Assembly: GCF_000723165.1 (NCBI RefSeq)
Contig: NZ_HG322949.1
Location: 2,135,639-2,199,638, forward strand
Direction of reading: 5' to 3'
From: Janthinobacterium agaricidamnosum NBRC 102515 = DSM 9628
Lineage (GTDB): Bacteria > Pseudomonadota > Gammaproteobacteria > Burkholderiales > Burkholderiaceae_D
Length of the DNA: 64,000 nucleotides
In this document: positions 1 through 64,000 of the stretch, piece after piece
Numbering within the stretch: position 1 is the first letter of the stretch
Layout of the letters: each line of letters starts with the position of its first letter
Notes under the pieces: generated by a model
Told to the model about the DNA's origin: nothing
Seen by the model: only the letters and a program-made list of their open reading frames with translations
Databases searched by the model: none
Position numbers and translations under genes: made by a program

Positions 1-1054
1 CCGCGTGGCTGCCCTTGATGCGGCTCATGTTCAGGAAGCCGGCGTCGCAGCCGATCAGCGCGCCGCCCGGGAATACCAGTTTCGGCAACGATTGCAGGCC
101 GCCGGCGGTGATCGCCCGCGCGCCATACGAAATCCGCTTGCCGCCTTCGAAGAAAGTGCGGATCGCCGGATGGGTTTTATAGCGCTGGAATTCTTCGTAC
201 GGCGACAGATATGGGTTTTCATAATTCAAGCCGACCACGTAGCCGACCATCACCTGGTTGTTTTCCATGTGGTACAGGAACGATCCGCCATAGGTTTTCG
301 CATCCAGCGGCCAGCCGGTCGAGTGGATCACCAGGCCCGGCTGGTGCCGGGCCGGGTCGATTTCCCACAATTCCTTGATGCCGATGCCGTACGATTGCGG
401 GTCCTTACCCTTGTTCAAGTCGTACTTGGCCATTAATTGCTTGCCGAGGTGGCCGCGCGCGCCTTCGGCGAACAGGGTGTACTTGGCGTGCAATTCCATG
501 CCCAGCTGGAAATCCGCACCAGGCTGGCCATCGCGCTTGACGCCCATATTGCCGGTTGCCACGCCCTTGACCGAGCCATTCTCGTGGTACAGGATTTCCG
601 CGGCCGGGAAGCCCGGGAAGATTTCGACGCCCAGCGCCTCGGCTTGCTGGCCCAGCCAGCGCACGACATTGCCCAGCGACACGATGTAATTGCCATGGTT
701 TTCAAAACAGGCCGGCACCGCGAAGTTCGGCGTCTTGAGGGCCTTGGTTTCGGTCAGGAACAGGATGCGGTCTTCGCTCACTTCGGTGTTCAGCGGTGCG
801 CCCAGTTCTTTCCAGTTGGGGATCAGTTCGGTCAGCGCCTTCGGGTCCATGATGGCGCCGGACAGGATGTGGGCGCCCAGTTCGCCGCCTTTTTCCAGTA
901 CGCAGACGGACACTTCCTGGCCCTTGTCGGCGGCCAGCTGTTTCAGTTTGATTGCCGCAGACAAGCCAGCGGGGCCGCCGCCGACGATGACGACGTCATA
1001 CTCCATCGTGTCGCGCGGGCCGTATTGTTCAACAATATTAGTGGGCTGTGTCAT
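1..1054 (-). CDS. Electron transfer flavoprotein-ubiquinone oxidoreductase (5' part; runs off the window)
   Basis: Reading the minus strand from an ATG at 1054 gives 351 codons without a stop up to the window edge, so about the first 60% of a protein normally near 550 residues. A dinucleotide-binding fingerprint, [13 protein letters not shown], lies at about residues 22-34, and the segment [17 protein letters not shown] near the truncation is typical of ETF-QO. The family is a membrane-bound FAD and 4Fe-4S enzyme that passes electrons from ETF, reduced by acyl-CoA dehydrogenases, to ubiquinone. The C-terminal cluster domain is outside the window. The SDR gene to the right is divergent, with 232 bp between the starts. 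The partner ETF subunits are not in the window. Identity is confident; only the length is incomplete. Confidence 0.93.
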
Positions 1055-1286
1055 GGTCTCGGATTCGAATTATGGTGAATGGGGAAATTTAAGCACGAGT
1101 GTGCTTGTTTTTGGCGCGAATTGCAACTTTCGCGCCATTTTGCGTGACATTATTAGACGCTGCAATCTAATCCTGATAATTTGTGTAATCATGGCGACTA
1201 CTTTCGCGCGCGGCGAATAACGGCGGCTTGCCATCGTGCCGCGTGCTGCGCAGTAACTTATCAAAAACAAATACAGGGAGTAGCTC

Positions 1287-2063
1287 GTGGGCATAGAAGT
1301 CAACTTTGAGGGCAAGATCGCCCTGATCACCGGCGCGTCCAGCGGACTCGGCGCCCGTTTCGCCAAAGTGCTGGCCCAGGCCGGCGCGCAAGTGGTGCTG
1401 GCGTCGCGCCGTACCGAGCGGCTGAAGGAGTTGCGCGCCGAAATCGAAGCCGATGGCGGCGCCGCGCACGTGGTGGCGCTCGACGTCACCGATTACGCCA
1501 GCATCAAGTCGGCCATCGCGCATGCCGAAACGGAAGCGGGACCGATCGATATCCTGGTCAACAATTCAGGCGTCTCGACTACCCAGCGCCTGGTCGACGT
1601 CACGCCGGAAGACTACTCCTTCGTGATGGACACCAATTTGCGCGGATCGTTCTTCGTCGCCCAGCAAACCGCCAAGCGCATGATTGCGCGCGCCAAGGGC
1701 GACCCGAAAAAGCAGCACCGCATCATCAACATCGCATCGATGGCCGGCTTGCATGTGATGCCGCAAATCGGCGTGTATTGCATGAGCAAGGCCGGCATCG
1801 TGCACATGACCCGCGCCATGGCGGTGGAGTGGGGCAAGTACGGCATCAATACCAATGCGATTTGCCCGGGTTATATTTCGACCGAAATCAATGAAGATTA
1901 TTTCGCCACCGAACAAGGCAAGAAATTGATCGAAATGCTGCCCAATAAACGTCCCGGCAAGCCGGAAGACCTGGATGGCCTGCTGTTGCTGCTGGCTGGC
2001 GAAGATTCGCACTTCATCAACGGCGCCATCATTTCAGCCGATGGGGGCATGACTTCTTTTTGA
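1287..2063 (+). CDS. SDR family NAD(P)-dependent oxidoreductase
   Basis: This is a 258-residue classical short-chain dehydrogenase/reductase. The cofactor motif TGASSGLGAR is near residues 11-20, NNSG near 92-95, a catalytic-type Ser sits in INIASMAG, and the YCMSK motif supplies Tyr and Lys. The start is a GTG at 1287, chosen because AGGGAG lies 6 bp upstream. The substrate cannot be read from the sequence; 3-oxoacyl or hydroxyacyl-CoA reduction is plausible beside ETF-QO and scoAB. The last codons and the stop form the left arm of a perfect 13-bp hairpin that may act as a terminator. Confidence 0.9.
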   Translation: MGIEVNFEGKIALITGASSGLGARFAKVLAQAGAQVVLASRRTERLKELRAEIEADGGAAHVVALDVTDYASIKSAIAHAETEAGPIDILVNNSGVSTTQRLVDVTPEDYSFVMDTNLRGSFFVAQQTAKRMIARAKGDPKKQHRIINIASMAGLHVMPQIGVYCMSKAGIVHMTRAMAVEWGKYGINTNAICPGYISTEINEDYFATEQGKKLIEMLPNKRPGKPEDLDGLLLLLAGEDSHFINGAIISADGGMTSF

Positions 2064-2082
2064 TGCAGGTCAAAAAGAAGTC
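2051..2082. terminator. 13-bp hairpin overlapping the SDR stop codon
   Basis: GACTTCTTTTTGA (2051-2063) and TCAAAAAGAAGTC (2070-2082) are perfect reverse complements around a 6-nt loop. The TGA stop of the SDR gene is the end of the left arm. No T-tract follows, so a Rho-independent role is uncertain; the hairpin lies between convergent genes and could serve either strand. Confidence 0.45.
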
Positions 2083-2141
2083 AACAAGAGCGTCTGACAC
2101 AACGTTCAGCAGCGGCCGCTTGGCGGGATTGGCGGTTCGAC

Positions 2142-2708
2142 TCAGCGCGGCAACTGCAATCCCACCAATTTATGCACCAGTTCCGACGAGGTCGCCGCCG
2201 CGAACTTGCGCATCAGCTTGGCGCGGTGCATTTCGACGGTGCGCGGACTGAGGTCGATCTGGCGCGCGATCAGCTTGCTGGTCTTGCCCTCCACTAACAG
2301 CGCGGCGATTTCGCGTTCGCGCGGCGTCAATTCCGCCGTCACCGGGCGTTTTTCGCTGACGTCCTCGAAGGTCCAGATGCCCGGCCCGAGCGGCGCTTGC
2401 GGCTTCATCGCGTGGCCGGTGACATGGCACCAGAATAATTCCCCATTGGAACGGCGCATGATGCGTTCGTCCGAATAACGTCCCTTGGCATTCATGATCG
2501 GAATGATGCGGTCGCCCGTGCGCAGGAATTCGTCCAGCGTAGGGTACAGTATCTGGAACGACAGGCCGACCAGGTCGCCGCGCGCATAACCGAACATCGC
2601 CGCCAGCGCTTCATTGCAGCCATGGATGATGCGGTTTTCCGAGATGCACATGCCGACCGGTGCGTGCAGAAAAATGCTCTCGTAATCGATGGCTTGCGGC
2701 AGATTCAT
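2142..2708 (-). CDS. PAS domain-containing LuxR-family transcriptional regulator
   Basis: A 188-residue protein with an N-terminal PAS sensor domain (about residues 10-118, including the ERIMRRSNGELFWCHVTG region) and a C-terminal LuxR/FixJ helix-turn-helix (about 125-180; LTPREREIAALL, then SPRTVEMHRAKLMRKF). There is no receiver domain, so this is a one-component sensor rather than a two-component response regulator. It is divergent from scoA, with 177 bp between the starts, which makes scoAB the likely target. The PAS ligand is unknown. Confidence 0.88.
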   Translation of the reverse strand: MNLPQAIDYESIFLHAPVGMCISENRIIHGCNEALAAMFGYARGDLVGLSFQILYPTLDEFLRTGDRIIPIMNAKGRYSDERIMRRSNGELFWCHVTGHAMKPQAPLGPGIWTFEDVSEKRPVTAELTPREREIAALLVEGKTSKLIARQIDLSPRTVEMHRAKLMRKFAAATSSELVHKLVGLQLPR

Positions 2709-2885
2709 GCGGGGCGATTTTTATCTGTTATAAAAAGAGTTGATCGGCGTGGTTCGTGGGGAACTTCCTGCGGCGGCACAGGTAGTTCTACGGTATTGTA
2801 CTTTCGCTTGCCGTATTTTATGCTGACTTGCCGGGCGCATCCATGCGCCACGCGACACAGCTTAACAAAACAAGAAGGGACACGT

Positions 2886-3584
2886 ATGAATAAAGTTTAT
2901 CCTGACGCCGCTTCGGCGTTGGCCGGCATCGTCAAAGACGGTCAAACCATTGCCGTCGGCGGCTTCGGCCTGTGCGGCATACCGGAAGCCCTGATCGCCG
3001 CCCTGCGCGATTCCGGCGTGACCAATCTGACCGCGATTTCCAATAATGCCGGCGTCGACGGTTTTGGCCTGGGTCAACTGCTGACCACGCGCCAGATCAA
3101 GAAAATGATCGCCTCCTACGTGGGTGAAAACAAGGAATTCGCGCGCCAGTACCTGGCCGGCGAACTGGAACTGGAATTCACGCCGCAAGGCACGCTGGCG
3201 GAAAAGCTGCGCGCCGGCGGCGCCGGCATCCCGGCTTTCTTCACCAGGACCGGCGTCGGCACGATTGTCGCGGACGGCAAGGAAGTGCGCGAATTCGACG
3301 GCGAACAATATGTGATGGAACGCAGCCTGGTATCCGATGTGTCGCTGGTGAAAGCCTACATGGCCGACCGCGCCGGTAACTTGGTTTATCGCAAGACCGC
3401 GCGCAATTTCAATCCCAACGTGGCGATGGCAGGCAAGATTACCATCGTCGAAGTGGAAAAGCTGGTCGACATCGGTGAGATCGATCCGGACGACGTGCAC
3501 ACCCCGAGCATTTTCGTGCACCGCATCGTGGTCAACGCCAGCCCGGAAAAACGCATCGAGCAGCGCACGGTGCGCGCCGACTGA
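2886..3584 (+). CDS. scoA: 3-oxoacid CoA-transferase subunit A
   Basis: A 232-residue alpha subunit of succinyl-CoA:3-ketoacid CoA-transferase (family I CoA transferase), which moves CoA from succinyl-CoA to acetoacetate in ketone-body and acetoacetate use. The glycine-rich segment AVGGFGLCGIPEALI near residues 22-36 and the SNNAGVDGFGLG segment are family signatures. The frame is open well upstream, but the ATG at 2886 follows AAGAAGGGA at good spacing and gives the usual family length. The beta subunit gene starts 24 bp downstream. Confidence 0.94.
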   Translation: MNKVYPDAASALAGIVKDGQTIAVGGFGLCGIPEALIAALRDSGVTNLTAISNNAGVDGFGLGQLLTTRQIKKMIASYVGENKEFARQYLAGELELEFTPQGTLAEKLRAGGAGIPAFFTRTGVGTIVADGKEVREFDGEQYVMERSLVSDVSLVKAYMADRAGNLVYRKTARNFNPNVAMAGKITIVEVEKLVDIGEIDPDDVHTPSIFVHRIVVNASPEKRIEQRTVRAD

Positions 3585-3608
3585 TTCAGATAAAAGAATA
3601 CGGAGATT

Positions 3609-4262
3609 ATGATGGCATGGACACGTGATGAAATGGCCGCGCGCGCGGCAAAAGAGCTGCAAGACGGCTTTTATGTGAACCTGGGGATCGGCTTGCCGAC
3701 GCTGGTGGCGAATTATGTACCGGAAAACATCGAGGTTTTCCTGCAATCCGAAAACGGCTTGCTGGGCATCGGCCCATTCCCGACCGATACGGAAGTGGAC
3801 GCCGACGTGATCAACGCCGGCAAGCAAACCGTGACGGCCTTGCCGGGCGCGTCCTATTTCAGTTCGGCCGATTCTTTCGGCATGATTCGGGGCGGCAAGA
3901 TCAACCTGGCCATCCTCGGCGCGATGCAAGTGTCGGAAAAAGGCGACCTGGCCAACTGGATGATTCCAGGCAAGATGGTCAAGGGCATGGGCGGCGCGAT
4001 GGACCTGGTGGCCGGCGTCAAGCGGGTAGTGGTGCTGATGGAACACGTCGCCACCGCGAAAGACGGCACGACGTCGCACAAATTGCTGAAAAAGTGCGAC
4101 TTGCCGCTGACTGGCGTCGGCGTGGTGGACGTGATCATCAGCGACCTGGGCGTGATCGAGGTCACCGACCAGGGCTTGAAGCTGGTGGAACTGGCGCCTG
4201 GCGTGACCAGGGAGCAAGTGCAGCAAGCCACTGGCGCGGAACTGGACGTCAGCGGCGTGTAA
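3609..4262 (+). CDS. scoB: 3-oxoacid CoA-transferase subunit B
   Basis: A 217-residue beta subunit. The segment [14 protein letters not shown] is near residues 25-38, and the [12 protein letters not shown] motif near 55-66 carries the catalytic Glu that forms the glutamyl-CoA thioester in this family. Two adjacent ATGs (3609 and 3612) follow GGAG, so the start is uncertain by one codon. It forms an operon with scoA and is followed by an 11-bp hairpin and then a MITE-like repeat. Both subunits look intact. Confidence 0.94.
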
Positions 4263-4268
4263 ACGCTT

Positions 4269-4293
4269 GACGTGGGTCGGATCGACCCACGTC
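4269..4293 (+). terminator. Hairpin downstream of scoB
   Basis: GACGTGGGTCG (4269-4279) and CGACCCACGTC (4283-4293) form a perfect 11-bp stem with a 3-nt loop, 7 bp after the scoB stop. The T-tract is missing. The repeat element begins at 4305, so its insertion may have displaced the natural 3' context. Confidence 0.6.
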
Positions 4294-4304
4294 GCTGCTA
4301 CTTA

Positions 4305-4462
4305 GAGCCTATCCCAGTAGATGAATACGCCCTCTTCTGGCGCCCCTCAGCAGCGGGGACTGCGTTGATCGTCGTCGCGTGGCGCGCCACGCTTCCTCCT
4401 CACGCCTGGTCCGCGCTGCTGATGCGCGGCCAGAACAAGACGCTCACTACTGGGATAGGCTC
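4305..4462. mobile_element. MITE-like element, copy 1 (158 bp)
   Basis: The ends are a perfect 16-bp terminal inverted repeat, GAGCCTATCCCAGTAG. The element is flanked by a TTA direct repeat (4302-4304 and 4463-4465). It has no transposase gene. An inverted copy of identical length lies at 6826-6983; comparing the two by hand gives about 150 of 158 identical positions. A GAGCCT start with a 3-bp TNA duplication fits the IS5 family, IS1031-like group, so the element was probably mobilised in trans by such a transposase. That family link is inference. The right-hand TTA is also the doxX stop codon read on the minus strand. Confidence 0.85.
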
Positions 4463-4867
4463 TTACGCCTTGCCGCGCAGCCCATCGATACTGAACGCTC
4501 CGGCGCCGGCCAGCGCGAAATACAGGAAAGTAAAGCAATACACCACGGCCAGTTCGCCGCCGTTGAGCATCGGCAAGAACGCTTGCGGCGCGTGCACCAT
4601 GAAGTAGGCCACCGCCATCTGGCCGGACAGCAGGAACGCCACCGGACGCACAAACAAGCCGATCAGCAACAATGTGCCGCCGGCCAGTTCCAGCAGGCCC
4701 GCCGCACCCATCAGTGAAAACAATGGCAAGCCGTCGAACATGGCCTGGTAGGGCACATGGAACAGTTTCGCCATGCCGTGCTGCAAATACAGGAAACCGA
4801 CGATGATGCGTAACACGCCAAGCAGGCGTGGCGTGTTGCTGGAAACGAAAGTGGCGGATGGGAACAT
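4463..4867 (-). CDS. DoxX family membrane protein
   Basis: A 134-residue integral membrane protein with about four hydrophobic segments. The N-terminal part (LRIIVGFLYLQHGMAKLF, then PLFSLMGAAGLLELAGGTLLLIGLFVRPVAFLLSGQMAVAYF) is characteristic of DoxX. Family members are small quinone-associated or redox-linked membrane proteins, often of unknown function. The ATG at 4867 is preferred over an in-frame upstream TTG because GGAG lies just before it. The TAA stop coincides with the right target-site duplication of the adjacent MITE, so the insertion left the reading frame intact. Confidence 0.85.
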   Translation of the reverse strand: MFPSATFVSSNTPRLLGVLRIIVGFLYLQHGMAKLFHVPYQAMFDGLPLFSLMGAAGLLELAGGTLLLIGLFVRPVAFLLSGQMAVAYFMVHAPQAFLPMLNGGELAVVYCFTFLYFALAGAGAFSIDGLRGKA

Positions 4868-5029
4868 GGCAATCTCCAATCAAAAAGAGGAAGAGTAAAT
4901 GTCATGCTGCGCTGCCGATGATGTGGCAGCACAGGCACGATGGATCGTGATAAACACTATAATCATTCTCTTCAGGTTGATCATCGCCAATCTATTTGAT
5001 GGATCATTTACGATTGGTTGATGATTCCC

Positions 5030-6034
5030 TTATTCCTCGAGATCCACACCGGTCAGTGCCACGCTCAGTTGCCACAGCCGGGCGGCGGCCTGCGGATCGA
5101 GCGCATGCGGCAGGACGCCGGTCTTGCGCGGGCCATTGCCGGTATACGGCTGGCGTGCGTCCTGCGCCGAGATGATGCTGCCGACCTCGGTATTTTCGCA
5201 ATACAGGCCGCCCAGGCCGTCGAGTTGCGGGCTGGTTGCGCACCAGACGCTGGTCGATGCGCCTTGTTGCACGGTTTTCAGGTTGCGCGCAGCGTCGAGG
5301 ATGGGATGGCCTTGCAGGTCGATGACGCCGGCCATGCGCAACTCTTCCTGCGTCAAATGTTTTTCCAGGCCGGTGCCGACGATGCTGCCCGGATGCAAGG
5401 AAAAGGCCCGTACGCCGTGCGCCTTGCCGCGCTGGTCCAGTTCCAGTGCGAACAGGATGTTGGCGGTTTTCGATTGTCCATAGGCGGCCCAGCGCTCGTA
5501 AGCGCGGCGCTCGAAGTGGGGATCGTCGAACACCACCGGCGAATAGCGGTGGCCCCACGACGATACCGACACCACCCGCGCGCCCCGGGCCTGGCGCAGC
5601 GCCGGCCACAGCCGCGCCACCAGCTGGAAATGTCCCAGGTGATTGGTGGCGAATTGCGCTTCGTAGCCGCGCGCATCGCGCGTCAGCGGGCAAGCCATGA
5701 TGCCGGCACTGTTGACCAGCATGTGCAGCGGCTGGCCGGAATCGATGAAGCGGGCGGCGAAGGCGTCGATCGAGGCCGGGTCCAGCAAATCCATGGCCGC
5801 GATCTCGATACCGGCCAGGCCCGCCAGCGTTTGGGCGGCGCGGGCCGGATCGCGGGCCGGCGCGATGACACTGGCGCCGGCCGCGCTGAGCACGCGCGCG
5901 GTTTCCCGGCCGAGGCCGGAATAGGCGCCGGTGACGATGGCGGTCTTGCCGGCCAGGTTGATGCCGCCGATGACGTCGTCCGCGGTGGACGCGGCGCTAA
6001 AACCGGAGCCGATGGCTTGTTGTAATGGGGGCAT
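5030..6034 (-). CDS. SDR family oxidoreductase (retinol dehydrogenase/WW-oxidoreductase-like)
   Basis: A 334-residue short-chain dehydrogenase, longer than the classical 250-residue form. TGAYSGLGRET near residues 35-45 is the cofactor loop, followed by VNSAGIM, a catalytic Ser in VVSVSSWGHR and the active-site motif AAYGQSKTAN. Extra length at both ends and the sequence after the active site resemble the retinol dehydrogenase/light-dependent protochlorophyllide-reductase-like branch. The substrate is unknown. It is monocistronic on the minus strand, between DoxX and a NAD(P)-binding protein. Confidence 0.87.
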   Translation of the reverse strand: MPPLQQAIGSGFSAASTADDVIGGINLAGKTAIVTGAYSGLGRETARVLSAAGASVIAPARDPARAAQTLAGLAGIEIAAMDLLDPASIDAFAARFIDSGQPLHMLVNSAGIMACPLTRDARGYEAQFATNHLGHFQLVARLWPALRQARGARVVSVSSWGHRYSPVVFDDPHFERRAYERWAAYGQSKTANILFALELDQRGKAHGVRAFSLHPGSIVGTGLEKHLTQEELRMAGVIDLQGHPILDAARNLKTVQQGASTSVWCATSPQLDGLGGLYCENTEVGSIISAQDARQPYTGNGPRKTGVLPHALDPQAAARLWQLSVALTGVDLEE

Positions 6035-6150
6035 GAGGTCTCTCTTGTGGCAATGTCAGCCCCTATTGTAGGTGGCCCGATCGGTACGAGGCATGCTTGA
6101 AAATTCGCATTACTGTCGTCTGAGTACGGATTTTTGCTGAACCGATCTTC

Positions 6151-6795
6151 TTATCGGTACTGGCGTATCGCCGCGTTGTCATAGATCCGCTGGCCGCCGC
6201 CGTTTTTGGCGACCCCGATCAGGCAGCGCGCCAGCGCGCCGGTATCGACGCTGAAACCGTCGGTAAAGTGGTCCACCACCCAGGCGACCGGTTCGAACAG
6301 CTTCGGTATCCAGGGCCGTGCCGTGCCTGGCCTCGCAGGCTTGATGAAGGCGGGGCGGAAAATGAAGACATTCGGGCTGAGCGCCGACAGGTGTTTTTCG
6401 GTGCGGCCCTTGATATTGCCTTGCAATGTCAGGCTTTTTTCATCCTGGTCGGAAGAGCGCCCGCTGACGAAGCAAAAGCGCAGCTGTGGATTGATCGCCA
6501 GCATCGCCCGCGCGGCGGCCAGCGCATAGTCGAAGGTGATCTTGATGTAGTCCTCCTTGCTGACTTCGGTTTGCGACACGCCCAGGCACCAGATGCACGC
6601 ATCGGCTTGCAGGCTGGAGGTCAGCGCCGAGTAATCGAGAAAATCGTTGACGATGACTTCCTTCAATTTTGGATGCGCGACGCCCAGCCCGCGCCGCACC
6701 AGCGCGGTGACTTGATGGACGGCTGGATCGGCCAGCAATGCGCTTAATACTTCGCCACCGGCAAATCCGGTGGCGCCGGTCAGGATGATATTCAT
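6151..6795 (-). CDS. NAD(P)H-binding Rossmann-fold protein (atypical SDR)
   Basis: A 214-residue protein starting MNIILTGATGFAGGEVL, with the TGATGFAG nucleotide-binding motif of atypical SDRs at residues 6-13. CFVSGRSSD and FIFRPAFIKP segments follow. The frame stays open upstream into the MITE (to 6909), but the ATG at 6795 follows AAGGAA and begins the conserved Rossmann strand, so the longer reading is rejected. The C-terminus is short compared with full epimerases. The gene is divergent from an AraC regulator and probably controlled by it. Substrate unknown. Confidence 0.82.
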   Translation of the reverse strand: MNIILTGATGFAGGEVLSALLADPAVHQVTALVRRGLGVAHPKLKEVIVNDFLDYSALTSSLQADACIWCLGVSQTEVSKEDYIKITFDYALAAARAMLAINPQLRFCFVSGRSSDQDEKSLTLQGNIKGRTEKHLSALSPNVFIFRPAFIKPARPGTARPWIPKLFEPVAWVVDHFTDGFSVDTGALARCLIGVAKNGGGQRIYDNAAIRQYR

Positions 6796-6825
6796 GAGTT
6801 TTCCTTTGACGTACACAAAGACTAA

Positions 6826-6983
6826 GAGCCTATCCCAGTAGTGAGCGTCTTGTTCTGGCCGCGCATCGGGAGCGCGGACCAGGCGTGAGGAGGACGCGTG
6901 GCGGGCCACGCGACGACGATCAACGCAGTCCCCGTTCCTGAGGAGCGCCAGAACAGGGCGTATTCATCTACTGGGATAGGCTC
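6826..6983. mobile_element. MITE-like element, copy 2 (158 bp, inverted relative to copy 1)
   Basis: It has the same 16-bp terminal inverted repeats and the same length as the element at 4305-4462, in opposite orientation, with about 8 substitutions. It is flanked by a TAA direct repeat (6823-6825 and 6984-6986), consistent with TNA target choice. It sits between the divergent starts of the NAD(P)-binding gene (6795) and the AraC gene (7069), inside their shared regulatory region. Confidence 0.87.
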
Positions 6984-7068
6984 TAAGTAATGATGGCAAC
7001 AAGTGTAATCCTGTTTGCCCGCACGGCGAATACTTTACAATCCGTATTAATTGCGCCATAGTCCCGAA

Positions 7069-7992
7069 ATGATCGCCGACCCCTTTTCCGATATCCTCAA
7101 ATTAGTCAGCGCTGAAACCGTCGTGTCGGGCGGCTTTTGCGCCGGCGGTTCGTGGGCGCTGCGTTTTCCGCCGCCGGACAAGATCAAGTTTTGCGTGATC
7201 GTCAAAGGAAGTTGCTGGGCCTGGCTGGACGGCGAAATACCGCTGCGGGCCGAGACCGGCGATGTGCTGCTGATCGCGGCGCGGCGCGCCTTCACGCTGG
7301 CCGGCGACCTGGATGCAGTGCCGATGGATGTCATGCGCCTGGCGTCCTGCATCGTCAACAATACCGCGCAAATCGGCGATGGCGCCGACTTCAGCCAGAT
7401 GGGCGGCCATGTTCAGCTGGATCCGGTGAATGGCGCGTTGCTGGCCGACGTGTTGCCGCCGTGGATACATGTGCGGGCCGCTGCGCCGCAAGCTTCTGCC
7501 TTGCAATGGATACTCGGGCAATTGGTGCGCGAAAGCAGTGGCGAATTGCCCGGCGCCGGCCTGGCGTCGTCGCAACTGGCGCAACTGATGCTGATCCAGG
7601 TGCTGCGCGCCCATCTTGCCACGTCCGGTCCGTTGACCGCCGGCTGGCTGCGCGCCGTCAGCGACAAGCGGCTGGCGCCGGCGCTGCGCTTGCTGCATGG
7701 CGATCCGGGCCGTGCCTGGCAGCTGGAAGAGTTGGCCAAGGCGTCGGCGATGTCGCGCACTACCTTCGCCTTGCATTTCAAGACCGTGGCCGGCCTGGCG
7801 CCGCTGACTTACCTGACTGAATGGCGCATGCGCCTGGCCGAGCGCGCCTTGCGCGAAGAAAACATGCCAGTCGCGGTGCTGGCACGCTCGCTCGGCTACA
7901 CTTCCGAAAGCGCGTTCAGCAACGCCTTCAAGCGCATCACCGGCAACGCGCCGAAACGCTATCGGATTGCCGCTCGGGAAGCTGGCCTGTAA
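7069..7992 (+). CDS. AraC family transcriptional regulator with N-terminal cupin
   Basis: A 307-residue regulator. The N-terminal half (about residues 10-190) is a cupin-type ligand-binding region containing KFCVIVKGSCWAWL and ETGDVLLIAARRAF. The C-terminal half has two AraC helix-turn-helix motifs, WQLEELAKASAMSRTTFALHFK and VAVLARSLGYTSESAFSNAFKR. The ATG at 7069 gives the usual length; a TTG at 7051 is possible and no strong ribosome binding site separates them. This subfamily commonly regulates a divergent oxidoreductase gene, here the NAD(P)-binding protein, although a MITE has inserted between the two. Confidence 0.88.
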   Translation: MIADPFSDILKLVSAETVVSGGFCAGGSWALRFPPPDKIKFCVIVKGSCWAWLDGEIPLRAETGDVLLIAARRAFTLAGDLDAVPMDVMRLASCIVNNTAQIGDGADFSQMGGHVQLDPVNGALLADVLPPWIHVRAAAPQASALQWILGQLVRESSGELPGAGLASSQLAQLMLIQVLRAHLATSGPLTAGWLRAVSDKRLAPALRLLHGDPGRAWQLEELAKASAMSRTTFALHFKTVAGLAPLTYLTEWRMRLAERALREENMPVAVLARSLGYTSESAFSNAFKRITGNAPKRYRIAAREAGL

Positions 7993-8040
7993 ACATTGCA
8001 TGTCGCATATTGCGGGCCCTTGCATCGATTTCGAACAAGC

Positions 8041-8076
8041 ATAAAAAAGGCCCCGGACATTGCTGCCTGGGGCCTT
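8041..8076 (-). terminator. Rho-independent terminator of dctA
   Basis: Read on the minus strand, AAGGCCCC and its partner GGGGCCTT (8069-8076 and 8047-8054) form a strong stem followed by TTTTTTAT. It lies 50 bp past the dctA stop. It also lies after the convergent AraC gene and may be used in both directions. Confidence 0.85.
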
Positions 8077-8126
8077 GAAACTACCGGTAAAACTGATTGT
8101 CGTTTTTGTCTGACAAATAGGATTTG

Positions 8127-9434
8127 TTAGCCATGCACTGCCGGCGCTACCGGGCTTGCCGCGGCAATTTCCTGCTCGCCGAAAGTCGGGTTGGCCAATT
8201 CTTTGCGCAGGTGCTCGACATCGAGTTCTTTTTCCCAGTTCGACACGACGATGGTCGCGACGCCATTGCCGACGAAGTTGGTCAGTGCGCGGCATTCGCT
8301 CATGAAACGGTCGATGCCCAGGATCAGCGCCATGCCGGCCACTGGAATGGTCGGTACCACGGCCAGCGTTGCCGCCAGGGTGATGAAACCGGCGCCGGTG
8401 ATGCCGGACGCGCCCTTGGAGGTCAGCATCGCCACGCCCAGGATGGTCAGTTCTTGCCACAGGGTCAGGTCGGTATTGGTTGCTTGAGCAACGAACAATG
8501 CGGCCATGGTCATGTAGATGTTGGTGCCGTCCAGGTTGAAGGAGTAGCCGGTAGGAACCACCAGGCCCACTACAGGTTTCGAGCAACCCAGGCGTTCCAG
8601 TTTTTTCATCAGCGCAGGCAGCGCGCTTTCCGACGAACTGGTGCCCAGTACGATCAGCAATTCTTCCTTGATATACAGCAAGAAGCGGCCGATCGAGAAA
8701 CCGGTCATGCGGGCGATGCTGCCGAGCACGATGAAGACGAACAGGAAGCAGGTCAGGTAGAACGAACCCATCAGTTTAGCCAGCGGCAACAGCGAAGCGA
8801 TGCCGTATTTGCCGATGGTGAAAGCCATCGCGCCGAATGCGCCGACCGGCGCCGCTTTCATGATGATGTTGACCATGCCGAAAATCGCATGCGACAGGTC
8901 GTCGATCAGCTTGGTGACCGGACGGCCGCGCTCGCCCAGCAGCGACAGCGAGAAGCCGAACAGGATGGCGACCAGCAGCACTTGCAGGATATCGCCCTTG
9001 GCGAACGCATCCACGAAAGTTTTCGGGATGATGTTCATGATGAAATCGGTGGTGGTCAAATGCGTGCCGTGGGTGTACTGGGCGATCGATTTGACATCCA
9101 GCGTCGCCGGGTCGGCATTGAAGCCGGCGCCCGGTTTCAGGATGTTAGCGACCAGCAAGCCGATGGCCAGCGCAAACGTCGACACGATTTCGAAGTACAA
9201 CAGGGCCTTGCCGCCGACGCGGCCGATTTTCTTGACGTCCTGCATGCCGGCGATACCGGACACGACGGTACAGAAGATGACCGGTGCAATGATCATCTTG
9301 ATTAAGTTAATGAAGCCGTCGCCCAGTGGTTTCATGTCGACGGCATTGCCAGGGTAAAACACCCCGAGCAATACGCCGGCCACGATGGCGAACAGCACCT
9401 GTACATACAGGATTTTATAGAATGGCTTTTTCAC
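8127..9434 (-). CDS. dctA: C4-dicarboxylate/cation symporter DctA
   Basis: A 435-residue inner-membrane secondary transporter of the dicarboxylate/amino acid:cation symporter (DAACS) family, expected to import succinate, fumarate and malate with protons. Family landmarks are [18 protein letters not shown] (the serine-rich re-entrant loop), [22 protein letters not shown] and [21 protein letters not shown], the last holding the substrate-binding Asn/Arg region. Length matches the family. The start is a GTG at 9434 preceded by AGAGGAG. A strong terminator follows. No dctB/dctD sensor pair is in the window. Confidence 0.93.
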
Positions 9435-9777
9435 GAGGTCTCCTCTAGCGGGTTGATGCCGCCATCATCTTCCCAATGATGGGGCGGCTCAATTGTGGAT
9501 AACCGCAAATTTCTTAAGGAAACTTATGATTTTTACAGGAAATTAAAGCATCATGCTTGATTTATATCAGAAGTTGCCTGTAATAGAAGTTTATTTACCA
9601 AGACCCGATTGCAATTTGTTCATGTTCGGGGTGCCGTGGCAACGCCGATATCGGGTTGGTGCTGCACCGCTGCCTGCGCTACACTTCGTTTGTCCCGGTA
9701 AAATGGCATCCGCGCGCCATAAGTAATCTATCGGATCGCAGCAATACGTCGTCAGTCACCATCCACAAGGAAACGGC
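9435..9777. other. Intergenic region between divergent dctA and alpha/beta hydrolase genes
   Basis: This 343-bp stretch contains no convincing gene. It is AT-richer than its surroundings, mainly at 9490-9620, and must hold the promoters for dctA (minus) and the hydrolase operon (plus). I did not find a clear sigma-54 GG/GC pair or another operator I would defend. Confidence 0.5.
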
Positions 9778-10659
9778 ATGATCGAAGCAAAAGTAAAGTC
9801 TGTGCAATGTATTTCCCCCGCTGGCCTGCATCGCATGGCATATAAAGAGTGGGGCGATGCCGACAATCCGAATGTGCTGGTATGCGCGCACGGCGTGACG
9901 CGGGTCGGCGATGATTTCGACAGCATGGCGCGCGCGCTGGCTGGCGATTACCGCGTGATCTGCCCCGACGTGGTGGGCCGCGGCCGTTCCGGCTGGCTGC
10001 GCAATCCGCAGTTTTACCGCATCCCGCAATATGTCAGCGACATGGTGACGCTGCTGGCGCGCGTGCTGGCCAACGGCGAGCGGCAAACGGTAGACTGGTT
10101 CGGCACGTCGATGGGCGGCTTGATCGGCCTCGGCCTGGCGTCGCTGCCGGACAGCCCGGTCAGCAAACTGATCTTGAACGATATCGGCCCGACGCTGGCG
10201 CCGGAAGCGCTGCGGCGCATCGGCGACTATATCGGCCAGGATCTGCGTTTCCCGAGCTTCGAGGCCGGCGCCAAATTCGTGCGCGATGTATCCTTGACCT
10301 TCGGTCCGCACAGCGACGAGGAATGGCACAAGCTGGCCAGCGATGTGTTGCGCCAGGACAAGGATGGCCAGTGGGTACGCCACTACGATATGGGACTGGC
10401 CCTGCCGTTCCGTTCGGCCACGCCGGAATCGGCGGCGACCGACGAAGCGATGCTGTGGGCCGCCTACGACGCCGTGACATGCCCGACGCTGCTGGTGCGC
10501 GGTGCCGAGTCCGACTTGCTGTCGCGCGCTACCGCCGACATCATGCTGTCGCGCGGGCCGCAAGCGGAGCTGGTGGAAATCGCCGGGGTGGGCCATGCGC
10601 CGACGTTTATTCATGACGAGCAGATCGCGATCGCCAGGAAGTTTTTGCTGGGGCAGTAA
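9778..10659 (+). CDS. Alpha/beta fold hydrolase
   Basis: A 293-residue alpha/beta hydrolase. The oxyanion strand VLVCAHGVTRVG is near residues 34-45, the nucleophile elbow is GTSMGG (Ser near 110), an acidic residue follows VRGAESDLL and the catalytic His is in GVGHAPTF. The start is supported by AAGGAAACGGC before the ATG. The substrate cannot be deduced. It is the first gene of a same-strand run with ridA (57-bp gap) and relA (15-bp gap). Confidence 0.88.
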   Translation: MIEAKVKSVQCISPAGLHRMAYKEWGDADNPNVLVCAHGVTRVGDDFDSMARALAGDYRVICPDVVGRGRSGWLRNPQFYRIPQYVSDMVTLLARVLANGERQTVDWFGTSMGGLIGLGLASLPDSPVSKLILNDIGPTLAPEALRRIGDYIGQDLRFPSFEAGAKFVRDVSLTFGPHSDEEWHKLASDVLRQDKDGQWVRHYDMGLALPFRSATPESAATDEAMLWAAYDAVTCPTLLVRGAESDLLSRATADIMLSRGPQAELVEIAGVGHAPTFIHDEQIAIARKFLLGQ

Positions 10660-10716
10660 GCTGGGGCAGTAAACAATACGCAATACCGATTTTGAAACGA
10701 AGGACTGAGAACTAGT

Positions 10717-11067
10717 ATGGAAATTAAACGACTGCACGTAGGTAAACGCTTGTCCGAAGTGGCAATCCACAACAGCACCATCTATCTGGCGGGCCAGATC
10801 GCCGAAGATACGAGCCAGGACATCGTCGGCCAGACCCGCGAAGTGCTGGGCCATGTCGACCGCCTGCTGGCGGAATCGGGCAGCGACAAAAGCTGCATCC
10901 TGTCTTGCCAGATCTATCTCGCCGACATGCAGGATTTTGCCGGCATGAATGAAGTATGGGATGACTGGGTTGCTTCCGGCCACACGCCGCCACGCGCCAC
11001 GGTCGAGGCCAGGCTGGCCAATCCGGCTTGCCTGGTTGAAATCGTCATTATCGCAGCCGAACGTTAG
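10717..11067 (+). CDS. RidA family protein (Rid/YjgF/UK114)
   Basis: A 116-residue Rid-family protein. The C-terminal TPPRATVEARL segment contains the conserved Arg that in active RidA proteins binds the carboxylate of the enamine or imine substrate. Active members hydrolyse reactive enamines such as 2-aminoacrylate to keto acids and ammonia. It lies between the hydrolase and relA, in the same direction and with short gaps, so cotranscription is likely. It is distinct from the RidA at 48613, which sits beside a dehydratase. Confidence 0.88.
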   Translation: MEIKRLHVGKRLSEVAIHNSTIYLAGQIAEDTSQDIVGQTREVLGHVDRLLAESGSDKSCILSCQIYLADMQDFAGMNEVWDDWVASGHTPPRATVEARLANPACLVEIVIIAAER

Positions 11068-11082
11068 TGTTAAGGTTATCCC

Positions 11083-13341
11083 ATGGTTTCTATCTCGGCC
11101 CCCAATAGCGCGACGTCGGAACAACTGGTACAGGGCTTGAGCGAGGCCGACAGCGTGCGCGTGCTGGCCGCGCTGGAGTACGCCACGCTTGCCTACGGCG
11201 ACAAGCTGACCTTCGCCGGCCGCTCGGCGCTCGATTTTTCGATCGGCGTGGCCAATACCCTGGCGTTCTTGCGCAGCGATGCGGAAACCCGTATCGCCGG
11301 CCTGATGTTCGAACTGACGCTGATGGAGCCGGAGCAGGCGGCCGATATCGAGCCCCGCTTCGGCAAGCAGGTGTGCGACCTGGCCACCGGCGTGCGCCAG
11401 TTGATCCGCTTGCGCGCGCTGACCAACCAGGGCCAGCAGCAGGGGGCGCCGGCGGCGGGGCGCGGCAAGAATGCGGCGCAGCAAGCCGTGGCCCAGGTAG
11501 AAACCTTGCGCAAGATGTTGCTGGCGATGGCCACCGACATGCGCGTGGTGCTGGTGCGCCTGGCGTCGTGCGTGACCACCTTGCGTTACTTCGCGGAATT
11601 GAAATTGTTTAACGACATGACCCGCGATTACGGCAGGGAAACGCTGGACTTGTATGCGCCGCTGGCCAACCGGCTCGGCATCTGGCAATTGAAGTGGGAA
11701 CTGGAAGACCTGTCGTTCCGCTTCATCGAGCCGGAAGCCTACAAGCGCATCGCCAAGATGCTGGAAGAAAAACGCATGATGCGCGAAGGTTTCGTGTCGT
11801 CGGCGATCCTGCGGCTGCAAACCGAACTGGCGTCGGCCGGCATCCAGGCCGAAGTGTTCGGCCGGCCCAAGCATATCTATAGCATCTGGAACAAGATGCG
11901 CGGCAAGGAACTCGATTTCACCGCGCTGTACGACGTGCGCGCGTTCCGTGTCATCGTTGCCGACGTCAAGACGTGCTACACCGTGCTGGGCGTGGTGCAC
12001 AATATCTGGACCCCGATCCCAAAAGAATTCGACGATTACATTTCGCGGCCGAAACCGAACGGTTATCAGTCGCTGCACACGGTGGTCACGGCCGACGACG
12101 GCCGGCCGCTGGAAGTGCAAATCCGCACCAATGAAATGCACAGCTTCGCCGAATACGGCGTCGCGGCGCACTGGCGCTACAAGGAAGAGGGCGGTTCCAA
12201 CTTCGCCGGCCAAAAGTACGATGAAAAGATCGCCTGGCTGCGCCAGTTGCTGGCGTGGAAGACCGAAGTCGCCGACGCGGTGGTCGGACAAGAGGAAATC
12301 CAGCGTGTCTGGGTCGAAAAACTGAAATCGGCCACGCTGGACGACCGCATCTTCGTACTGACGCCGCAGGCGCGGGTGCTGGAATTGCCGGTCGGCGCGA
12401 CGCCGATCGATTTTGCCTACCACTTGCACAGCGATGTCGGCCACCGCTGCCGCGGCGCGCGCGTCGACGGCATCATGGTGCCGCTCAATACCCAGCTGAA
12501 AAACGGCCAGACCTGCGAAATCATCACCGCCAAGGGCGCGCCGGGCACGGCCGGGCCGTCGCGCGACTGGCTCAGCGCCGGCTACACCGTCAGCACCCGC
12601 ACCCGTTCCAAGGTGCGCGCCTGGTTCCATGCGATCGACATGCAGGAAACCCTGTCGCATGGCCGGGCCATGGTCGAAAAATCGCTGCAGCGCGAAGGCA
12701 AGACCGCAGTCAACCTGGAAGCGCTGGCGCAAAAGCTGGGCTTTGCCAAGGTCGATGAATTGTTCTTGTCGGTCGGCAAGGATGAATTCAGCCTGCGCCA
12801 CGTCGAACAAGCGTTGCACGACAATGGCGAAGCGCCGGTGCAGGAAGACGCGGTACTGGTCGGCAAGAGCCGCGCCTCCAGCGTCGAGCAGGGCGCCAAG
12901 TCCGGCGTGCTGGTGGTCGGCACCGAAGGCTTGATGACGGTGCTGGCGAAATGCTGCAAGCCGGCGCCGCCGGACAGCATCGTCGGTTTCGTCACGCGCG
13001 GCAAGGGCGTGTCGATCCACCGCTCAACCTGCAAGAACTTCGAGGAAATGCGCGCCAAGGCGCCGGAACGGGTGATTGTTACCGAGTGGGGCAGCGAAGG
13101 CCGCGACACGGTGTATCCGGTCGACATCTTCATCCTGGCCGGCGACCGCCAGGGCTTGTTGCGCGACATTTCCGAGATTTTCTCGCGCGAGAAAATCAAT
13201 GTGATCGGCGTCAACACGCAAAGCGCCAAAGGGCAGGCGCGGATGACGTTTACCGCCGAAATCAGCGCCACCGCGCAACTGCAAAAAGCGCTGACGGTGA
13301 TCAAGGATGTCAGCGGCGTGCTGGAAGCGCGGCGTAATTAA
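11083..13341 (+). CDS. relA: RelA/SpoT family GTP pyrophosphokinase (RelA type)
   Basis: A 752-residue (p)ppGpp synthetase. The N-terminal region that in bifunctional SpoT carries an HD hydrolase centre reads AGLMFELTLMEPEQ here and lacks His-Asp, so only synthesis is expected. The synthetase domain (about 260-390) contains RPKHIYSIWNKM, FTALYDVRAFRV and KPNGYQSLHTVV. A TGS domain follows near 425-490 (DRIFVLTPQARVLELPVG). A conserved CC zinc-finger-like motif (LAKCCKP) is near 625, and the C-terminal ACT/RRM domain contains VYPVDIFILAGDRQGLLRDI. It would bind stalled ribosomes during amino-acid starvation. Confidence 0.93.
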   Translation: MVSISAPNSATSEQLVQGLSEADSVRVLAALEYATLAYGDKLTFAGRSALDFSIGVANTLAFLRSDAETRIAGLMFELTLMEPEQAADIEPRFGKQVCDLATGVRQLIRLRALTNQGQQQGAPAAGRGKNAAQQAVAQVETLRKMLLAMATDMRVVLVRLASCVTTLRYFAELKLFNDMTRDYGRETLDLYAPLANRLGIWQLKWELEDLSFRFIEPEAYKRIAKMLEEKRMMREGFVSSAILRLQTELASAGIQAEVFGRPKHIYSIWNKMRGKELDFTALYDVRAFRVIVADVKTCYTVLGVVHNIWTPIPKEFDDYISRPKPNGYQSLHTVVTADDGRPLEVQIRTNEMHSFAEYGVAAHWRYKEEGGSNFAGQKYDEKIAWLRQLLAWKTEVADAVVGQEEIQRVWVEKLKSATLDDRIFVLTPQARVLELPVGATPIDFAYHLHSDVGHRCRGARVDGIMVPLNTQLKNGQTCEIITAKGAPGTAGPSRDWLSAGYTVSTRTRSKVRAWFHAIDMQETLSHGRAMVEKSLQREGKTAVNLEALAQKLGFAKVDELFLSVGKDEFSLRHVEQALHDNGEAPVQEDAVLVGKSRASSVEQGAKSGVLVVGTEGLMTVLAKCCKPAPPDSIVGFVTRGKGVSIHRSTCKNFEEMRAKAPERVIVTEWGSEGRDTVYPVDIFILAGDRQGLLRDISEIFSREKINVIGVNTQSAKGQARMTFTAEISATAQLQKALTVIKDVSGVLEARRN

Positions 13342-13362
13342 GACTGCTTGGCTGATCGCCGA

Positions 13363-14319
13363 TCAAGCCAGCGTCCCGTGGGTCCCGTCATGCCGATGCA
13401 AACCGGCCATGCCGGCCGCTTCGGCCTGCAAGGTGATGTGGTCGATGCCGTGCTTGGCCAGCAGCATGGCCTTGATCTCGCGCAATACTTGCGGCCATTC
13501 CTGCAATTCGCGGATTTCGACATGGCCGATCAGCGCCGGCTGGCCGGGCGACATATCCCAGACGTGCAGGTCATGCACCGACAATACGCCGTCGATGTGC
13601 GCCAGATCGGCGCCGACCGCCAGGTAATCGATACCGTGCGGTACGCCTTCCATCAAGAAATGATACGACTCGCGCAGCACGCCGCAGGTCGACTTTAAAA
13701 TCAGCAGCGACACCAGGATCGACAGCAGCGGATCGATCCGCATCCAGCCGGTCAGGTAGATCACGGCGCCGGCGACGATGGCGGCGATTGATCCCAGCAA
13801 GTCGCCCATCACATGCACCAGCGCGGCGCGGGTGTTCAAGCTGTTCTGGTCCTTCGACAAGACCCAGGCGACCACCAGGTTGATCAGCAGGCCGATGCTG
13901 GCGACGATGAAGACCATCGAACCATGTACGGTTTCCGGCGTGGAAAAGCGTGGTATCGCCTCGAAGATGATCCAGGCCACCACCGCCAGCATCACCAGGC
14001 CGTTGACGAAGGCGGCCAGCGCTTCCGAACGGCCGAAACCAAACGAGTGTTGCGCCGACGGCGGCCGCTTGGCGATGAATTGCGCCAGCAGCGCCAGGCC
14101 GAGCGCGGCGGCGTCGGTGACCATGTGGCCGGCGTCGGATATCAGCGCCAGCGAATTGGACATGAAACCGGCCACCACCTCGACGATCGCGAAGCTGACG
14201 GTCAGTCCCAGCGCCCATGCCAGGATGGACAGGCGGCGCTGTTCGAAAAAGTGTTCGTGCTTGGCGTCGCCCGCGCCGTGGGCGTGCAAATGGGCGGAAG
14301 AGTGGCGGTGTTCATGCAT
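13363..14319 (-). CDS. Cation diffusion facilitator (CDF) transporter, ZitB/CzcD-like
   Basis: A 318-residue inner-membrane metal exporter. The His-rich N-terminus (HEHRHSSAHLHAHG) is followed by six predicted membrane helices. The Zn-site motifs SDAGHMVTD in helix 2 and HVMGDLLGS in helix 5 give the His-Asp pairs of zinc-selective CDFs. A C-terminal cytoplasmic domain begins near residue 215. Zn(II) is the most likely substrate, with Cd or Co possible. An inverted repeat lies about 60 bp upstream of the start. It is convergent with relA. Confidence 0.9.
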   Translation of the reverse strand: MHEHRHSSAHLHAHGAGDAKHEHFFEQRRLSILAWALGLTVSFAIVEVVAGFMSNSLALISDAGHMVTDAAALGLALLAQFIAKRPPSAQHSFGFGRSEALAAFVNGLVMLAVVAWIIFEAIPRFSTPETVHGSMVFIVASIGLLINLVVAWVLSKDQNSLNTRAALVHVMGDLLGSIAAIVAGAVIYLTGWMRIDPLLSILVSLLILKSTCGVLRESYHFLMEGVPHGIDYLAVGADLAHIDGVLSVHDLHVWDMSPGQPALIGHVEIRELQEWPQVLREIKAMLLAKHGIDHITLQAEAAGMAGLHRHDGTHGTLA

Positions 14320-14377
14320 GGCGCGCTGTGCTTGGTATCGAGAACAATAACGCCAGTGTAATTCAAGTGACGGGTTA

Positions 14378-14402
14378 GTGTTGATCCGGAAAGAATCAAC
14401 AC
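14378..14402. promoter_or_regulatory. Inverted repeat upstream of the CDF gene
   Basis: GTGTTGAT (14378-14385) and ATCAACAC (14395-14402) are perfect 8-bp arms with a 9-bp spacer, between the pirin stop and the CDF start. It may be an operator for a metal-responsive ArsR or MerR-type regulator, or a weak terminator for the pirin gene. The sequence does not decide between them. Confidence 0.35.
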
Positions 14403-14443
14403 GGGCGCCCGCTACTTGTTTGCCAGGTATTTACTGAGGCCGC

Positions 14444-15310
14444 TCACGCATGTTCGCCGAAGCGGCCGTCGCGGAAATCCTGCACGGCTTCGACAATCTC
14501 GGCCTGGGTGTTCATCACGAACGGACCGTATTGCGCGATCGGTTCATTGAGCGGCTGGCCGGCGACCAGGATCACCCGGCTCGCTTCGGCCGCATGGATT
14601 TCGACGCCGTCGCTGCCCGGCGTGTTGGCCAGGATCGCCATGCGCAGCGCCGGCACCGCCTTGTCGTCGACGCTGACGGCGCCGCGGAAGGTGTAGATGA
14701 AGGCGTTGTGGCCCGGCGGCAATTGCTGACTGAAGCTTGTGCCGGCCGGCAAGTCGATATCGAGGTAGACCGGTTCGGTCACTTCACGCTGCACCGCGCC
14801 GGCCACGCCGTGGCTGCTGCCGGCGATCACTTGCACCGTTACGCCGGCGTCGGTGCTGAAGCGCGGAATCTCGGCATTGCTGAAATCGCGGTACCACGGC
14901 TTGCGCATCTTGTCGCGCGCCGGCAGGTTCAGCCACAACTGGAAACCTTCCATCACGCCTTGTTCCTGTTCCGGCATTTCGGAATGGATCACGCCGCTGC
15001 CGGCGGTCATCCATTGCACGCCGCCGCTGTTCAGCAAGCCTTCGTTGCCGGCGCTATCCTTGTGGCGCATGCGGCCGGAAATCATGTAGGAAACCGTCTC
15101 GAAGCCGCGGTGCGGATGGTCCGGAAAACCGGCGATATAGTCGTTCGGCTGGTCGCTGGCAAAATTGTCCAGCATCAGGAACGGGTCGAGGCGCCGCTGC
15201 AGCGACTGGGTCAGCACGCGGTTGATCTTGACGCCCGCGCCATCCATCACGGCCTGGCCGGCGATCACGCGCTCGACGCCGCGCCCGTGTTTTACTGTGG
15301 TGTTATCCAT
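14444..15310 (-). CDS. Pirin family protein
   Basis: A 288-residue bicupin pirin. The N-terminal cupin contains DPFLMLDNFASDQPND and FPDHPHRGFETVSYMISG, with the His residues that bind the metal, then WMTAGSGVIHSEMPE. The C-terminal cupin is typical of bacterial pirins. Members act as quercetin 2,3-dioxygenases or redox sensors; the substrate here is unknown. AGGAG precedes the ATG. It lies 53 bp downstream of azoR on the same strand, so the pair probably forms an operon controlled by the divergent LysR gene at 16106. Confidence 0.9.
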   Translation of the reverse strand: MDNTTVKHGRGVERVIAGQAVMDGAGVKINRVLTQSLQRRLDPFLMLDNFASDQPNDYIAGFPDHPHRGFETVSYMISGRMRHKDSAGNEGLLNSGGVQWMTAGSGVIHSEMPEQEQGVMEGFQLWLNLPARDKMRKPWYRDFSNAEIPRFSTDAGVTVQVIAGSSHGVAGAVQREVTEPVYLDIDLPAGTSFSQQLPPGHNAFIYTFRGAVSVDDKAVPALRMAILANTPGSDGVEIHAAEASRVILVAGQPLNEPIAQYGPFVMNTQAEIVEAVQDFRDGRFGEHA

Positions 15311-15363
15311 GCTGTGCTCCTGTATGCAGCGACGCCGCGACGGCGCCGCATTCTGTTCGTCAG

Positions 15364-15963
15364 TTATACCAGGACCGCGTTGATCTCGGCGTCGGCCCGG
15401 GCTTGCGCCTTGGCGACCGCTTCCGGACCCAGTCCCATGCCTTCCGAGTATACGTATTGCACGTCCGTCAAGCCGAGGAAGGCGAGCATGGTATTCAAGT
15501 AGGGCACCTGGCTATCGCTGGCGCCGTCGCGATGCAAGCCGCCGCGCGACAGGCCGACATAGACTTTTTTGCCGGTCAATAAGCCGACCGGACCGTTCTC
15601 GGTGTATTGGAAGGTGACCCTGGCGCGGGCAATCGCGTCGAACCAGCTTTTCAATTGCACGGTGATGCCGAAATTGTACATCGGCGCGCCGATGACGATC
15701 ACGTCCGCCGCTTGTACTTGCTGGATCAGTGCGTCATCCAGTGCGATCCGCGCCGCCTGTTCGGCAGTGCGCTGCTCGGCCGGGGTGAACAGCGCTTGCA
15801 GGGCCGCTTCGTCGAGTACCGGATGCGGTTCGGCGGCCAAGTCGCGGCGCACGACGCTGGCGCCGGGGGCGGTGACTTTGATGCGCGCCACCAGGGCGTC
15901 GGCCAGGCGGGTCGAGGCGGAACCGGTGCTGCGGGCGCTGGAATTGATTTGCAGGATGTTCAT
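15364..15963 (-). CDS. azoR: FMN-dependent NADH-azoreductase
   Basis: A 199-residue flavodoxin-fold quinone and azo-dye reductase. It starts [17 protein letters not shown], where the SxARxxxSxS pattern binds the FMN phosphate, and has the family segment [26 protein letters not shown]. The start was placed at 15963, where the family begins, with AAGGAG upstream; the frame is open 31 codons further but lacks homology there. It is the first gene of a pair with pirin and is divergent from a LysR regulator, the usual arrangement for quinone or electrophile response. Confidence 0.93.
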
Positions 15964-16031
15964 ATAGTACTCCTTCAGTGAGTGTGAGCCAGGATGAGCA
16001 AGGGGTAATAACTGGCTCCCTTGCGATGTAA

Positions 16032-16047
16032 GAACTTTATCAGTTCC
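16032..16047. promoter_or_regulatory. Possible LysR operator between azoR and the LysR gene
   Basis: GAACT (16032-16036) and AGTTC (16042-16046) form an imperfect dyad in the 142-bp space between the divergent azoR and LysR starts. LysR regulators typically bind T-N11-A dyads in this position. The assignment rests on location and symmetry only. Confidence 0.3.
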
Positions 16048-16105
16048 AAAAATCATCCAGAAGCCGTTAAAATGGATAACATTAATCCGCTAATGGAACA
16101 ATCAT

Positions 16106-17011
16106 ATGGATATCGATCCTGGCGACCTGCTGTTGTTTGCCCGCATCGTCGACAGCGGCAGTTTCAGCCGCGCCGCCGAACGCGTCGATTTGCCGAAATC
16201 GACGGTGTCGCGCCGCATCTCGCTGCTGGAAGCGAAACTGGGCGAGCGTTTGCTGCAAAGAACCACCCGCAAGCTGGTGCTGACCGAGTTCGGGGCCAGC
16301 CTGCTCGACCATGCGCGCAAGGTGCTGGAACAAACCGAGGCGGCCGGTGCGCTGGCGCAGCACCGGCAACTGGCGCCCAGCGGCAGGTTGCGCATCTCGA
16401 TGCCGGCCGATTTCGCCGATGCGCTGATGGGACAGGTGCTGACGGCCTTCATCACGCGTTATCCCGATATTGCGCTGGAACTGGATTTGTCGCCGCGGCG
16501 GGTCGATCTGGTGGCGGAAAATTTCGACCTGGCGATCCGCATGGGCGATTTGCCGGACGACGCCAGCCTGGCGGCGCGCCGTATCGGCTTCAGCAAGCTG
16601 GCGCTGTTTGCGTCGCCATGCTACACCAGCCTGCGCGGCTTGCCCGAACATCCCGACGATTTATACCGCCACGAATTGCTGAGTTTGCCGCGCTCGGTGC
16701 ATGGCCTGGTACATTGGACTTTGATACGCGGCAAGACCCACTGGGAGCGCGACTTGCCGGCGCGGGTGCTGGCCAATTCGCCGGACTTGCTGGTGCGCAT
16801 GGCATGCAGCGGTATCGGCATCGCGGCCAGCACCGAGCGCCTCGCCACCGCCTATCTGGCGACAGGAGAGCTGGTGCGGGTCTTGCCGGAATGGAGTTTT
16901 CCGCAGGTCAGCGGCTGGGCGGTGTTTCCGGGCCGGCGCCTGATGCCGGCCAAGACGCGCGCCTTTCTCGACATGCTTGCTGACATGTACCCGGCGGGGG
17001 AGTACGCGTAG
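16106..17011 (+). CDS. LysR family transcriptional regulator
   Basis: A 301-residue LysR protein. The N-terminal winged helix-turn-helix (residues 5-65) includes SFSRAAERVDLPKSTVSRRISLLEAKLGERLLQRTTRKL, and a periplasmic-binding-protein-like effector domain runs from about 90 to 295. It belongs to the CrgA-like group, judged by the SGRLRISMPADFADALMG start of the effector domain. It is divergent from azoR-pirin, its likely target. The effector is probably a quinone or electrophile, by analogy with regulators beside azoR. Confidence 0.9.
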   Translation: MDIDPGDLLLFARIVDSGSFSRAAERVDLPKSTVSRRISLLEAKLGERLLQRTTRKLVLTEFGASLLDHARKVLEQTEAAGALAQHRQLAPSGRLRISMPADFADALMGQVLTAFITRYPDIALELDLSPRRVDLVAENFDLAIRMGDLPDDASLAARRIGFSKLALFASPCYTSLRGLPEHPDDLYRHELLSLPRSVHGLVHWTLIRGKTHWERDLPARVLANSPDLLVRMACSGIGIAASTERLATAYLATGELVRVLPEWSFPQVSGWAVFPGRRLMPAKTRAFLDMLADMYPAGEYA

Positions 17012-17039
17012 CTGACTGCCGGCATCGGCTTGTGTCCGC

Positions 17040-17885
17040 TTATTTCAGCGTGGCCATGCTTTCGCCGAGGCGCACCGGACCGGCCGGCTGCCAGGCTGGA
17101 TTGAAGGCCAGCGTGTCTTTCGGAAACAGCATGACGACGGTCGAGCCGAGCAGGAAGCGGCCCAGTTCGTCGCCTTTTTTCAGCACGATATGCTGGTCGT
17201 CATAGGTCCAGTTGCGTACTGCCGGCGAGCGGGGCGGATTGACCACGCCATGCCATACCGTCGCCATGCTGCCGACGATGGTGGCGCCGACCAGCGTCAT
17301 GACGAACGGGCCGTTGGCCGTGTCGAACACGCATACCACCCGTTCGTTGCGGGCAAACAGGCCGGGGATGCCGCGCGCGGTGGTCGGATTGACGGAAAAC
17401 AGTTCGCCGGGAATATAAATCATGCGTCTCAGGCGGCCATCGCACGGCATGTGGATGCGGTGGTAGTCGCGCGGGCTCAGGTACAGGTTGGCGAAGCTGC
17501 CGTGGCGGAACCTGGCGGCCAGTTCAGGGTCGCCGCCGACCAGCGCGGTGGTGCTGAAGTGATGGCCCTTGGCCTGGAAAATCTGCTCATCCTGAATGGC
17601 CCCGAACTGGCTGATGCGGCCGTCGACCGGGCAAATGAAATCGGCTGGCGCCAAGGGGCGCGCATCCGGGCGCAAGGCGCGCGTGAAAAAATCGTTGAAG
17701 CTGGCGTAATTGGCGATATCCGGATCGAGCGCCTCATCCATGTTGACGTTGTAGCGGCCGACAAACCAGCGTATCAGCCTGGTGGTCATGGCGCCGCCCT
17801 TGGCGCCGGCGACGCGCCCGGCGAAATTGGTCAAGACTCCTTTGGGGAGCAGGTATTGCGGCAGCACGGCTAGACGGTCGGACAC
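17040..17885 (-). CDS. psd: Phosphatidylserine decarboxylase proenzyme
   Basis: A 281-residue Psd that makes phosphatidylethanolamine from phosphatidylserine at the inner membrane. The self-cleavage motif LGST is present near the C-terminus (FLLGSTVVMLFP); its Ser becomes the pyruvoyl group of the alpha chain. CPVDGRISQFG and HFSTTALVGGD, and YHRIHMPCDGRL, are conserved. The GTG at 17885 was chosen because SDRLAVLPQYLLPK aligns with the start of known Psd proteins; an ATG at 17927 would add 14 unconserved residues. The ribosome binding site is weak. Confidence 0.93.
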   Translation of the reverse strand: MSDRLAVLPQYLLPKGVLTNFAGRVAGAKGGAMTTRLIRWFVGRYNVNMDEALDPDIANYASFNDFFTRALRPDARPLAPADFICPVDGRISQFGAIQDEQIFQAKGHHFSTTALVGGDPELAARFRHGSFANLYLSPRDYHRIHMPCDGRLRRMIYIPGELFSVNPTTARGIPGLFARNERVVCVFDTANGPFVMTLVGATIVGSMATVWHGVVNPPRSPAVRNWTYDDQHIVLKKGDELGRFLLGSTVVMLFPKDTLAFNPAWQPAGPVRLGESMATLK

Positions 17886-17956
17886 GATAAGGGCCTCTGG
17901 AGATGGACAAAAAACACGGAAACGCATTATAGCGGCGCTGGCGCAGCGTGTAAGGG

Positions 17957-17988
17957 ATAAAAAACGGCGGACGCCAGCGCCCGCCGTT
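17957..17988 (-). terminator. Rho-independent terminator of the TonB-dependent receptor gene
   Basis: On the minus strand AACGGCGG (17988-17981) pairs with CCGCCGTT (17970-17963), followed by a run of Ts. It lies 24 bp past the stop of the receptor gene at 18012. Confidence 0.85.
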
Positions 17989-18011
17989 GCATCACGGATG
18001 CCGCGTACCGT

Positions 18012-20873
18012 TTAGAAGAACTTGTATTCCGCCGTCAGGCGCAGGCTGCGGCCGCGCACGTCGTCGGTATTTTGCGGAATGATGCCGCTGCCTTCGCGAG
18101 CGAACTCCTTCAAGTCCAGCGGCGGCCGGCGGTTCAGCACATTGCGCACAAAGGCCGACAGCGTCAGGTTCTTGATGCCGGTGTAGCTGAAGTTGTAATC
18201 GAAGCGGATGGTCGAGCCGACGTCGCAGTCGGCGCGGGTCCAGCCACGGTTTTCGACGCAACCGGCGACGCTGTAGCCATCATCGAAATAATCGCCCTGC
18301 AAGCTTGTCGGGCTGCTGTAAGTCAGCCGCAAGCCATTGGTATAACTGCCCGATTGCAGCGACGCGCCGATATTGGCCACGGTCTTGGGCGTCGCATACT
18401 GGCCGGCCAGGTTGTCGCCGTACTGGCCGCTGCCCAGCGTGCTGGCGAAATTGCGCAATTCCAGCAGGTAGGTGGCGTTGCCGCTCAGCGTCAAGCGGCC
18501 CAGGCCGGTGTTCACCCGGCCTGACGCACCCACGTCGATGCCGCTGACCTTGGTTTTCGAGACGTTTTCAAACATGCCGAAGGTCGACGACAGCGGGCCT
18601 TGCGTGACGCCGTACTGGGCTTGCTCGGCCGGCGTAAAGGTGCGGTCTTGTGTCAATGGCAAGCGATTGACGGTGCCTGGCGCCAGCGACGATTCAGCGG
18701 CCAGCAACTCGGCGGTCGACTTGATGCCGATTTCATTGCGGCGCTCGATATACCAGTAGTCGAGCGACAGGTTGTAGCCCTTGACCGGTTCCAGTACCAA
18801 CCCGACGGTGGCGCTGCGCGAAGTTTCCGGTTTCAGGTTCGGATTGTTGACCACGCTGCTGGCGACGCCGGTCGAACATTCGTTGATATACACCGAGTCT
18901 GCGCGGGCCAGCAATAATTGCTTGTTCGGATCGTTGGCCGGCAACGCGTTGGAGGCGGCGGTCAGCGCATCGGCCAGCGCCTGGGCTTGCGGGCAGCGCC
19001 GCGGATCGTCGACGCCATTGTCGAAGGCGAACTTGCTCGATTGCGCGCTTTCGGTCAGGTTGGGTGCGCGGAAACCGGATTCCAGCGTGGCGCGCAGCAA
19101 GAGTTCCTTGCTGGCTTCGTAGCGCAGCGCCAGTTTCGGTGAAAAATGCGCGGCGAAATCGGGATATTTATCGGCCCGCACGGCTGCCTGCAGATCCAGC
19201 TTGCTGGTCAGCGGGAAATTCAATTCGCTGAACAGCGCCACCGTATTGCGCGACGCATCGGCGCTCGATGCGCCATTGCTGACGATGTCGCCGGCTTGCA
19301 GGTTGGCGGTCGGCGTGATCTTGAAACTTTCGTGGCGGATATCGCCGCCGACCGCCAGCGAGACCGGCCGGCCTTGATAACTGGCGATCTCGCCGCTGAT
19401 TTTGCCGTCCAGGAAGACCTGGGTAATCTTGCCGTCGTAACCGTTTTCGGGGAACAAGGTGTTCAGCACCGCATCGCTGTTTTTCTGGCCGATCTTGTAG
19501 TCGCGGTTGAAAAACAGCGGGTCATCTTGCGATGGATCGTAATTGCCGATCACTTGCTTGAAACCGCTGTCGCTGATGGCGCCGCGGCTGCGGTCGGTGG
19601 TCTTGCTGCCCATCACGCCGATCGCCGTTTCCCAGTCGTATTTATCCCAGGTGCCGCGCAAGCCGGTCAGCGCGCGGTACTGGGTGCTGTCCGATTTGCG
19701 GTAGGCCGGCGAATCGGCGAAACGGTAGCGCAGCGGCGCTTCGTCGCCGGTCTGATTGAGCGGATGATTGGCGGGCAGGTAACGCGACGTGTAGGTTTTT
19801 GCCTGGCCGGTGCGCGGATCGCCCCATACCGCATCGGCGCCTTCCGAATCGTAGATGCTGAAGCCGCTGGTGTAATCGGTCTTGGTATTCGAAAATAACA
19901 CTTCTGAAAAGGATTGCACCTTGTCGCTGATATTTATGGTGCCCGACAACAGGAAGTTCAGCCGCTTGGCTTCCGGAATGGCCTCGAAGCGGCTGTAGCG
20001 GTCGAATACGCACAGGCCGCCGGCGTTCAGCGTCGGGCAGCCGGCGATCGGACCCTGGCCGATGATGTTGCCCGGATAGCTGTAGGTCGATGGCGAGCCG
20101 CGCTTGCCGAACATCAGGCCGCTGTTATCGGCCACGGCGCTGAATTTCTTGCCGTAATCGGGATTGATGTCGTCGACCACGCTGCGCCACATGACGTTGC
20201 CACGTTGAAATACTTCCAGGTTGGCCAGCACATTGTAGCGATCCTTGTCCAGGTCGCCGAAGCCGCCGGTGATGCTGGCGGTGCTGGTATGGAATGGGGA
20301 GTGCTTGAGCGACTGGTCGCGGCTGGCGCGCGCCTGCAAGCCCTGGTAGTTAGTGCGGGTAATAATATTAATGACGCCGGCCACCGCATCGGAACCATAG
20401 ATCGCCGAGCCGCCGCTGCGCAAGACTTCGATGCGGTCGATCGCGTCCAGCGGCAGCGAATCCAGGTTGGTGAATACTTCATTGTAGTCGGCCAGCGCAT
20501 ACGGTGCGACACGGCGCGAATTGAGCAGCACCAGCGTCGATTGTTTGCCGAGGTTGCGCAAGTTGACCGACGAGGCGCCGCCGGCGAAGGAGTTGCTGCC
20601 GTTGGTGTCGGACAGGCTGCCGCTGGTCGACGAGGTCAGCGTGTCCAGCACTTCCTTGACCGAATTGACGCCGAGGCGCTGGATTTCATCGCGCTTGATG
20701 ATCTGAATCGGCACCGCTGTTTCAGCTTCGATCTGCTTGATGTTGGAACCGGTGATGACCACTTTTTGCATCGGCTTGCTGTCGTCCGTTTCCTGCGCCA
20801 GTACCACCTGCGAGGAAACCAGGGTCAAGGCGACCGCGATGACGCTGGTTTTCAAGGCTATTGCTTTTTTCAA
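18012..20873 (-). CDS. TonB-dependent receptor
   Basis: A 953-residue outer-membrane receptor. A signal peptide (MKKAIALKTSVIAVALTLVS, cleavage near VLAQ-E) is followed by a TonB-box-like MQKVVITGS, a plug domain (about 45-160; SVNLRNLGKQSTLVLLNSRR, GGSAIYGSDAVAGVINIIT) and a long beta-barrel ending in a C-terminal Phe (AEYKFF). The length and style match the large receptors that Oxalobacteraceae and xanthomonads use for oligosaccharides or peptides rather than classical siderophore receptors; the substrate is unknown. It is divergent from a second, unrelated-looking receptor gene. The 241-bp space between them is AT-rich. Confidence 0.9.
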   Translation of the reverse strand: MKKAIALKTSVIAVALTLVSSQVVLAQETDDSKPMQKVVITGSNIKQIEAETAVPIQIIKRDEIQRLGVNSVKEVLDTLTSSTSGSLSDTNGSNSFAGGASSVNLRNLGKQSTLVLLNSRRVAPYALADYNEVFTNLDSLPLDAIDRIEVLRSGGSAIYGSDAVAGVINIITRTNYQGLQARASRDQSLKHSPFHTSTASITGGFGDLDKDRYNVLANLEVFQRGNVMWRSVVDDINPDYGKKFSAVADNSGLMFGKRGSPSTYSYPGNIIGQGPIAGCPTLNAGGLCVFDRYSRFEAIPEAKRLNFLLSGTINISDKVQSFSEVLFSNTKTDYTSGFSIYDSEGADAVWGDPRTGQAKTYTSRYLPANHPLNQTGDEAPLRYRFADSPAYRKSDSTQYRALTGLRGTWDKYDWETAIGVMGSKTTDRSRGAISDSGFKQVIGNYDPSQDDPLFFNRDYKIGQKNSDAVLNTLFPENGYDGKITQVFLDGKISGEIASYQGRPVSLAVGGDIRHESFKITPTANLQAGDIVSNGASSADASRNTVALFSELNFPLTSKLDLQAAVRADKYPDFAAHFSPKLALRYEASKELLLRATLESGFRAPNLTESAQSSKFAFDNGVDDPRRCPQAQALADALTAASNALPANDPNKQLLLARADSVYINECSTGVASSVVNNPNLKPETSRSATVGLVLEPVKGYNLSLDYWYIERRNEIGIKSTAELLAAESSLAPGTVNRLPLTQDRTFTPAEQAQYGVTQGPLSSTFGMFENVSKTKVSGIDVGASGRVNTGLGRLTLSGNATYLLELRNFASTLGSGQYGDNLAGQYATPKTVANIGASLQSGSYTNGLRLTYSSPTSLQGDYFDDGYSVAGCVENRGWTRADCDVGSTIRFDYNFSYTGIKNLTLSAFVRNVLNRRPPLDLKEFAREGSGIIPQNTDDVRGRSLRLTAEYKFF

Positions 20874-21114
20874 AATTCTCTCCCGTTATATAGGTATCGA
20901 TAACTCTGATAAAGTTGTCATATAAAAATCAATGTCTTTTTTGTAAAAGATCATTTTTATTATAGTTACGTCGATGTTTTTAATGCATGAATTCGTTTGA
21001 ATCCGGCTTGCCGGCCAAAAAAAACAGCGTATTTGTTGTAATTTTGCGATGCATATCCTTTACACTGCGGCACCATTTCATTTTCTGGCCCCTGTGCTGC
21101 CTCCGTTCCTGACC

Positions 21115-23352
21115 ATGCATCATCGATATTTACCTTTTCAGCTGACGTTGGCCGGCGCCGTTTTGCTGACCGCTCCAGCACAAGCCCAGCAAGTTCAGCA
21201 AGCCCGGCCTGCCGCGCCGGCGGATCAGGAAATCAAGGCGGAGCCGTCGGCCCACGAAAAAACGCCCGAGCCGGCAGTACAGTCGGTTGAAGTGAAGGGT
21301 GCGCTGGCCAGCTATGATCCGCGCCGCGACGATACCGCCAGCAAGATCGTGGTCAACAGCGAAGAGATCCAGAAGTATGGCGACACCTCGATCATGGATG
21401 TGTTCAAGCGCTTGCCGGGCATTACCGTCAGCGGCGCGGCCGGGCGCAGCGGCGGCGAAGTGCGCATGCGCGGCCTGGGCAGCGGTTATACCCAGATCCT
21501 GCTGAACGGCGAACGCGCGCCGGCCGGCTTTTCGCTCGACTCGCTGTCGCCCGACGTGATCGAACGGATCGAAATCCTGCGCGCCGCCAGCGCCGAATTC
21601 AGCACCCAGTCGATCGCCGGCACCATCAATGTGGTGCTCAAGAAAGCCGTCAAGACGGCCCAGCGCGAGCTCAAGGCCAGCGTGGCCGACGGCAGGAATG
21701 GCGCATCGGGATCGCTGAGCTTGCAACTCTCGGATCGCCACGGCGATTTCTCGTACTCGATGTCGGGAAGTTATTACAACGGCAATTACCGCTACGATGC
21801 ACCATACGATGAAAACGGCCTGGATGCACTGGGGACGCCGAATCTGTTGCGTTACAATCAAGGCTACAGCTCCGGCCGCTATGAAGGCGTCAACCTGGCG
21901 CCGCGCCTGAACTGGACCTTGAAGGGCGGCGATACGCTGACCGCGCAGTTTTTCATCAACGCCGGACGATCCGGCAATGATAGCGTGAGCGAAGCCGACA
22001 CCGTGCTGGGCCTGCGGCCGGTCTACGATGTGAGCGTCAATAATTTTACGTCGCACAATGCGTTTGGGCGCGGCGACCTGACCTGGGTGCATAAGATGGC
22101 GGCCGGCGCCAAGCTGGAATTGAAGGTGGGTGTCAATGGCGACCGCAATACCAGCGACAACCGGCAAACCGGCGCCAGCCAGGGAGCAGGTTTGTTGCTC
22201 AACAGCAGCGTGGCGACGGTGGGCAGCGGCCGTGGCGTCAGTTCGACCGGGAAATATTCGACGCCGCTGTTCGACGGCCATGCGCTGTCGGCCGGCTGGG
22301 ATGGCGCGTATGGCACGCGCGACGATGAACGGCGCCAGCGCGACGTCGATTTGCCGGGCAGCCATCCGGTCAACAGCGACGAAGGTTTTGACGCGGCCAT
22401 CAGCCGGCTGGCCGTGTACGGCCAGGATGAATGGACCATCAACCAGCGCTGGTCGCTGTATGCAGGCTTGCGCTGGGAAGGGGTGCAAACGCGCAGCGCC
22501 GGCGACACTTTCGAGGCGGTCAGCCAGCGCAGCAGCGTCTGGAGTCCGTTGCTGCAAACCTTGTGGAAATTGCCGGATAGTAAAGGCGATCAGCTGCGCT
22601 TCGCGCTGACGCGCACCTACAAGGCGCCGTCGGCGTCCAACCTGATCCCGCGCCGCTTCACGTCGACCAACAATAGCCAGACCGATCCCGACCGCCAGGG
22701 CAATCCGGAGCTGAAGCCGGAACTGGCGCTGGGACTGGACGCGTCGTTCGACCATTATTGGGCCGAAGGCGCTCTGCTGAGCGCCAGCGCATCGATGCGC
22801 CGCATCGACGGCTACACCCGGCAAGGCTTGCTGTTGCTGGATCAGCGCTGGGTCTCGACTCCGGTCAACGATGGCCGCGCGACCACCCGCAGCATCGAGC
22901 TGGAAGCCAAGTTCCCGCTGCGCACTGTCATGCATCATGCGCCGGCCATCGATCTGCGCGCCAGCCTGAGCCGGAACTGGTCGCGGGTCGAAGCGGTGCC
23001 GGGGCCGGACAACCGGCTCGACCAGCAAACCCCGTTCAGCGGCAACCTCGGCATCGACTATAAAAGCGCCGGCGGTTCCTTGTCGGCCGGCGCCAGCTTC
23101 AGCTACCGGAACGGCGGTGCGGTGCGCATCACGGAAAACCAGCGCAGCTGGAGCACGCCGCGGCGCGACCTGGAAGTGTATGGGGTGTGGAAGTTCGATC
23201 CGAAAAACCAGCTGCGCATCGCCGTGTCGAACTTGCTGGCGCAGGATTATGCGTCGGACAGCAGTTACACCGATGCCAGCGGCACGCTGCGGCGCCACAG
23301 CGTGTCGCCAGGCTCGGCGCAGGTGCGCGCGACCATGGAAATGAAGTTCTGA
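21115..23352 (+). CDS. TonB-dependent receptor
   Basis: A 745-residue receptor. The ATG at 21115 begins a signal peptide (HHRYLPFQLTLAGAVLL, cleavage near APAQA-Q), so the frame open from 21049 is not used. A proline/glutamate-rich linker precedes a TonB-box-like SVEVKGALAS, then the plug (about 85-200; FKRLPGITVSG, VRMRGLGSGYTQILLNGER, STQSIAGTINVVLKK) and a barrel ending in Phe (ATMEMKF). The C-terminal barrel contains a typical NPELKPELALGLD segment. Substrate unknown. It is divergent from the receptor at 18012-20873. Confidence 0.89.
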   Translation: MHHRYLPFQLTLAGAVLLTAPAQAQQVQQARPAAPADQEIKAEPSAHEKTPEPAVQSVEVKGALASYDPRRDDTASKIVVNSEEIQKYGDTSIMDVFKRLPGITVSGAAGRSGGEVRMRGLGSGYTQILLNGERAPAGFSLDSLSPDVIERIEILRAASAEFSTQSIAGTINVVLKKAVKTAQRELKASVADGRNGASGSLSLQLSDRHGDFSYSMSGSYYNGNYRYDAPYDENGLDALGTPNLLRYNQGYSSGRYEGVNLAPRLNWTLKGGDTLTAQFFINAGRSGNDSVSEADTVLGLRPVYDVSVNNFTSHNAFGRGDLTWVHKMAAGAKLELKVGVNGDRNTSDNRQTGASQGAGLLLNSSVATVGSGRGVSSTGKYSTPLFDGHALSAGWDGAYGTRDDERRQRDVDLPGSHPVNSDEGFDAAISRLAVYGQDEWTINQRWSLYAGLRWEGVQTRSAGDTFEAVSQRSSVWSPLLQTLWKLPDSKGDQLRFALTRTYKAPSASNLIPRRFTSTNNSQTDPDRQGNPELKPELALGLDASFDHYWAEGALLSASASMRRIDGYTRQGLLLLDQRWVSTPVNDGRATTRSIELEAKFPLRTVMHHAPAIDLRASLSRNWSRVEAVPGPDNRLDQQTPFSGNLGIDYKSAGGSLSAGASFSYRNGGAVRITENQRSWSTPRRDLEVYGVWKFDPKNQLRIAVSNLLAQDYASDSSYTDASGTLRRHSVSPGSAQVRATMEMKF

Positions 23353-23378
23353 TCCGGCACGCGATGCACCGCATGGCC

Positions 23379-23384
23379 TATAAT
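23379..23384 (+). promoter_or_regulatory. Candidate -10 box for the DEAD-box helicase gene
   Basis: A perfect TATAAT lies 86 bp upstream of the helicase start, in otherwise GC-rich DNA. No convincing -35 hexamer stands at 17-bp spacing, so this is a candidate only. Confidence 0.35.
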
Positions 23385-23469
23385 CGCGGCTGTCGGGCGG
23401 TGCGCCGTTGGCGTGTCGCGACGATCTGTTGATTACCGTAATTTTTTGCCTGCAAGGTTGTAGCTATCC

Positions 23470-24711
23470 ATGACGTTTCTTTCCCTCGGCTTGATCGACC
23501 CACTCATCCGTACCCTTGACGAACTGGGGTATGCCAAGCCGACGCCGGTGCAGGCCAAGGCGATTCCCGCCGTGCTGGCCAGGCGCGACGTGATGGCCGC
23601 GGCCCAGACCGGCACCGGCAAGACCGCCGGTTTTGCCGTGCCGCTGTTGCAGCGGCTGACCATGGAAGGCCCGCAAGTGGCCGCCAATTCGGTGCGCGTG
23701 CTGGTGCTGGTGCCGACCCGCGAACTGGCCGAGCAAGTCTATGAAAGCTTCCGCACCTATGGTGGTAACTTGCCGCTGCGCAGTTTTGTCGCGTATGGCG
23801 GGGTCGCCATCGAACCGCAGTTGAACAAATTGCGCAAGGGCCTGGACGTGCTGGTGGCGACGCCGGGCCGCTTGCTCGACTTGCACGGGCAGGGCGCCGT
23901 CCGATTCGAGCAATTGCAGACGCTGGTGCTGGACGAGGCCGACCGCATGCTGGACCTGGGTTTTGCCGGCGAGCTGGAGCGCATCGTCGCGGCCTTGCCG
24001 AAGCAGCGCCAGACCTTGCTGTTTTCGGCCACGTTTTCGGAGGCGATCCGCAGCATGGCCGGGCAGTTGCTGCACGATCCGCTGAGCATCGAGGTGAGCC
24101 CGCGCAACAGCACGGTGAAAAGCGTCAAGCAATCGATGATGCCGTGCGATAAAAAACGCAAGCCGGAACTGTTTTGCCACCTGCTCAAGAAAAAACGCTG
24201 GGGCCAGGTGCTGGTGTTCGTCAAGACCCGCAAGGGCGTCGAACAATTGGTCGCCACTTTGCTGCAGCAGGGCATACGCGCCGATTCGATTCATGGCGAC
24301 AAGACCCAGCCGAACCGCTTGCGCGCGCTGGCCCGTTTCAAGGCAGCCGAAGTGCAAGTGCTGGTGGCCACCGATGTGGCGGCGCGCGGCCTGGATATCG
24401 AACAGTTGCCGTTAGTGGTCAACTTCGACTTGCCGACCGTGGCCGAAGACTATATCCACCGCATCGGCCGCACCGGCCGCGCCGGCGCCACCGGCGAGGC
24501 GATTTCGCTGGTGTGCGCCGATGAAGTCGATTTATTGTCGGCGGTCGAAGCGCTGACACGGCAAAGTTTGCGCCGCGTGGAAGAGGCCGGTTTTGAAGCC
24601 GAGCACCGGGTGCCGGTCACCGGCCCCGGCGGCGCGGTGCAGAAAAAACCGGTCAAGTTGCTGACGCCGAAAGCGGCCGAGCGCGCGTCGAAGCGGCGCT
24701 TTTACAAATAA
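23470..24711 (+). CDS. DEAD-box ATP-dependent RNA helicase, RhlE-like
   Basis: A 413-residue RNA helicase with all core motifs in order: the Q motif (PTPVQAKAIPAVL), motif I AAQTGTGKT, PTRELAEQVY, TPGRLLDL, DEAD as VLDEADRMLDLGF, SATF, then TDVAARGLDIEQL and HRIGRTGRAG. The C-terminal tail is short and basic (KAAERASKRRFYK). It probably remodels rRNA or mRNA structure in the cytoplasm. The tail is too short to tell RhlE from related paralogues with certainty. It is followed by a LON-domain gene 58 bp downstream. Confidence 0.92.
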   Translation: MTFLSLGLIDPLIRTLDELGYAKPTPVQAKAIPAVLARRDVMAAAQTGTGKTAGFAVPLLQRLTMEGPQVAANSVRVLVLVPTRELAEQVYESFRTYGGNLPLRSFVAYGGVAIEPQLNKLRKGLDVLVATPGRLLDLHGQGAVRFEQLQTLVLDEADRMLDLGFAGELERIVAALPKQRQTLLFSATFSEAIRSMAGQLLHDPLSIEVSPRNSTVKSVKQSMMPCDKKRKPELFCHLLKKKRWGQVLVFVKTRKGVEQLVATLLQQGIRADSIHGDKTQPNRLRALARFKAAEVQVLVATDVAARGLDIEQLPLVVNFDLPTVAEDYIHRIGRTGRAGATGEAISLVCADEVDLLSAVEALTRQSLRRVEEAGFEAEHRVPVTGPGGAVQKKPVKLLTPKAAERASKRRFYK

Positions 24712-24769
24712 ATCCGCCGCGCCGCTGTCCGTGTGCGGCAGGATGGCCCGGTTTATGCCATGATGGCGC

Positions 24770-25384
24770 ATGGCTACCATACCGTTGTTCCCGCTCAATA
24801 CCGTCCTGTTCCCGGATGGCTATCTGCCGTTGCAGATATTCGAAGTGCGTTATTTGAATATGGTGCAGAAATGCATCGCCGACGGCCAGCCTTTTGGCGT
24901 CGTGTCTTTGCTGGACGGAACCGAAGTACGCAAGCCGGGCATGCACGATACCTTGGCCGAAGTGGGGACGCTGGCGCAGATCGTCGACTGGTCGGCGCCG
25001 CTGGCCGGCTTGCTGCAAATTAAATGCAGCGGCAGCGGGCGCTTCCGGATCTTGTCCAGTGAACAGCTCAAGCATGGCTTGTGGATGGGGCAGGTGGAAA
25101 TGCTGGACGACGACAAGGCGGTGCCGATCCCGCCCGACCAGGAAAACGTCGCCAACGCGCTCGGCGCCCTGATCCGCACCTTGCAGGAAGAGCATATCCC
25201 GGCCGACCAAATGCCGATGATGCCGCCATTCCGGCTCGACGAATGCGGCTGGGTGGCGAACCGCTGGTGCGAATTATTGTCGCTCGACCTGGCGCAAAAA
25301 CAACGCTTGCTGGCCCAGCAAAACCCGATGCTGCGGCTGGAACTGATCCAGGACGTGCTGTCCGATAATGGCTTGCTGGATTAA
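24770..25384 (+). CDS. LON peptidase substrate-binding domain-containing protein
   Basis: A 204-residue protein consisting of the Lon N-terminal substrate-binding domain only; IPLFPLNTVLFPDGYLPLQIFEVRYLNMVQ at the start is diagnostic. The ATPase and protease domains are absent, as usual for this stand-alone family (YcaC/Slr-like proteins of unknown role). The C-terminal part ends LELIQDVLSDNGLLD. It is cotranscribed or closely spaced with the upstream helicase, and a strong terminator follows. Confidence 0.9.
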   Translation: MATIPLFPLNTVLFPDGYLPLQIFEVRYLNMVQKCIADGQPFGVVSLLDGTEVRKPGMHDTLAEVGTLAQIVDWSAPLAGLLQIKCSGSGRFRILSSEQLKHGLWMGQVEMLDDDKAVPIPPDQENVANALGALIRTLQEEHIPADQMPMMPPFRLDECGWVANRWCELLSLDLAQKQRLLAQQNPMLRLELIQDVLSDNGLLD

Positions 25385-25428
25385 GAAGCTATCCCGATAG
25401 ACGCTAAAAATGGTATCGGATCAACGCA

Positions 25429-25458
25429 AGCCCCGCTGAGAAATCAGCGGGGCTTTTT
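25429..25458 (+). terminator. Rho-independent terminator after the LON-domain gene
   Basis: AGCCCCGCTGA (25429-25439), a GAAA loop and TCAGCGGGGCT (25444-25454) form an 11-bp stem followed by five Ts. It ends the helicase/LON transcription unit. Confidence 0.92.
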
Positions 25459-25508
25459 CATTACCAATTCATTACAAATCCGGTTTGCTGAAAAATAGAT
25501 TTCCTTTG

Positions 25509-25550
25509 TAATGTAAAGTGCTTTTGGGCAATTTTTAAAACCTGGTGACC
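25509..25550 (+). promoter_or_regulatory. Conserved block upstream of the first PL7-like gene
   Basis: This 42-bp segment aligns without gaps to 26558-26599 upstream of the second copy, with about 32 of 42 positions identical, including the cores GGCAATTTTT and GGTGACC. It lies 86 bp before the start codon. It is either a shared promoter/operator or simply the residue of the duplication. Confidence 0.4.
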
Positions 25551-25635
25551 CGCCCATCTCGTCAGATTGGATGCATGAGTTTGTATTCAGTTGTTCCGTG
25601 CTGTCTTGACGCCCTCATAAAAACAAGGAAAAAAA

Positions 25636-26433
25636 ATGCAAAATAGAATCATCGCGAGTCTGCTCAGTACCGTGCTTGCCGGCATGCTTGCTGCCTGCGG
25701 CGGTGCCGGCGCGCATTCGAACGGGCAAGCGCTGGCCAGTGCCGTATCGGCCCTGCAAACCTTGAATCCCGCGCAGCCGCCCGGGTCGAATTTCAACCTG
25801 GCGCCGTTTACGCTGCAATTGCCGACCGGTTCGGCCGGCAAGGTCGACACCGTCAACGGTTCCAGTCTTGCCGCCGGTTATACGAATCCATATTATTTTT
25901 ATACCGATAGCGTGGACGGCGCGATGGTGATGATGGACCCGACCCAGGGCCGGACCACGTCCGGCTCGTTGCATGCGCGGACGGAAATGCGTGAAAATGC
26001 GATCTGGAGCAGCAACGGCAGCAACAAGCTGGATGCGACGGTGGCGGTGACCAAGGTGCCGGGCAAAACCACGATCGGCCAGATTTTCCAGGGGACCGGA
26101 CCGAGCAAGCCACTGTGCGAATTGCAAGTCACGTCTGGCGGTGCGGTGAATCTTTTGCTTGAGGATAGCAATCAAGGCGGCAGCGCGAAGGTCTATCCGA
26201 TCACCAGCGTGCCCGTGGGAACCCTCTTCAATTATGAGCTGGGCCTGACCGGTTCCACCATCAGCGTCACGGTCAACGATACGGTCAAGACTTTTACGAT
26301 GGATTCCAGTTTTAATGGGGAAAGTTTTTACTTCAAGGCTGGCGACTACGATCAAACCGCCGTCTCCGGTACGCCGTTGACGACACCCGGCACCATCGTC
26401 AAATTTTATGCATTGACGCTGACGCACCAGTAA
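25636..26433 (+). CDS. PL7-like polysaccharide lyase (alginate lyase-2 fold), lipoprotein; first tandem copy
   Basis: A 265-residue secreted lipoprotein. The signal peptide ends in the lipobox LAAC with Cys21. The rest is a beta-jelly-roll lyase of the alginate-lyase-2 type: RTEMRE at 115-120 and YFKAGDYDQ at 232-240 match PL7 active-site motifs. The third PL7 motif, normally Q-I/V-H, reads QIF at 149-151, so the usual catalytic His is a Phe. Activity or specificity may therefore differ from alginate lyases. A second copy follows 1070 bp downstream, and a 42-bp upstream block is also shared. It probably acts at the outer membrane on a uronate-containing polysaccharide. Confidence 0.78.
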   Translation: MQNRIIASLLSTVLAGMLAACGGAGAHSNGQALASAVSALQTLNPAQPPGSNFNLAPFTLQLPTGSAGKVDTVNGSSLAAGYTNPYYFYTDSVDGAMVMMDPTQGRTTSGSLHARTEMRENAIWSSNGSNKLDATVAVTKVPGKTTIGQIFQGTGPSKPLCELQVTSGGAVNLLLEDSNQGGSAKVYPITSVPVGTLFNYELGLTGSTISVTVNDTVKTFTMDSSFNGESFYFKAGDYDQTAVSGTPLTTPGTIVKFYALTLTHQ

Positions 26434-26488
26434 CGCCGGCATCGCGCATGTACGCTGCGCAACAACGCAGTGTTGGCCGAGGCAATCG

Positions 26489-26518
26489 AGCCCTGATGAA
26501 GCATCATCAGGGCTTTTT
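26489..26518 (+). terminator. Rho-independent terminator between the two PL7-like genes
   Basis: AGCCCTGATGA (26489-26499), an AGCA loop and TCATCAGGGCT (26504-26514) form an 11-bp stem followed by five Ts. The two lyase genes are therefore probably transcribed separately. Confidence 0.92.
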
Positions 26519-26557
26519 CGTTACAAGTTAAATATTGTTAAAAATGGAATTGCAGAG

Positions 26558-26599
26558 TAGTGTTAAGTGCCTACAGGCAATTTTTTAAAGTCGGTGACC
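26558..26599 (+). promoter_or_regulatory. Conserved block upstream of the second PL7-like gene
   Basis: Counterpart of the block at 25509-25550, 107 bp before the second start codon. Its retention beyond the coding region suggests that the duplicated unit included the promoter. Confidence 0.4.
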
Positions 26600-26705
26600 G
26601 CATATAACCGCATATGCCGCCAGATTTGATACTGCAACCTGTCGCCGTCCGTACTACCAGTCGTCCTTTGCTGTCTTTCAACCATTCATATGAACAGGGA
26701 AAAAA

Positions 26706-27512
26706 ATGCAAAAGAGAATAGTGACGGGTTTGACGAGTACTGTATTGGCAGGCATGTTGTCGGCATGCGGTGGCGGCACTGGCGCTTCTCCAGATACGCA
26801 AATGCTGGCCAACGCCAATGCCGAGGTCGTGACGCAAGCGTTGAGTCCAAGCAAGGCGCCCGGGGCGAATTTTAATCTGGCGCCATTTACGTTGCAGTTG
26901 CCGACCGGTTCGTCCGGCAAGATCGACACCGTCAGCGCTAGCAGTCTGGCGGCCGGCTACACGAATCAATATTATTTCTACACCGATAAATCGGACGGCG
27001 CGATGGTGATGATGGACCCGGCACAGGGCTGGACCACGTCCGGCTCCAGGCATCCGCGCACGGAATTGCGTGAAAATGCGATCTGGAGCACCAAGGGGCG
27101 CAACAAGCTGAATGCGACGGTGGCGGTGACCAAGGTGCCGAAGAATACCGCGATCGCCCAGATCTTCCAGGGTACCGGGCCGAGCAAGCCGCTGTGCGAA
27201 TTGCAGGTGACCTCGGGCGGTCTGGTTCAGTTTTTCCTTGAAGATACTAATCAGGGCGGCAGCGCGAAGACCTATCCCATCATTACCATACCGTTGGGAA
27301 CGCGCTTTAATTATGAGCTGAGCCTGACCGGTTCCACCATTACCGTCACGGTCAATAATACGGTCAGAACCTTCACGATGGATTCCAGTTTTATCGGGAC
27401 AAGTTTTTACTTCAAGGCCGGTAACTACGATCAAAGCGCCGTCGCCGGTCCGCCGTTGACGACGCCCGGCACCGTCGTCAAATTTTATGGATTGACGTTG
27501 ACGCACCAGTAA
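26706..27512 (+). CDS. PL7-like polysaccharide lyase, lipoprotein; second tandem copy
   Basis: A 268-residue paralogue of the preceding gene. The lipobox is LSAC (Cys21), then RTELRE at 118-123, QIF at 152-154 in place of QIH, and a YFKAGNYDQ motif near the C-terminus. The N-terminal linker after the lipobox has diverged most, while the lyase core is strongly conserved, so both copies seem to be under selection. It has its own upstream region and is separated from copy 1 by a terminator. A hairpin follows, before the convergent PL5-like gene. Confidence 0.78.
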   Translation: MQKRIVTGLTSTVLAGMLSACGGGTGASPDTQMLANANAEVVTQALSPSKAPGANFNLAPFTLQLPTGSSGKIDTVSASSLAAGYTNQYYFYTDKSDGAMVMMDPAQGWTTSGSRHPRTELRENAIWSTKGRNKLNATVAVTKVPKNTAIAQIFQGTGPSKPLCELQVTSGGLVQFFLEDTNQGGSAKTYPIITIPLGTRFNYELSLTGSTITVTVNNTVRTFTMDSSFIGTSFYFKAGNYDQSAVAGPPLTTPGTVVKFYGLTLTHQ

Positions 27513-27523
27513 CACCGGCATCT

Positions 27524-27559
27524 GTCCAGCCCCCTGCATGCCGGCGCAGGGGGCTGGAC
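27524..27559. terminator. 14-bp hairpin between convergent lyase genes
   Basis: GTCCAGCCCCCTGC (27524-27537) and GCAGGGGGCTGGAC (27546-27559) pair perfectly around an 8-nt loop. Neither side carries a T-tract. Its position between the convergent PL7-like and PL5-like stops suggests a bidirectional terminator. Confidence 0.6.
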
Positions 27560-27568
27560 GGGAACAGT

Positions 27569-28723
27569 TCAAGAATAATAGCGCTGCGAAAACATCACTT
27601 GCAGCCATGCGGGGGACGGCGCCAGACGGGCGCCCACTTGCTCGTAGCGCTTGTCGAGCTTGCATGCCAGCCAGCAAAGGGACGACGCCTGGTTGCGGTC
27701 CCATGTTCCAGAGTAACCCTTGACACCGGCATCGGCGCGGCGCGCGTCGAACGGCACCTTGCTGTGCACGAATTCGTCGTGCATCCGCTGGCCCAGGATG
27801 TAGGGCCGCATCCATTCGACCGCCTTGGCCAGGCGTCCCTGCGCCTCTTCGGCGCCATACCAGTCCTGGCCATGGGCCGCCGCCATGCAGGCTGTCATCA
27901 GCAACGGTTCCAGCGTGTAGGTGACATAGTGCAAGGCATCGCGTTCGGCGAAGTCGTAGGTCTTGCCGTCGGCATCGATATTGCGCATCACCTGGTGCAT
28001 GAACGCGATGCGGGCCGTCTTGATCAGCTTTGCGTCGCCGCTATAAAAGGCCGCCGCCGTGCCGATCTTGACGCGGTGGCTTTGCCAGTTGTTCACGCTG
28101 GTCGATTTGGGACCATTGATGATGTCGCTGGACAGATAGCCGCGCGCCAGTTGCACGCACCAGCGCTGGCCTGCCGCCACCAGGTCAGCCGGCATTTGCT
28201 CGGCCAGCAAGTCCGCCGCCCATAACATGCTGGGCAGCTCGGTTTCATCGATAGGATTGAAGGAGGGCTGGTATTTGCCCAGCCATGTATCCAGGTAGCG
28301 CAAGGCGGCGTCGGCACAGGCGCGCCGGCCCGACAGCCGGTAAGCCAGCGCCTGCAAACGCGCCTGGCGCCAGTCTTCCTGGGCGTCCAGGCTGGCTGCG
28401 CGCTGGCCTTCGCCGTCAAGCAAGCCTTCGGTATGGACCCGGCTCATGAAATGCGGCTGCCGTTCCAGTGCCCGCTCGGCGCTGTTGCCCAGTTGACGCG
28501 CCAGCACCGCCGTGGCGCCGGCGGCCAGCGAGGCGGCGCGGGTCGCCGGCATCAGCGCGAACGTGGTTGGCGGGGCCGGATTTGCCGCGAGCGCCCAGCG
28601 CAGCGGCAGCATGCCGGCGGCGGCCGCGCCCAGCAGGCGCCGCCGGTGGATGTGCGGTGGAGTTGCTAGCCGGGTCTGGCGCTGAGACAGCTGGCTTTGT
28701 TGTTGTAGATGCTGGTCGATCAC
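27569..28723 (-). CDS. Alginate lyase family (PL5-like) protein
   Basis: A 384-residue protein with an alpha/alpha-barrel lyase pattern of the alginate_lyase (AlgL) family. NNWQSHRVKIG at 211-221 matches the NNxxxW/H active-site region, and the TYDFAERDALHYVTYTLEPLL segment matches the central helices. The N-terminus has RRRLLGAAAAG near residues 27-37, resembling a twin-arginine signal, so export folded to the periplasm is possible. The start is a GTG at 28723 without a strong ribosome binding site. With the two convergent PL7-like lipoproteins it suggests one polysaccharide-degrading locus; substrate not proven. Confidence 0.72.
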   Translation of the reverse strand: MIDQHLQQQSQLSQRQTRLATPPHIHRRRLLGAAAAGMLPLRWALAANPAPPTTFALMPATRAASLAAGATAVLARQLGNSAERALERQPHFMSRVHTEGLLDGEGQRAASLDAQEDWRQARLQALAYRLSGRRACADAALRYLDTWLGKYQPSFNPIDETELPSMLWAADLLAEQMPADLVAAGQRWCVQLARGYLSSDIINGPKSTSVNNWQSHRVKIGTAAAFYSGDAKLIKTARIAFMHQVMRNIDADGKTYDFAERDALHYVTYTLEPLLMTACMAAAHGQDWYGAEEAQGRLAKAVEWMRPYILGQRMHDEFVHSKVPFDARRADAGVKGYSGTWDRNQASSLCWLACKLDKRYEQVGARLAPSPAWLQVMFSQRYYS

Positions 28724-28927
28724 GCCGGTTTCTCTGTTGGTTGAATAGGGAGCCAGTATATTGAAATACTATCGTATGGAAATTATATCCGGCTTAAGGC
28801 GATTGGCGGCGGCGCGGAATCCGCGCTACGCCAGATCAAGTTTTCTGTTGTGTAATCATACTTTCTCTTGGGAAAACTTTACGTGCAATGTTTCCTTATA
28901 TAACATAGCGGGCTCTATCAACATGAA

Positions 28928-29028
28928 GAGCGTCGGACAAAACGTTCAGGGCAACGCGCATTGCCGTAGGCAATACGAATGGCCGGCAAGGCAATGCAAC
29001 GCCGCCATCGACGTTTTGTCCGGCGCTC
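28928..29028. repeat. 101-bp imperfect palindromic element upstream of the KfrA-like gene
   Basis: The ends are 18-bp near-perfect inverted repeats: GAGCGTCGGACAAAACGT at 28928-28945 and its complement ACGTTTTGTCCGGCGCTC at 29011-29028, with one mismatch. Inside, GCATTGCC and GGCAATGC can form a second stem. It ends 20 bp before the KfrA-like start. It may be a MITE or REP-like element, or an operator or mRNA hairpin controlling that gene. The rest of the 325-bp gap from 28724 shows nothing else I can support. Confidence 0.6.
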
Positions 29029-29048
29029 CCAATAACACTAAAGAGTAC

Positions 29049-29804
29049 ATGATGGGACGTGAAGCCAGGGTAAGCCCCGAACAAGTCAATAGCGCCGCCG
29101 ATGCGATGGTGGCGGAAGGCGTCAAGCCGAGCGCGCGCGCGGTGCGCGAACGCCTGGGCAATATCGGCTGCCTGGGAACCATCAGCAAGTTATTGCAACG
29201 CCGCAAGGCCGGCCAGCAGCGCCAGGTTGCCGCGGTGGCCGACTTGTCGCCGGTATTACAGCGCGCGATACTCGATTTTGTCGGCCAGGAAATCAGTGCC
29301 AACAATACTGAACACGAAGCGGAATCCAGCGAGCAACAGCAAGAGCTGAGCGACCTGGCGACCGAAAACGAACGCCAGCAAGACACCATCGACAATCAGG
29401 TGGCCGAGCTGGACGGCACCAGGGAAGAGCTGGAGCGCGAACGGCTGGTGGCGGGGCAGGCCCGCACCGACCTGGCCAAGGCCCAGTTAAAACTGGAAAG
29501 TTTGCCGCGCCTGGAAGAGGCCGCTGAAAAAGCGCGCATGGATCTGGCCAAGGCGCAATTCAAGCTGGAAGATATTCCACGGCTGGAAGAGGCGGCGCAA
29601 CAGGCGCGCGCCGAACTGATCCAGGCGCAATTGAAACTGGAAAGCATGACCCGGCTGGAAGGCGAACTGGCGGCGCTGCGGGGCGAGCTGGAGGCGGAGC
29701 GCGAGGAGCTGGCCGAGGTGCGCGCCGAACTCGATGAAGAGCGCACCTTGCGCATCAAGGCCCAGCAATTCATCGTCGATCCGATCTTCAAGACGCCGCT
29801 GTAA
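29049..29804 (+). CDS. KfrA N-terminal DNA-binding domain protein with long coiled coil
   Basis: A 251-residue protein. The N-terminus (about 5-75; ARVSPEQVNSAADAMVAEGVKPSARAVRERLG) matches the KfrA DNA-binding helix-turn-helix domain, and residues 95-245 are an uninterrupted coiled coil. The coil holds three roughly 25-residue repeats built on LAKAQLKLESLPRLEEAA. KfrA of plasmids is a coiled-coil autorepressor involved in stable maintenance; chromosomal homologues are less understood and may organise DNA. The start at 29049 (or 29052) follows AAGAG; the open frame from 28761 runs through the palindrome and is not used. Confidence 0.82.
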   Translation: MMGREARVSPEQVNSAADAMVAEGVKPSARAVRERLGNIGCLGTISKLLQRRKAGQQRQVAAVADLSPVLQRAILDFVGQEISANNTEHEAESSEQQQELSDLATENERQQDTIDNQVAELDGTREELERERLVAGQARTDLAKAQLKLESLPRLEEAAEKARMDLAKAQFKLEDIPRLEEAAQQARAELIQAQLKLESMTRLEGELAALRGELEAEREELAEVRAELDEERTLRIKAQQFIVDPIFKTPL

Positions 29805-29805
29805 T

Positions 29806-30180
29806 TCATAGTTCGATCGGCGCGACCTCGGTGCCGATATCGGGCGCCGAGTAATGCAGGCTGAAATACACAAAGGCCGCCAGATTCAGCATCACCGTGA
29901 TCCAGAACATGAGCCGGAACGCCGGCTTGCCCGATTTGTGGCGCAGCCATTGTTGCGCCAGCACGGCGCCCGGCCAGCCGCATAACAGCCCCAGCAGCAG
30001 CAGCGTGCGTTCCGGCGTGCGCCAGCGGCCAGCCTTGGCGGCGTTTTTGTCGATCGCGTAGGCGACGAAGCAGCTCAGGCTCAGCGCGCCATAAATGACG
30101 GCGACCATGGCCGGGATGTGGCAAAAGAAGGTTGCCGCCAGATACAGGGCAACAAACAGCAGGATGGCGAGGTAGGGCAT
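29806..30180 (-). CDS. DUF1294 domain-containing membrane protein
   Basis: A 124-residue inner-membrane protein with about four helices. The central YAIDKNAAKAGRWRTPERTLLLLGLLCGWPGA and QQWLRHKSGKPAFRLMFW segments are the DUF1294 signature. Function is unknown; some family members carry a cold-shock domain, absent here. It starts 7 bp after the stop of the PLP-decarboxylase gene, so cotranscription is likely. Its stop is one base from the KfrA-like stop on the other strand. Confidence 0.87.
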   Translation of the reverse strand: MPYLAILLFVALYLAATFFCHIPAMVAVIYGALSLSCFVAYAIDKNAAKAGRWRTPERTLLLLGLLCGWPGAVLAQQWLRHKSGKPAFRLMFWITVMLNLAAFVYFSLHYSAPDIGTEVAPIEL

Positions 30181-30187
30181 GGTGGCT

Positions 30188-31789
30188 TTAGGTGTTGAGT
30201 TGCTTGCCTGGTTCGGCCAGCAGTAGCGTGCCCAGCTGGCGCTGTTCGGCCAGGATGGCCCGCAAATGCCGCGGCCGGGTCCTGACGTTGCTCAGCACCA
30301 CGCGCAATACCGTGGTCTGGCCCGGATAGGCGGTCGACTCCAGCACCGTGCGCGATACAAAACTGGTCCCTTGCGCCTTTTGGCGGTTTTGCAGCTTCGC
30401 GTTCAATTCATTGACTTTCTGGTTCAGCAGCAGCGCCGCTTCCATGTTGCCGTGTGCCAACAAGCCAGCCAGTTGTTCGCGCCACTGTTGCGGAATATAA
30501 CGATAGGTCAGGATAAAAGTGTCCGAATCGGTCATCAACTCGAAGTCTTGCTGGTCGGCCAGCAACTCGCGCATCTGGCCGGTCAGCGTGGCCGCCTGTT
30601 GCAGCAGCGCCGTATAGCCGTCGACGCCGAAGATCTTGAACGAGGTCCACAGTTTTAATGCGTCGAAACGGCGCGAACCTTCCAGCGAGGTTTGGCCCAG
30701 GTCGCCTGAATTGCTGCGCAAGATGTAGTTGGCGTTGTGCTTCAGCTGGTTCAGGCTGTTGCGATCCTTGAACAGCACCATGCTTTGCGCCATCGGCACC
30801 CACAGCAGCTTGTGGCCGTCGATGACCACCGAATCGGCCCGTGCGATGCCGTCATACAGCGGCCGGAACTGTTCGGCCAGCAACAGCGCACCGCCCCAGG
30901 CGGCATCGACGTGGAACCAGATCTGTTCGCGCTCGGCAATCTCGGCCATGGCCGCCAGCGGGTCGATGGCGCCGGTTTCGGTGGTGCCGGCGATGCCGAC
31001 CATGGCGACGATCTTGATCTGCGCCTGTTTCAGTTCGGCGATCTTTTCTTGCAGCGCGGCGATGTCGATGCGATTATCGCGGCCGACCGGCACCAGGTGC
31101 AGCGCGGCTTCGCCCAGGCCCAGCGTGGCCAGCGATTTTTTCAAGGAATAATGACTGCGCGCCGAGCCGATCACGGCCAGGCCGCGGTAGCCCGACTGTG
31201 TCATCGTGGCAAACAAACCCTGCTTGCGGGTGCCCGGCAATTGATGTTCCAGCGCCACCGCCAGCGCCGTCAGGTTGCCCATGGTGCCGCCATTGACGAC
31301 GTTGCCCAGCGCGTGGCCGGTGTCGCGCATCGACGCGGCATACTCGGCGTCGCCGCGCCGGTACACCTGGCGGTGCAGCCAGCCGATCAGTTGTTTTTCG
31401 ATCAGCGTCGAGACATACGCCGTTTCGATCTTGACCTGGTTCTGGTTCAGCGCCGCCGTAAACGCTTCGGCCAGTACGCTGACCCACGGCAAGGCCTGGG
31501 TCATGTGGCCGATGTACATCGGGTGATTCAGTTGCGCCGTGTGGGTCAGTACCTTGCTGTCGAGCAAATCGAGGAAGTCCGCCACCGGCATGCCGCCGGC
31601 CGGCGGATCGATCTCGGTGAACTGCGGCAGCAATTCGGCGTGCGGCGTGGACGGGTAGGGCTGGCTGCGTTGCGCGGCCAGCCAGCCGCCCAGCATCCGC
31701 AGCGCCTTGTGCAGCGGCGCCGGTGCTTGCTTCAGCGTATCGATTGAAAAGTGCTGTTGCAGCAGCTGGTCCATCCTGGTATCTGTCAT
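30188..31789 (-). CDS. Group II pyridoxal-phosphate-dependent decarboxylase
   Basis: A 533-residue fold-type I decarboxylase of the glutamate/aromatic-L-amino-acid/2,4-diaminobutyrate group. NGGTMGNLTAL (167-176) contacts the PLP phosphate, the cofactor Asp is in FHVDAAWGG (Asp295) and the Schiff-base Lys is Lys327 in DGHKLLW. The length and C-terminal domain are complete. The substrate cannot be fixed from motifs; diaminobutyrate, tyrosine/DOPA or cysteine-sulfinate are all possible. It is upstream of, and probably cotranscribed with, a DUF1294 gene. Confidence 0.88.
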   Translation of the reverse strand: MTDTRMDQLLQQHFSIDTLKQAPAPLHKALRMLGGWLAAQRSQPYPSTPHAELLPQFTEIDPPAGGMPVADFLDLLDSKVLTHTAQLNHPMYIGHMTQALPWVSVLAEAFTAALNQNQVKIETAYVSTLIEKQLIGWLHRQVYRRGDAEYAASMRDTGHALGNVVNGGTMGNLTALAVALEHQLPGTRKQGLFATMTQSGYRGLAVIGSARSHYSLKKSLATLGLGEAALHLVPVGRDNRIDIAALQEKIAELKQAQIKIVAMVGIAGTTETGAIDPLAAMAEIAEREQIWFHVDAAWGGALLLAEQFRPLYDGIARADSVVIDGHKLLWVPMAQSMVLFKDRNSLNQLKHNANYILRSNSGDLGQTSLEGSRRFDALKLWTSFKIFGVDGYTALLQQAATLTGQMRELLADQQDFELMTDSDTFILTYRYIPQQWREQLAGLLAHGNMEAALLLNQKVNELNAKLQNRQKAQGTSFVSRTVLESTAYPGQTTVLRVVLSNVRTRPRHLRAILAEQRQLGTLLLAEPGKQLNT

Positions 31790-31893
31790 GGCGAATTTCT
31801 TGGTTAACGAGTCTTGCCGCTGCTTATACCTCGCGGTCCGCCGCGAACAGTGTCATTTACAGTGAGTACTGCGGGTGTTGAACAAAAGCAAAA

Positions 31894-31935
31894 CGCCCTG
31901 GCGGAGCCGGGATTTTACCCGAGTCCGCCAGGGCG
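31894..31935 (-). terminator. Rho-independent terminator of trpS
   Basis: CGCCCTGGCGGA (31894-31905) and TCCGCCAGGGCG (31924-31935) form a 12-bp stem. On the minus strand it is followed by TTTTGCTTTTG. It lies 17 bp past the trpS stop. Confidence 0.85.
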
Positions 31936-31952
31936 CATCAAATTGCGACTGC

Positions 31953-32969
31953 TTAGAAGTAGCTCAGTCCCAATGCCGCCTTGACTTCATCGGCGGTCCT
32001 GGCCGCGACTTCGCGTGCCTTGAAGGTACCTTCTTTTAACATTTGCAGCACTTGGCCACGGTCTTTGGCGAACTCTTCGCGGCGTGTGCGTATCGGCGCC
32101 AGCAAGTCTTGCAACACGCCTTCCAGGCGTTTCTTGACGATGCTGTCGCCCAGCCCGCCGCGCACATAATGGGCTTTCATGTCCGCCAGGCCAGCCTGGT
32201 CCGGGTCGAACGCATCCAGGTAAATGAAGGCGACGTTGCCTTCCAGGTGGCCCGGATCCTCGACGCGCAAGTGCAGCGGATCGGTATAGACCTTCTTGAC
32301 GGCGGCGCTGATGTCGGCGGCGCTGGCGCCCAGGTTGATGGTGTTGCCCAGCGATTTGCTCATCTTGGCCTTGCCGTCGATGCCAGGCAGGCGGCCGATT
32401 TCCGGCACCAGCGCCTTGCATTCGACCAGGATGTCGCGGTTGACCAGGCGGTTGAAGCGGCGCACGATTTCATTGGTTTGCTCGATCATCGGGATCTGGT
32501 CTTCGCCGACCGGCACCAGCGCGGCCTTGAAGGCGCTGATGTCGGCGGCCTGGCTGGCCGGGTAGGTCAGGAAGCCGGCCGGAATGTCGCGCTCGAAGCC
32601 GCGCAGCACGATTTCCTGCTTGACGGTCGGGTTGCGCTCCAGGCGCGCCACGGTGACCATGTTCAGGTAATAAAAGGTCAGTTCGGCCAGTTCCGGGATT
32701 TGCGACTGGATCAGGATGGTCGACTTGGCTGGATCGATGCCGACCGCCAGGTAGTCGAGCGCGACTTCGACCACGTTGCGGCGCACCTTGTCGGTGTCTT
32801 CCATATTGTCGGTCAGCGCCTGGGCATCGGCCAGCATGATGAATTGCCGGTAGTCGTGCTGGTAGGCGACGCGGTTGCGCAGGCTGCCGACAAAATGGCC
32901 GAGGTGCAAGGGACCAGTCGGACGGTCGCCGGTCAGGATCACGGAGGGAGTAGCTGGCTGGGTGCTCAT
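31953..32969 (-). CDS. trpS: Tryptophan--tRNA ligase
   Basis: A 338-residue class I aminoacyl-tRNA synthetase that charges tRNA-Trp. The HIGH-type motif is PLHLGHF near residues 21-27, and [10 protein letters not shown] is the KMSKS loop near residue 200. The segment [19 protein letters not shown] is also typical of TrpS. The ATG at 32969 has AAGGAAAC upstream; a TTG one codon earlier is disregarded. It is flanked downstream by its own terminator. A 473-bp gap separates it from the divergent hydrolase gene. Confidence 0.95.
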
Positions 32970-33442
32970 CAAGTTTCCTTTCGAGTCGCCCCAATCAAGA
33001 TGGTCTGGGCTTGGTCATGCCCGAAACGCCACCCAGTCGAGGCGGCGTTGATCATAAATCACATCACTTTGCAGTGGCCGCGCGGTTTGAGCGGGGCCAC
33101 CAATTCGTGCAAGAGTGAGGGGATGGGATAAATTTCATGGCGGTATGGTTGCAGTTTGACGGCGCGCTGTCAAGGTGTGACGTCATTTAAATTGACATCG
33201 TATTCACATCGCACACCTTGTTAGCGTGTCGGCATTTGTTACAACATCGTTCACAGGTCCGGTCAGGCGCCGCCGATGCATGCCTTGTCGTCGTTTAGCC
33301 GCCTGAACCGCGAGATTGCTTTATGCTCAAGCGTTGGGTACTATCACCGGCACGCTCTGCCGGGCGCCCCATACCCGGACATGAGCAGCTTGAGTTTCTA
33401 CCCGAAGTTCTGTCTGGCCCAAATCCCTGTTTGGAGAAAAAT
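32970..33442. other. Intergenic region between divergent trpS and CocE/NonD hydrolase genes
   Basis: I see no convincing gene in these 473 bp. The middle part (33170-33250) is AT-richer, contains a TTGACA, and probably holds the hydrolase promoter, but no matching -10 box stands out. No attenuator or T-box-like structure was recognised upstream of trpS. Confidence 0.45.
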
Positions 33443-35380
33443 ATGCGCGTCTGGCAATCTGCCCAGCTCACCGGTTTTGTATTATTCAGTTCCTTCTTCC
33501 TGTCGCCGGCGATGGCGCAAATCACGCCGATGACGCCCGATATCGGCGCCAGGCTGGAAGCGTTCGACCAGGGCGCCGATTACATCAAGCGCGTGGTGAT
33601 GATCCCGATGCGCGACGGCGTCAAGCTGTACACCGTGATCGTGGTGCCGAAGAACGCCAGCCGCGCACCGATCATCCTGACCCGCACGCCCTACAACGCG
33701 GCGCGCCGGGCCAATCGCAGTGTCAGCCCGCATATGCTGGCGATCTTGCCGCAAGGCGATGAAATATTCGTCAACGAAGGATATATCCGGGTGTTCCAGG
33801 ACGTGCGCGGAAAATATGGTTCCGAAGGCGATTACGTGATGACGCGGCCGATCAGCGGCCCGCTCAACGATAGCAAGATCGATCACGCCACCGATGCGTG
33901 GGACACGATAGACTGGCTGGTCAAGAACGTGCCTGAAACCAATGGCAAAGTCGGCATGCTGGGTTCGTCCTACGAAGGCTTTACGGTGCTGATGGCGCTG
34001 GCCGACCCGCATCCGGCGTTGAAGGTCGCGGTGCCGATGAGCGCGATGGTGGACGGCTGGCGCGGCGACGACTGGTTCCACAATGGCGCTTTCCGCCAAA
34101 AGAACATGGGGTACTTCGCCAGCCAGACTTCCGCGCGCGGTGGCGGCGAAGCGCCATCGACCGGCATCTACGACGATTACCAAAGTTATCTGCAAGCCGG
34201 TTCGGCTGGCGACTACGCCAGCAAACTCGGCATCGACCGCCTGACTTATAGCAAGAAATTGTTCGAGCATCCGGCCTACGACAGTTACTGGCAAGAACAG
34301 GCGCTCGACAAGATCCTGGCCAAGCGGCCGATCAAGGTGCCGACCATGTACGTGGTCGGCCAGTGGGACCAGGAAGACATCTACGGCCCGTACGCGGTGT
34401 ACCAGGCGCTGGAGCCGAAGGACAAGGCCAACAACATGAATTACCTGGCGGTCGGACCGTGGCGGCACAGCGGCGTCAACTATGAGGGTTCCAGCCTGGG
34501 CCCGCTGAAATTCGACGGCGACACCGCGCTGCAATTCCGGCGCGACGTGATGCAGCCCTTCCTCGACCAATACCTGAAGGATGGCGCGCCTGTCGCCAGC
34601 ACGCCGCCGGTGCTGTTTTACCAAACCGGCAGCAACAAATGGCAGCATTTGCAGCAATGGCCGCTGGCTTGCGCCAAAGGCTGTCCGGCGCCGTTAAAGC
34701 CGATTTACCTGCAAGACGGCTTCAAGCTCGGTTTCGACAGCCCGCAGGGCGGCGCGCAGGCCTACGATGAATATGTCGCCGATCCGGCCAAGCCGGTGCC
34801 GTTCGTGCCGCGTCCGGTGCGCATGGACGATGGCAATGTGTGGAAACCGTGGCTGGTCAGCGACCAGCGCGCGTATGCCGACCGCACCGACGTGCTCAGC
34901 TATGTGTCGGAACCGTTGAAGGCAGCGTTGCAGATTTCCGGCGCGGCGCTGGTCAAGCTGTACGCATCGACCAGCGGCAGCGACGCCGATTGGGTGGTCA
35001 AGCTGATCGACGTGTATCCGGACGAGGTGCCGTCGCAGCCGGAACTGGGCGGTTACCAGTTGGGCATCGCGATGGATATTTTCCGCGGCCGCTACCGCGA
35101 CAGCCTGGAACATCCGTCGCCGATTCCCGCCAACAAGATCGAACGCTACCGTTTCGTCTTGCCGAACGCCAATCACGTGTTCTTGCCGGGCCACCGTATC
35201 GCGGTGCAGGTGCAATCGAGCTGGTTCCCGCTGTACGACCGCAATCCGCAAACCTATGTGCCGAATATCTTCTTCGCCCAGCCAGGCGATTACCGGAAGG
35301 CGACGCAGCGGGTCTATCACTCGGCCGGCGCGGCCAGTTCGATCGACTTGCCGATCGTCGAGGCGGGCGCGGCAAAATGA
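33443..35380 (+). CDS. CocE/NonD family hydrolase, alpha-amino-acid ester hydrolase-like
   Basis: A 645-residue secreted serine hydrolase with a signal peptide (QLTGFVLFSSFFLSPAMA-Q). The nucleophile is Ser176 in GSSYEG, the catalytic His is His342 in GPWRHSG, and the C-terminal half is the X-Pro dipeptidyl-peptidase jelly-roll domain. Three acidic residues that define alpha-amino-acid ester hydrolases seem present: the Asp in GDDWFHNGAF and Glu311-Asp312 in WDQEDIYG. Known family enzymes hydrolyse and transfer alpha-amino acyl groups, including those of ampicillin and cephalexin; activity here is inferred. The ATG at 33443 follows TTGGAG and starts the signal peptide; upstream in-frame codons are rejected. 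Confidence 0.88.
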   Translation: MRVWQSAQLTGFVLFSSFFLSPAMAQITPMTPDIGARLEAFDQGADYIKRVVMIPMRDGVKLYTVIVVPKNASRAPIILTRTPYNAARRANRSVSPHMLAILPQGDEIFVNEGYIRVFQDVRGKYGSEGDYVMTRPISGPLNDSKIDHATDAWDTIDWLVKNVPETNGKVGMLGSSYEGFTVLMALADPHPALKVAVPMSAMVDGWRGDDWFHNGAFRQKNMGYFASQTSARGGGEAPSTGIYDDYQSYLQAGSAGDYASKLGIDRLTYSKKLFEHPAYDSYWQEQALDKILAKRPIKVPTMYVVGQWDQEDIYGPYAVYQALEPKDKANNMNYLAVGPWRHSGVNYEGSSLGPLKFDGDTALQFRRDVMQPFLDQYLKDGAPVASTPPVLFYQTGSNKWQHLQQWPLACAKGCPAPLKPIYLQDGFKLGFDSPQGGAQAYDEYVADPAKPVPFVPRPVRMDDGNVWKPWLVSDQRAYADRTDVLSYVSEPLKAALQISGAALVKLYASTSGSDADWVVKLIDVYPDEVPSQPELGGYQLGIAMDIFRGRYRDSLEHPSPIPANKIERYRFVLPNANHVFLPGHRIAVQVQSSWFPLYDRNPQTYVPNIFFAQPGDYRKATQRVYHSAGAASSIDLPIVEAGAAK

Positions 35381-35517
35381 TGGCGTAGTGAATACGTGTC
35401 GAGCGGCGGTCATCGCGGCCGCTTGATGCTGACAATCAAGATTTTGCCGTGGATTGGCGAATCTTGAAACTTGTGATCACATCAGAATTGTAATTGAGCC
35501 TCAAACTTCTTGTATTG

Positions 35518-35551
35518 ATTCTATATTTCCATTATTATTGAAATATAGAAT
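35518..35551. promoter_or_regulatory. Perfect 12-bp palindrome upstream of arsB
   Basis: ATTCTATATTTC (35518-35529) and GAAATATAGAAT (35540-35551) are perfect inverted repeats with a 10-bp AT-rich spacer, 25 bp before the arsB start. The position and dyad suggest an operator, for example for an ArsR-type repressor, although no arsR gene is in the window. A 5'-UTR hairpin is the alternative. Confidence 0.5.
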
Positions 35552-35576
35552 TTATTTGCAAGAAAGGATGTGCAAC

Positions 35577-36857
35577 ATGATCGCTGCCGTGAGTATTTTC
35601 CTTGCCACCCTGACCCTGGTGATCTGGCAGCCGCGCGGGCTCGGCATCGGCTGGAGCGCGGCGCTGGGCGCACTGGCGGCGTTGCTGGCCGGCGTGATCC
35701 AGTGGCACGATATTCCGGTGGTGTGGCAGATCGTCTGGAATGCGACCGGCACGTTTATCGCCGTCATCATCATCAGCCTGCTGCTCGACCAGGCCGGTTT
35801 TTTCGAGTGGGCCGCCTTGCATGTGGTCCGCTGGGGCGGCGGTGGCGGCCGCAAGCTGTTCATGCTGCTGGTGTTGCTGGGCGCCACTGTGTCGGCGCTG
35901 TTCGCCAACGATGGCGCGGCGCTGATCCTGACGCCGATCGTCATCGCGATCTTGCTGGAATTACGCTTTTCAGCCCGGGCCACGCTGGCGTTCGTGATGG
36001 CGGCCGGTTTTATCGCCGACACCGCCAGCTTGCCGCTGGTGGTGTCGAACCTGGTCAACATCGTGTCCGCCGACTTTTTCAGGATCGGTTTTGCCTCGTA
36101 TGCGGCGGTGATGGTGCCGGTCAACCTGGTCGCCGTCGCGACCAGTCTCGGCGTACTGGTCTGGTTTTTCCGCAAGGATATTCCGCAGCGTTACGATGTG
36201 GCGCAACTGAAGGCGCCGCAAGCGGCGATCCGCGACCTGGCCACGTTCAAGGCGGGCTGGCTGGTGCTGGCCCTGTTGCTGGCTGGATTCTTCTGGCTGG
36301 AGCCGGTCGGCGTGCCGATCAGTGTCGTGGCGGCGGCCGGCGCGCTGTTGCTGCTGGCCGTCGCCGCAAGAGGGCAGGCGATCCCGGTACGCTCGGTGCT
36401 ACACCATGCGCCGTGGCATATCGTGGTGTTTTCGCTCGGTATGTATCTGGTGGTATATGGCTTGCGCAACGCCGGCCTGACGACTTGCCTGAGCGCCATG
36501 CTGGACAATTTTTCCCGGCACGGCGTGTGGGGCGCGGCGCTCGGCACCGGCTTGTTGACGGCCTTGCTGTCGTCGGTGATGAATAATATGCCGACCGTGC
36601 TGGTCGGTGCGCTGGCGATCGATGCCAGCACGGCGCAGGGCGCGGTGCGCCAGGCGATGATTTATGCCAACATCATCGGCAGCGACCTGGGGCCGAAGAT
36701 GACGCCGATCGGCAGCCTGGCAACCTTGTTGTGGCTACATGTATTGGCCAGCAAAAAGATCGATATTTCTTGGGGATACTATTTCCGCACCGGCGTGGTG
36801 CTGACCGTGCCGGTGCTGTTGCTGACGCTGGCCGCGCTGGCGCTGCGCCTCGCCTGA
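35577..36857 (+). CDS. arsB: ArsB-type arsenite efflux/anion transporter
   Basis: A 426-residue membrane protein of the ArsB/NhaD (ion transporter) superfamily with about 11-12 helices. [18 protein letters not shown] and [25 protein letters not shown] in the first half and [17 protein letters not shown] near residue 340 in the second are classic ArsB inverted-repeat motifs. It would export arsenite or antimonite. The ATG at 35577 has AAGG at proper spacing. No arsC or arsR is adjacent. The stop abuts the convergent mntP stop with no gap. Confidence 0.88.
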
Positions 36858-37433
36858 TCAGGCCGGCGTCGCGGCGCTCAGGTGCTGGTACAGTATGCCG
36901 GCGCCGACCCCGATCAGCACCAGGCCGCCGAGGATTTCGGCGCGCCGGCCTATCATGTTGCCGAGCAGCCGGCCCAGCATCACGCCGGCGGTCACCATCA
37001 GCATGGTGGCCGTGCCGATCGCCAGCGCCGCCAGCCAGATATTGACGTTGATAAAGGCCAGGCCGACCCCGACCGCCATCGCATCGATGCTGGTCGCCAC
37101 CGCTGTCAGGGCCAGCATCCAGAACGTCTGGCGCTGGCTTTTTTGTTCTTCTTGCTGCCCGCTCAAGCCGGCCCAGATCATTCTGGCGCCCAGGCCCAGC
37201 AACAGCACGAAGGCGATCCAGTGATCCCATTGCGCCACCCATTGCGCGGCAAGCGAGCCGATGCCCCAGCCGATGACCGGCGTGATGGCCTCGATGCCGC
37301 CAAAGATCAGGCCGATCCGCAACGCTTGCAACAGGCGCGGTTGCCGCTGCATGGATGCGCCTTTGCCGATGGCGGCCGCGAAGGCGTCGGTGGACATGGC
37401 GAAAGCGAGAAAGACGATGGAAGTGAAATGCAT
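36858..37433 (-). CDS. mntP: Manganese efflux pump MntP
   Basis: A 191-residue, six-helix Mn(II) exporter (YebN family). The pseudo-repeated motifs [14 protein letters not shown] in helix 1 and [15 protein letters not shown] in helix 4 carry the conserved Asp residues. The ATG at 37433 has AGGA 8 bp upstream, and the family starts there; the frame is open another 18 codons into the leader RNA. The leader contains a yybP-ykoY riboswitch, which in other bacteria turns on mntP when Mn(II) is high. Confidence 0.93.
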
Positions 37434-37499
37434 GACGGGGTTCCTGCTGGGCGCGAAATCCACGGCATCACCCGTGCGCCCAAGCAAGACGAGGAAATG

Positions 37500-37610
37500 C
37501 CGATGGTCTCGCCAACCCTGTCATACAAGGCGCCCGTGCCACGACATTGCTGTCGAGTATGTTGACACGGACTCTACTGAACTGTTCAGTAGCAGGCTAC
37601 TCCCCAAAGA
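37500..37610 (-). ncRNA. yybP-ykoY manganese riboswitch
   Basis: Read on the minus strand upstream of mntP, the leader contains the conserved blocks of this aptamer in order: TTTGGGGAGTAGCC (about 37607-37594), a hairpin CTACTGAAC/GTTCAGTAG, GTCAACATACTC (about 37566-37555) and GGCGAGACCA (about 37513-37504). The Mn-binding loops of the class involve the AUACUC-type and GAGACC-type segments. The gap to the start codon leaves room for an expression platform. Exact ends are approximate. Confidence 0.85.
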
Positions 37611-37687
37611 GTGCGCATATTGTAGCCGAGTATGGGCAAGAGTGCATCACAAAACTGCTGTGCCGCACCGGCCCGGGGCAGCTTGTT

Positions 37688-38509
37688 TCAGCGCGGCCGG
37701 ATACTGGTGGTCAGGAATTCCGAGCGATGATGGCGCTGGAACGATTCCAGCAAGGCGTTGGATTTGGCCATTTTTTCCAGCAATTCGCGCAATTGGGCCT
37801 GGTCTTCCGGTTTCAACGATTTTCTGGAAATGTAGGCGCCGCTTGAACCCCATGGCAATTCCGGCAACGCTTCCACGCGCAGTTTATCGACCAGTCCTTG
37901 TACCCGGGCATCGTTTTGCGCGGTGCCGGCCAGCATGGTCGGTCCCATGATGGTGGCGTCGACGAAGCCGCCCTGCATCAGGCGCGCCACCGACAGCGTG
38001 TCGACCTCGTAAAACAGGCGGCCCTGTTTCAGCAATTCCTTGGCCAGCGCCTGATAGGCGTCGCCATAATCGTAACCGCGCACCAGCGCCACGCGGATAT
38101 CGCGCCGCTCGATCAAGTCTTGCACGCTGGTGATGGCGGGACGGCTGCTCTGGACCGACAGCAGCATCGGCCGGTGACCCAGCAGCGGCACGAACCAACC
38201 CTGCTGGTCGCGCCGCGGCGTGCTGATGGCCGGTATCAGCACATCGGCCTTGCCGGTTTCAAACATGGCTTCCAGGCGTGCGCGCGGCACGGCTGAAAAA
38301 ACCAGGTTGCAGCCGACCTTGGCGCCGATGTTGCGTAGCAGTTCGGGGTAGATGCCGCTGACGCTGGTCCCATTGACCACCACGCTGGCGCCGATAGGCG
38401 ACAGCGGCACGATGATGTCGCGCGTACATTCCGCCGATGCCGGCAGGGAACAGGTCATCGCCAGCCCGATCAGGACGCGGCGCCAGATATTGGAATAAAA
38501 GTTTCTCAT
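37688..38509 (-). CDS. Periplasmic substrate-binding protein (SBP family 3)
   Basis: A 273-residue secreted protein with a signal peptide (RRVLIGLAMTCSLPASA-E). The fold pattern (SGIYPELLRNIGAKVGCNLVF, then ARLEAMFETGKADVLIPAIS) is that of amino-acid-type extracellular solute-binding proteins. No ABC permease or ATPase gene is adjacent, so it may be an orphan or serve as a sensor. Substrate unknown. Two C-terminal segments (GSSGAYISRKSLKPEDQAQLRELLEKM) are usual for the family. Confidence 0.82.
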   Translation of the reverse strand: MRNFYSNIWRRVLIGLAMTCSLPASAECTRDIIVPLSPIGASVVVNGTSVSGIYPELLRNIGAKVGCNLVFSAVPRARLEAMFETGKADVLIPAISTPRRDQQGWFVPLLGHRPMLLSVQSSRPAITSVQDLIERRDIRVALVRGYDYGDAYQALAKELLKQGRLFYEVDTLSVARLMQGGFVDATIMGPTMLAGTAQNDARVQGLVDKLRVEALPELPWGSSGAYISRKSLKPEDQAQLRELLEKMAKSNALLESFQRHHRSEFLTTSIRPR

Positions 38510-38633
38510 ACTTCTACTGTCATCCTTGCTAACCGTCTCTTGCCGCCAGCTTATGGCCGGGCGACTTGTCTAGTCATTGTCACTTATTTGTTGTCAAAAG
38601 CCAAGATTTAACCGGACCAATGCTGGCCTTAGT

Positions 38634-39890
38634 TTAAGCGAGCGCAATGTTATGTGTTTTGAAATAGCGCCATGCCACTGCCATGCCGGCTGCCTGCAAG
38701 ATCGCGCACAGGAAAAACGTGCTGCCGATGCGCCAGTCGCCGGCGCCCAGGTGGCTGACCTTGCCCAGGATTGCGCTGCCGAGCAGCGGCATCAGGATCA
38801 CGCCCAGGCTGCCGATCGATTGCAGCGAGCCCATTAATTCCCCTTGCTCGTTTGGCCGCGCCGATCTTGAAATGATGCCTTGCAGCGCAGGTCCGCCGGC
38901 AAACGCCAGCAGATTGCATAAAATCAGGGCGTACATCATCCAGCCCTGCGTCGCCAAGCCATACAGCGCATAGGTGATGCAGCCGGACGCCATGCCGATC
39001 AGCGCCAGCCGTACGTCGCCGTAACGCTTGATCAAGCTGCCCAGCAAGCCCGCTTGCACCACCGTCGAGCACAGGCCGACGCAAAACAGCGCGATGCCGT
39101 TGTCGCGCGTGGTCCAGCCGAAGCGGAAATGGGTATACAGCACCCAGGTGGTTTGCAACATCATCTGGGCGAAGGTCAGCAGCATGAACGAGAGGATCAG
39201 GCCGCGCAATTCGACCCGCCGCACCAGCTTCAGCAGCGCGGCGAAAGGGTTGATCCTGGACAGCTTGAACGGCGCGCGCTGGGCCGCCTGCAACGATTCC
39301 GGCACCACCAGGTAGCCGTAGATGAAATTGGCGGCCGACAAGCCGGCGGCGATATAAAACGGCAAATGCAGATGGATATCGCCCAGCAAGCCGCCCAGCA
39401 TCGGGCCGCAAATAAAGCCCAGGCCGAAAGCGCCGCCGATCTTGCCGAAACTCTTGGCGCGGTTCTCCGGCGTGGAAATGTCCGATGCGTACGCCGACGC
39501 GACCGACATGCTGGCCGATGAAATGCCGCCGATGACGCGGCCGATGAACAGGCAAGCCAGGTTCGGCGCCCAGCCGGTGGCCAGGAAGTTGATGCACATG
39601 CCGGCCATCGAATACAGCAACACCGGGCGGCGTCCGACGCGGTCGCTGATGGCGCCCAGCATGGGCATGAAAATGAATTGCAGCAAGCCAAAGACGGCGG
39701 CCAGCACGCCATACCACATCGCTTGCTGATCGCGCCCGCTGACAAAGTCGCCGACCAGGATCGGCAGCACCGGCATCACCAGGCCGATGCCCAGCATGTC
39801 GATGAAGACGCAGACCAGGATGAAATTGAGATTGCCGGGCCGGGCCGGCGCGGCGGCGTCTTCCTGATGCTTGCTGGGGTCTGGGCTCAT
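38634..39890 (-). CDS. TCR/Tet family MFS multidrug-type transporter
   Basis: A 418-residue, 12-helix major facilitator. GAISDRVGRRPVLL in the 2-3 loop is the MFS motif A, and GFICGPMLGGLLGD resembles motif C of drug/proton antiporters; the overall pattern resembles TetA-class exporters. Tetracycline resistance itself cannot be claimed. The ATG at 39890 is preferred over an in-frame TTG eight codons earlier; the ribosome binding site is weak. No TetR-type regulator is adjacent. Confidence 0.87.
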   Translation of the reverse strand: MSPDPSKHQEDAAAPARPGNLNFILVCVFIDMLGIGLVMPVLPILVGDFVSGRDQQAMWYGVLAAVFGLLQFIFMPMLGAISDRVGRRPVLLYSMAGMCINFLATGWAPNLACLFIGRVIGGISSASMSVASAYASDISTPENRAKSFGKIGGAFGLGFICGPMLGGLLGDIHLHLPFYIAAGLSAANFIYGYLVVPESLQAAQRAPFKLSRINPFAALLKLVRRVELRGLILSFMLLTFAQMMLQTTWVLYTHFRFGWTTRDNGIALFCVGLCSTVVQAGLLGSLIKRYGDVRLALIGMASGCITYALYGLATQGWMMYALILCNLLAFAGGPALQGIISRSARPNEQGELMGSLQSIGSLGVILMPLLGSAILGKVSHLGAGDWRIGSTFFLCAILQAAGMAVAWRYFKTHNIALA

Positions 39891-40020
39891 GTAGGCTTTC
39901 GGCCTGCCGGGCAAGCCTGTGGGTGACAGGTTGAGAAAGTGGACGCTGCAGCCGTTGTATTATAAGCAGCAAATTGCTCGCGCGACAGCACCCGGACGGC
40001 AATTTTTCAGGCGCCGCGGT

Positions 40021-40680
40021 TCACGGCGTGGCGGGACTGACCGCCCACTCATTGATAAAGCTGTCGCGGAAACTGGTCAGCAAGCTCAGGCGTGCTTGGG
40101 CCAGCGCCTTGCCGGCCTCGGTCTGCATCTTGCCTGGCAGCTTGGCCAGCTTGTTTTCGATATGGTCGAGTGCATAGGCGCGGTCGTCCAGTTCGCGGTG
40201 CAGCGCCATCGGATCGGTGTCGTGCGCCAGGCTGCTGCCCATGCGGCCAGCCGTGTAAAACAGCCGCGCCAGGCCGACCGCGCCCAATGCATCGATACGG
40301 TCGGCGTCTTGCACGATCTTCGCTTCGATGGTGTCCGGCCGCAGCGCGGCGGAAAAGCTGTGCGTTTCGATGGCATGGCTGACGCCGGCCAGTTTTTCAG
40401 GCGGAAATCCTTGCTGCGCCAATTGGGTGCGCGCCAGCAGCGCAGCCTTGCGCGACGCCAAATGGCGTTCCGGGTGATTCTTCGGCAAGTTGACCAGGTC
40501 GTGCAAATAACTGGCGGCCATCACCACCAGTGCATCGGCTTCGCGGTGTTCGTCCAGCATGATCGCGGCGTTGCGCCAGACCCGGTGCAAATGGTTCAAA
40601 TCGTGCGCGCCGTCTTCGTCCAGCGCGGCGCTGGCGAGCGCGGTCAGGCGCGGATGCCAGAGGGTTAATACTGTATTCAT
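40021..40680 (-). CDS. HD domain-containing phosphohydrolase
   Basis: A 219-residue HD-superfamily protein. Metal-binding residues are visible in order: His in HDLNHLHRVWRNA, the HD pair in AASYLHDLVNL, and Asp in IVQDADRIDALG, as in YedJ-type hydrolases. The nucleotide substrate is unknown. The ATG at 40680 follows AGGAATTCC; the open frame reaching 40815 is not used. It is divergent from a small secreted protein. Confidence 0.85.
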   Translation of the reverse strand: MNTVLTLWHPRLTALASAALDEDGAHDLNHLHRVWRNAAIMLDEHREADALVVMAASYLHDLVNLPKNHPERHLASRKAALLARTQLAQQGFPPEKLAGVSHAIETHSFSAALRPDTIEAKIVQDADRIDALGAVGLARLFYTAGRMGSSLAHDTDPMALHRELDDRAYALDHIENKLAKLPGKMQTEAGKALAQARLSLLTSFRDSFINEWAVSPATP

Positions 40681-40856
40681 CGGAATTCCTGAAGCGGTCT
40701 TGAATGAGGGGCCGCGCAATTGTGACATAAAACCATCGCGCTTTGCCCCGATCGGCTGAAGAGTGCGGATAAGAATGTTATTTATTGGCTTGTCTTTTAA
40801 TTGATTTTTTATCACAATATTAAATTGTTAATTTTGGCAAGTTTAAAAGGAATTTT

Positions 40857-41360
40857 ATGCGTGTAATTTTGCTGCTGCTGGCGAGTCTTTTTGCCTGCGC
40901 TTCCGCTACCGCTGCGCTGGCCGACGAGGCGCCGCTGCGCTATAGCCTGAAACAGGATGAAGCGTGGACCGGTTCGAATATCCTGCGCAGCCGCGTGCGT
41001 AGTTCGATACCGCTTCAGCTGCCTTACCATCAATTGAGCGGGGCAGCGCAACAGGAATTGCGCGACAGTTATAAGGAATTGGCCGCGGAGGACGAGCCGC
41101 CTTATCCTGTCCGGGGGCAGGCGGCATTTTTCAAGGCGCTGGCCGATGCCAATGAGATATTGAGGGTAACGGGACTGTTGAGTCTTGCCGTCAAGGTCGA
41201 TCAGCGGGGCGATGTCGTCGATGCCGCAATTTATAGCACACCCAGTCCTGATATGGGAACGTTTGCGGCAGCCGTCGCCATTCAACAAAAGTTCAAGCCG
41301 GCGTTATGCCAGGGAGTGCCTTGTACCATGGACTTTTTATTTGAAATCGACATGAAATAA
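40857..41360 (+). CDS. Secreted protein with TonB C-terminal-like domain
   Basis: A 167-residue protein with a signal peptide (ILLLLASLFACASATAALA-D). The last 70 residues (LLSLAVKVDQRGDVVDAAIYSTP, then AVAIQQKFKPALCQGVPCTMDFLFEI) follow the beta-alpha-beta pattern of the TonB C-terminal domain. The N-terminal membrane anchor and Pro-rich spacer of true TonB are absent, so it is unlikely to energise receptors. The upstream region is AT-rich. Function unknown. Confidence 0.68.
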   Translation: MRVILLLLASLFACASATAALADEAPLRYSLKQDEAWTGSNILRSRVRSSIPLQLPYHQLSGAAQQELRDSYKELAAEDEPPYPVRGQAAFFKALADANEILRVTGLLSLAVKVDQRGDVVDAAIYSTPSPDMGTFAAAVAIQQKFKPALCQGVPCTMDFLFEIDMK

Positions 41361-41541
41361 CGGACTGTCCGATGCGTATGAAAACCTCGAATCTTTGATT
41401 AAAGTTAAATAAAACAATTTATTTAATGAAAATTAATTTTGCATACGGTAATATTGTCGAATTGAAATTTAGCTGCTTTATTTTTAAGTCCAGCCCACGA
41501 TGGAGTATGGCTGGTGCAGCGGTTTTTTATCAAGGATCGAC

Positions 41542-42033
41542 ATGAACAGCACCACCAGCGACGCCACTACCGTCGTTGCCAATCCCGCCGAATACCTCGC
41601 CTTCACGCTGGGCCAGGAAGAGTACGGTATCGACATTCAAAAAGTCAGTGAAATCCGCAGCTACGAAGCCCCGACCCGCATCGCCAATGCACCGCAATTC
41701 GTCATGGGCGTGGTCAATCTGCGCGGCATCATCGTGCCGATCGTCGACATGCGCATCAAGTTCAACCTCGGTACGCCGGTGTACGACCAGTTTACCGTGG
41801 TCATCATCTTGAATATCGGCAACCGCGTGGTCGGCATGGTGGTCGACCGGGTTTCCGACGTCACCACCTTGCTGCCGGAACAAATCAAGCCGGCGCCGGA
41901 CATCGGCGGCGCACTCGACACCGATTATGTGATCGGCCTGGGCACGCTCGATGAGCGCATGCTGATCCTGGTCGATATCGATTTGCTGATGTCGGGCGCG
42001 GAAATGAGCCTGATCGAGCGCATCGCCGCATAA
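41542..42033 (+). CDS. cheW: Chemotaxis adaptor protein CheW
   Basis: A 163-residue CheW that couples chemoreceptors to the CheA kinase. YLAFTLGQEEYGIDIQKVSEI begins the first SH3-like subdomain, VMGVVNLRGIIVPIVDMRIKF is the conserved receptor/CheA-binding region, and VVGMVVDRVSDV follows. The ATG at 41542 has AAGGA upstream; the frame continues to 41500 but is not conserved. It lies 105 bp upstream of an MCP gene in the same direction. No other che genes are in the window, so this is an accessory pair. Confidence 0.93.
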   Translation: MNSTTSDATTVVANPAEYLAFTLGQEEYGIDIQKVSEIRSYEAPTRIANAPQFVMGVVNLRGIIVPIVDMRIKFNLGTPVYDQFTVVIILNIGNRVVGMVVDRVSDVTTLLPEQIKPAPDIGGALDTDYVIGLGTLDERMLILVDIDLLMSGAEMSLIERIAA

Positions 42034-42138
42034 ACCCCGATTCACCACTTTCCCTTTTCCTGGCGCATGGCCGACATGCGCCAGGGGTGACGGCGCTCGC
42101 CCGTTTCCTGTCATCAGTGATCATCTGAAGGATATGCA

Positions 42139-43752
42139 ATGAGTTTTCTAAGAAACATCAGTATCGGCCTGCGCCTGGGCGTCGGCTTTGCGGTCATCCT
42201 GGCGCTGTCGATGTTGATCACCGGCATCAGTGTGTGGCGTTTGCATGATGTGGCGGCGGCGACCCATGCGATGATGGAACAGCCGTTGGCCAAGGAGCGC
42301 CATATTTCCGACTGGCTGACCAAGATTGAAAGCGGGGTGCGCCGCACCACGGTGATCGTGCGCAGTTCCGACACCGCGCTGGCCGCCATTTTTGCCGACG
42401 ACGCCAGGCAGTCGAGCGTGATTTCCGGCGAATTGCAGAAGAAGATAGAAGCCTTGATCAGCGGTCCGGAAGAAATGGAAATGTTCCGCCTGATCGGCTT
42501 GCAGCGCCAGGTCTACCTGGATGCGCGCGCGCTGGTGAGCAAGTTGAAAAGCGAGGGGCGCAAGGAAGAGGCCGATCACGCGTTCAGCACCGTGTTCGAG
42601 CCGGGCGCGGCCAAGTTCCAGCGCGTGATCCAGGATTTGCTGGACCGGCAGCGCAAGAGCATCGACAACACCGCGCACGATATCGACAGCGTCGCCGTCA
42701 CCAGCCGCAATTTGCTGCTGGGACTGGCTGTGCTGGTGCTGGGCTTCGGTGTCGTCAGCGGCTGGCTGTTGACCGTCGGCATCGTCAGGCCCCTGCGTAC
42801 CGCGGTCGACGTGGCGCGCCGGGTGGCCGCCGGCGACTTGACCGCCGATATCGATGCCAGCGCCAAGGATGAGACCGGGCAATTGCTGCTGGCCTTGAAA
42901 GACATGAATGCCAGCTTGCTGAATATCGTCAGCGAAGTACGCAGCGGCACTGAAAATATCGCCACTTCGTCGAGCCAGATCGCCGCCGGCAACCAGGATT
43001 TGTCGAGCCGTACCGAGCAGCAGGCCGGCTCGCTGGAAGAGACCGCCTCGTCGATGGAACAGTTGACGACGACCGTCAAACATAACGCCGACCATGCGCG
43101 CCAGGCCAATCAGTTGGCGGCGTCGGCCGCGCAAGTGGCGCTGAAGGGGGGCACGGTGGTGGCGCAAGTGGTCGGCACCATGGATACGATCAACAGTTCG
43201 TCGAACAAGATTGTCGAGATCATTTCGGTGATCGACGGCATTGCTTTCCAGACCAATATCCTGGCCTTGAATGCGGCGGTCGAAGCGGCCCGGGCAGGCG
43301 AGCAGGGCCGTGGTTTCGCGGTGGTGGCGTCGGAAGTGCGCAACCTGGCGCAGCGTTCGGCATCGGCCGCCAAGGAAATCAAGACCTTGATTGGCGATTC
43401 CGTCGAGCAAGTCAAGCAGGGTAGCCAACTGGTGTCGCAAGCGGGCGCGACCATGCACGATATCGTTGCCAGCGTGCAGCGGGTCAGCGATATCATCACC
43501 GAGATCACCGCCGCCGGCCATGAGCAAAGCGCCGGCATCGATGAAATCTACCAGGCGATCGGCCAGATGGACAAGGTGACGCAGCAAAACGCGGCGCTGG
43601 TGGAACAATCGGCGGCGGCCGCCGAAGCGATGCAGCAGCAGGCGCAAAGCCTGGCGCAGGTGGTCAGCGTGTTCAAGCTGAACCAGCATGCCGGAACCGG
43701 CCTCAGCGCGCTGCCCGCGCCGCGCCGGGTATTACGTATCGCGCATGGTTAA
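42139..43752 (+). CDS. Methyl-accepting chemotaxis protein
   Basis: A 537-residue Tar/Tsr-type receptor. Helix TM1 is at about residues 9-30, a periplasmic four-helix sensor of about 155 residues follows, TM2 is at about 192-215, and a HAMP domain is at about 215-268 ([20 protein letters not shown]). The cytoplasmic signalling domain carries the hairpin tip [27 protein letters not shown]. There is no C-terminal CheR-tethering pentapeptide of the NWETF type. It is paired with the upstream cheW. The ligand is unknown. Confidence 0.93.
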
Positions 43753-44445
43753 TCATGGCTCAGCGTCGCGCCACAAGGCGGCCGCCTGTTGCGACAAGCG
43801 GTCCGCCGCCCCATTCTTGTGGCGCGGTATCCAGTGCAGTGTGACCTTGCCGAGTTGGGCCATCAGGCTGGCCACCCGCTGGCGCTGGCTGGCCAAGCCT
43901 GTCGCGCCGTTTCCCGTGGCTTGTTGCAGGTCCTTGTGGACATCATCAATGACGACCTGGCTGTCGCCATACACCACCAGCTGGCCAGCCTTGGCGGCCA
44001 GTGCCGCTTCCAGCAAGGCGATCAGCGCGCCATATTCCGCTTCGCCGCTATTGCCGTAGCCCAAACGCCGGCTGATTGCGACGGACTGGCCATCCGGCCC
44101 CGTCAACAGCGCGCCGATGCCGATCCTGCCCGGATTCGGATGGGCGGAACCGTCGAACCAGCCGCGCCACGCGCCCGCCGGCACTGGCGGGCCGGCCTGC
44201 TTCAAGGCCAGCTTGTCGGCCCTGGCTTGCATCTTGACACGCCGCCGCTCGCTGTCCAGTTGCCGTAATTGCCGGCGTTCGGCCAGCAGGGCGGCCAGGC
44301 CGCGCGTTCCGGCAACGTTTTCCAGCGTGCGCCTGAGCGCATCGGTCTCGCTGAGCGCGGTCCTGGCCGCAAGCTTGCGCGCGGCCACGCGTTCGCCATG
44401 GTAGGCGGCGATGGTCAAATCATCCAGCTCATTCATATCGGGCAT
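43753..44445 (-). CDS. Ribonuclease HI-like protein
   Basis: A 230-residue protein with a C-terminal type-1 RNase H domain. The four acidic active-site residues appear in order: Asp in WFDGSAHPNPG, Glu in GEAEYGALIALLEAAL, Asp in VVYGDSQVVID and Asp in GAADRLSQQA. About 90 N-terminal residues (helical, Arg-rich) are extra compared with canonical RnhA. The start at 44445 gives an acceptable ribosome binding site (AAGGA); the open frame further upstream overlaps the LysR gene and is rejected. Its stop abuts the MCP stop. Confidence 0.82.
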   Translation of the reverse strand: MPDMNELDDLTIAAYHGERVAARKLAARTALSETDALRRTLENVAGTRGLAALLAERRQLRQLDSERRRVKMQARADKLALKQAGPPVPAGAWRGWFDGSAHPNPGRIGIGALLTGPDGQSVAISRRLGYGNSGEAEYGALIALLEAALAAKAGQLVVYGDSQVVIDDVHKDLQQATGNGATGLASQRQRVASLMAQLGKVTLHWIPRHKNGAADRLSQQAAALWRDAEP

Positions 44446-44459
44446 AGGCGCGGCAGTCC

Positions 44460-45368
44460 TTATTCTTTTAGCGTCAGGATAAAATCCATGAAGGCGCGCA
44501 CCTTGGCTGGCGGCAAATGGCGCGACGGATACAGCGCGTACAGCGGAAACAGTTCGTCGCGCCATTCCGGGAACAGGCTGACCAGCGCGCCCGAGCGCAA
44601 TAGCGGCTGCAAGCCCAGGTCCATCATTTGCGCAATGCCGTGGCCGGCGATGCAAATCGCGTGCAGCGTGCCCGCTTCGTTCAGCGTCAGTTGCGCCTTC
44701 GGCTCGACCAGCAACACTTCCTTGCCACGATGAAATTCCCACGGGAATACCTTGGCGCTGTGCGGATCGCGGAAATGCACGCACATGTGCTTGCCGTTTT
44801 CCAGTTCCGAGGGATGGCGCGGCAAGCCGTGGCGCGCGATATAGCCGGGCGCGGCCACCGTCAAAATCGGGATATCGAACAGCTTGCGTATCACCAGCGA
44901 TAATTGTTGCGGCTGGCCAAAGCGCACCGCCAGGTCGAAGCCATCGGCCACCAGGTCGCCCAACTGGTCGCGGGTGACGATTTCCAGTTCCAGCTCCGGG
45001 TGTTCGGCGAGGAATTCGCCGAGCCGCGGCGCCAGCAGCAGCCGTGAAAAAAACGGGTCGCAGTGCACGCGCAGCTTGCCGCGCACCTGGGTCGCCGTGC
45101 CGGACGCCATCGCCGCCGCTTCTTCTATGCTGCCGAGCAGGGGCGCGACGCTTTCGTAAAAGCGCCGGCCCTCGTCGGTCAGCGTCACCGAGCGGGTGGT
45201 GCGGTGAAATACCCGGATGCCCAGGCGCGCTTCCAGCCTGGCCACGGCGCGGCTGACACCCGATTGCGTCATTTCCAGCAACTCCGCCGCGCGCACGAAA
45301 CTGCCGCTATCGACCACCGCCGCCAACACGCCCAAACCCGCCGCCAAACGGCCATCAAAACCAGTCAT
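44460..45368 (-). CDS. LysR family transcriptional regulator
   Basis: A 302-residue LysR protein. The N-terminal helix-turn-helix contains SFVRAAELLEMTQSGVSRAVARLEARLGIRVFHRTTRSV, and the effector domain starts near residue 90. It is divergent from the NAD(P)-binding gene at 45483, its probable target, with a 114-bp gap that contains two TGAGTCA heptamers about 36 bp apart. The effector is unknown. Its stop is 14 bp before the RNase H start. Confidence 0.9.
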   Translation of the reverse strand: MTGFDGRLAAGLGVLAAVVDSGSFVRAAELLEMTQSGVSRAVARLEARLGIRVFHRTTRSVTLTDEGRRFYESVAPLLGSIEEAAAMASGTATQVRGKLRVHCDPFFSRLLLAPRLGEFLAEHPELELEIVTRDQLGDLVADGFDLAVRFGQPQQLSLVIRKLFDIPILTVAAPGYIARHGLPRHPSELENGKHMCVHFRDPHSAKVFPWEFHRGKEVLLVEPKAQLTLNEAGTLHAICIAGHGIAQMMDLGLQPLLRSGALVSLFPEWRDELFPLYALYPSRHLPPAKVRAFMDFILTLKE

Positions 45369-45482
45369 TCATGATCCTGAGTCATTTTGTATGTGACACT
45401 GATGATATCGCATTATGAGTCACAGCGCTTGATAATGACTTCCATCGCAGCGCAGGCTGTTCATTTATTAAAGGGAGTCATC
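45369..45482. promoter_or_regulatory. Divergent regulatory region with repeated TGAGTCA
   Basis: Between the LysR and NAD(P)-binding starts, TGAGTCA occurs twice in direct orientation (around 45379 and 45415). These may be binding sites for the adjacent LysR regulator; the assignment rests on position and repetition only. Confidence 0.3.
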
Positions 45483-46349
45483 ATGTTTGTTGTTGCCGGA
45501 ATTACAGGACAAGTCGGCGGTTTTGTCGCGCAAACCTTGCTCGACGCCGGCTTGCCGGTGCGCGCCGTGGTGCGCGACGCGGCCAAGGGTAAAGTATGGC
45601 AAGCACGCGGTTGCCAGGTGGTCATCGCCGATGTCGGCGACGAGGCGGCGCTGACCAGGGCCTTCAGCGGCGCCGACGCGGTGTTCATCATGCTGCCATC
45701 CAACTTTGCTCCGGCCGAAGGTTTTCCGGAAGTGCGTACCATCGCGGCGACCCTGTCTGGCGCGTTGAAAGCGGCCAATCCGGGCAAGGTGGTGTGCCTG
45801 TCGACGGTCGGCGCGCAAGCGACCCAGCCGAACTTGCTGAACCAGCTGCAGATCGCCGAACAAGTGCTGGGCGCCTTGCCGATGCCGGTGGCGTTCGTGC
45901 GCGCCGCCTGGTTCATGGAAAATTCCGCCTGGGATATCGAGCCCGCCAGGCTGGCCGGCTTGATCCCCAGCTATTTGCAACCGCTGGACAAGCCGGTGCC
46001 GATGGTGTCGGTGGCCGATGTCGGCCGGGTCGGCGCGCAAGTGTTGCAGCAGGAGTGGCGCGGCGTCAAGGTGGTCGAGCTGGAAGGGCCGCGGCGTTAT
46101 ACGCCGAACGATATCGCTACTGCGTTTTCCCGCATCCTCGGCAAATATGTCAGCATGTTCGCAGTGCCGAAGAATACCTGGGCCGAAGTGTTCATCGAGC
46201 AAGGCAGCACCCGCCCGGAACCGCGCATCCAGATGCTGAACGGTTTTAACGAAGGCTGGATCGAGTTCGAAGGCGGGCAGGGCGCTTCGCTGAAAGGCAC
46301 GGTCACGCTGGAACAGGCGCTGGCCCGGCTGGTGGCCAACGCCGGCTAG
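45483..46349 (+). CDS. NmrA family NAD(P)-binding protein
   Basis: A 288-residue atypical SDR. It starts MFVVAGITGQVGGFVA, with the GxxGxxG-type loop, and contains FVRAAWFMENSAWDI and a C-terminal WAEVFIEQGS region as in NmrA/QOR2-type proteins. Members bind NAD(P) and act as quinone reductases or redox sensors. The ATG at 45483 has AAAGGGAG upstream and begins the Rossmann strand; the longer frame from 45387 is rejected. It is divergent from a LysR gene that probably controls it. Confidence 0.87.
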   Translation: MFVVAGITGQVGGFVAQTLLDAGLPVRAVVRDAAKGKVWQARGCQVVIADVGDEAALTRAFSGADAVFIMLPSNFAPAEGFPEVRTIAATLSGALKAANPGKVVCLSTVGAQATQPNLLNQLQIAEQVLGALPMPVAFVRAAWFMENSAWDIEPARLAGLIPSYLQPLDKPVPMVSVADVGRVGAQVLQQEWRGVKVVELEGPRRYTPNDIATAFSRILGKYVSMFAVPKNTWAEVFIEQGSTRPEPRIQMLNGFNEGWIEFEGGQGASLKGTVTLEQALARLVANAG

Positions 46350-46363
46350 GCATAATGCGGTGC

Positions 46364-47395
46364 TCAGTTGTTTCGTTGCACCCTGACCACCAGCCAGCCG
46401 GCCACCACCGTGAAAGTGATGATCACGCCGACGATGATCCAGAAACCGTGCGGGTGCTGGGCCAGCGGGATGCCGCCGACATTCATGCCCAGCATGCCGG
46501 CGATGATGTTGATCGGCAACGCCAGCACGGTGACGATGGTCAGCACGAACAGGCTGCGGTTGTTTTCTTCGTTGACGCGGGCGGCAATTTCTTCTTGCAG
46601 TAACTTGATGCGTTCCTGCAGAGAAGACATGTCGCTCAGCACTACCGAGAATTCCTCGGTGGATTGGCGCAATTCCTGGGTGTCCAGTTCGGCCATCCAC
46701 TGCGGCGGCCGTTGCAGCAGGCGGAACAGTGCCGCCGGTTCCGGCGCCAGCAGCCGTTGCAGCCGCACCAGCACGCGCCGCAAGGTGCCCAGGTCTTCGC
46801 GCTTGTGCACCAGCCGTCCGGCCAGCAGCTTGTCTTCGATATCGTCGACCCTGGCCACCGCATCGCGCACGATATTGACCAGCACGTCGGCCTGGTCGCG
46901 CAGCAAATGGATCAGCAATTCGACCGACGAGCGGATCGGGTCGTGATGCTTGATGATGGCCTGGCGCAGCCGCTCGATCGATTGCAATGGCGAGCGGCGC
47001 GCGCTGATGACGATGTTTTGCGCGACGCTGAGCCACAAGGTCGAAATGTCGGACGCTTCAAACGAAAAATTGTGCAGCACATCGTTGACCACCGCGATCA
47101 GCGTGTTTTCGGCCAGTTCGATGCGGGTCGAGCGCGAGCCCTGGTGCAGCGTTTCATAAAATTCATCGGCCAGGCTGACGTGGCTGCGCAGCCATTTTTC
47201 GCTGGCGGCGTGCGACAGGTTGAAGTGCAGCCAGATGAATTCCCGGCCGTCGCCGCGTCCGGCGTTTTCCAGCAGCCAGGCGCGCGCGCCGTTGGAATCG
47301 AGTGCGACCGGCTGCGCTTCGCGGCCGAATAAAAATCCCCATACCAGTCCGGATGTGTCCGATCCATAGGTAAAGCCGGCTGTTTCCATTGTCAT
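46364..47395 (-). CDS. CorA-family metal transporter, ZntB-like
   Basis: A 343-residue protein with a large cytoplasmic N-terminal domain and two C-terminal membrane helices. The signature GMN appears in AGMLGMNVGGIPLAQ at the end of the first helix. The N-terminal WLHFNLSHAASEKWL and the NVGGIP loop point to the ZntB branch (zinc) rather than classic CorA (Mg). Start placed at the ATG at 47395; a second ATG two codons later and a TTG upstream are possible. Confidence 0.87.
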   Translation of the reverse strand: MTMETAGFTYGSDTSGLVWGFLFGREAQPVALDSNGARAWLLENAGRGDGREFIWLHFNLSHAASEKWLRSHVSLADEFYETLHQGSRSTRIELAENTLIAVVNDVLHNFSFEASDISTLWLSVAQNIVISARRSPLQSIERLRQAIIKHHDPIRSSVELLIHLLRDQADVLVNIVRDAVARVDDIEDKLLAGRLVHKREDLGTLRRVLVRLQRLLAPEPAALFRLLQRPPQWMAELDTQELRQSTEEFSVVLSDMSSLQERIKLLQEEIAARVNEENNRSLFVLTIVTVLALPINIIAGMLGMNVGGIPLAQHPHGFWIIVGVIITFTVVAGWLVVRVQRNN

Positions 47396-47592
47396 CCCAG
47401 AAGCGGTCAAGTGGTCGTCAAGAAGCGTGCCGGGATTGTATTACAAATTATTGCGGATCAACGTGGCCGGGCGGCTTTTATGTTGCAAAGCAGCAGAGCC
47501 CGATTTGCGCAACATAGTATTGCAACCAGCGTACTGCAAACAGTTCTACACTTGCTCTATAGTAAGCTAATCGCGCAACCATGGAGATCCAG

Positions 47593-48567
47593 ATGAGCAC
47601 CACCCATACCCAAAGCGTCCTCAGCTATAGCGACGTGCAGCAGGCCGCCGAACGCATCAAGGGCGTGGCCCGCCGCACGCCGGTGTTGACGTCCAGCACC
47701 GCCAATGCGATCGCCGGCGCCGAATTGTTTTTCAAGTGCGAAAACCTGCAGCGCGTCGGCGCTTTCAAGTTTCGCGGCGCCTACAACGCGCTGGTCCGTT
47801 TTTCGCCCGAGCAGCGGCGTAACGGCGTGCTGGCTTTTTCGTCAGGCAACCACGCGCAAGGCGTCGCGCTGGCGGCCCGTTTGCTCGGCATCCCTGCCGT
47901 GATCGTCATGCCGGAAGACGCACCGGCCCTGAAAGTGACCGCCACCAAGGGCTATGGCGCCGAAGTGGTGACATATGACCGCTATACCGAAGACCGCGAG
48001 GCAATCGGCCGGCGCCTGGCCCAGGAACGCAATATGACCTTGATACCGCCATACGACCATCCGGACGTGATTTGCGGGCAGGGCACGGCGGCGCTGGAAT
48101 TGTTCGAGGAAGTCGGCCAGCTCGACGTGCTGCTGGTATGCCTGGGCGGCGGCGGTTTGCTGTCCGGCTCGGCGCTCGCGGCCAGCGGCATGAGCCCCGA
48201 TTGCCAGGTGATCGGCGTCGAACCGGAATTGGGCAATGACGGGCAGCAATCGTTGCGCAAGGGCGAAGTGGTGCACATCGCGGTGCCGGATACGATTGCC
48301 GATGGCGCCAAGACCACCCATATCGGCGACCATAACTTTGCCGTGATCCAGCGCCACGTGGACGATATCATCACGGTCAGCGACGCCCAGCTGGTGGCAA
48401 CCATGAAGTTTTTCGCCGAACGGATGAAGATCGTCGTCGAGCCGACCGGCTGCCTGGCCGCGGCCGCCGCGCTGCAGCAAGTGTATCCGGTGCAGGGCAA
48501 GCGGGTCGGCGTGATCATCAGCGGCGGCAACGTCGATCTGGCGTCGTTTGCCCGGTTTATCGCCTGA
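47593..48567 (+). CDS. Threo-3-hydroxyaspartate ammonia-lyase / threonine-serine dehydratase family
   Basis: A 324-residue fold-type II PLP enzyme without a C-terminal ACT domain. The Schiff-base Lys is Lys59 in FKFRGAYNA, the Gly-rich phosphate loop is LGGGGLLSGSA near residue 185, and SGGN near the C-terminus binds PLP. The size and lack of a regulatory domain suggest a catabolic threonine/serine dehydratase, serine racemase or hydroxyaspartate dehydratase; motifs do not decide between them. The start has GGAG 6 bp upstream. A RidA gene follows 45 bp downstream, which fits an enzyme releasing enamine intermediates. Confidence 0.88.
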   Translation: MSTTHTQSVLSYSDVQQAAERIKGVARRTPVLTSSTANAIAGAELFFKCENLQRVGAFKFRGAYNALVRFSPEQRRNGVLAFSSGNHAQGVALAARLLGIPAVIVMPEDAPALKVTATKGYGAEVVTYDRYTEDREAIGRRLAQERNMTLIPPYDHPDVICGQGTAALELFEEVGQLDVLLVCLGGGGLLSGSALAASGMSPDCQVIGVEPELGNDGQQSLRKGEVVHIAVPDTIADGAKTTHIGDHNFAVIQRHVDDIITVSDAQLVATMKFFAERMKIVVEPTGCLAAAAALQQVYPVQGKRVGVIISGGNVDLASFARFIA

Positions 48568-48612
48568 ACCGGGATCTATTCGCGCTGCCTATATCGTTAG
48601 AGGAAATCATTC

Positions 48613-49005
48613 ATGCAGATTATCGATACATCCGCCTTGCCGGCGCCGGCCGGCCATTATTCGCGGGTCGTGGCGCAAAGCGGATTTGTGTATTTATCCG
48701 GCGTGCTGCCATCGGCGGCCGGCACCGATCCGGTCAAACATGATTTCCGCCAGCAGGCGCAAGCCGTGCTGCGCCAATGCGAGCAAGTCTTGGCCGCCGC
48801 CGGCTGCACCTATGCGGACGTGGTGCAAGCTACCGCCTACATCGTCGGCAGTGAAAATTGGGGCGTGTTCAATGAAGTGTATGCCGGTTTTCTCGGCCCG
48901 CACAAACCGGCCCGCACCGTGGTGCCGGTGGCCGAGCTGCATTACGGCTACCTGGTGGAGGTGCAACTGGTCGCCTTTAATCCGCGCCTGGCCGGCGCGG
49001 ATTAA
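48613..49005 (+). CDS. RidA family protein paired with a dehydratase
   Basis: A 130-residue Rid protein with the conserved HKPARTVVPVAEL segment containing the substrate-binding Arg. It lies 45 bp after the PLP dehydratase, with AGAGGAAAT upstream of the ATG, so the two probably form an operon. RidA would hydrolyse the 2-aminoacrylate or aminocrotonate that such dehydratases release and that otherwise damages PLP enzymes. Its length is normal. Confidence 0.9.
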   Translation: MQIIDTSALPAPAGHYSRVVAQSGFVYLSGVLPSAAGTDPVKHDFRQQAQAVLRQCEQVLAAAGCTYADVVQATAYIVGSENWGVFNEVYAGFLGPHKPARTVVPVAELHYGYLVEVQLVAFNPRLAGAD

Positions 49006-49016
49006 AGGCGAGATCA

Positions 49017-49643
49017 TTAACGGCGCGGCCAGTCATGATGGCCGTGCTCACGATCCTGGCCGCGCGGCGCCCAGCGGCCCTGTTCCATATACCAGCGGCC
49101 GCCGCGCTGGCTCCACACCGGCGGGCTGTAGAAATAACCGGGACGCTCGACGATCCACACGCCCGGGTTCCAGTCGTAGCGGCGGCCGCGCCATTCCCAG
49201 TGGCCGGGCGCCCAGAAATAACCGGGGCGCAGCTCCGGCGTCGGCTCGAAGCGCGGCGGCGGCGGGGCGATCACGATGTCATCGTAGCCGACCGTCTCGA
49301 TCACGGCCGGGGCCCAGCCGCCGCGTACCAGCCGCCAGCCATGATCGGCGCGCACCCATTCGCTGCGGCGGTACTGGTTGCCGCTGCGTTCCCGTAGCCA
49401 CTGGCCGCTGTTCCACACATGGCGCTGGCCATCCCAGTTCCAGTAGCCCGGCGCCCATACATAACCGCGGCGCGGTTGCGGCACGCTTTCGTAGCGTGGC
49501 GGCGGCGGAGCATTGTTGACGACGATGTTGACATCGACCTGGGCCATCGCCTGCGACGGCAGGAAGGCTGCCGCGCTGATGGCGATCATGGCCGCTGCCG
49601 CCGCATAAAGGGTACGTTTGACCGGTTTGTTCAGCTGTTGCAT
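49017..49643 (-). CDS. YXWGXW repeat-containing secreted protein
   Basis: A 208-residue protein with a signal peptide (about residues 9-33, ending SQAMA-Q). The mature part holds Tyr/Trp-rich repeats such as [12 protein letters not shown] and [12 protein letters not shown], the YXWGXW pattern, with a Pro-rich start ([13 protein letters not shown]). The C-terminus is basic. Such proteins are probably periplasmic or outer-membrane associated; function is unknown. The ATG at 49643 was chosen because GGAG precedes it; an in-frame ATG at 49655 is possible. Confidence 0.82.
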
Positions 49644-49752
49644 CGTCTGCTCCATTTCGTTGTTGCGTGAAATGGACTATAGCGAGATGTTGCTGTCTTG
49701 CGTGAAATTGACGCAACTTCTTACATCTGACACATTCTTTGTAGTAGTGGCC

Positions 49753-49980
49753 TTAAAACCGGTCGGCATTGCTGGCCAACAGGGTTTGCTGGCGCTCTTG
49801 CGCCAGCGACTGGGCTTTTTGCTGCGGCGTCAGGCGTTTTGCGCTGATCGTCACGACCGGGATATTGTCAGCCGCCGCCAGCGTTTTTTGCTGCGCCTGG
49901 GTGATGCTGACATAGCTGAACGAGCAAGCCAGCGCGACCGCGACGGTGAAGATGATTTCCATGTTTTGCAGGGCTTTCAT
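49753..49980 (-). CDS. Small secreted protein of unknown function
   Basis: A 75-residue protein with an AAAGGA ribosome binding site before the ATG at 49980. It has an N-terminal hydrophobic segment (EIIFTVAVALACSFSYVS) that reads as a signal peptide with cleavage near TQAQ. The rest is a short, Gln/Ala-rich charged peptide (KRLTPQQKAQSLAQERQQ). No family is recognised. A longer open frame to 50142 exists but its N-terminus looks random. Confidence 0.6.
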   Translation of the reverse strand: MKALQNMEIIFTVAVALACSFSYVSITQAQQKTLAAADNIPVVTISAKRLTPQQKAQSLAQERQQTLLASNADRF

Positions 49981-50178
49981 GATCATTCCTTTCAGTGAGC
50001 GGGTTGGTATGTGGCTACTGTAGCCATCTGCCTCGCCAGCTTCCAGGGGATTGCGACAGGGCGCATTTTTGGCGGGATGGCCTGCAAAAAAACGGCGCCG
50101 GAATGACAGTGGCCGCAGCCGTTTTTCGGGCTCCCCCGGCATGGCCGCAACGTGGGTTTATCGGCCGATGAGGGAGTC

Positions 50179-53100
50179 ATGCGCTTGATCCGTACTGCTT
50201 TGCATAACCTGGCCAGGTACCGGCGCGCCTGGCGCCGGTTCGGCAATTTGCGCGCCGGCGCGCCACGTATTGCGCGCGCGCCCGTGGGTTTACATTTTCC
50301 CGCCACGCCGATGTCCTGGCTGGCCGCCGCGGCGCTCGCCGGCGGCGTGGCCGGTGCAGTACTGATCGCCGGCCACGCGCGCCACCTGGAAGCCGCCGCC
50401 GCGACCTTGCCCGGCGATGCGCGCGCCGCGATCGTCTACCAGCCGGTGCTGCCCGGCGCCACTTTCGACGTGCCGGAGCGGCCGGGCCTGAGCCTGGACC
50501 TCCGGCAGGGCGGCGCTTTGCTGGTCGCGTCCGGCATGCGCTTTCAACAAGCCGTGCGGGTCGACCTGTGCAGCCAGTTGCTCGATCCGGCCAGGCCGCG
50601 CCTGTCGCCGCTGCGCCTCGGTTACCGTTACGACGACGTGCAGCGCTGGGTGGCCCGCAGCCAGGCGTCATCGGCGCCGCTGGCCTTGCGCAATGTGCTG
50701 CTGGTGGCTGGCGAGCGCCAGGCGGCTATGCCGGAAATACAGATCGGCGGCATGGCGCTGGCCGACTTCAGCCAGCCGCTGCAACTGGATTGGCGCAGCA
50801 CGCAAGGCAATGCGCGCTGGGTCAGCGATGCCAGCCTGGGCCAGATCGTCGATGCGCCGCGCGCGCAAGTGGCGCTGCGCCAGCAAGGCTGGCTGCTGTG
50901 GGGCGATGCATCCCGTCAGTCAGCGCTGCGGATCACGCGGCGCGGCAGCGCGGCCTGTCCGCAAGCGGGCGAATTGCTGCTGCAAATGGTGCATGCGCCG
51001 CAAGATAATGAGGCCGTAAAACCGGCCAGGGCGCTGGTGCAGGCGTTTCCGGCGCAAGGCCAGCCGGTCGCCGGTTACCTGGCGGCCGGTTCTTACCAGG
51101 TGCCGGCCGCGCCGCGCAACAGCCTCGAAGACCAGGCCCTGTTCAACGATTTGCAGGCGCATGGCTTGCTGCGCTGGTCGGCCGGCGGCGGCATCGACCT
51201 GGTGCCGCGCGACCTGGCGCTGTGGCGCGCGGCGCCGGCGGCGGCGCGCGCGGCCGACCTGGGCGTATGGGATGGCGTACCGCTCGACCAGGCGACCTTG
51301 AAATTGATCAAGCGCCTGTACCAGCAGGCGGACGGCGCGTATGTGCGCCAGCAGATCGATATTTTTAATGACGAACTGCGCCTGCTGGCCTGGCGGTTCA
51401 AATCCGGTTCTACGGCGCCATGGTCGGCCAGCCGCCATGGCGCGCTGGCGACGCCGATACCGGCCATGCCGGTGGCCGCGTCGCGCCTGTTCGCCGACTT
51501 GCCGCAGGGCTGGGCGCCGTGGCAGCGGGTGGCCGGCTGGCCGCAGGGGAAATTGCGGCTGGCGCTGGCCGAGCCGGCCGGCGGCGCCGAACAATTCGAG
51601 CTGATGCTGATCGGCCGTCCGCTGGCGGTCAGCGGGGCGCGCCTGCACGCCATGCCGGCCTGCGGCGGGCGCGCCTGTCCGGCGCCCGATAGCGCGCAAA
51701 TCCTGACCTTGACGGCGCTGCCGGGGGCGCGCGCCATCGAGCTCGATATCGCAGCGCTCGATGCCAGCACGCTGCGCGGCCAGAAAGACCAGTCATACCG
51801 CCACTTGCGGGTGGCGGGCGGCAAGCTGGCCTGGCAAGCGCTGGATAATAACGGCGCGCCGAACGCCCGGCCGCGCGCGCCGTCGCCGGTCTTGCTGCAA
51901 GACCGGACCGGGACGCTGCTGTGGGCCGACGGCTTGCCGACCCGTGCCGCGTCCGACGCCGGACTGGGGCCGCTGCTGGGACTGGGCAGCGATCACGGCA
52001 ACAGCGTGGCCGGCATGCTGGGCCGTTTGCCGCTGCCGTCGACCGGCCGGCTGAGCCTCGACTTGCCGCTGCAGACGCTGAGCCAGCGGGTGCTCGATTG
52101 CATCGGCCTGCGCCGCGGCCGCTGGGATGGCAAGCAATGCAGCGGAGGCCAGGGCGTGCCGGACGGACGCCGCGCCGGGCTGGTGTTCCTCGACGCCGAG
52201 AACGGCGACATCCTGGCGGCGGCCGGCGCCGGCGGCGCCCCGGTCAGCGCCGCCAACTGGCGCGAAGTGCGCGATTTCGACCAGGCCAACCCGGCCCGCA
52301 GCCCGTTGCGCCTGCCGGCCTTGCAGCACGATGGCGGCGCCCATCAAAGTCCCGGCTCGACCTTTAAAATCATCAGCGCGCTGGGACTGGAAACGGCGGC
52401 CAGAACCGATAGCCGCATCGATGCGCTGCTGGGCGGCCTGCCGCTGGCGGCGATCAACGGCATGGCGCGCCAGCGCGGTTTCGGCTTCCAGACCGATGCG
52501 GCGACGTATCCTTATATGCCGGCCAATGGCAAGCTGGCCCACATCACCAATTACCGCGAACAAAGCCTGGACCGGCGCGCCCAGGACGGCCGGCTGGGGC
52601 TGGCCCAGGCGCTGACGTACAGCTTGAACACCTGGTTCGCCTGGACCGCCGAATTGAGCGACCGCAGCCTGTTCGGCCGGCCCGACGGCGGCGCGCCGGA
52701 CTTGCAGGCGCTCGACCCGGAAGCGCTGGACGCATTGCGGCCGATCGCCGCCGCCGCCCACACGCTCGGGTTTGAACAGCCTGTGCGGCTCGACGGCGGC
52801 TTGCTGCCGGCCGATTTCGCGTGGGCCGGCTGGGATGCATTGCAGGCCACGCCGTCGCATATCGACACCATCCACACGCGCCACGAATTGCGCCAGATGG
52901 CGATCGGCTTGCGCATGCAAACCACGCCGCTGCAAATGGCGCTGGCCTCGGCCGCGATCGGCCAGGGCAGGATCGTCGCGCCGCGCCTGCTGCTGGCGCT
53001 CGACGGCCGCGACAGCAAAGTGCCCGAGCCGCGGCCGCTGGACGTGCGGCTGGACCGCATCCGGGCCGGCATGAAGGGCGTGGTCGAAACCGGCACCGGC

Positions 53101-53391
53101 GCCGGCGCGTTCGGCGGCGCGCTGCTGGCGCCATTGCGCCGTGGGCTGTACGGCAAGACCGGCACCGCGCCGAGCAGCGTCACGCTGCCGGACGGCGCCA
53201 AGCGCGAGGTCAACACGGTCTGGTTCACCGGCTGGCTGGAGCCGGGCAGCATGCCGGGCCAGGCGCACCGGATCGCGGTGGCGGCCTTTGTCAGCCACTC
53301 CGACGGCAGCGGGGGGCAACATGCGGCGCCGGTGGTGGCCGCCGTATTGTCCAGCTTGTTGACTCAGAGTAATGAAAAGAGGGGGAAATAG
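50179..53391 (+). CDS. Membrane-anchored protein with penicillin-binding (D,D-transpeptidase) domain
   Basis: A 1070-residue protein. One membrane helix is at about residues 45-65 (WLAAAALAGGVAGAVLIAG), then a ~640-residue region of no recognised family, then a C-terminal transpeptidase domain with all three active-site motifs: S727-TF-K730 in PGSTFKI, S815-L-N817, and K993-TG in YGKTGTAP. Such domains cross-link peptidoglycan or bind beta-lactams. The N-terminal region lacks glycosyltransferase motifs and is not a typical class A or B PBP. The start is an ATG at 50179 with GAGG upstream; an in-frame GTG at 50152 is less likely. It heads a seven-gene cluster and may process or sense the cell wall for it. 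Confidence 0.85.
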   Translation: MRLIRTALHNLARYRRAWRRFGNLRAGAPRIARAPVGLHFPATPMSWLAAAALAGGVAGAVLIAGHARHLEAAAATLPGDARAAIVYQPVLPGATFDVPERPGLSLDLRQGGALLVASGMRFQQAVRVDLCSQLLDPARPRLSPLRLGYRYDDVQRWVARSQASSAPLALRNVLLVAGERQAAMPEIQIGGMALADFSQPLQLDWRSTQGNARWVSDASLGQIVDAPRAQVALRQQGWLLWGDASRQSALRITRRGSAACPQAGELLLQMVHAPQDNEAVKPARALVQAFPAQGQPVAGYLAAGSYQVPAAPRNSLEDQALFNDLQAHGLLRWSAGGGIDLVPRDLALWRAAPAAARAADLGVWDGVPLDQATLKLIKRLYQQADGAYVRQQIDIFNDELRLLAWRFKSGSTAPWSASRHGALATPIPAMPVAASRLFADLPQGWAPWQRVAGWPQGKLRLALAEPAGGAEQFELMLIGRPLAVSGARLHAMPACGGRACPAPDSAQILTLTALPGARAIELDIAALDASTLRGQKDQSYRHLRVAGGKLAWQALDNNGAPNARPRAPSPVLLQDRTGTLLWADGLPTRAASDAGLGPLLGLGSDHGNSVAGMLGRLPLPSTGRLSLDLPLQTLSQRVLDCIGLRRGRWDGKQCSGGQGVPDGRRAGLVFLDAENGDILAAAGAGGAPVSAANWREVRDFDQANPARSPLRLPALQHDGGAHQSPGSTFKIISALGLETAARTDSRIDALLGGLPLAAINGMARQRGFGFQTDAATYPYMPANGKLAHITNYREQSLDRRAQDGRLGLAQALTYSLNTWFAWTAELSDRSLFGRPDGGAPDLQALDPEALDALRPIAAAAHTLGFEQPVRLDGGLLPADFAWAGWDALQATPSHIDTIHTRHELRQMAIGLRMQTTPLQMALASAAIGQGRIVAPRLLLALDGRDSKVPEPRPLDVRLDRIRAGMKGVVETGTGAGAFGGALLAPLRRGLYGKTGTAPSSVTLPDGAKREVNTVWFTGWLEPGSMPGQAHRIAVAAFVSHSDGSGGQHAAPVVAAVLSSLLTQSNEKRGK

Positions 53392-53468
53392 GCCGGTAAC
53401 CCGCGCTATGAATCTGCTGCCGATATGGCATGATTCCGAGATCATTGTATCGTCAGGAATAACATCGT

Positions 53469-54752
53469 ATGCGCTTGCCAGGAACCCGGTATCAAGAACA
53501 TGGCTGGGAACAGGTGCGCAAGCTGCTGGGAGCCTGCTCGCTGCAGGTCTTACGCAGCCGGGATGGCGGCCTGGCGCTGGATCAGGCAGGAGGGGATGGC
53601 ACATTGGATGGCGGATTGGACTGGTACATCGATGCGGTGTGCGCCGCCTTGCGCGGCAGCGCCGGCCGCGGCCGCTCCGAGGCGCCCGGCAACAGCTATG
53701 GCGAAAGCGTGGCCGAACTGGCGCTGGCGCTGGTCTGCGAATTGCGGGCCCAGCCGTCGTACTGGGACGCTTTTGTGACCGCGCTGGGGCGCGACGACGC
53801 GCTGGCCGGCGGCACCGAAGGCATCATCCGCAAAAAGGTCAACGACATGTTTTCAAGCTTGCGCGACAAGGTCGACGCCGACAATTACCAGGCCACGTTG
53901 GGCCGCGCCTGCTCGCCGAACAAGATGTACACCTATCGCATGCTCGACACGGCCTACCATGAAATCGCGGCGCTGTTCGCCGGCTGGCGCCAGCATCAAT
54001 CCCAGGTGGCGGCGATCCTGGGACGCGCACTGGACGGGATTCCGATCGAAGTGCGGCAAATGAAGTCGATTTCCGGCTGCAAGGCCGAATGGCTGATACG
54101 CTGGAGCGCCACGCTGGAACGGTACGGCGGCGCGCCGGGGCCGCTGCACACGCGCTCCAAGCGTTTCGCCAGCCTGAAGAACAGCCCGGATAAAATCGCC
54201 GCGATGATGGCCGAAATCGGCGCTTATGAAGAATTGTCGGCCAACCTGGACAGCGCCGAAGACTGGGCCGGCGACGCCGGCGAAGCGGGGCTGTGGCTGG
54301 AAGACTATTGGCGCGTGATGCATGCGCCGGAAGCGGACGCCGGGCAGTCGGACCAGGTCCTGGCGGCCGCCGACGATGAGTTTGACGGCGCCGCCGACGC
54401 CGACGGCGAAGCGGCGGCGCCGGACGCGCTGTCGGCGGAAGAAACCGCGCGCGATGAAGCGGCGGCCGGCGGCGTTTCGCTGCCCCTCCGCTATATCGCA
54501 TTGGCCGGCGCGGCGCAGCAGCAGGGCAGTTGGGCGCTGCGCATATTGAAGGAAGAAACGCTGGCGATCCGGCTGGCGGTCTATCATACGCTGCTCGGCA
54601 GCGTGGACGACAGCTACCCGGACGAGTGGCGCGACCCGGCCACCGGGGAATTGCCGACCTTGCAACAATTGGCGGGACTGGACGGCATTTCGATGCCGAC
54701 CTTGCGCAAACGGCGCAACCAGGCGATTGCCCGCTTGCGCGCCGCGACATGA
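53469..54752 (+). CDS. Unknown protein with C-terminal helix-turn-helix
   Basis: A 427-residue soluble protein. The final ~35 residues (PTLQQLAGLDGISMPTLRKRRNQAIARLRAA) read as a helix-turn-helix like sigma-factor region 4 or a LuxR-type motif. Residues 310-345 are an acidic Ala/Asp/Glu-rich linker. The N-terminal half is alpha-helical with no recognised family. It sits 77 bp after the PBP-like gene and 11 bp before the next gene, and may regulate the cluster. DNA binding is inferred, not shown. Confidence 0.72.
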   Translation: MRLPGTRYQEHGWEQVRKLLGACSLQVLRSRDGGLALDQAGGDGTLDGGLDWYIDAVCAALRGSAGRGRSEAPGNSYGESVAELALALVCELRAQPSYWDAFVTALGRDDALAGGTEGIIRKKVNDMFSSLRDKVDADNYQATLGRACSPNKMYTYRMLDTAYHEIAALFAGWRQHQSQVAAILGRALDGIPIEVRQMKSISGCKAEWLIRWSATLERYGGAPGPLHTRSKRFASLKNSPDKIAAMMAEIGAYEELSANLDSAEDWAGDAGEAGLWLEDYWRVMHAPEADAGQSDQVLAAADDEFDGAADADGEAAAPDALSAEETARDEAAAGGVSLPLRYIALAGAAQQQGSWALRILKEETLAIRLAVYHTLLGSVDDSYPDEWRDPATGELPTLQQLAGLDGISMPTLRKRRNQAIARLRAAT

Positions 54753-54763
54753 AGGAGAACGAT

Positions 54764-55327
54764 GTGAACCGAGCACTGGACGACAAGTTGCGCGAGCGCC
54801 TGCTGCTGGCCCGCGCCGCCGCCGGCGACCGGCTGATGCTGGCCGATGGCACCATGCTGGCGGCATTGGACGGCAGCCGCGTGCTGACGCCGGCCGAACG
54901 CGCAGTGCTGGCCGCGTCGCCGCTGACGTTGCGCCGCTTCCGGGCCCTGTCGCTGCAAAGACGCCAGGCGGCCCGGCCGCCTGCATGGAGCGGCAGCCAG
55001 GGCTGGCTGCGCGCCGCCGCCGGCGCCGCGCCGCTGGTCGAACTGGTCAGCGACGACGCATGCTGGCGTTTGCATTTCTTGGCGCGCGGCGATCAGCCGG
55101 GCCACGGCTGGTCGCTGGTCTTGAAGCTGGCCGCCGGCGCGCCGTTCGCGTCCGACCTGATGCGTGCAGCGCCGCTGTTGCGGGTGCTCGACGGCGCCGG
55201 CGCCGTGCTGTTGCAGGGCCGCCTAGACAGCGACGGCGAGTGCGAACAGGACTGGCCTTGTCCGCTGGCGCCGGCGCCGCATCTGCAACTGCACGGCGCG
55301 CGGTTCAGCGTCATGCCGGCGGCCTGA
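54764..55327 (+). CDS. Unknown protein of the SPFH-kinase cluster
   Basis: A 187-residue protein without a recognised family. The start is a GTG at 54764, preceded by AAGGAG at ideal spacing, which is better than an in-frame ATG at 54749 that overlaps the previous stop. The first 50 residues are helical and Arg-rich (DDKLRERLLLARAAAGDRL). The C-terminal part alternates in a beta pattern (LLRVLDGAGAVLLQGRL). Its stop is one base before the next start, so it is translated with the cluster. Confidence 0.75.
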   Translation: MNRALDDKLRERLLLARAAAGDRLMLADGTMLAALDGSRVLTPAERAVLAASPLTLRRFRALSLQRRQAARPPAWSGSQGWLRAAAGAAPLVELVSDDACWRLHFLARGDQPGHGWSLVLKLAAGAPFASDLMRAAPLLRVLDGAGAVLLQGRLDSDGECEQDWPCPLAPAPHLQLHGARFSVMPAA

Positions 55328-55328
55328 C

Positions 55329-56435
55329 ATGGACTTGTTCAAATGGCCGGCGCGCCGCCGCGGCAAGCTGAATGCCGGCGCCGGCGCGGCGCTGGGAAGC
55401 AGCCTGGTCGCGCTGCGCCTGGAACCCGGCGATCCGGCGCCGGCCGGCAGCCTGGTCGTCATTTTCGATGACGGCGGCCGCGCGCGCCGCAGCGCCGCGG
55501 CCCGCATCAGGCGCGGCGCCGATGACACCGTCTATTGCTACCATCCCGGCCCGTACTGCATCGACCTGACGCCATTCGCGGCGGCGCCGGAAACCGGCTT
55601 GCGCCTGCATTTTGCGATCGATGCGTCCGACCCGCGCGTCACGCAGCAGCGTTTCGACCTGTATCTGTACTGCGAAGCGGCGCGGCAACTGGCTTTGCCT
55701 GACTTCGGCGCGGCGCTGCAGGCGGCGCTGCAACTGGAACTGGCGCAGGGCAACCTGGAACTGCCGCCGTGTACCTCGCTCGATGAATGGCATGCCTTCC
55801 GCGCCGGCCTGAACCAGCTGTTCTATACCCGCTTCGGCATTACCGTCGACGATTGCCTGCCGGTCGACCTGGGCCAGCAAGTCGATTTTACGCGCTTGCT
55901 GGCATTGCGGGTCCAGGCCGCCGCCGCGCCGGCGCCGGCGCTTGCGCCTTTGGCGGGCTTGTCGCCAGCCGTCGCTGCGGCTGCCGTCCAGCCCGAACCG
56001 GGCGACGCCAGGTCGCTGCGCCGGCTGTTCCTGGAATTGCCGGCCGCCTGCTGCACCTTGCGCCAGGTGCCGCTGCCGGTCGGCCAGGAACTGTTCCAGG
56101 CGCAGCGCCGGCTATTGCAGCGGCTCGACCTGATTTATGCCGGCATCGGCAGCATGCCGTCGCTGGCCTGGGCCGCGCCCGACCAGCCGCTGGATGCGCG
56201 CCAGCGGGCGCGCCGCAGCCATGAAAGCGCGGCCGCGGTGCGCGCGCTGGATGAAGCCTGGGCCTTGCTGGCGCGTTTCCAGCTGGCCGCGATCGCCCAA
56301 TTGCCGGGCTTGTTCGACGATGCCGACCGCATCCTGTCGAACCTGGAACACCACCTGGCGCAACGGCGCCTGGCGTTCGCGCCTTTGGAAACTGAACTTG
56401 ACGATGAGCGCGATGAACGCCGGGAGCCGAGATGA
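55329..56435 (+). CDS. Divergent SPFH-like protein of the kinase cluster
   Basis: A 368-residue protein. Residues ~25-200 follow an SPFH/band-7-like order: beta-rich N-terminal strands (SLVVIFDDGGRA, TVYCYHPGPYCIDLTPF, QQRFDLYLYCEA), then a helix (DFGAALQAALQLELAQ), then FYTRFGITVDDCLPVDL, which parallels QFGLAVSQVDTLRLR in the SPFH protein of the same cluster. The C-terminal half is helical. The relationship to SPFH is inferred from this layout and not from a family match. It starts with an ATG one base after the previous stop and overlaps the next gene by 4 bp (ATGA), so coupling is likely. Confidence 0.6.
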   Translation: MDLFKWPARRRGKLNAGAGAALGSSLVALRLEPGDPAPAGSLVVIFDDGGRARRSAAARIRRGADDTVYCYHPGPYCIDLTPFAAAPETGLRLHFAIDASDPRVTQQRFDLYLYCEAARQLALPDFGAALQAALQLELAQGNLELPPCTSLDEWHAFRAGLNQLFYTRFGITVDDCLPVDLGQQVDFTRLLALRVQAAAAPAPALAPLAGLSPAVAAAAVQPEPGDARSLRRLFLELPAACCTLRQVPLPVGQELFQAQRRLLQRLDLIYAGIGSMPSLAWAAPDQPLDARQRARRSHESAAAVRALDEAWALLARFQLAAIAQLPGLFDDADRILSNLEHHLAQRRLAFAPLETELDDERDERREPR

Positions 56436-57517
56436 GCAAGCTGAACATTACCTTGCCGTCCAGCGCGCAATGCCGCTGCCTGTTGCCGGACGGCCGGCTG
56501 CTGACCGTCACGGCCACCCGTCGCCCGCGCGCCGGCCGGGCCGACGTCAAGTGCGTGGCGGCCGGCGCGCCGGCCTTGTGCGAGCGGATGCAGGAAGTGG
56601 TGCGGCTGGCGCGCCATACCGAGTCGCGTTTCGATAGCCGCGACCAGGTCGTGCTGAGTGTCGATGCGCTGCCGCGCGACGATCAGCGCGACTGGGAACT
56701 GGCGGCCGTGCTGGCCGACCGCATGGTGCGCGGCGAATACCGGGCGGCCCGGCCGCTGGTGTATGCACAAGGCTGGTCGGACGCCTGGCACCTGGGGCAA
56801 GTCAGCGGCGCGCCGGATGCGGCAAGCACGGCGTTGCGCGCGCGGCTGTCGCAGGACGGCGTTTTTTTTGCGGTGCTGGGCGGCGACAGCGGGCCGGCGC
56901 CGGCCGGCGATTATCTGTGCCTGTCGCACCTGGGCGGCTTGAGCGGCCATGCCGATCCGTCGGCCGGCGTATCCAGCGCGCGCGCCTGGTTCCCGCTGCA
57001 TAGCGGCGGTGTCAACGACAGCCTCGGCTGGGTCGAAGTCAGCGTCCATCCGCTAGAGGCGGCCGCGGCCGACGAAGAGGACACCATCGCCGTGCCGGGA
57101 CTGGATGCCAGCGGCCAGCTGGCGGTGCGTCAGGCGCTGGCCGGCGCGCGCCATTTCGACGGACGCGGACTGGGCCGCTGGCGCAGCGTGGTGCGTTTCG
57201 GACCAGGCCGCTTCCAGGGCAATTCCTACGAACTGGCGCTGGTGATGGCCGACCGGCTGGCGCGTGGCCGCGATTTCGTGCCGCGCGGCCGGCTGATCGC
57301 CAGCGGCTGTTCCAGCGCCTGGCATGCGGGCCGGGTCGACAGCGTCGAAGGGCGCGCCCCGAAACGGCAATTGATCTTGAACCAGGCGGTGGCCGGCGAC
57401 CGGGTGCTGCTGCCGAAAGCGTGGCTGGAAGAGGGCGCCGAAGCGGCCGCGTTTGGCGCGGCGTTGAAGGAGAAAGGCGCGTCGGTGGGGTGGATCACGC
57501 ATATCGGACTCATCTAA
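56432..57517 (+). CDS. Lon-protease-like domain protein with internal duplication
   Basis: A 361-residue protein that reads as two related halves. In each, a strand is followed by WELAAVLADRMVRGEY or YELALVMADRLARGRD, then a Gly-rich strand. This order matches the S16 Lon/ComM/RadA-type fold. In the second half Ser265 lies in QGNSYELA and Lys311 in GRAPKRQL, 46 residues apart, close to the 43 between the Lon Ser and Lys. The first half has Asp where Ser265 lies, so it should be inactive. There is no ATPase domain. It overlaps the SPFH-like gene by 4 bp. Proteolytic activity is inference. Confidence 0.58.
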   Translation: MSKLNITLPSSAQCRCLLPDGRLLTVTATRRPRAGRADVKCVAAGAPALCERMQEVVRLARHTESRFDSRDQVVLSVDALPRDDQRDWELAAVLADRMVRGEYRAARPLVYAQGWSDAWHLGQVSGAPDAASTALRARLSQDGVFFAVLGGDSGPAPAGDYLCLSHLGGLSGHADPSAGVSSARAWFPLHSGGVNDSLGWVEVSVHPLEAAAADEEDTIAVPGLDASGQLAVRQALAGARHFDGRGLGRWRSVVRFGPGRFQGNSYELALVMADRLARGRDFVPRGRLIASGCSSAWHAGRVDSVEGRAPKRQLILNQAVAGDRVLLPKAWLEEGAEAAAFGAALKEKGASVGWITHIGLI

Positions 57518-57648
57518 TGCCGGGGATGCGCCGGGGGGGGCGGTGAAAATGCCGTTAGTATGTCTTGCGCGCAATTCTGTTGCGCCCCTGCTAAAATCGG
57601 ATGAAAGACGGCGCGCCCGGACAAAAATATTATCATCAGGAGTGTGAC

Positions 57649-59955
57649 ATGTTCCAAATGTTTGGTTTTGGCGGCGCTAAATGCCCGCGTTGCGAACACA
57701 AGATGGGCGACGCCTCGGGTTATTGCGCCGCCTGCGGCCTGACTTTGGGCGCGCCCCGCAATGAGCCGGTGCTGCGCGATAACCGCTGGATACCCGCCGA
57801 CGACGAGCTGGCGGTGTTTTTCGGCGTGCGCCAGCTGTCGGGCATCTTCACCAAGACCTTGCGCGTGCCGGCCACCACCCGCGCCTACATCCTGCAAACC
57901 GACAAGGTCACCGAAGTGCCGCAGGGCGAATATGAAATCGAGGGATTTTTCACGCGCCTGAACCACTTGCTGCGCAACGGCCATGCCGAAATCCTGATCA
58001 CGCGCACCGGCGCGCTGCCGGTCGAGTTCGATTTCTCCAGCCTGGCCACCAGCGAACACTTGCAAGTGTCGGCCACGTTTACCGTCAGCGTACAGATCGA
58101 CAATGTCAGCGCCTTCGCGCGTTATTTCATGACCACGCCCGGCACCGTGACGAGCGGCCACCTGCACGATTTGCTGGCGCCGTCGGTGCGCCAGATCGCC
58201 GCCGAATTCATCGGCAGCCGGGCGATCCGCGACATGGCGGCCAATAGCGAGCTGCGCCCGCAACTGGATGAACGCCTGCAGGCGGCGCTGAAACAGCGCC
58301 TGGCCCAGTTCGGGCTGGCCGTGTCGCAGGTCGACACGCTGCGCCTGCGCCACGATAAATTCGACGCCAACCGCGAACGCATCGGCACGCTGTGGCTGGT
58401 GGCCGACGAAGGCCAGGTGCAGCTGGAGCACACCAAACAGCTCGACCAGTTGTATGACGAGCGCGAATGGCAAGCCATCTGGCGCGAAGAGCAGAATGCG
58501 CGGCTGGGCTACCGGCGCGCCGAATTGCGCCAGGACGCCGGCATCGACAAGGCCGAACTGGCGCAGCAGGAAGCCGAGCGGGTGCAGGCGATCCGGGCGC
58601 GCCAGGTCGACCTGTACGGCCGCATCCTCGAATCGAAGTCGCGCAAGCAGGCGCTCGACCGCGGCGCCGGCGACACGCTGGCCGCGCTGGAACATGAAAT
58701 GGCGAAACAGGGCGCGCAGCGGGCCGATGAGGCCGCCGAATGGGAGCATGTGCGGGCGCTGGCCGGCATCAAGATGCATACCGAGCTGGAACTGTCGCAG
58801 CAAACCGGGCGCGAACAGATGCAGCTGGCGCAGCAGCGTTTTACGCACCAGGTGCATTTGCAATCGATCAGCCAGCAAATCGAACGCGCGCTGGCGATCG
58901 AGGACGAGGCCAACCGGCGCGCCCAGTTTACCCGGCTGCGCCAGTCGCAAGCGGAGGCGGCGCAGCGCGAAGCGCAAATGGAAGCGGAACACCACCAGGC
59001 GCTGTGGCAAGGCGTCACGCTGGCCAACGCGGCGCGCAAGCGCGAGGCCGAGCGGGTCCAGGAATGGCAAGACCAGCAGCAATTGATGCACCAGCGCGAG
59101 GCGTTGCGGGCCGAAGCCGTCAAGGAGGGCGCGGCGCAGATCCAGTCGGCCGAGGTCAGCGAAAAGATCGCCGGGATGCGCCGCGCCGGCGGCCAGGCCG
59201 AAGCGATCGCCCAGTATGAAAAGCTGTTGCGCACCATCGAGGCGGACGGCATCCAGGCCCGCCAGCTGCAGCAAAACGCGCACCAGGCGCAGCTGGACCA
59301 ACTGGCCATCGACGAACAGCGCCACAAGCTGAAACAGCAAGAGCAGGAAGCGCAGTGGCAGCGCGAATTGCAAGGCATCGCGTCAGCCCGCGAGCAGGAT
59401 TATGCGCGCTGGAAGGGCGAGTACGAGACGCTGGTGGCGCAGCAGGCGCACAGCGCCGAACTGGCGCGCATCGCGATCGAACGCATCGGCGTCATCGGCG
59501 GCTTGAGCGACACCGCCAAGGTGGCGCTGGCCGACGCGCCGAATGCGCAGGCGCTGGTCGAGGTATTGAAGACCCAGGCCCATGCCGGCATGAGCGCGCA
59601 GCAAATCCAGGCGCTGGCGGCGCTGGCCGCGGCCGAGCACAGCATCGCGCCGGCCGACGCGATCCGCATGGCGCATGAACGGGTGCTGGAAGAGCGCGCC
59701 CACATGGAGGCGCAGGCCGACAAGGACCGGCGCCACCAGCTCGATTTGCTGAACCTGCAAAACGACGTCAACAAGCATGCGCTGTCGGCCCAGGCGCAAC
59801 TGGCGGCGGGCGTGGCCCAGGCCGGCGGCGTGCATCACCATCATGGCGCGCCGGCGCCGGCGGCCGTGCAACAGTGCGGCAACGGCCATCCGCTGCGGGC
59901 CGGCCATGAAAACGATCGCTTCTGCGCCGTCTGCGGCGTGCCGCTGCACCCTTGA
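57649..59955 (+). CDS. SPFH domain protein with zinc ribbons and long coiled coil
   Basis: A 768-residue protein. An N-terminal zinc ribbon (C12-x2-C15 and C26-x2-C29) is followed by an SPFH/band-7 domain (about 50-270; HLQVSATFTVSVQIDN, RDMAANSELRPQLDERLQAALKQRLAQFGLAV), a ~400-residue coiled coil (about 280-720) and a C-terminal zinc ribbon (C743 with His, then C759-x2-C762) after an HHHHG stretch. SPFH proteins oligomerise on membranes as scaffolds. No membrane helix is visible, so attachment may be by partners. The ATG at 57649 has AGGAG upstream; 131 bp separate it from the previous gene and may hold a promoter. Confidence 0.85.
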   Translation: MFQMFGFGGAKCPRCEHKMGDASGYCAACGLTLGAPRNEPVLRDNRWIPADDELAVFFGVRQLSGIFTKTLRVPATTRAYILQTDKVTEVPQGEYEIEGFFTRLNHLLRNGHAEILITRTGALPVEFDFSSLATSEHLQVSATFTVSVQIDNVSAFARYFMTTPGTVTSGHLHDLLAPSVRQIAAEFIGSRAIRDMAANSELRPQLDERLQAALKQRLAQFGLAVSQVDTLRLRHDKFDANRERIGTLWLVADEGQVQLEHTKQLDQLYDEREWQAIWREEQNARLGYRRAELRQDAGIDKAELAQQEAERVQAIRARQVDLYGRILESKSRKQALDRGAGDTLAALEHEMAKQGAQRADEAAEWEHVRALAGIKMHTELELSQQTGREQMQLAQQRFTHQVHLQSISQQIERALAIEDEANRRAQFTRLRQSQAEAAQREAQMEAEHHQALWQGVTLANAARKREAERVQEWQDQQQLMHQREALRAEAVKEGAAQIQSAEVSEKIAGMRRAGGQAEAIAQYEKLLRTIEADGIQARQLQQNAHQAQLDQLAIDEQRHKLKQQEQEAQWQRELQGIASAREQDYARWKGEYETLVAQQAHSAELARIAIERIGVIGGLSDTAKVALADAPNAQALVEVLKTQAHAGMSAQQIQALAALAAAEHSIAPADAIRMAHERVLEERAHMEAQADKDRRHQLDLLNLQNDVNKHALSAQAQLAAGVAQAGGVHHHHGAPAPAAVQQCGNGHPLRAGHENDRFCAVCGVPLHP

Positions 59956-59977
59956 AGAAAGCGCCAGACTAGCTTAG

Positions 59978-62256
59978 ATGATGCAAACAGCAAGAGACAA
60001 GATCCGCGAACTGCGCGCCCTGCATGACGATGGGCTGCTCAGCGAGCAGGAATTCGACAGCCGCAAGAACGCCATCCTCGACGCCGAGTACGCGCCGCCG
60101 GGCGGCTCGCCGGTGCCGCCCGCGGCGCAGGTCCCGCCGCGCCAGGGCACCGAGCTGGGCTTCATGGCGGGCCAGGAAATCGGCCCGCAAAACCGCCGCT
60201 ACCGGCTCGAGCGGCTGATCGCGATGGGCGGCATGGGACAGGTGTGGCAAGCGACCGACCTGGCCACCCACGCCGAATTGGGCAGCAGCGAAATGGTGGC
60301 GCTGAAAATCCTGCCGCCGCAGCTGACGTCGAGCGCGACCCACGCCAAGCTGCTGATCGAGGAAGCCACCCAGGCCCGCAAGCTGGCGCATGAAAACATC
60401 GTCCGCGTCTATGAATGGGCGCAGGATCCGGCCACGGCCAGCTATTTCATCATCATGGAATGCCTGGAAGGCGAAGACCTCGACAGCTACCTGTCCAGGC
60501 AAGGGCCGCTGGCCCTGGAAAAGGTGCTGCAATTGCTGCATCCGGTGGCCGATGCGCTGTCGTATGCGTGGGAAAAGCACAAGCTGGTGCACCGCGACAT
60601 CAAGCCCGGCAATGTCTTCCTGACCCGCCACGGCGAAATCAAGCTGCTCGATTACGGCATCGCTTCGCGGGTGCGCAACGCCGGCAGCAGCCTGGGGCTG
60701 CAAACGCCGAACGCCGGCACCGAAGGCTACCGCGCGCCGGAAGCCGGCACCCATCAGCGCCAGCCCAGCCCGAGGCTGGACGTGTACGCGGTGGCGGTGA
60801 TGATTTACCAGATGCTGGAAGGGCGCATGCCGTTCGATGCAAGCCGCGGCGCCGGGCATTTGCCGTCGGCGCCGATGGGCTTGAACGCGGCCCAGTGGCA
60901 AGTGCTGCAAAACGGGTTTTCGATGACGCCGGAATTGCGCCAGCAATCGGTGCAGGCGCTGCTGGAAAGCCTGGAGCGCGCGGCCGGCCCGTCCGAGGCG
61001 GAGCTGGTCGAACAGGCGCGGCTGGCGCGCCAGCAGGAAGAGCACATCCGCAAGGAAGCGGCGCTGGAAGCGGAAAAAACCGCTTGCTGGAACAAAAGCG
61101 CCTGGAAGAACAGGTATTGCGCCGCAAGGCCGAGGTGCAGGCGGCGGCGCTGGAAAAACAGCGCCTGGACAGCGTGCGCAAGGAACAGGAAGCCAGGCGC
61201 CAGCTGGAAGCCGAAGAGGCGCGCAAGCAGCGCAAGGAAACCTTGCGCCAGCAATTGCGCGCGCGGCGCGAAGCCGACGCCGCCAGCGCGCTGCAAGCGC
61301 ACCAGGAATTGCAGCGCAAGGCCTTGCAAGTGAAGGCCGAGGCGGCGTACCGCGCCGAGCAGGAACGGGCGCGCAAGGAGCAGGCCGACCGCGCGGCGGC
61401 CGAAGCGGCGCAGGCCGCCGATGGCGGCCCGGTGGCCGACGCCAACGGCGTGCTGCAAGATCCGTTTATCGACCAGAGCGGCGCCGGACCGGAACTGGTG
61501 CTGATCCCCAGCGGCCGTTTCCAGATGGGTTCGCCGGAAGCCGAACGCAAGATCGCGATGGACGCCGGTTCGCAAAAGACCTGGCTGGACCGCGAAACGC
61601 CGCAGCACTGGGTCGGCATCGAGTATGCGTTTGCGCTGGGCCGGCACCCGGTCAGCGTCGGCCAGTGGCGCGCGTTCGCGCGCGACACCCACTGGGTCTC
61701 GTATTCCGACGTCGACTGGGATCGCCCGGGTTTCGCGCAAACCGACGAGCATCCGGTGGTCGGCATCAGCTGGAACGACGCGCAACTGTACCTGCGCTGG
61801 CTGAGCGGAAAAACCGGCCAGCTGTACCGCTTGCCGAGCGAAGCCGAATGGGAATACGCGTGCCGCGCCGGCACCCGCGGCGCCTTCAGTTTCGGCGACA
61901 CCATCAGCACCGAGCAGGCCAATTACGACGGCAACTACACCTACAACGGCGGCCCGCGCGGCATCTACCGCGACGGCACCACCAAGGCCGGCGAATTCCC
62001 GCCGAATCCGTGGGGGTTGTTCGACATGCACGGCAACGTCTGGGAATGGGTGCAGGACGTGGTGCACGATAACTACGAAGGCGCGCCGGCCGACGGCAGC
62101 GCGTGGGAAGAGGGCGGCGACCCGAGCCGGCGCATGCTGCGCGGCGGTTCCTGGCTGTACAACCCGCGCTACCTGCGCTCGGCGCTGCGCAATGGGTTTT
62201 CTGCCGTGCTGAGCAACGACATTGTCGGTTTCCGCGTGGTACGCAAGCTGGAGTAG
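59978..62256 (+). pseudogene. SHOCT-Ser/Thr kinase-coiled coil-FGE-like protein, split by a -1 frameshift
   Basis: Two overlapping frames encode one modular protein of about 759 residues. The first runs from ATG 59978 to a stop at 61333. Residues ~7-35 are a SHOCT domain (IRELRALHDDGLLSEQEFD), then a Hanks-type kinase (~77-330) with G84-GMGQV, Lys110, H205-R-D207, a DYG at 225 and APE. It is in frame to the A6 tract at 61074-61079. A -1 shift there enters the second frame: coiled coil, then an FGE/SUMF1-type domain to 62256 (LVLIPSGRFQMGSP, LPSEAEWEYACRAGT, GLFDMHGNVWEWVQD, MLRGGSW, GFRVV). The two C-terminal catalytic Cys of true FGE are absent (YLRSALRNGFS). One extra A would restore the frame, so this may be a sequencing error, a fresh mutation or slippage. 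Start at 59978 or 59981. The gene follows the SPFH gene by 22 bp. Confidence 0.82.
61074..61079 (+). other. A6 tract at the kinase/FGE frame junction
   Basis: The zero frame reads GAA AAA ACC across this tract. A Lys tRNA on AAA can slip back one base and continue AAC CGC TTG, entering the coiled-coil/FGE frame. It is not a perfect X-XXY-YYZ heptamer, and no downstream pseudoknot was identified. An A7 tract would give the fused frame directly. Confidence 0.7.
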
Positions 62257-62321
62257 CGTCTCTACGCTATTGCCGCAAACAGTGTACATTGACGTTTTCC
62301 ACTTTTGTCACAGGGAGCGTC

Positions 62322-63194
62322 ATGGCCATCATCAAGGGACATGAAAAAGACCTCGGCGGCGGCTTCAAGGTGCGCCGCTTCTTGCCGGCGGCCGTCAAGC
62401 AGGCGGTCGGGCCATTCATTTTCTTCGACCATTTCGGCCCGATCGACGTGGCGCCCGGCGCCAATCACGATGTGCGGCCGCATCCGCATATCGGGCTGGC
62501 CACGGTGACCTATCTGTTCGAAGGGGCAATCGATCACCGCGACAGCATCGGTTCGTTCCAGCGCATCGAGCCGGGCGCGATCAACTGGATGACGGCGGGG
62601 CGCGGCATCGTCCATTCCGAACGCACGCCGCCCGACCTGGCCGATGCGCCGCACCGCAGCCACGGCTTGCAGTTATGGGCCGCCTTGCCGCTCCAGCATG
62701 AAGAGGACGCGCCGAGTTTTACCCATACGCCGCAAGCCGCACTTCCGCTGGTCGAGATCGATGGCGGCAAGGGCAGCGTCAGGGTCTTGATCGGCAGCGC
62801 CTTCGGCCGCACGTCGCCGGTCGCTACCTACATGGAAACGCTGTACCTGGACATCAAATTGGCCGCCGGCCAGTCGCTGGCGCTGGCCGGCTTGCCGGCC
62901 GAGGCGGCGCTCTATCCGATCAGCGGCGCGCTCGAAATCGACGGCGTTCCGCTGCAATTGCATACCATGGCCTTGCTCGACAGCGGCAGCACGCCGCTGG
63001 TGCAGGCGTCGGGCGACGCGCAATTCGTCGTGATCGGCGGCGCCGCGCTGGACGGGCACCGCTACATCTTCTGGAACTTCGTTTCATCGAGCAAGGAGCG
63101 CATCGCCCGCGCCGCCGACGACTGGAGCGCGCAAGCGATGGGACAGGTGCCGGGCGAAACCGAGTTCATCGCGCTGCCCAGGCCGCCGCGTTAA
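62322..63194 (+). CDS. Pirin family protein
   Basis: A 290-residue bicupin pirin. FIFFDHFGPIDV, then VRPHPHIGLATVTYLFEG with the metal-binding His pair and WMTAGRGIVHSERTP are conserved; the C-terminal cupin and the WNFVSSSKERI tail are typical. The ATG at 62322 has AGGGAG upstream; codons further 5' overlap the FGE gene and are rejected. It is a paralogue of the pirin at 14444 but shares only the family pattern. It lies 65 bp after the kinase-FGE gene and is probably not part of that cluster. Confidence 0.9.
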   Translation: MAIIKGHEKDLGGGFKVRRFLPAAVKQAVGPFIFFDHFGPIDVAPGANHDVRPHPHIGLATVTYLFEGAIDHRDSIGSFQRIEPGAINWMTAGRGIVHSERTPPDLADAPHRSHGLQLWAALPLQHEEDAPSFTHTPQAALPLVEIDGGKGSVRVLIGSAFGRTSPVATYMETLYLDIKLAAGQSLALAGLPAEAALYPISGALEIDGVPLQLHTMALLDSGSTPLVQASGDAQFVVIGGAALDGHRYIFWNFVSSSKERIARAADDWSAQAMGQVPGETEFIALPRPPR

Positions 63195-63208
63195 CGCGCG
63201 CGAGGAGA

Positions 63209-63778
63209 TCAGCTTTTTTTAAAGAACTGCATGATTTCCTTGCGCGGGATCGCCGACCAGACCGGCAGCGTCTTGACGAAGGCAATCGTCTTCAAGGCGT
63301 GGATATTGCGGAAGAAGACATGGTCGGCGACGATGCCGGCGCTGAGCCAGGACGCGGTGACGACGATGATGTCGTAGCGTCCGCTCTTCCACCATTTCAG
63401 CGAATGGCGCCGCACGATCCACGGCACGCCGAGCGGATTGGGCCAGTCTGCCAGCAAATGCATGATGCCGCCGGCGGCGAAGCCGAACGCCAGCGGTGCC
63501 CAGAAGTGCAGCCGCAGCATCATGTAGGAATACACCAGCAGCGCGATCCACGCGATGCCCCAGTGGGTCCAGGTGCGGTGCGTGATCCACAGCTTGTGGC
63601 CGCGCGACCACCATGCGACTTCCAGCCAGTCCGGCGCGGTTCCGCCGAGCACGCCCATGGCGAAGGAGAGGAAACTCAGGAGATGAAACGGGCCGCCCGC
63701 GTCCGCCTGCTCCACCAGGGTAGCGGCGATCACGCCGGCAGCCCATCCGGTCGCATGATGCGCTTTGTTGGAAGCCAT
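63209..63778 (-). CDS. Metal-dependent membrane hydrolase, YdjM family
   Basis: A 189-residue inner-membrane protein. The His/Asp pattern of the LexA-binding, inner-membrane-associated hydrolase family is visible: NKAHHATGWAAG, GTAPDWLEVAWW, HRTWTHWG and GGIMHLLADWPNP. About four membrane helices. The substrate is unknown; YdjM of E. coli is SOS-associated, but nothing here shows a LexA box that I can support. Confidence 0.88.
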   Translation of the reverse strand: MASNKAHHATGWAAGVIAATLVEQADAGGPFHLLSFLSFAMGVLGGTAPDWLEVAWWSRGHKLWITHRTWTHWGIAWIALLVYSYMMLRLHFWAPLAFGFAAGGIMHLLADWPNPLGVPWIVRRHSLKWWKSGRYDIIVVTASWLSAGIVADHVFFRNIHALKTIAFVKTLPVWSAIPRKEIMQFFKKS

Positions 63779-63909
63779 AGGAAAGCATGGAATGCCAACT
63801 TGGCACCCTTGAAATATTGAGTGAAAATAACTGGATGAATATACAGTATTTTACGACTTGCCGGGGAAGTATCGAGAGCGATTAGCCCAATATTGTGCAA
63901 GTCTCTTTT

Positions 63910-64000
63910 GGGCACCTCGAAAAACCTGCTGCGCAGCCCAGTTCCGGGCCTGCGTTGCCCGCTGACTCGGCGTCCCCGTACCTCCGTACAGCTACGCTAC
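63910..64000. repeat. Possible intergenic repeat truncated by the window edge
   Basis: After the YdjM-type start region, the sequence from GGGCACCTCGAAAAACC (63910) onward changes character and has no coding potential. It ends in repeated short motifs (CCGTACCTCCGTACAGCTACGC). This resembles the end of an inverted-repeat-bordered intergenic element, but the other end lies outside the window. 63779-63909 holds no gene. Confidence 0.35.

What the first reader, a model, noticed from the sequence alone, without database searches (positions are those of the whole stretch)
50179..62256. Candidate undescribed membrane-associated system: PBP-like, HTH, unknown, SPFH-like, Lon-like, zinc ribbon-SPFH, kinase-FGE
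Seven same-strand genes, four of them abutting or overlapping, combine domains that rarely meet: a transpeptidase with a 640-residue unknown region, an HTH protein, two SPFH-type scaffolds, a Lon-fold protein and a SHOCT kinase-FGE fusion. SPFH proteins build membrane scaffolds, kinases signal, and FGE folds can bind ligands, so a wall/membrane stress sensor or a conflict system is plausible. The cluster also appears GC-richer by eye than its surroundings.
Basis: partly seen in the sequence, partly recalled or inferred. Interest (0 to 1): 0.85.

Follow-up and report, generated by a model that had tools for sequence, protein, structure and literature searches.

The report
Kinase-linked extra cell-wall synthesis cluster
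The seven genes are one half of a larger, apparently undescribed gene system in soil and water bacteria that seems to couple an extra cell-wall-building enzyme pair to protein kinases, a scaffold protein and a protease, although the copy in this strain looks broken.

Summary
The cluster is real. Genes: A transpeptidase, B and C unknown, D SPFH-fold, E Lon-fold, F zinc ribbon-SPFH, G SHOCT-kinase-FGE. Their order is conserved in Massilia, Pseudoduganella and some Janthinobacterium.

It is half of a system. A second operon encodes another kinase, an 850-residue FtsW/RodA-type SEDS protein, an unknown protein, an SH3 membrane protein, a PP2C-like phosphatase and an FHA protein. In 245 family genomes the sets nest: E only with F (54 of 54), SEDS only with E (49 of 49), FHA with F (83 shared; 86 F, 84 FHA). 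Chitinilyticum, in another NCBI order, has most of it beside an integrase and a tRNA, with caspase-FGE proteins.

Best reading: an additional SEDS-PBP wall synthase under Ser/Thr phospho-control with SPFH/Lon partners; all activities are inferred. A conflict system remains possible.

Corrections: G is not one frame in this strain, nor is SEDS; G is one frame in 26 of 28 relatives. The HTH label lacks support. Nine open-library searches found no description.

The parts
50179..53391 (+). A: class-B-PBP-like protein; one TM segment near residues 56-74 (numbered from the alternative GTG at 50152), then a ~640-residue region of unknown fold, then a transpeptidase domain
   Evidence: Pfam PF00905 62 bits; SxxK, SxN and KTG kept in 22 of 22 rows; hydropathy; PDB profile hits to peptidoglycan transpeptidases
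53469..54752 (+). B: conserved protein of unknown function (the HTH label is not supported by HMMs)
   Evidence: 61% mean column identity in 21 rows; no Pfam, NCBIfam or PDB-profile hit for the window protein or profile
54749..55327 (+). C: conserved protein of unknown function, overlaps B by 4 bases
   Evidence: 61% mean column identity in 21 rows; no PDB-profile hit better than E 0.48
55329..56435 (+). D: SPFH-type fold (residues 32-183) followed by a helical bundle; no TM segment predicted
56432..57517 (+). E: Lon/RadA-type domain in residues 181-361, with a similar arrangement in the first half; an invariant Ser (265) and Lys (311)
57649..59955 (+). F: zinc ribbon - SPFH - coiled coil - C-terminal Cys pair (frame is open from 57601; 57649 is the conserved start)
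   Evidence: Pfam Band_7 35.2 bits; 18-row alignment, 63% mean column identity
59978..62256 (+). G: SHOCT - Ser/Thr kinase - charged linker - FGE-like domain, split over two frames here (kinase frame 59978-61333, FGE frame to 62256)
   Evidence: Pfam kinase 137.5 bits, SHOCT 28.8, FGE-sulfatase 192.4 bits; one frame in 26 of 28 relatives
61074..61079 (+). run of six A at or near which the two frames of G change over
   Evidence: sequence; frames

Best explanation
The window holds operon 1 of a two-operon system, an additional peptidoglycan synthase under Ser/Thr phosphorylation control. SHOWN by sequence or model: A has a complete transpeptidase triad. Operon 2 encodes a SEDS (FtsW/RodA-type) protein with a large N-terminal extra region, a second kinase, a PP2C-like phosphatase with its usual motifs, an FHA protein and an SH3-domain membrane protein. 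F has an SPFH domain, D an SPFH-type fold, E a Lon-type fold. INFERRED: A and the SEDS protein form a SEDS-bPBP pair that makes wall at a special place or time, besides the two full-length FtsW/RodA-type proteins that the genome also encodes. The two kinases phosphorylate components, the phosphatase reverses this, and the FHA protein docks onto the phosphothreonines. The FGE-like end of G is a binding (sensor or docking) domain rather than an FGE enzyme. F and D form SPFH assemblies that gather the parts, with E as an associated Lon-fold protease, as SPFH proteins elsewhere pair with FtsH or ClpP-type proteases. The FHA-F-G part also exists alone, so the signalling core is older or more general and the wall module is an add-on. 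In this strain G and SEDS are frame-broken, so its copy may be inactive, unless these are sequence errors.
For: Gene order A-B-C-D-E-F-G. Second operon kin2-SEDS-unknown-SH3-PP2C-FHA in several loci and in the window's own genome. Nested presence in the same 245 genomes: F 86, FHA 84 (83 shared), PP2C 66 (all with F), E 54 (all with F), SEDS 49 (all with E). SEDS follows E even when unlinked: in G027 they lie 844 kb apart on one contig. Within genus g1 SEDS and E are both in the same 2 of 19 F-bearing genomes, and within g64 in the same 13 of 17 (read). Chitinilyticum has A, B, C, D, E, F, kin2, SEDS, the unknown protein, an SH3 protein and PP2C within about 42 kb. Motifs kept: A 22 of 22; the G kinase Lys and HRD in 28 of 28 rows, DFG in 27 and DYG in the window. 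SEDS keeps the Asp of the TDF motif and the SxGG motif when aligned to the genome's own two other FtsW/RodA proteins. PP2C motifs in 3 rows and FHA motifs in 4 rows.
Against: No biochemical or genetic evidence. The distribution nests rather than coincides: 30 genomes with F and FHA lack E and SEDS, and 5 E genomes lack a SEDS hit (G061, G148, G232, G269, G278), so F, G and FHA cannot need the wall module. Co-occurrence counts are not phylogenetically independent. PP2C is not found by this query in 5 of 49 SEDS genomes, and its Pfam score is below cut-off. No FHA homologue and no G-type kinase was seen in Chitinilyticum at E<=1e-3. F and D have no predicted TM segment, which is unusual for an SPFH membrane scaffold. 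HHalign finds no sequence link of E to the genome's own Lon, so the Ser-Lys equivalence is not superposed. G and SEDS are frame-broken in the very genome of the window.
Confidence: 0.58

Rival explanations
1. A conflict or regulated-cell-death system: SPFH scaffolds, kinase and FGE-like domains sense an attack, and the effector (kinase in Oxalobacteraceae, caspase in Chitinilyticum) acts on the cell, with wall synthesis as target or repair arm.
Against: F is near-core in the genus (34 of 37 congeners), whereas defence loci are usually patchy (general knowledge). PADLOC has no model for A, B, D, E, F, SEDS or FHA (C and kin2 not scanned); the hits for G, the caspase and the ATPase are generic. 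Two wall-synthesis enzymes are an odd cargo for a defence system.
Confidence: 0.22
2. Two independent modules that merely sit together: a signalling module (F, G, FHA, PP2C) and a wall module (A-E, kin2, SEDS, unknown, SH3).
For: 30 genomes have F and FHA without E and SEDS; 18 of 20 fetched Janthinobacterium loci have only F-G.
Against: E and SEDS never occur without F in 245 genomes (54 of 54, 49 of 49). E is always near F. A, B-E, F and SEDS recur together across an order boundary.
Confidence: 0.15
3. A relative of the threonine phosphorylation pathway (PpkA-PppA-Fha) that regulates type VI secretion.
For: Kinase + PP2C + FHA is the same trio as in PMC5995506 (passages).
Against: None of the neighbours that I scanned with Pfam matched a T6SS family, while a SEDS and a transpeptidase are there. 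T6SS genes were not searched genome-wide.
Confidence: 0.05

Closest known systems
Actinobacterial pstP-rodA-pbpA-pknA-pknB-fhaA-fhaB locus (PMC6554272, abstract and passages seen)
   Same: SEDS protein, class-B PBP, Ser/Thr kinases, phosphatase and FHA proteins encoded together; linked there to cell-wall synthesis and division
   Different: Gram-negative Betaproteobacteria; no PASTA domain found in G or kin2; added SPFH proteins, Lon-fold protein, FGE-like domain, unknown proteins; SEDS about 850 residues with a large N-terminal region; two operons, often convergent
SPFH-protease pairs (NfeD/ClpP-type, HflKC-FtsH; PMC2636767 passages seen)
   Same: SPFH gene next to a protease-fold gene
   Different: Lon-fold protein without ATPase instead of ClpP/FtsH; N-terminal zinc ribbon; no TM predicted in F or D
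Lon / RadA / ComM Lon-type domains
   Different: No ATPase domain; a second, similar half; no HMM match; Ser-Lys equivalence not superposed
FGS-containing and caspase-containing conflict systems (PMC7159879; passages and section 18 seen)
   Same: FGE-type domains, kinases or caspases, integrase beside the set in Chitinilyticum
   Different: Wall-synthesis enzymes; near-core in the genus; the section on FGS names VMAP-ternary systems of cyanobacteria, not this set
T6SS threonine phosphorylation pathway PpkA/PppA/Fha (PMC5995506, passages)
   Same: kinase, phosphatase, FHA
   Different: no secretion genes among the neighbours scanned; wall synthase instead

Membership tests
Kinase-regulated SEDS-bPBP locus (actinobacterial pstP locus type) | SEDS gene | tested here: met
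   PF01098 65.7 bits in L086, 66 bits in own genome; split over two frames in the own genome
Kinase-regulated SEDS-bPBP locus (actinobacterial pstP locus type) | class-B-like transpeptidase with SxxK, SxN, KTG | tested here: met
   22 of 22 rows
Kinase-regulated SEDS-bPBP locus (actinobacterial pstP locus type) | Ser/Thr kinase with catalytic Lys and HRD | tested here: met
   G in 28 of 28 rows; kin2 by Pfam
Kinase-regulated SEDS-bPBP locus (actinobacterial pstP locus type) | PP2C phosphatase | tested here: inconclusive
   PP2C_2 hit below cut-off (18.4 of 24 bits); DGxGGH, GDSR, TDG and DN motifs kept in 3 rows
Kinase-regulated SEDS-bPBP locus (actinobacterial pstP locus type) | FHA protein | tested here: met
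   PF00498 25.8-51.6 bits; no hit in Chitinilyticum
Kinase-regulated SEDS-bPBP locus (actinobacterial pstP locus type) | PASTA-domain kinase | tested here: not met
   no PASTA hit in G or kin2
Kinase-regulated SEDS-bPBP locus (actinobacterial pstP locus type) | common descent with the actinobacterial genes | not tested
   no tree made; filed as 'works like', not as a member
SPFH superfamily | SPFH/Band 7 domain in F | tested here: met
   Band_7 35.2 bits, cut-off 23.6
SPFH superfamily | SPFH domain in D | tested here: inconclusive
   [not shown]
Lon (S16) protease | Lon-type proteolytic fold | tested here: met
Lon (S16) protease | Ser-Lys dyad | tested here: inconclusive
   S265 and K311 invariant in 31 of 31, but no residue superposition; ungapped by eye, K311 falls two residues from the Lon catalytic Lys (position recalled)
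Lon (S16) protease | fused AAA+ ATPase | tested here: not met
   361 aa, no Pfam family at E<=1
Formylglycine-generating enzyme | paired active-site Cys | tested here: not met
   a single Cys in the whole domain in 19 of 29 Oxalobacteraceae rows, the window among them; 8 rows have two and 2 rows four; position of the active pair recalled, not looked up
T6SS threonine phosphorylation pathway | linked T6SS genes | tested here: inconclusive
   none among neighbours scanned; not searched genome-wide
Known anti-phage defence system | match to a curated defence model | tested here: inconclusive
   PADLOC on ten proteins: only generic kinase, caspase and HerA/FtsK-type hits

The most novel reading that the evidence does not exclude
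A self-contained envelope machine in which a dedicated SEDS-PBP wall synthase, two SPFH scaffolds and a Lon-fold protease are commanded by a Ser/Thr kinase-phosphatase-FHA circuit. The output protein carries an interchangeable FGE-like targeting domain (kinase-FGE in Oxalobacteraceae, caspase-FGE in Chitinilyticum), so the same chassis can either remodel the wall or kill the cell.
Probability: 0.25. Interest if true: 0.88.

Novelty: new variant of a known kind. Interest (0 to 1): 0.72.

Why it matters
Ser/Thr-kinase control of a SEDS-PBP wall synthase is best known from Actinobacteria (the pstP locus, PMC6554272). A conserved counterpart in Gram-negative bacteria, co-inherited in at least one genome without linkage and with SPFH scaffolds and a Lon-fold protein attached, would show that this control logic arose or spread elsewhere. 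It would also give SPFH microdomains a concrete client (a wall synthase) and offer a tractable third SEDS-PBP pair beside the genome's two full-length FtsW/RodA-type proteins. The caspase-FGE version in Chitinilyticum would link wall synthesis to bacterial cell-death modules.

Tried and rejected
Tried without result: HHalign of D against F, of E against the genome's own Lon domain, of the A alignment against the SEDS alignment to see whether their extra regions are related. PDB sequence searches for F alone and by profile for B, C, F. NCBIfam on A-F gave only a below-cut-off PBP2 hit for A. The protein search with the Chitinilyticum A found only 3 proteins and misses the Oxalobacteraceae ones, so its reach is short. 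Foldseek alone for D gave nothing at E<=0.001; only the VIA realignment showed SPFH folds, so D rests on that. A promoter/terminator scan gave numbers near the shuffles and says nothing on operon borders.

Rejected: (1) recent horizontal transfer as the reason for high GC: the cluster is GC-richer than its flanks in 20 of 20 relatives measured. (2) Programmed frameshifting in G: 26 of 28 relatives need no shift; the two exceptions are L033 (a MAG) and L052 (whose other genes are broken too). A sequencing error cannot be told from a mutation here. (3) I first thought that an IS element interrupted the unknown gene of operon 2 in the own genome. It does not: that gene's two matched parts read in one frame.

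Caveats on counts: the 245 genomes are a sample drawn evenly from a larger group. F's 86 include two weak partial hits (G066, G175). Of 32 loci, 22 carry A (L046 and L050 cut by the contig edge, L052 fragmented), one more (L033) a short piece of A at the contig edge; L027 (10 kb held) and L037 (1.5 kb held) lack E upstream of F; in the other seven the contig ends first. Class scan: E in 1 of 229 (own genome). Order scans: F in 3 of 200 and SEDS in 4 of 280. Protein searches list only the best 120 of 969 and of 971.

Papers: PMC6554272, PMC5995506 and PMC2636767 by passages; PMC7159879 by passages and one section; all others only as search listings. That no description is in print rests on the nine library searches that ran (two searches were aimed at analogues), in an open-licence library only.
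Full report
WHAT IS THERE. The window is a stretch of a 5.95-Mb chromosome, by its relatives a Janthinobacterium. Seven same-strand genes fill 50179-62256. A (50179-53391) is a single-TM protein with a transpeptidase domain at its end. B (53469-54752) and C (54749-55327) match no known family. D (55329-56435) and E (56432-57517) have no HMM match either. F (from 57649 to 59955) has an N-terminal zinc-ribbon-like Cys pattern, a Band 7/SPFH domain, a long charged stretch that I read as coiled coil, and a C-terminal Cys pair. G (59978-62256) carries SHOCT, kinase and FGE-like domains. B to E overlap or abut. A pirin-family gene follows.

CORRECTION. G is not one frame here: the kinase frame and the FGE frame are different, and they change over at or near six A at 61074-61079. 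In 26 of 28 relatives with both halves it is one frame. The window's kinase also has DYG where the 27 other rows have DFG. Farther on, the SEDS gene of this genome is likewise split over two frames. Either this strain's copy is decaying or the sequence has errors; intact copies exist in relatives.

CONSERVATION OF THE CLUSTER. Scanning named species genomes with F gave 32 loci, titled Janthinobacterium, Massilia, Pseudoduganella or Herbaspirillum, or MAGs of Oxalobacteraceae, Burkholderiaceae or Pseudomonadota; that scan reaches close relatives only. Where the contig allows, the order is A-B-C-D-E-F-G, with two exceptions (L027, L037) that lack E upstream of F. In the genus, 34 of 37 genomes hold F, and the three without a hit are 82-88% complete; none of 24 genomes of other families in that search does. 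Of 20 such genus loci that I fetched, 2 have A-E and 18 have only F-G.

THE OTHER HALF. Clustering the genes of the 27 loci longer than 12 kb showed that the third most conserved family, after G and F, is an FHA protein on the opposite strand (22 of 27 loci; Pfam). Reading away from the cluster, next come a PP2C-like phosphatase, an SH3-domain membrane protein, a 570-residue unknown protein, an 850-residue SEDS protein (PF01098) and a second Ser/Thr kinase. In the window's own genome the FHA gene lies about 5.8 kb after G and the second kinase ends near 2,216,000. The SEDS protein has a TM segment, about 280 soluble residues and then the membrane bundle (L086). It aligns with the two other FtsW/RodA-type proteins of the genome, keeping the Asp of their TDF motif and the SxGG motif; the catalytic role of that Asp is recalled, not looked up.

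CO-INHERITANCE. The same 245 family genomes, a sample, were searched five times. F: 86; FHA: 84, 83 shared; PP2C: 66, all with F; E: 54, all with F; SEDS: 49, all with E. E is within 3 kb of F in 54 of 54. SEDS is within 31 kb of E in 42 of 49, on another contig in 6, and 844 kb away in 1. Five E genomes have no SEDS hit. Genomes are related, so the Fisher values overstate the case. The within-genus pattern is stronger: in genus g1 E and SEDS are in the same 2 of 19 F-bearing genomes, in g64 in the same 13 of 17 (read). Thirty genomes have F and FHA but neither E nor SEDS: the signalling core stands alone there. In genus g56 the FHA gene lies directly before F in G287, G258, G217 and G187, and in the six g56 loci fetched the gene after F is a kinase with no match to our FGE part.

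OUTSIDE THE FAMILY. In 200 genomes of the order F appears in 3, one outside the family; in 280 genomes SEDS appears in 4, and the one outside the family is the same genome, G401. Its transpeptidase is 100% identical to a Chitinilyticum aquatile protein on a contig of the same length; NCBI places that species in Neisseriales. There, within about 42 kb, lie PP2C, the unknown protein, SEDS, kin2, A (36% identity over nearly the whole length), an SH3 protein, F and B-C-D-E, with two caspase-FGE proteins, three further proteins with FGE-like matches and an FtsK/HerA-like ATPase. A tyrosine integrase and a tRNA-Leu close one end. No FHA or G-type kinase hit was seen.

HOW IT MOST LIKELY WORKS. The set resembles in logic the actinobacterial locus that joins pstP, rodA, pbpA, kinases and FHA proteins and is tied to wall synthesis and division (PMC6554272). 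I therefore think that A and SEDS are an extra wall synthase, that the kinases, phosphatase and FHA protein gate it, and that F and D assemble SPFH scaffolds with E as partner protease, as other SPFH proteins pair with NfeD/ClpP-type or FtsH proteases (PMC2636767). The co-inheritance and motifs are shown; every interaction and activity is inferred. It fails a strict membership test: no PASTA domain was found, and descent was not tested.

RIVALS. A conflict or cell-death system is the main rival, because of the caspase-FGE proteins and the integrase in Chitinilyticum. PADLOC gives only generic hits, and near-core presence in the genus speaks against a classic defence locus. Two independent modules are possible but must explain why E and SEDS never occur without F. 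A T6SS link is unlikely from the neighbours seen.

NOVELTY. New variant of a known kind. Among the listed hits, E homologues are named 'hypothetical' where sources name them, and F homologues 'hypothetical', 'Band 7' or 'SPFH domain-containing', with one called an exonuclease (best 120 shown). The nine library searches that ran found no description.

Noticed in passing
L083:11962-12794 (own genome, about 9.6-10.4 kb after G): Two small ORFs that look like an IS3-type transposase pair (recalled resemblance, no family search) lie between the PP2C and FHA genes; L083:13037-13690 beside them resembles, by eye only, the start of the unknown operon-2 gene.
   Followed up: partly
L083:17148-19395 (own genome): The SEDS gene is split over two frames in this genome, as G is; several relatives have one long frame.
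   Followed up: partly
L110:2564-4717 and L111:9677-13711 (Chitinilyticum aquatile): Two caspase-FGE fusion proteins (717 and 1344 aa), the second directly after F, with three further FGE-like matches in the same stretch; a 644-aa Sel1-repeat protein follows.
   Followed up: partly
L112:8521-10090: Tyrosine integrase with Arm domain beside tRNA-Leu(gag) at the end of the Chitinilyticum set: likely an integrated island.
   Followed up: partly
L074:6316-12062 (unnamed family member, genus g26): Divergent B-C-D-E-F without A or G hits in the 19-kb locus and without a SEDS hit in the genome; an FHA homologue lies about 0.74 Mb away.
   Followed up: no
L075, L077, L078, L081 (genus g56): F plus a kinase aligning with ours from residue 1 or 2 but without our FGE end, with an FHA gene upstream on the same strand: a minimal three-gene form.
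   Followed up: partly
[not shown]
   Followed up: no
window 42139-48564: Upstream neighbours with Pfam matches are ordinary: chemotaxis receptor, RNase H-like protein, NmrA-like protein, CorA transporter, PLP enzyme.
   Followed up: yes
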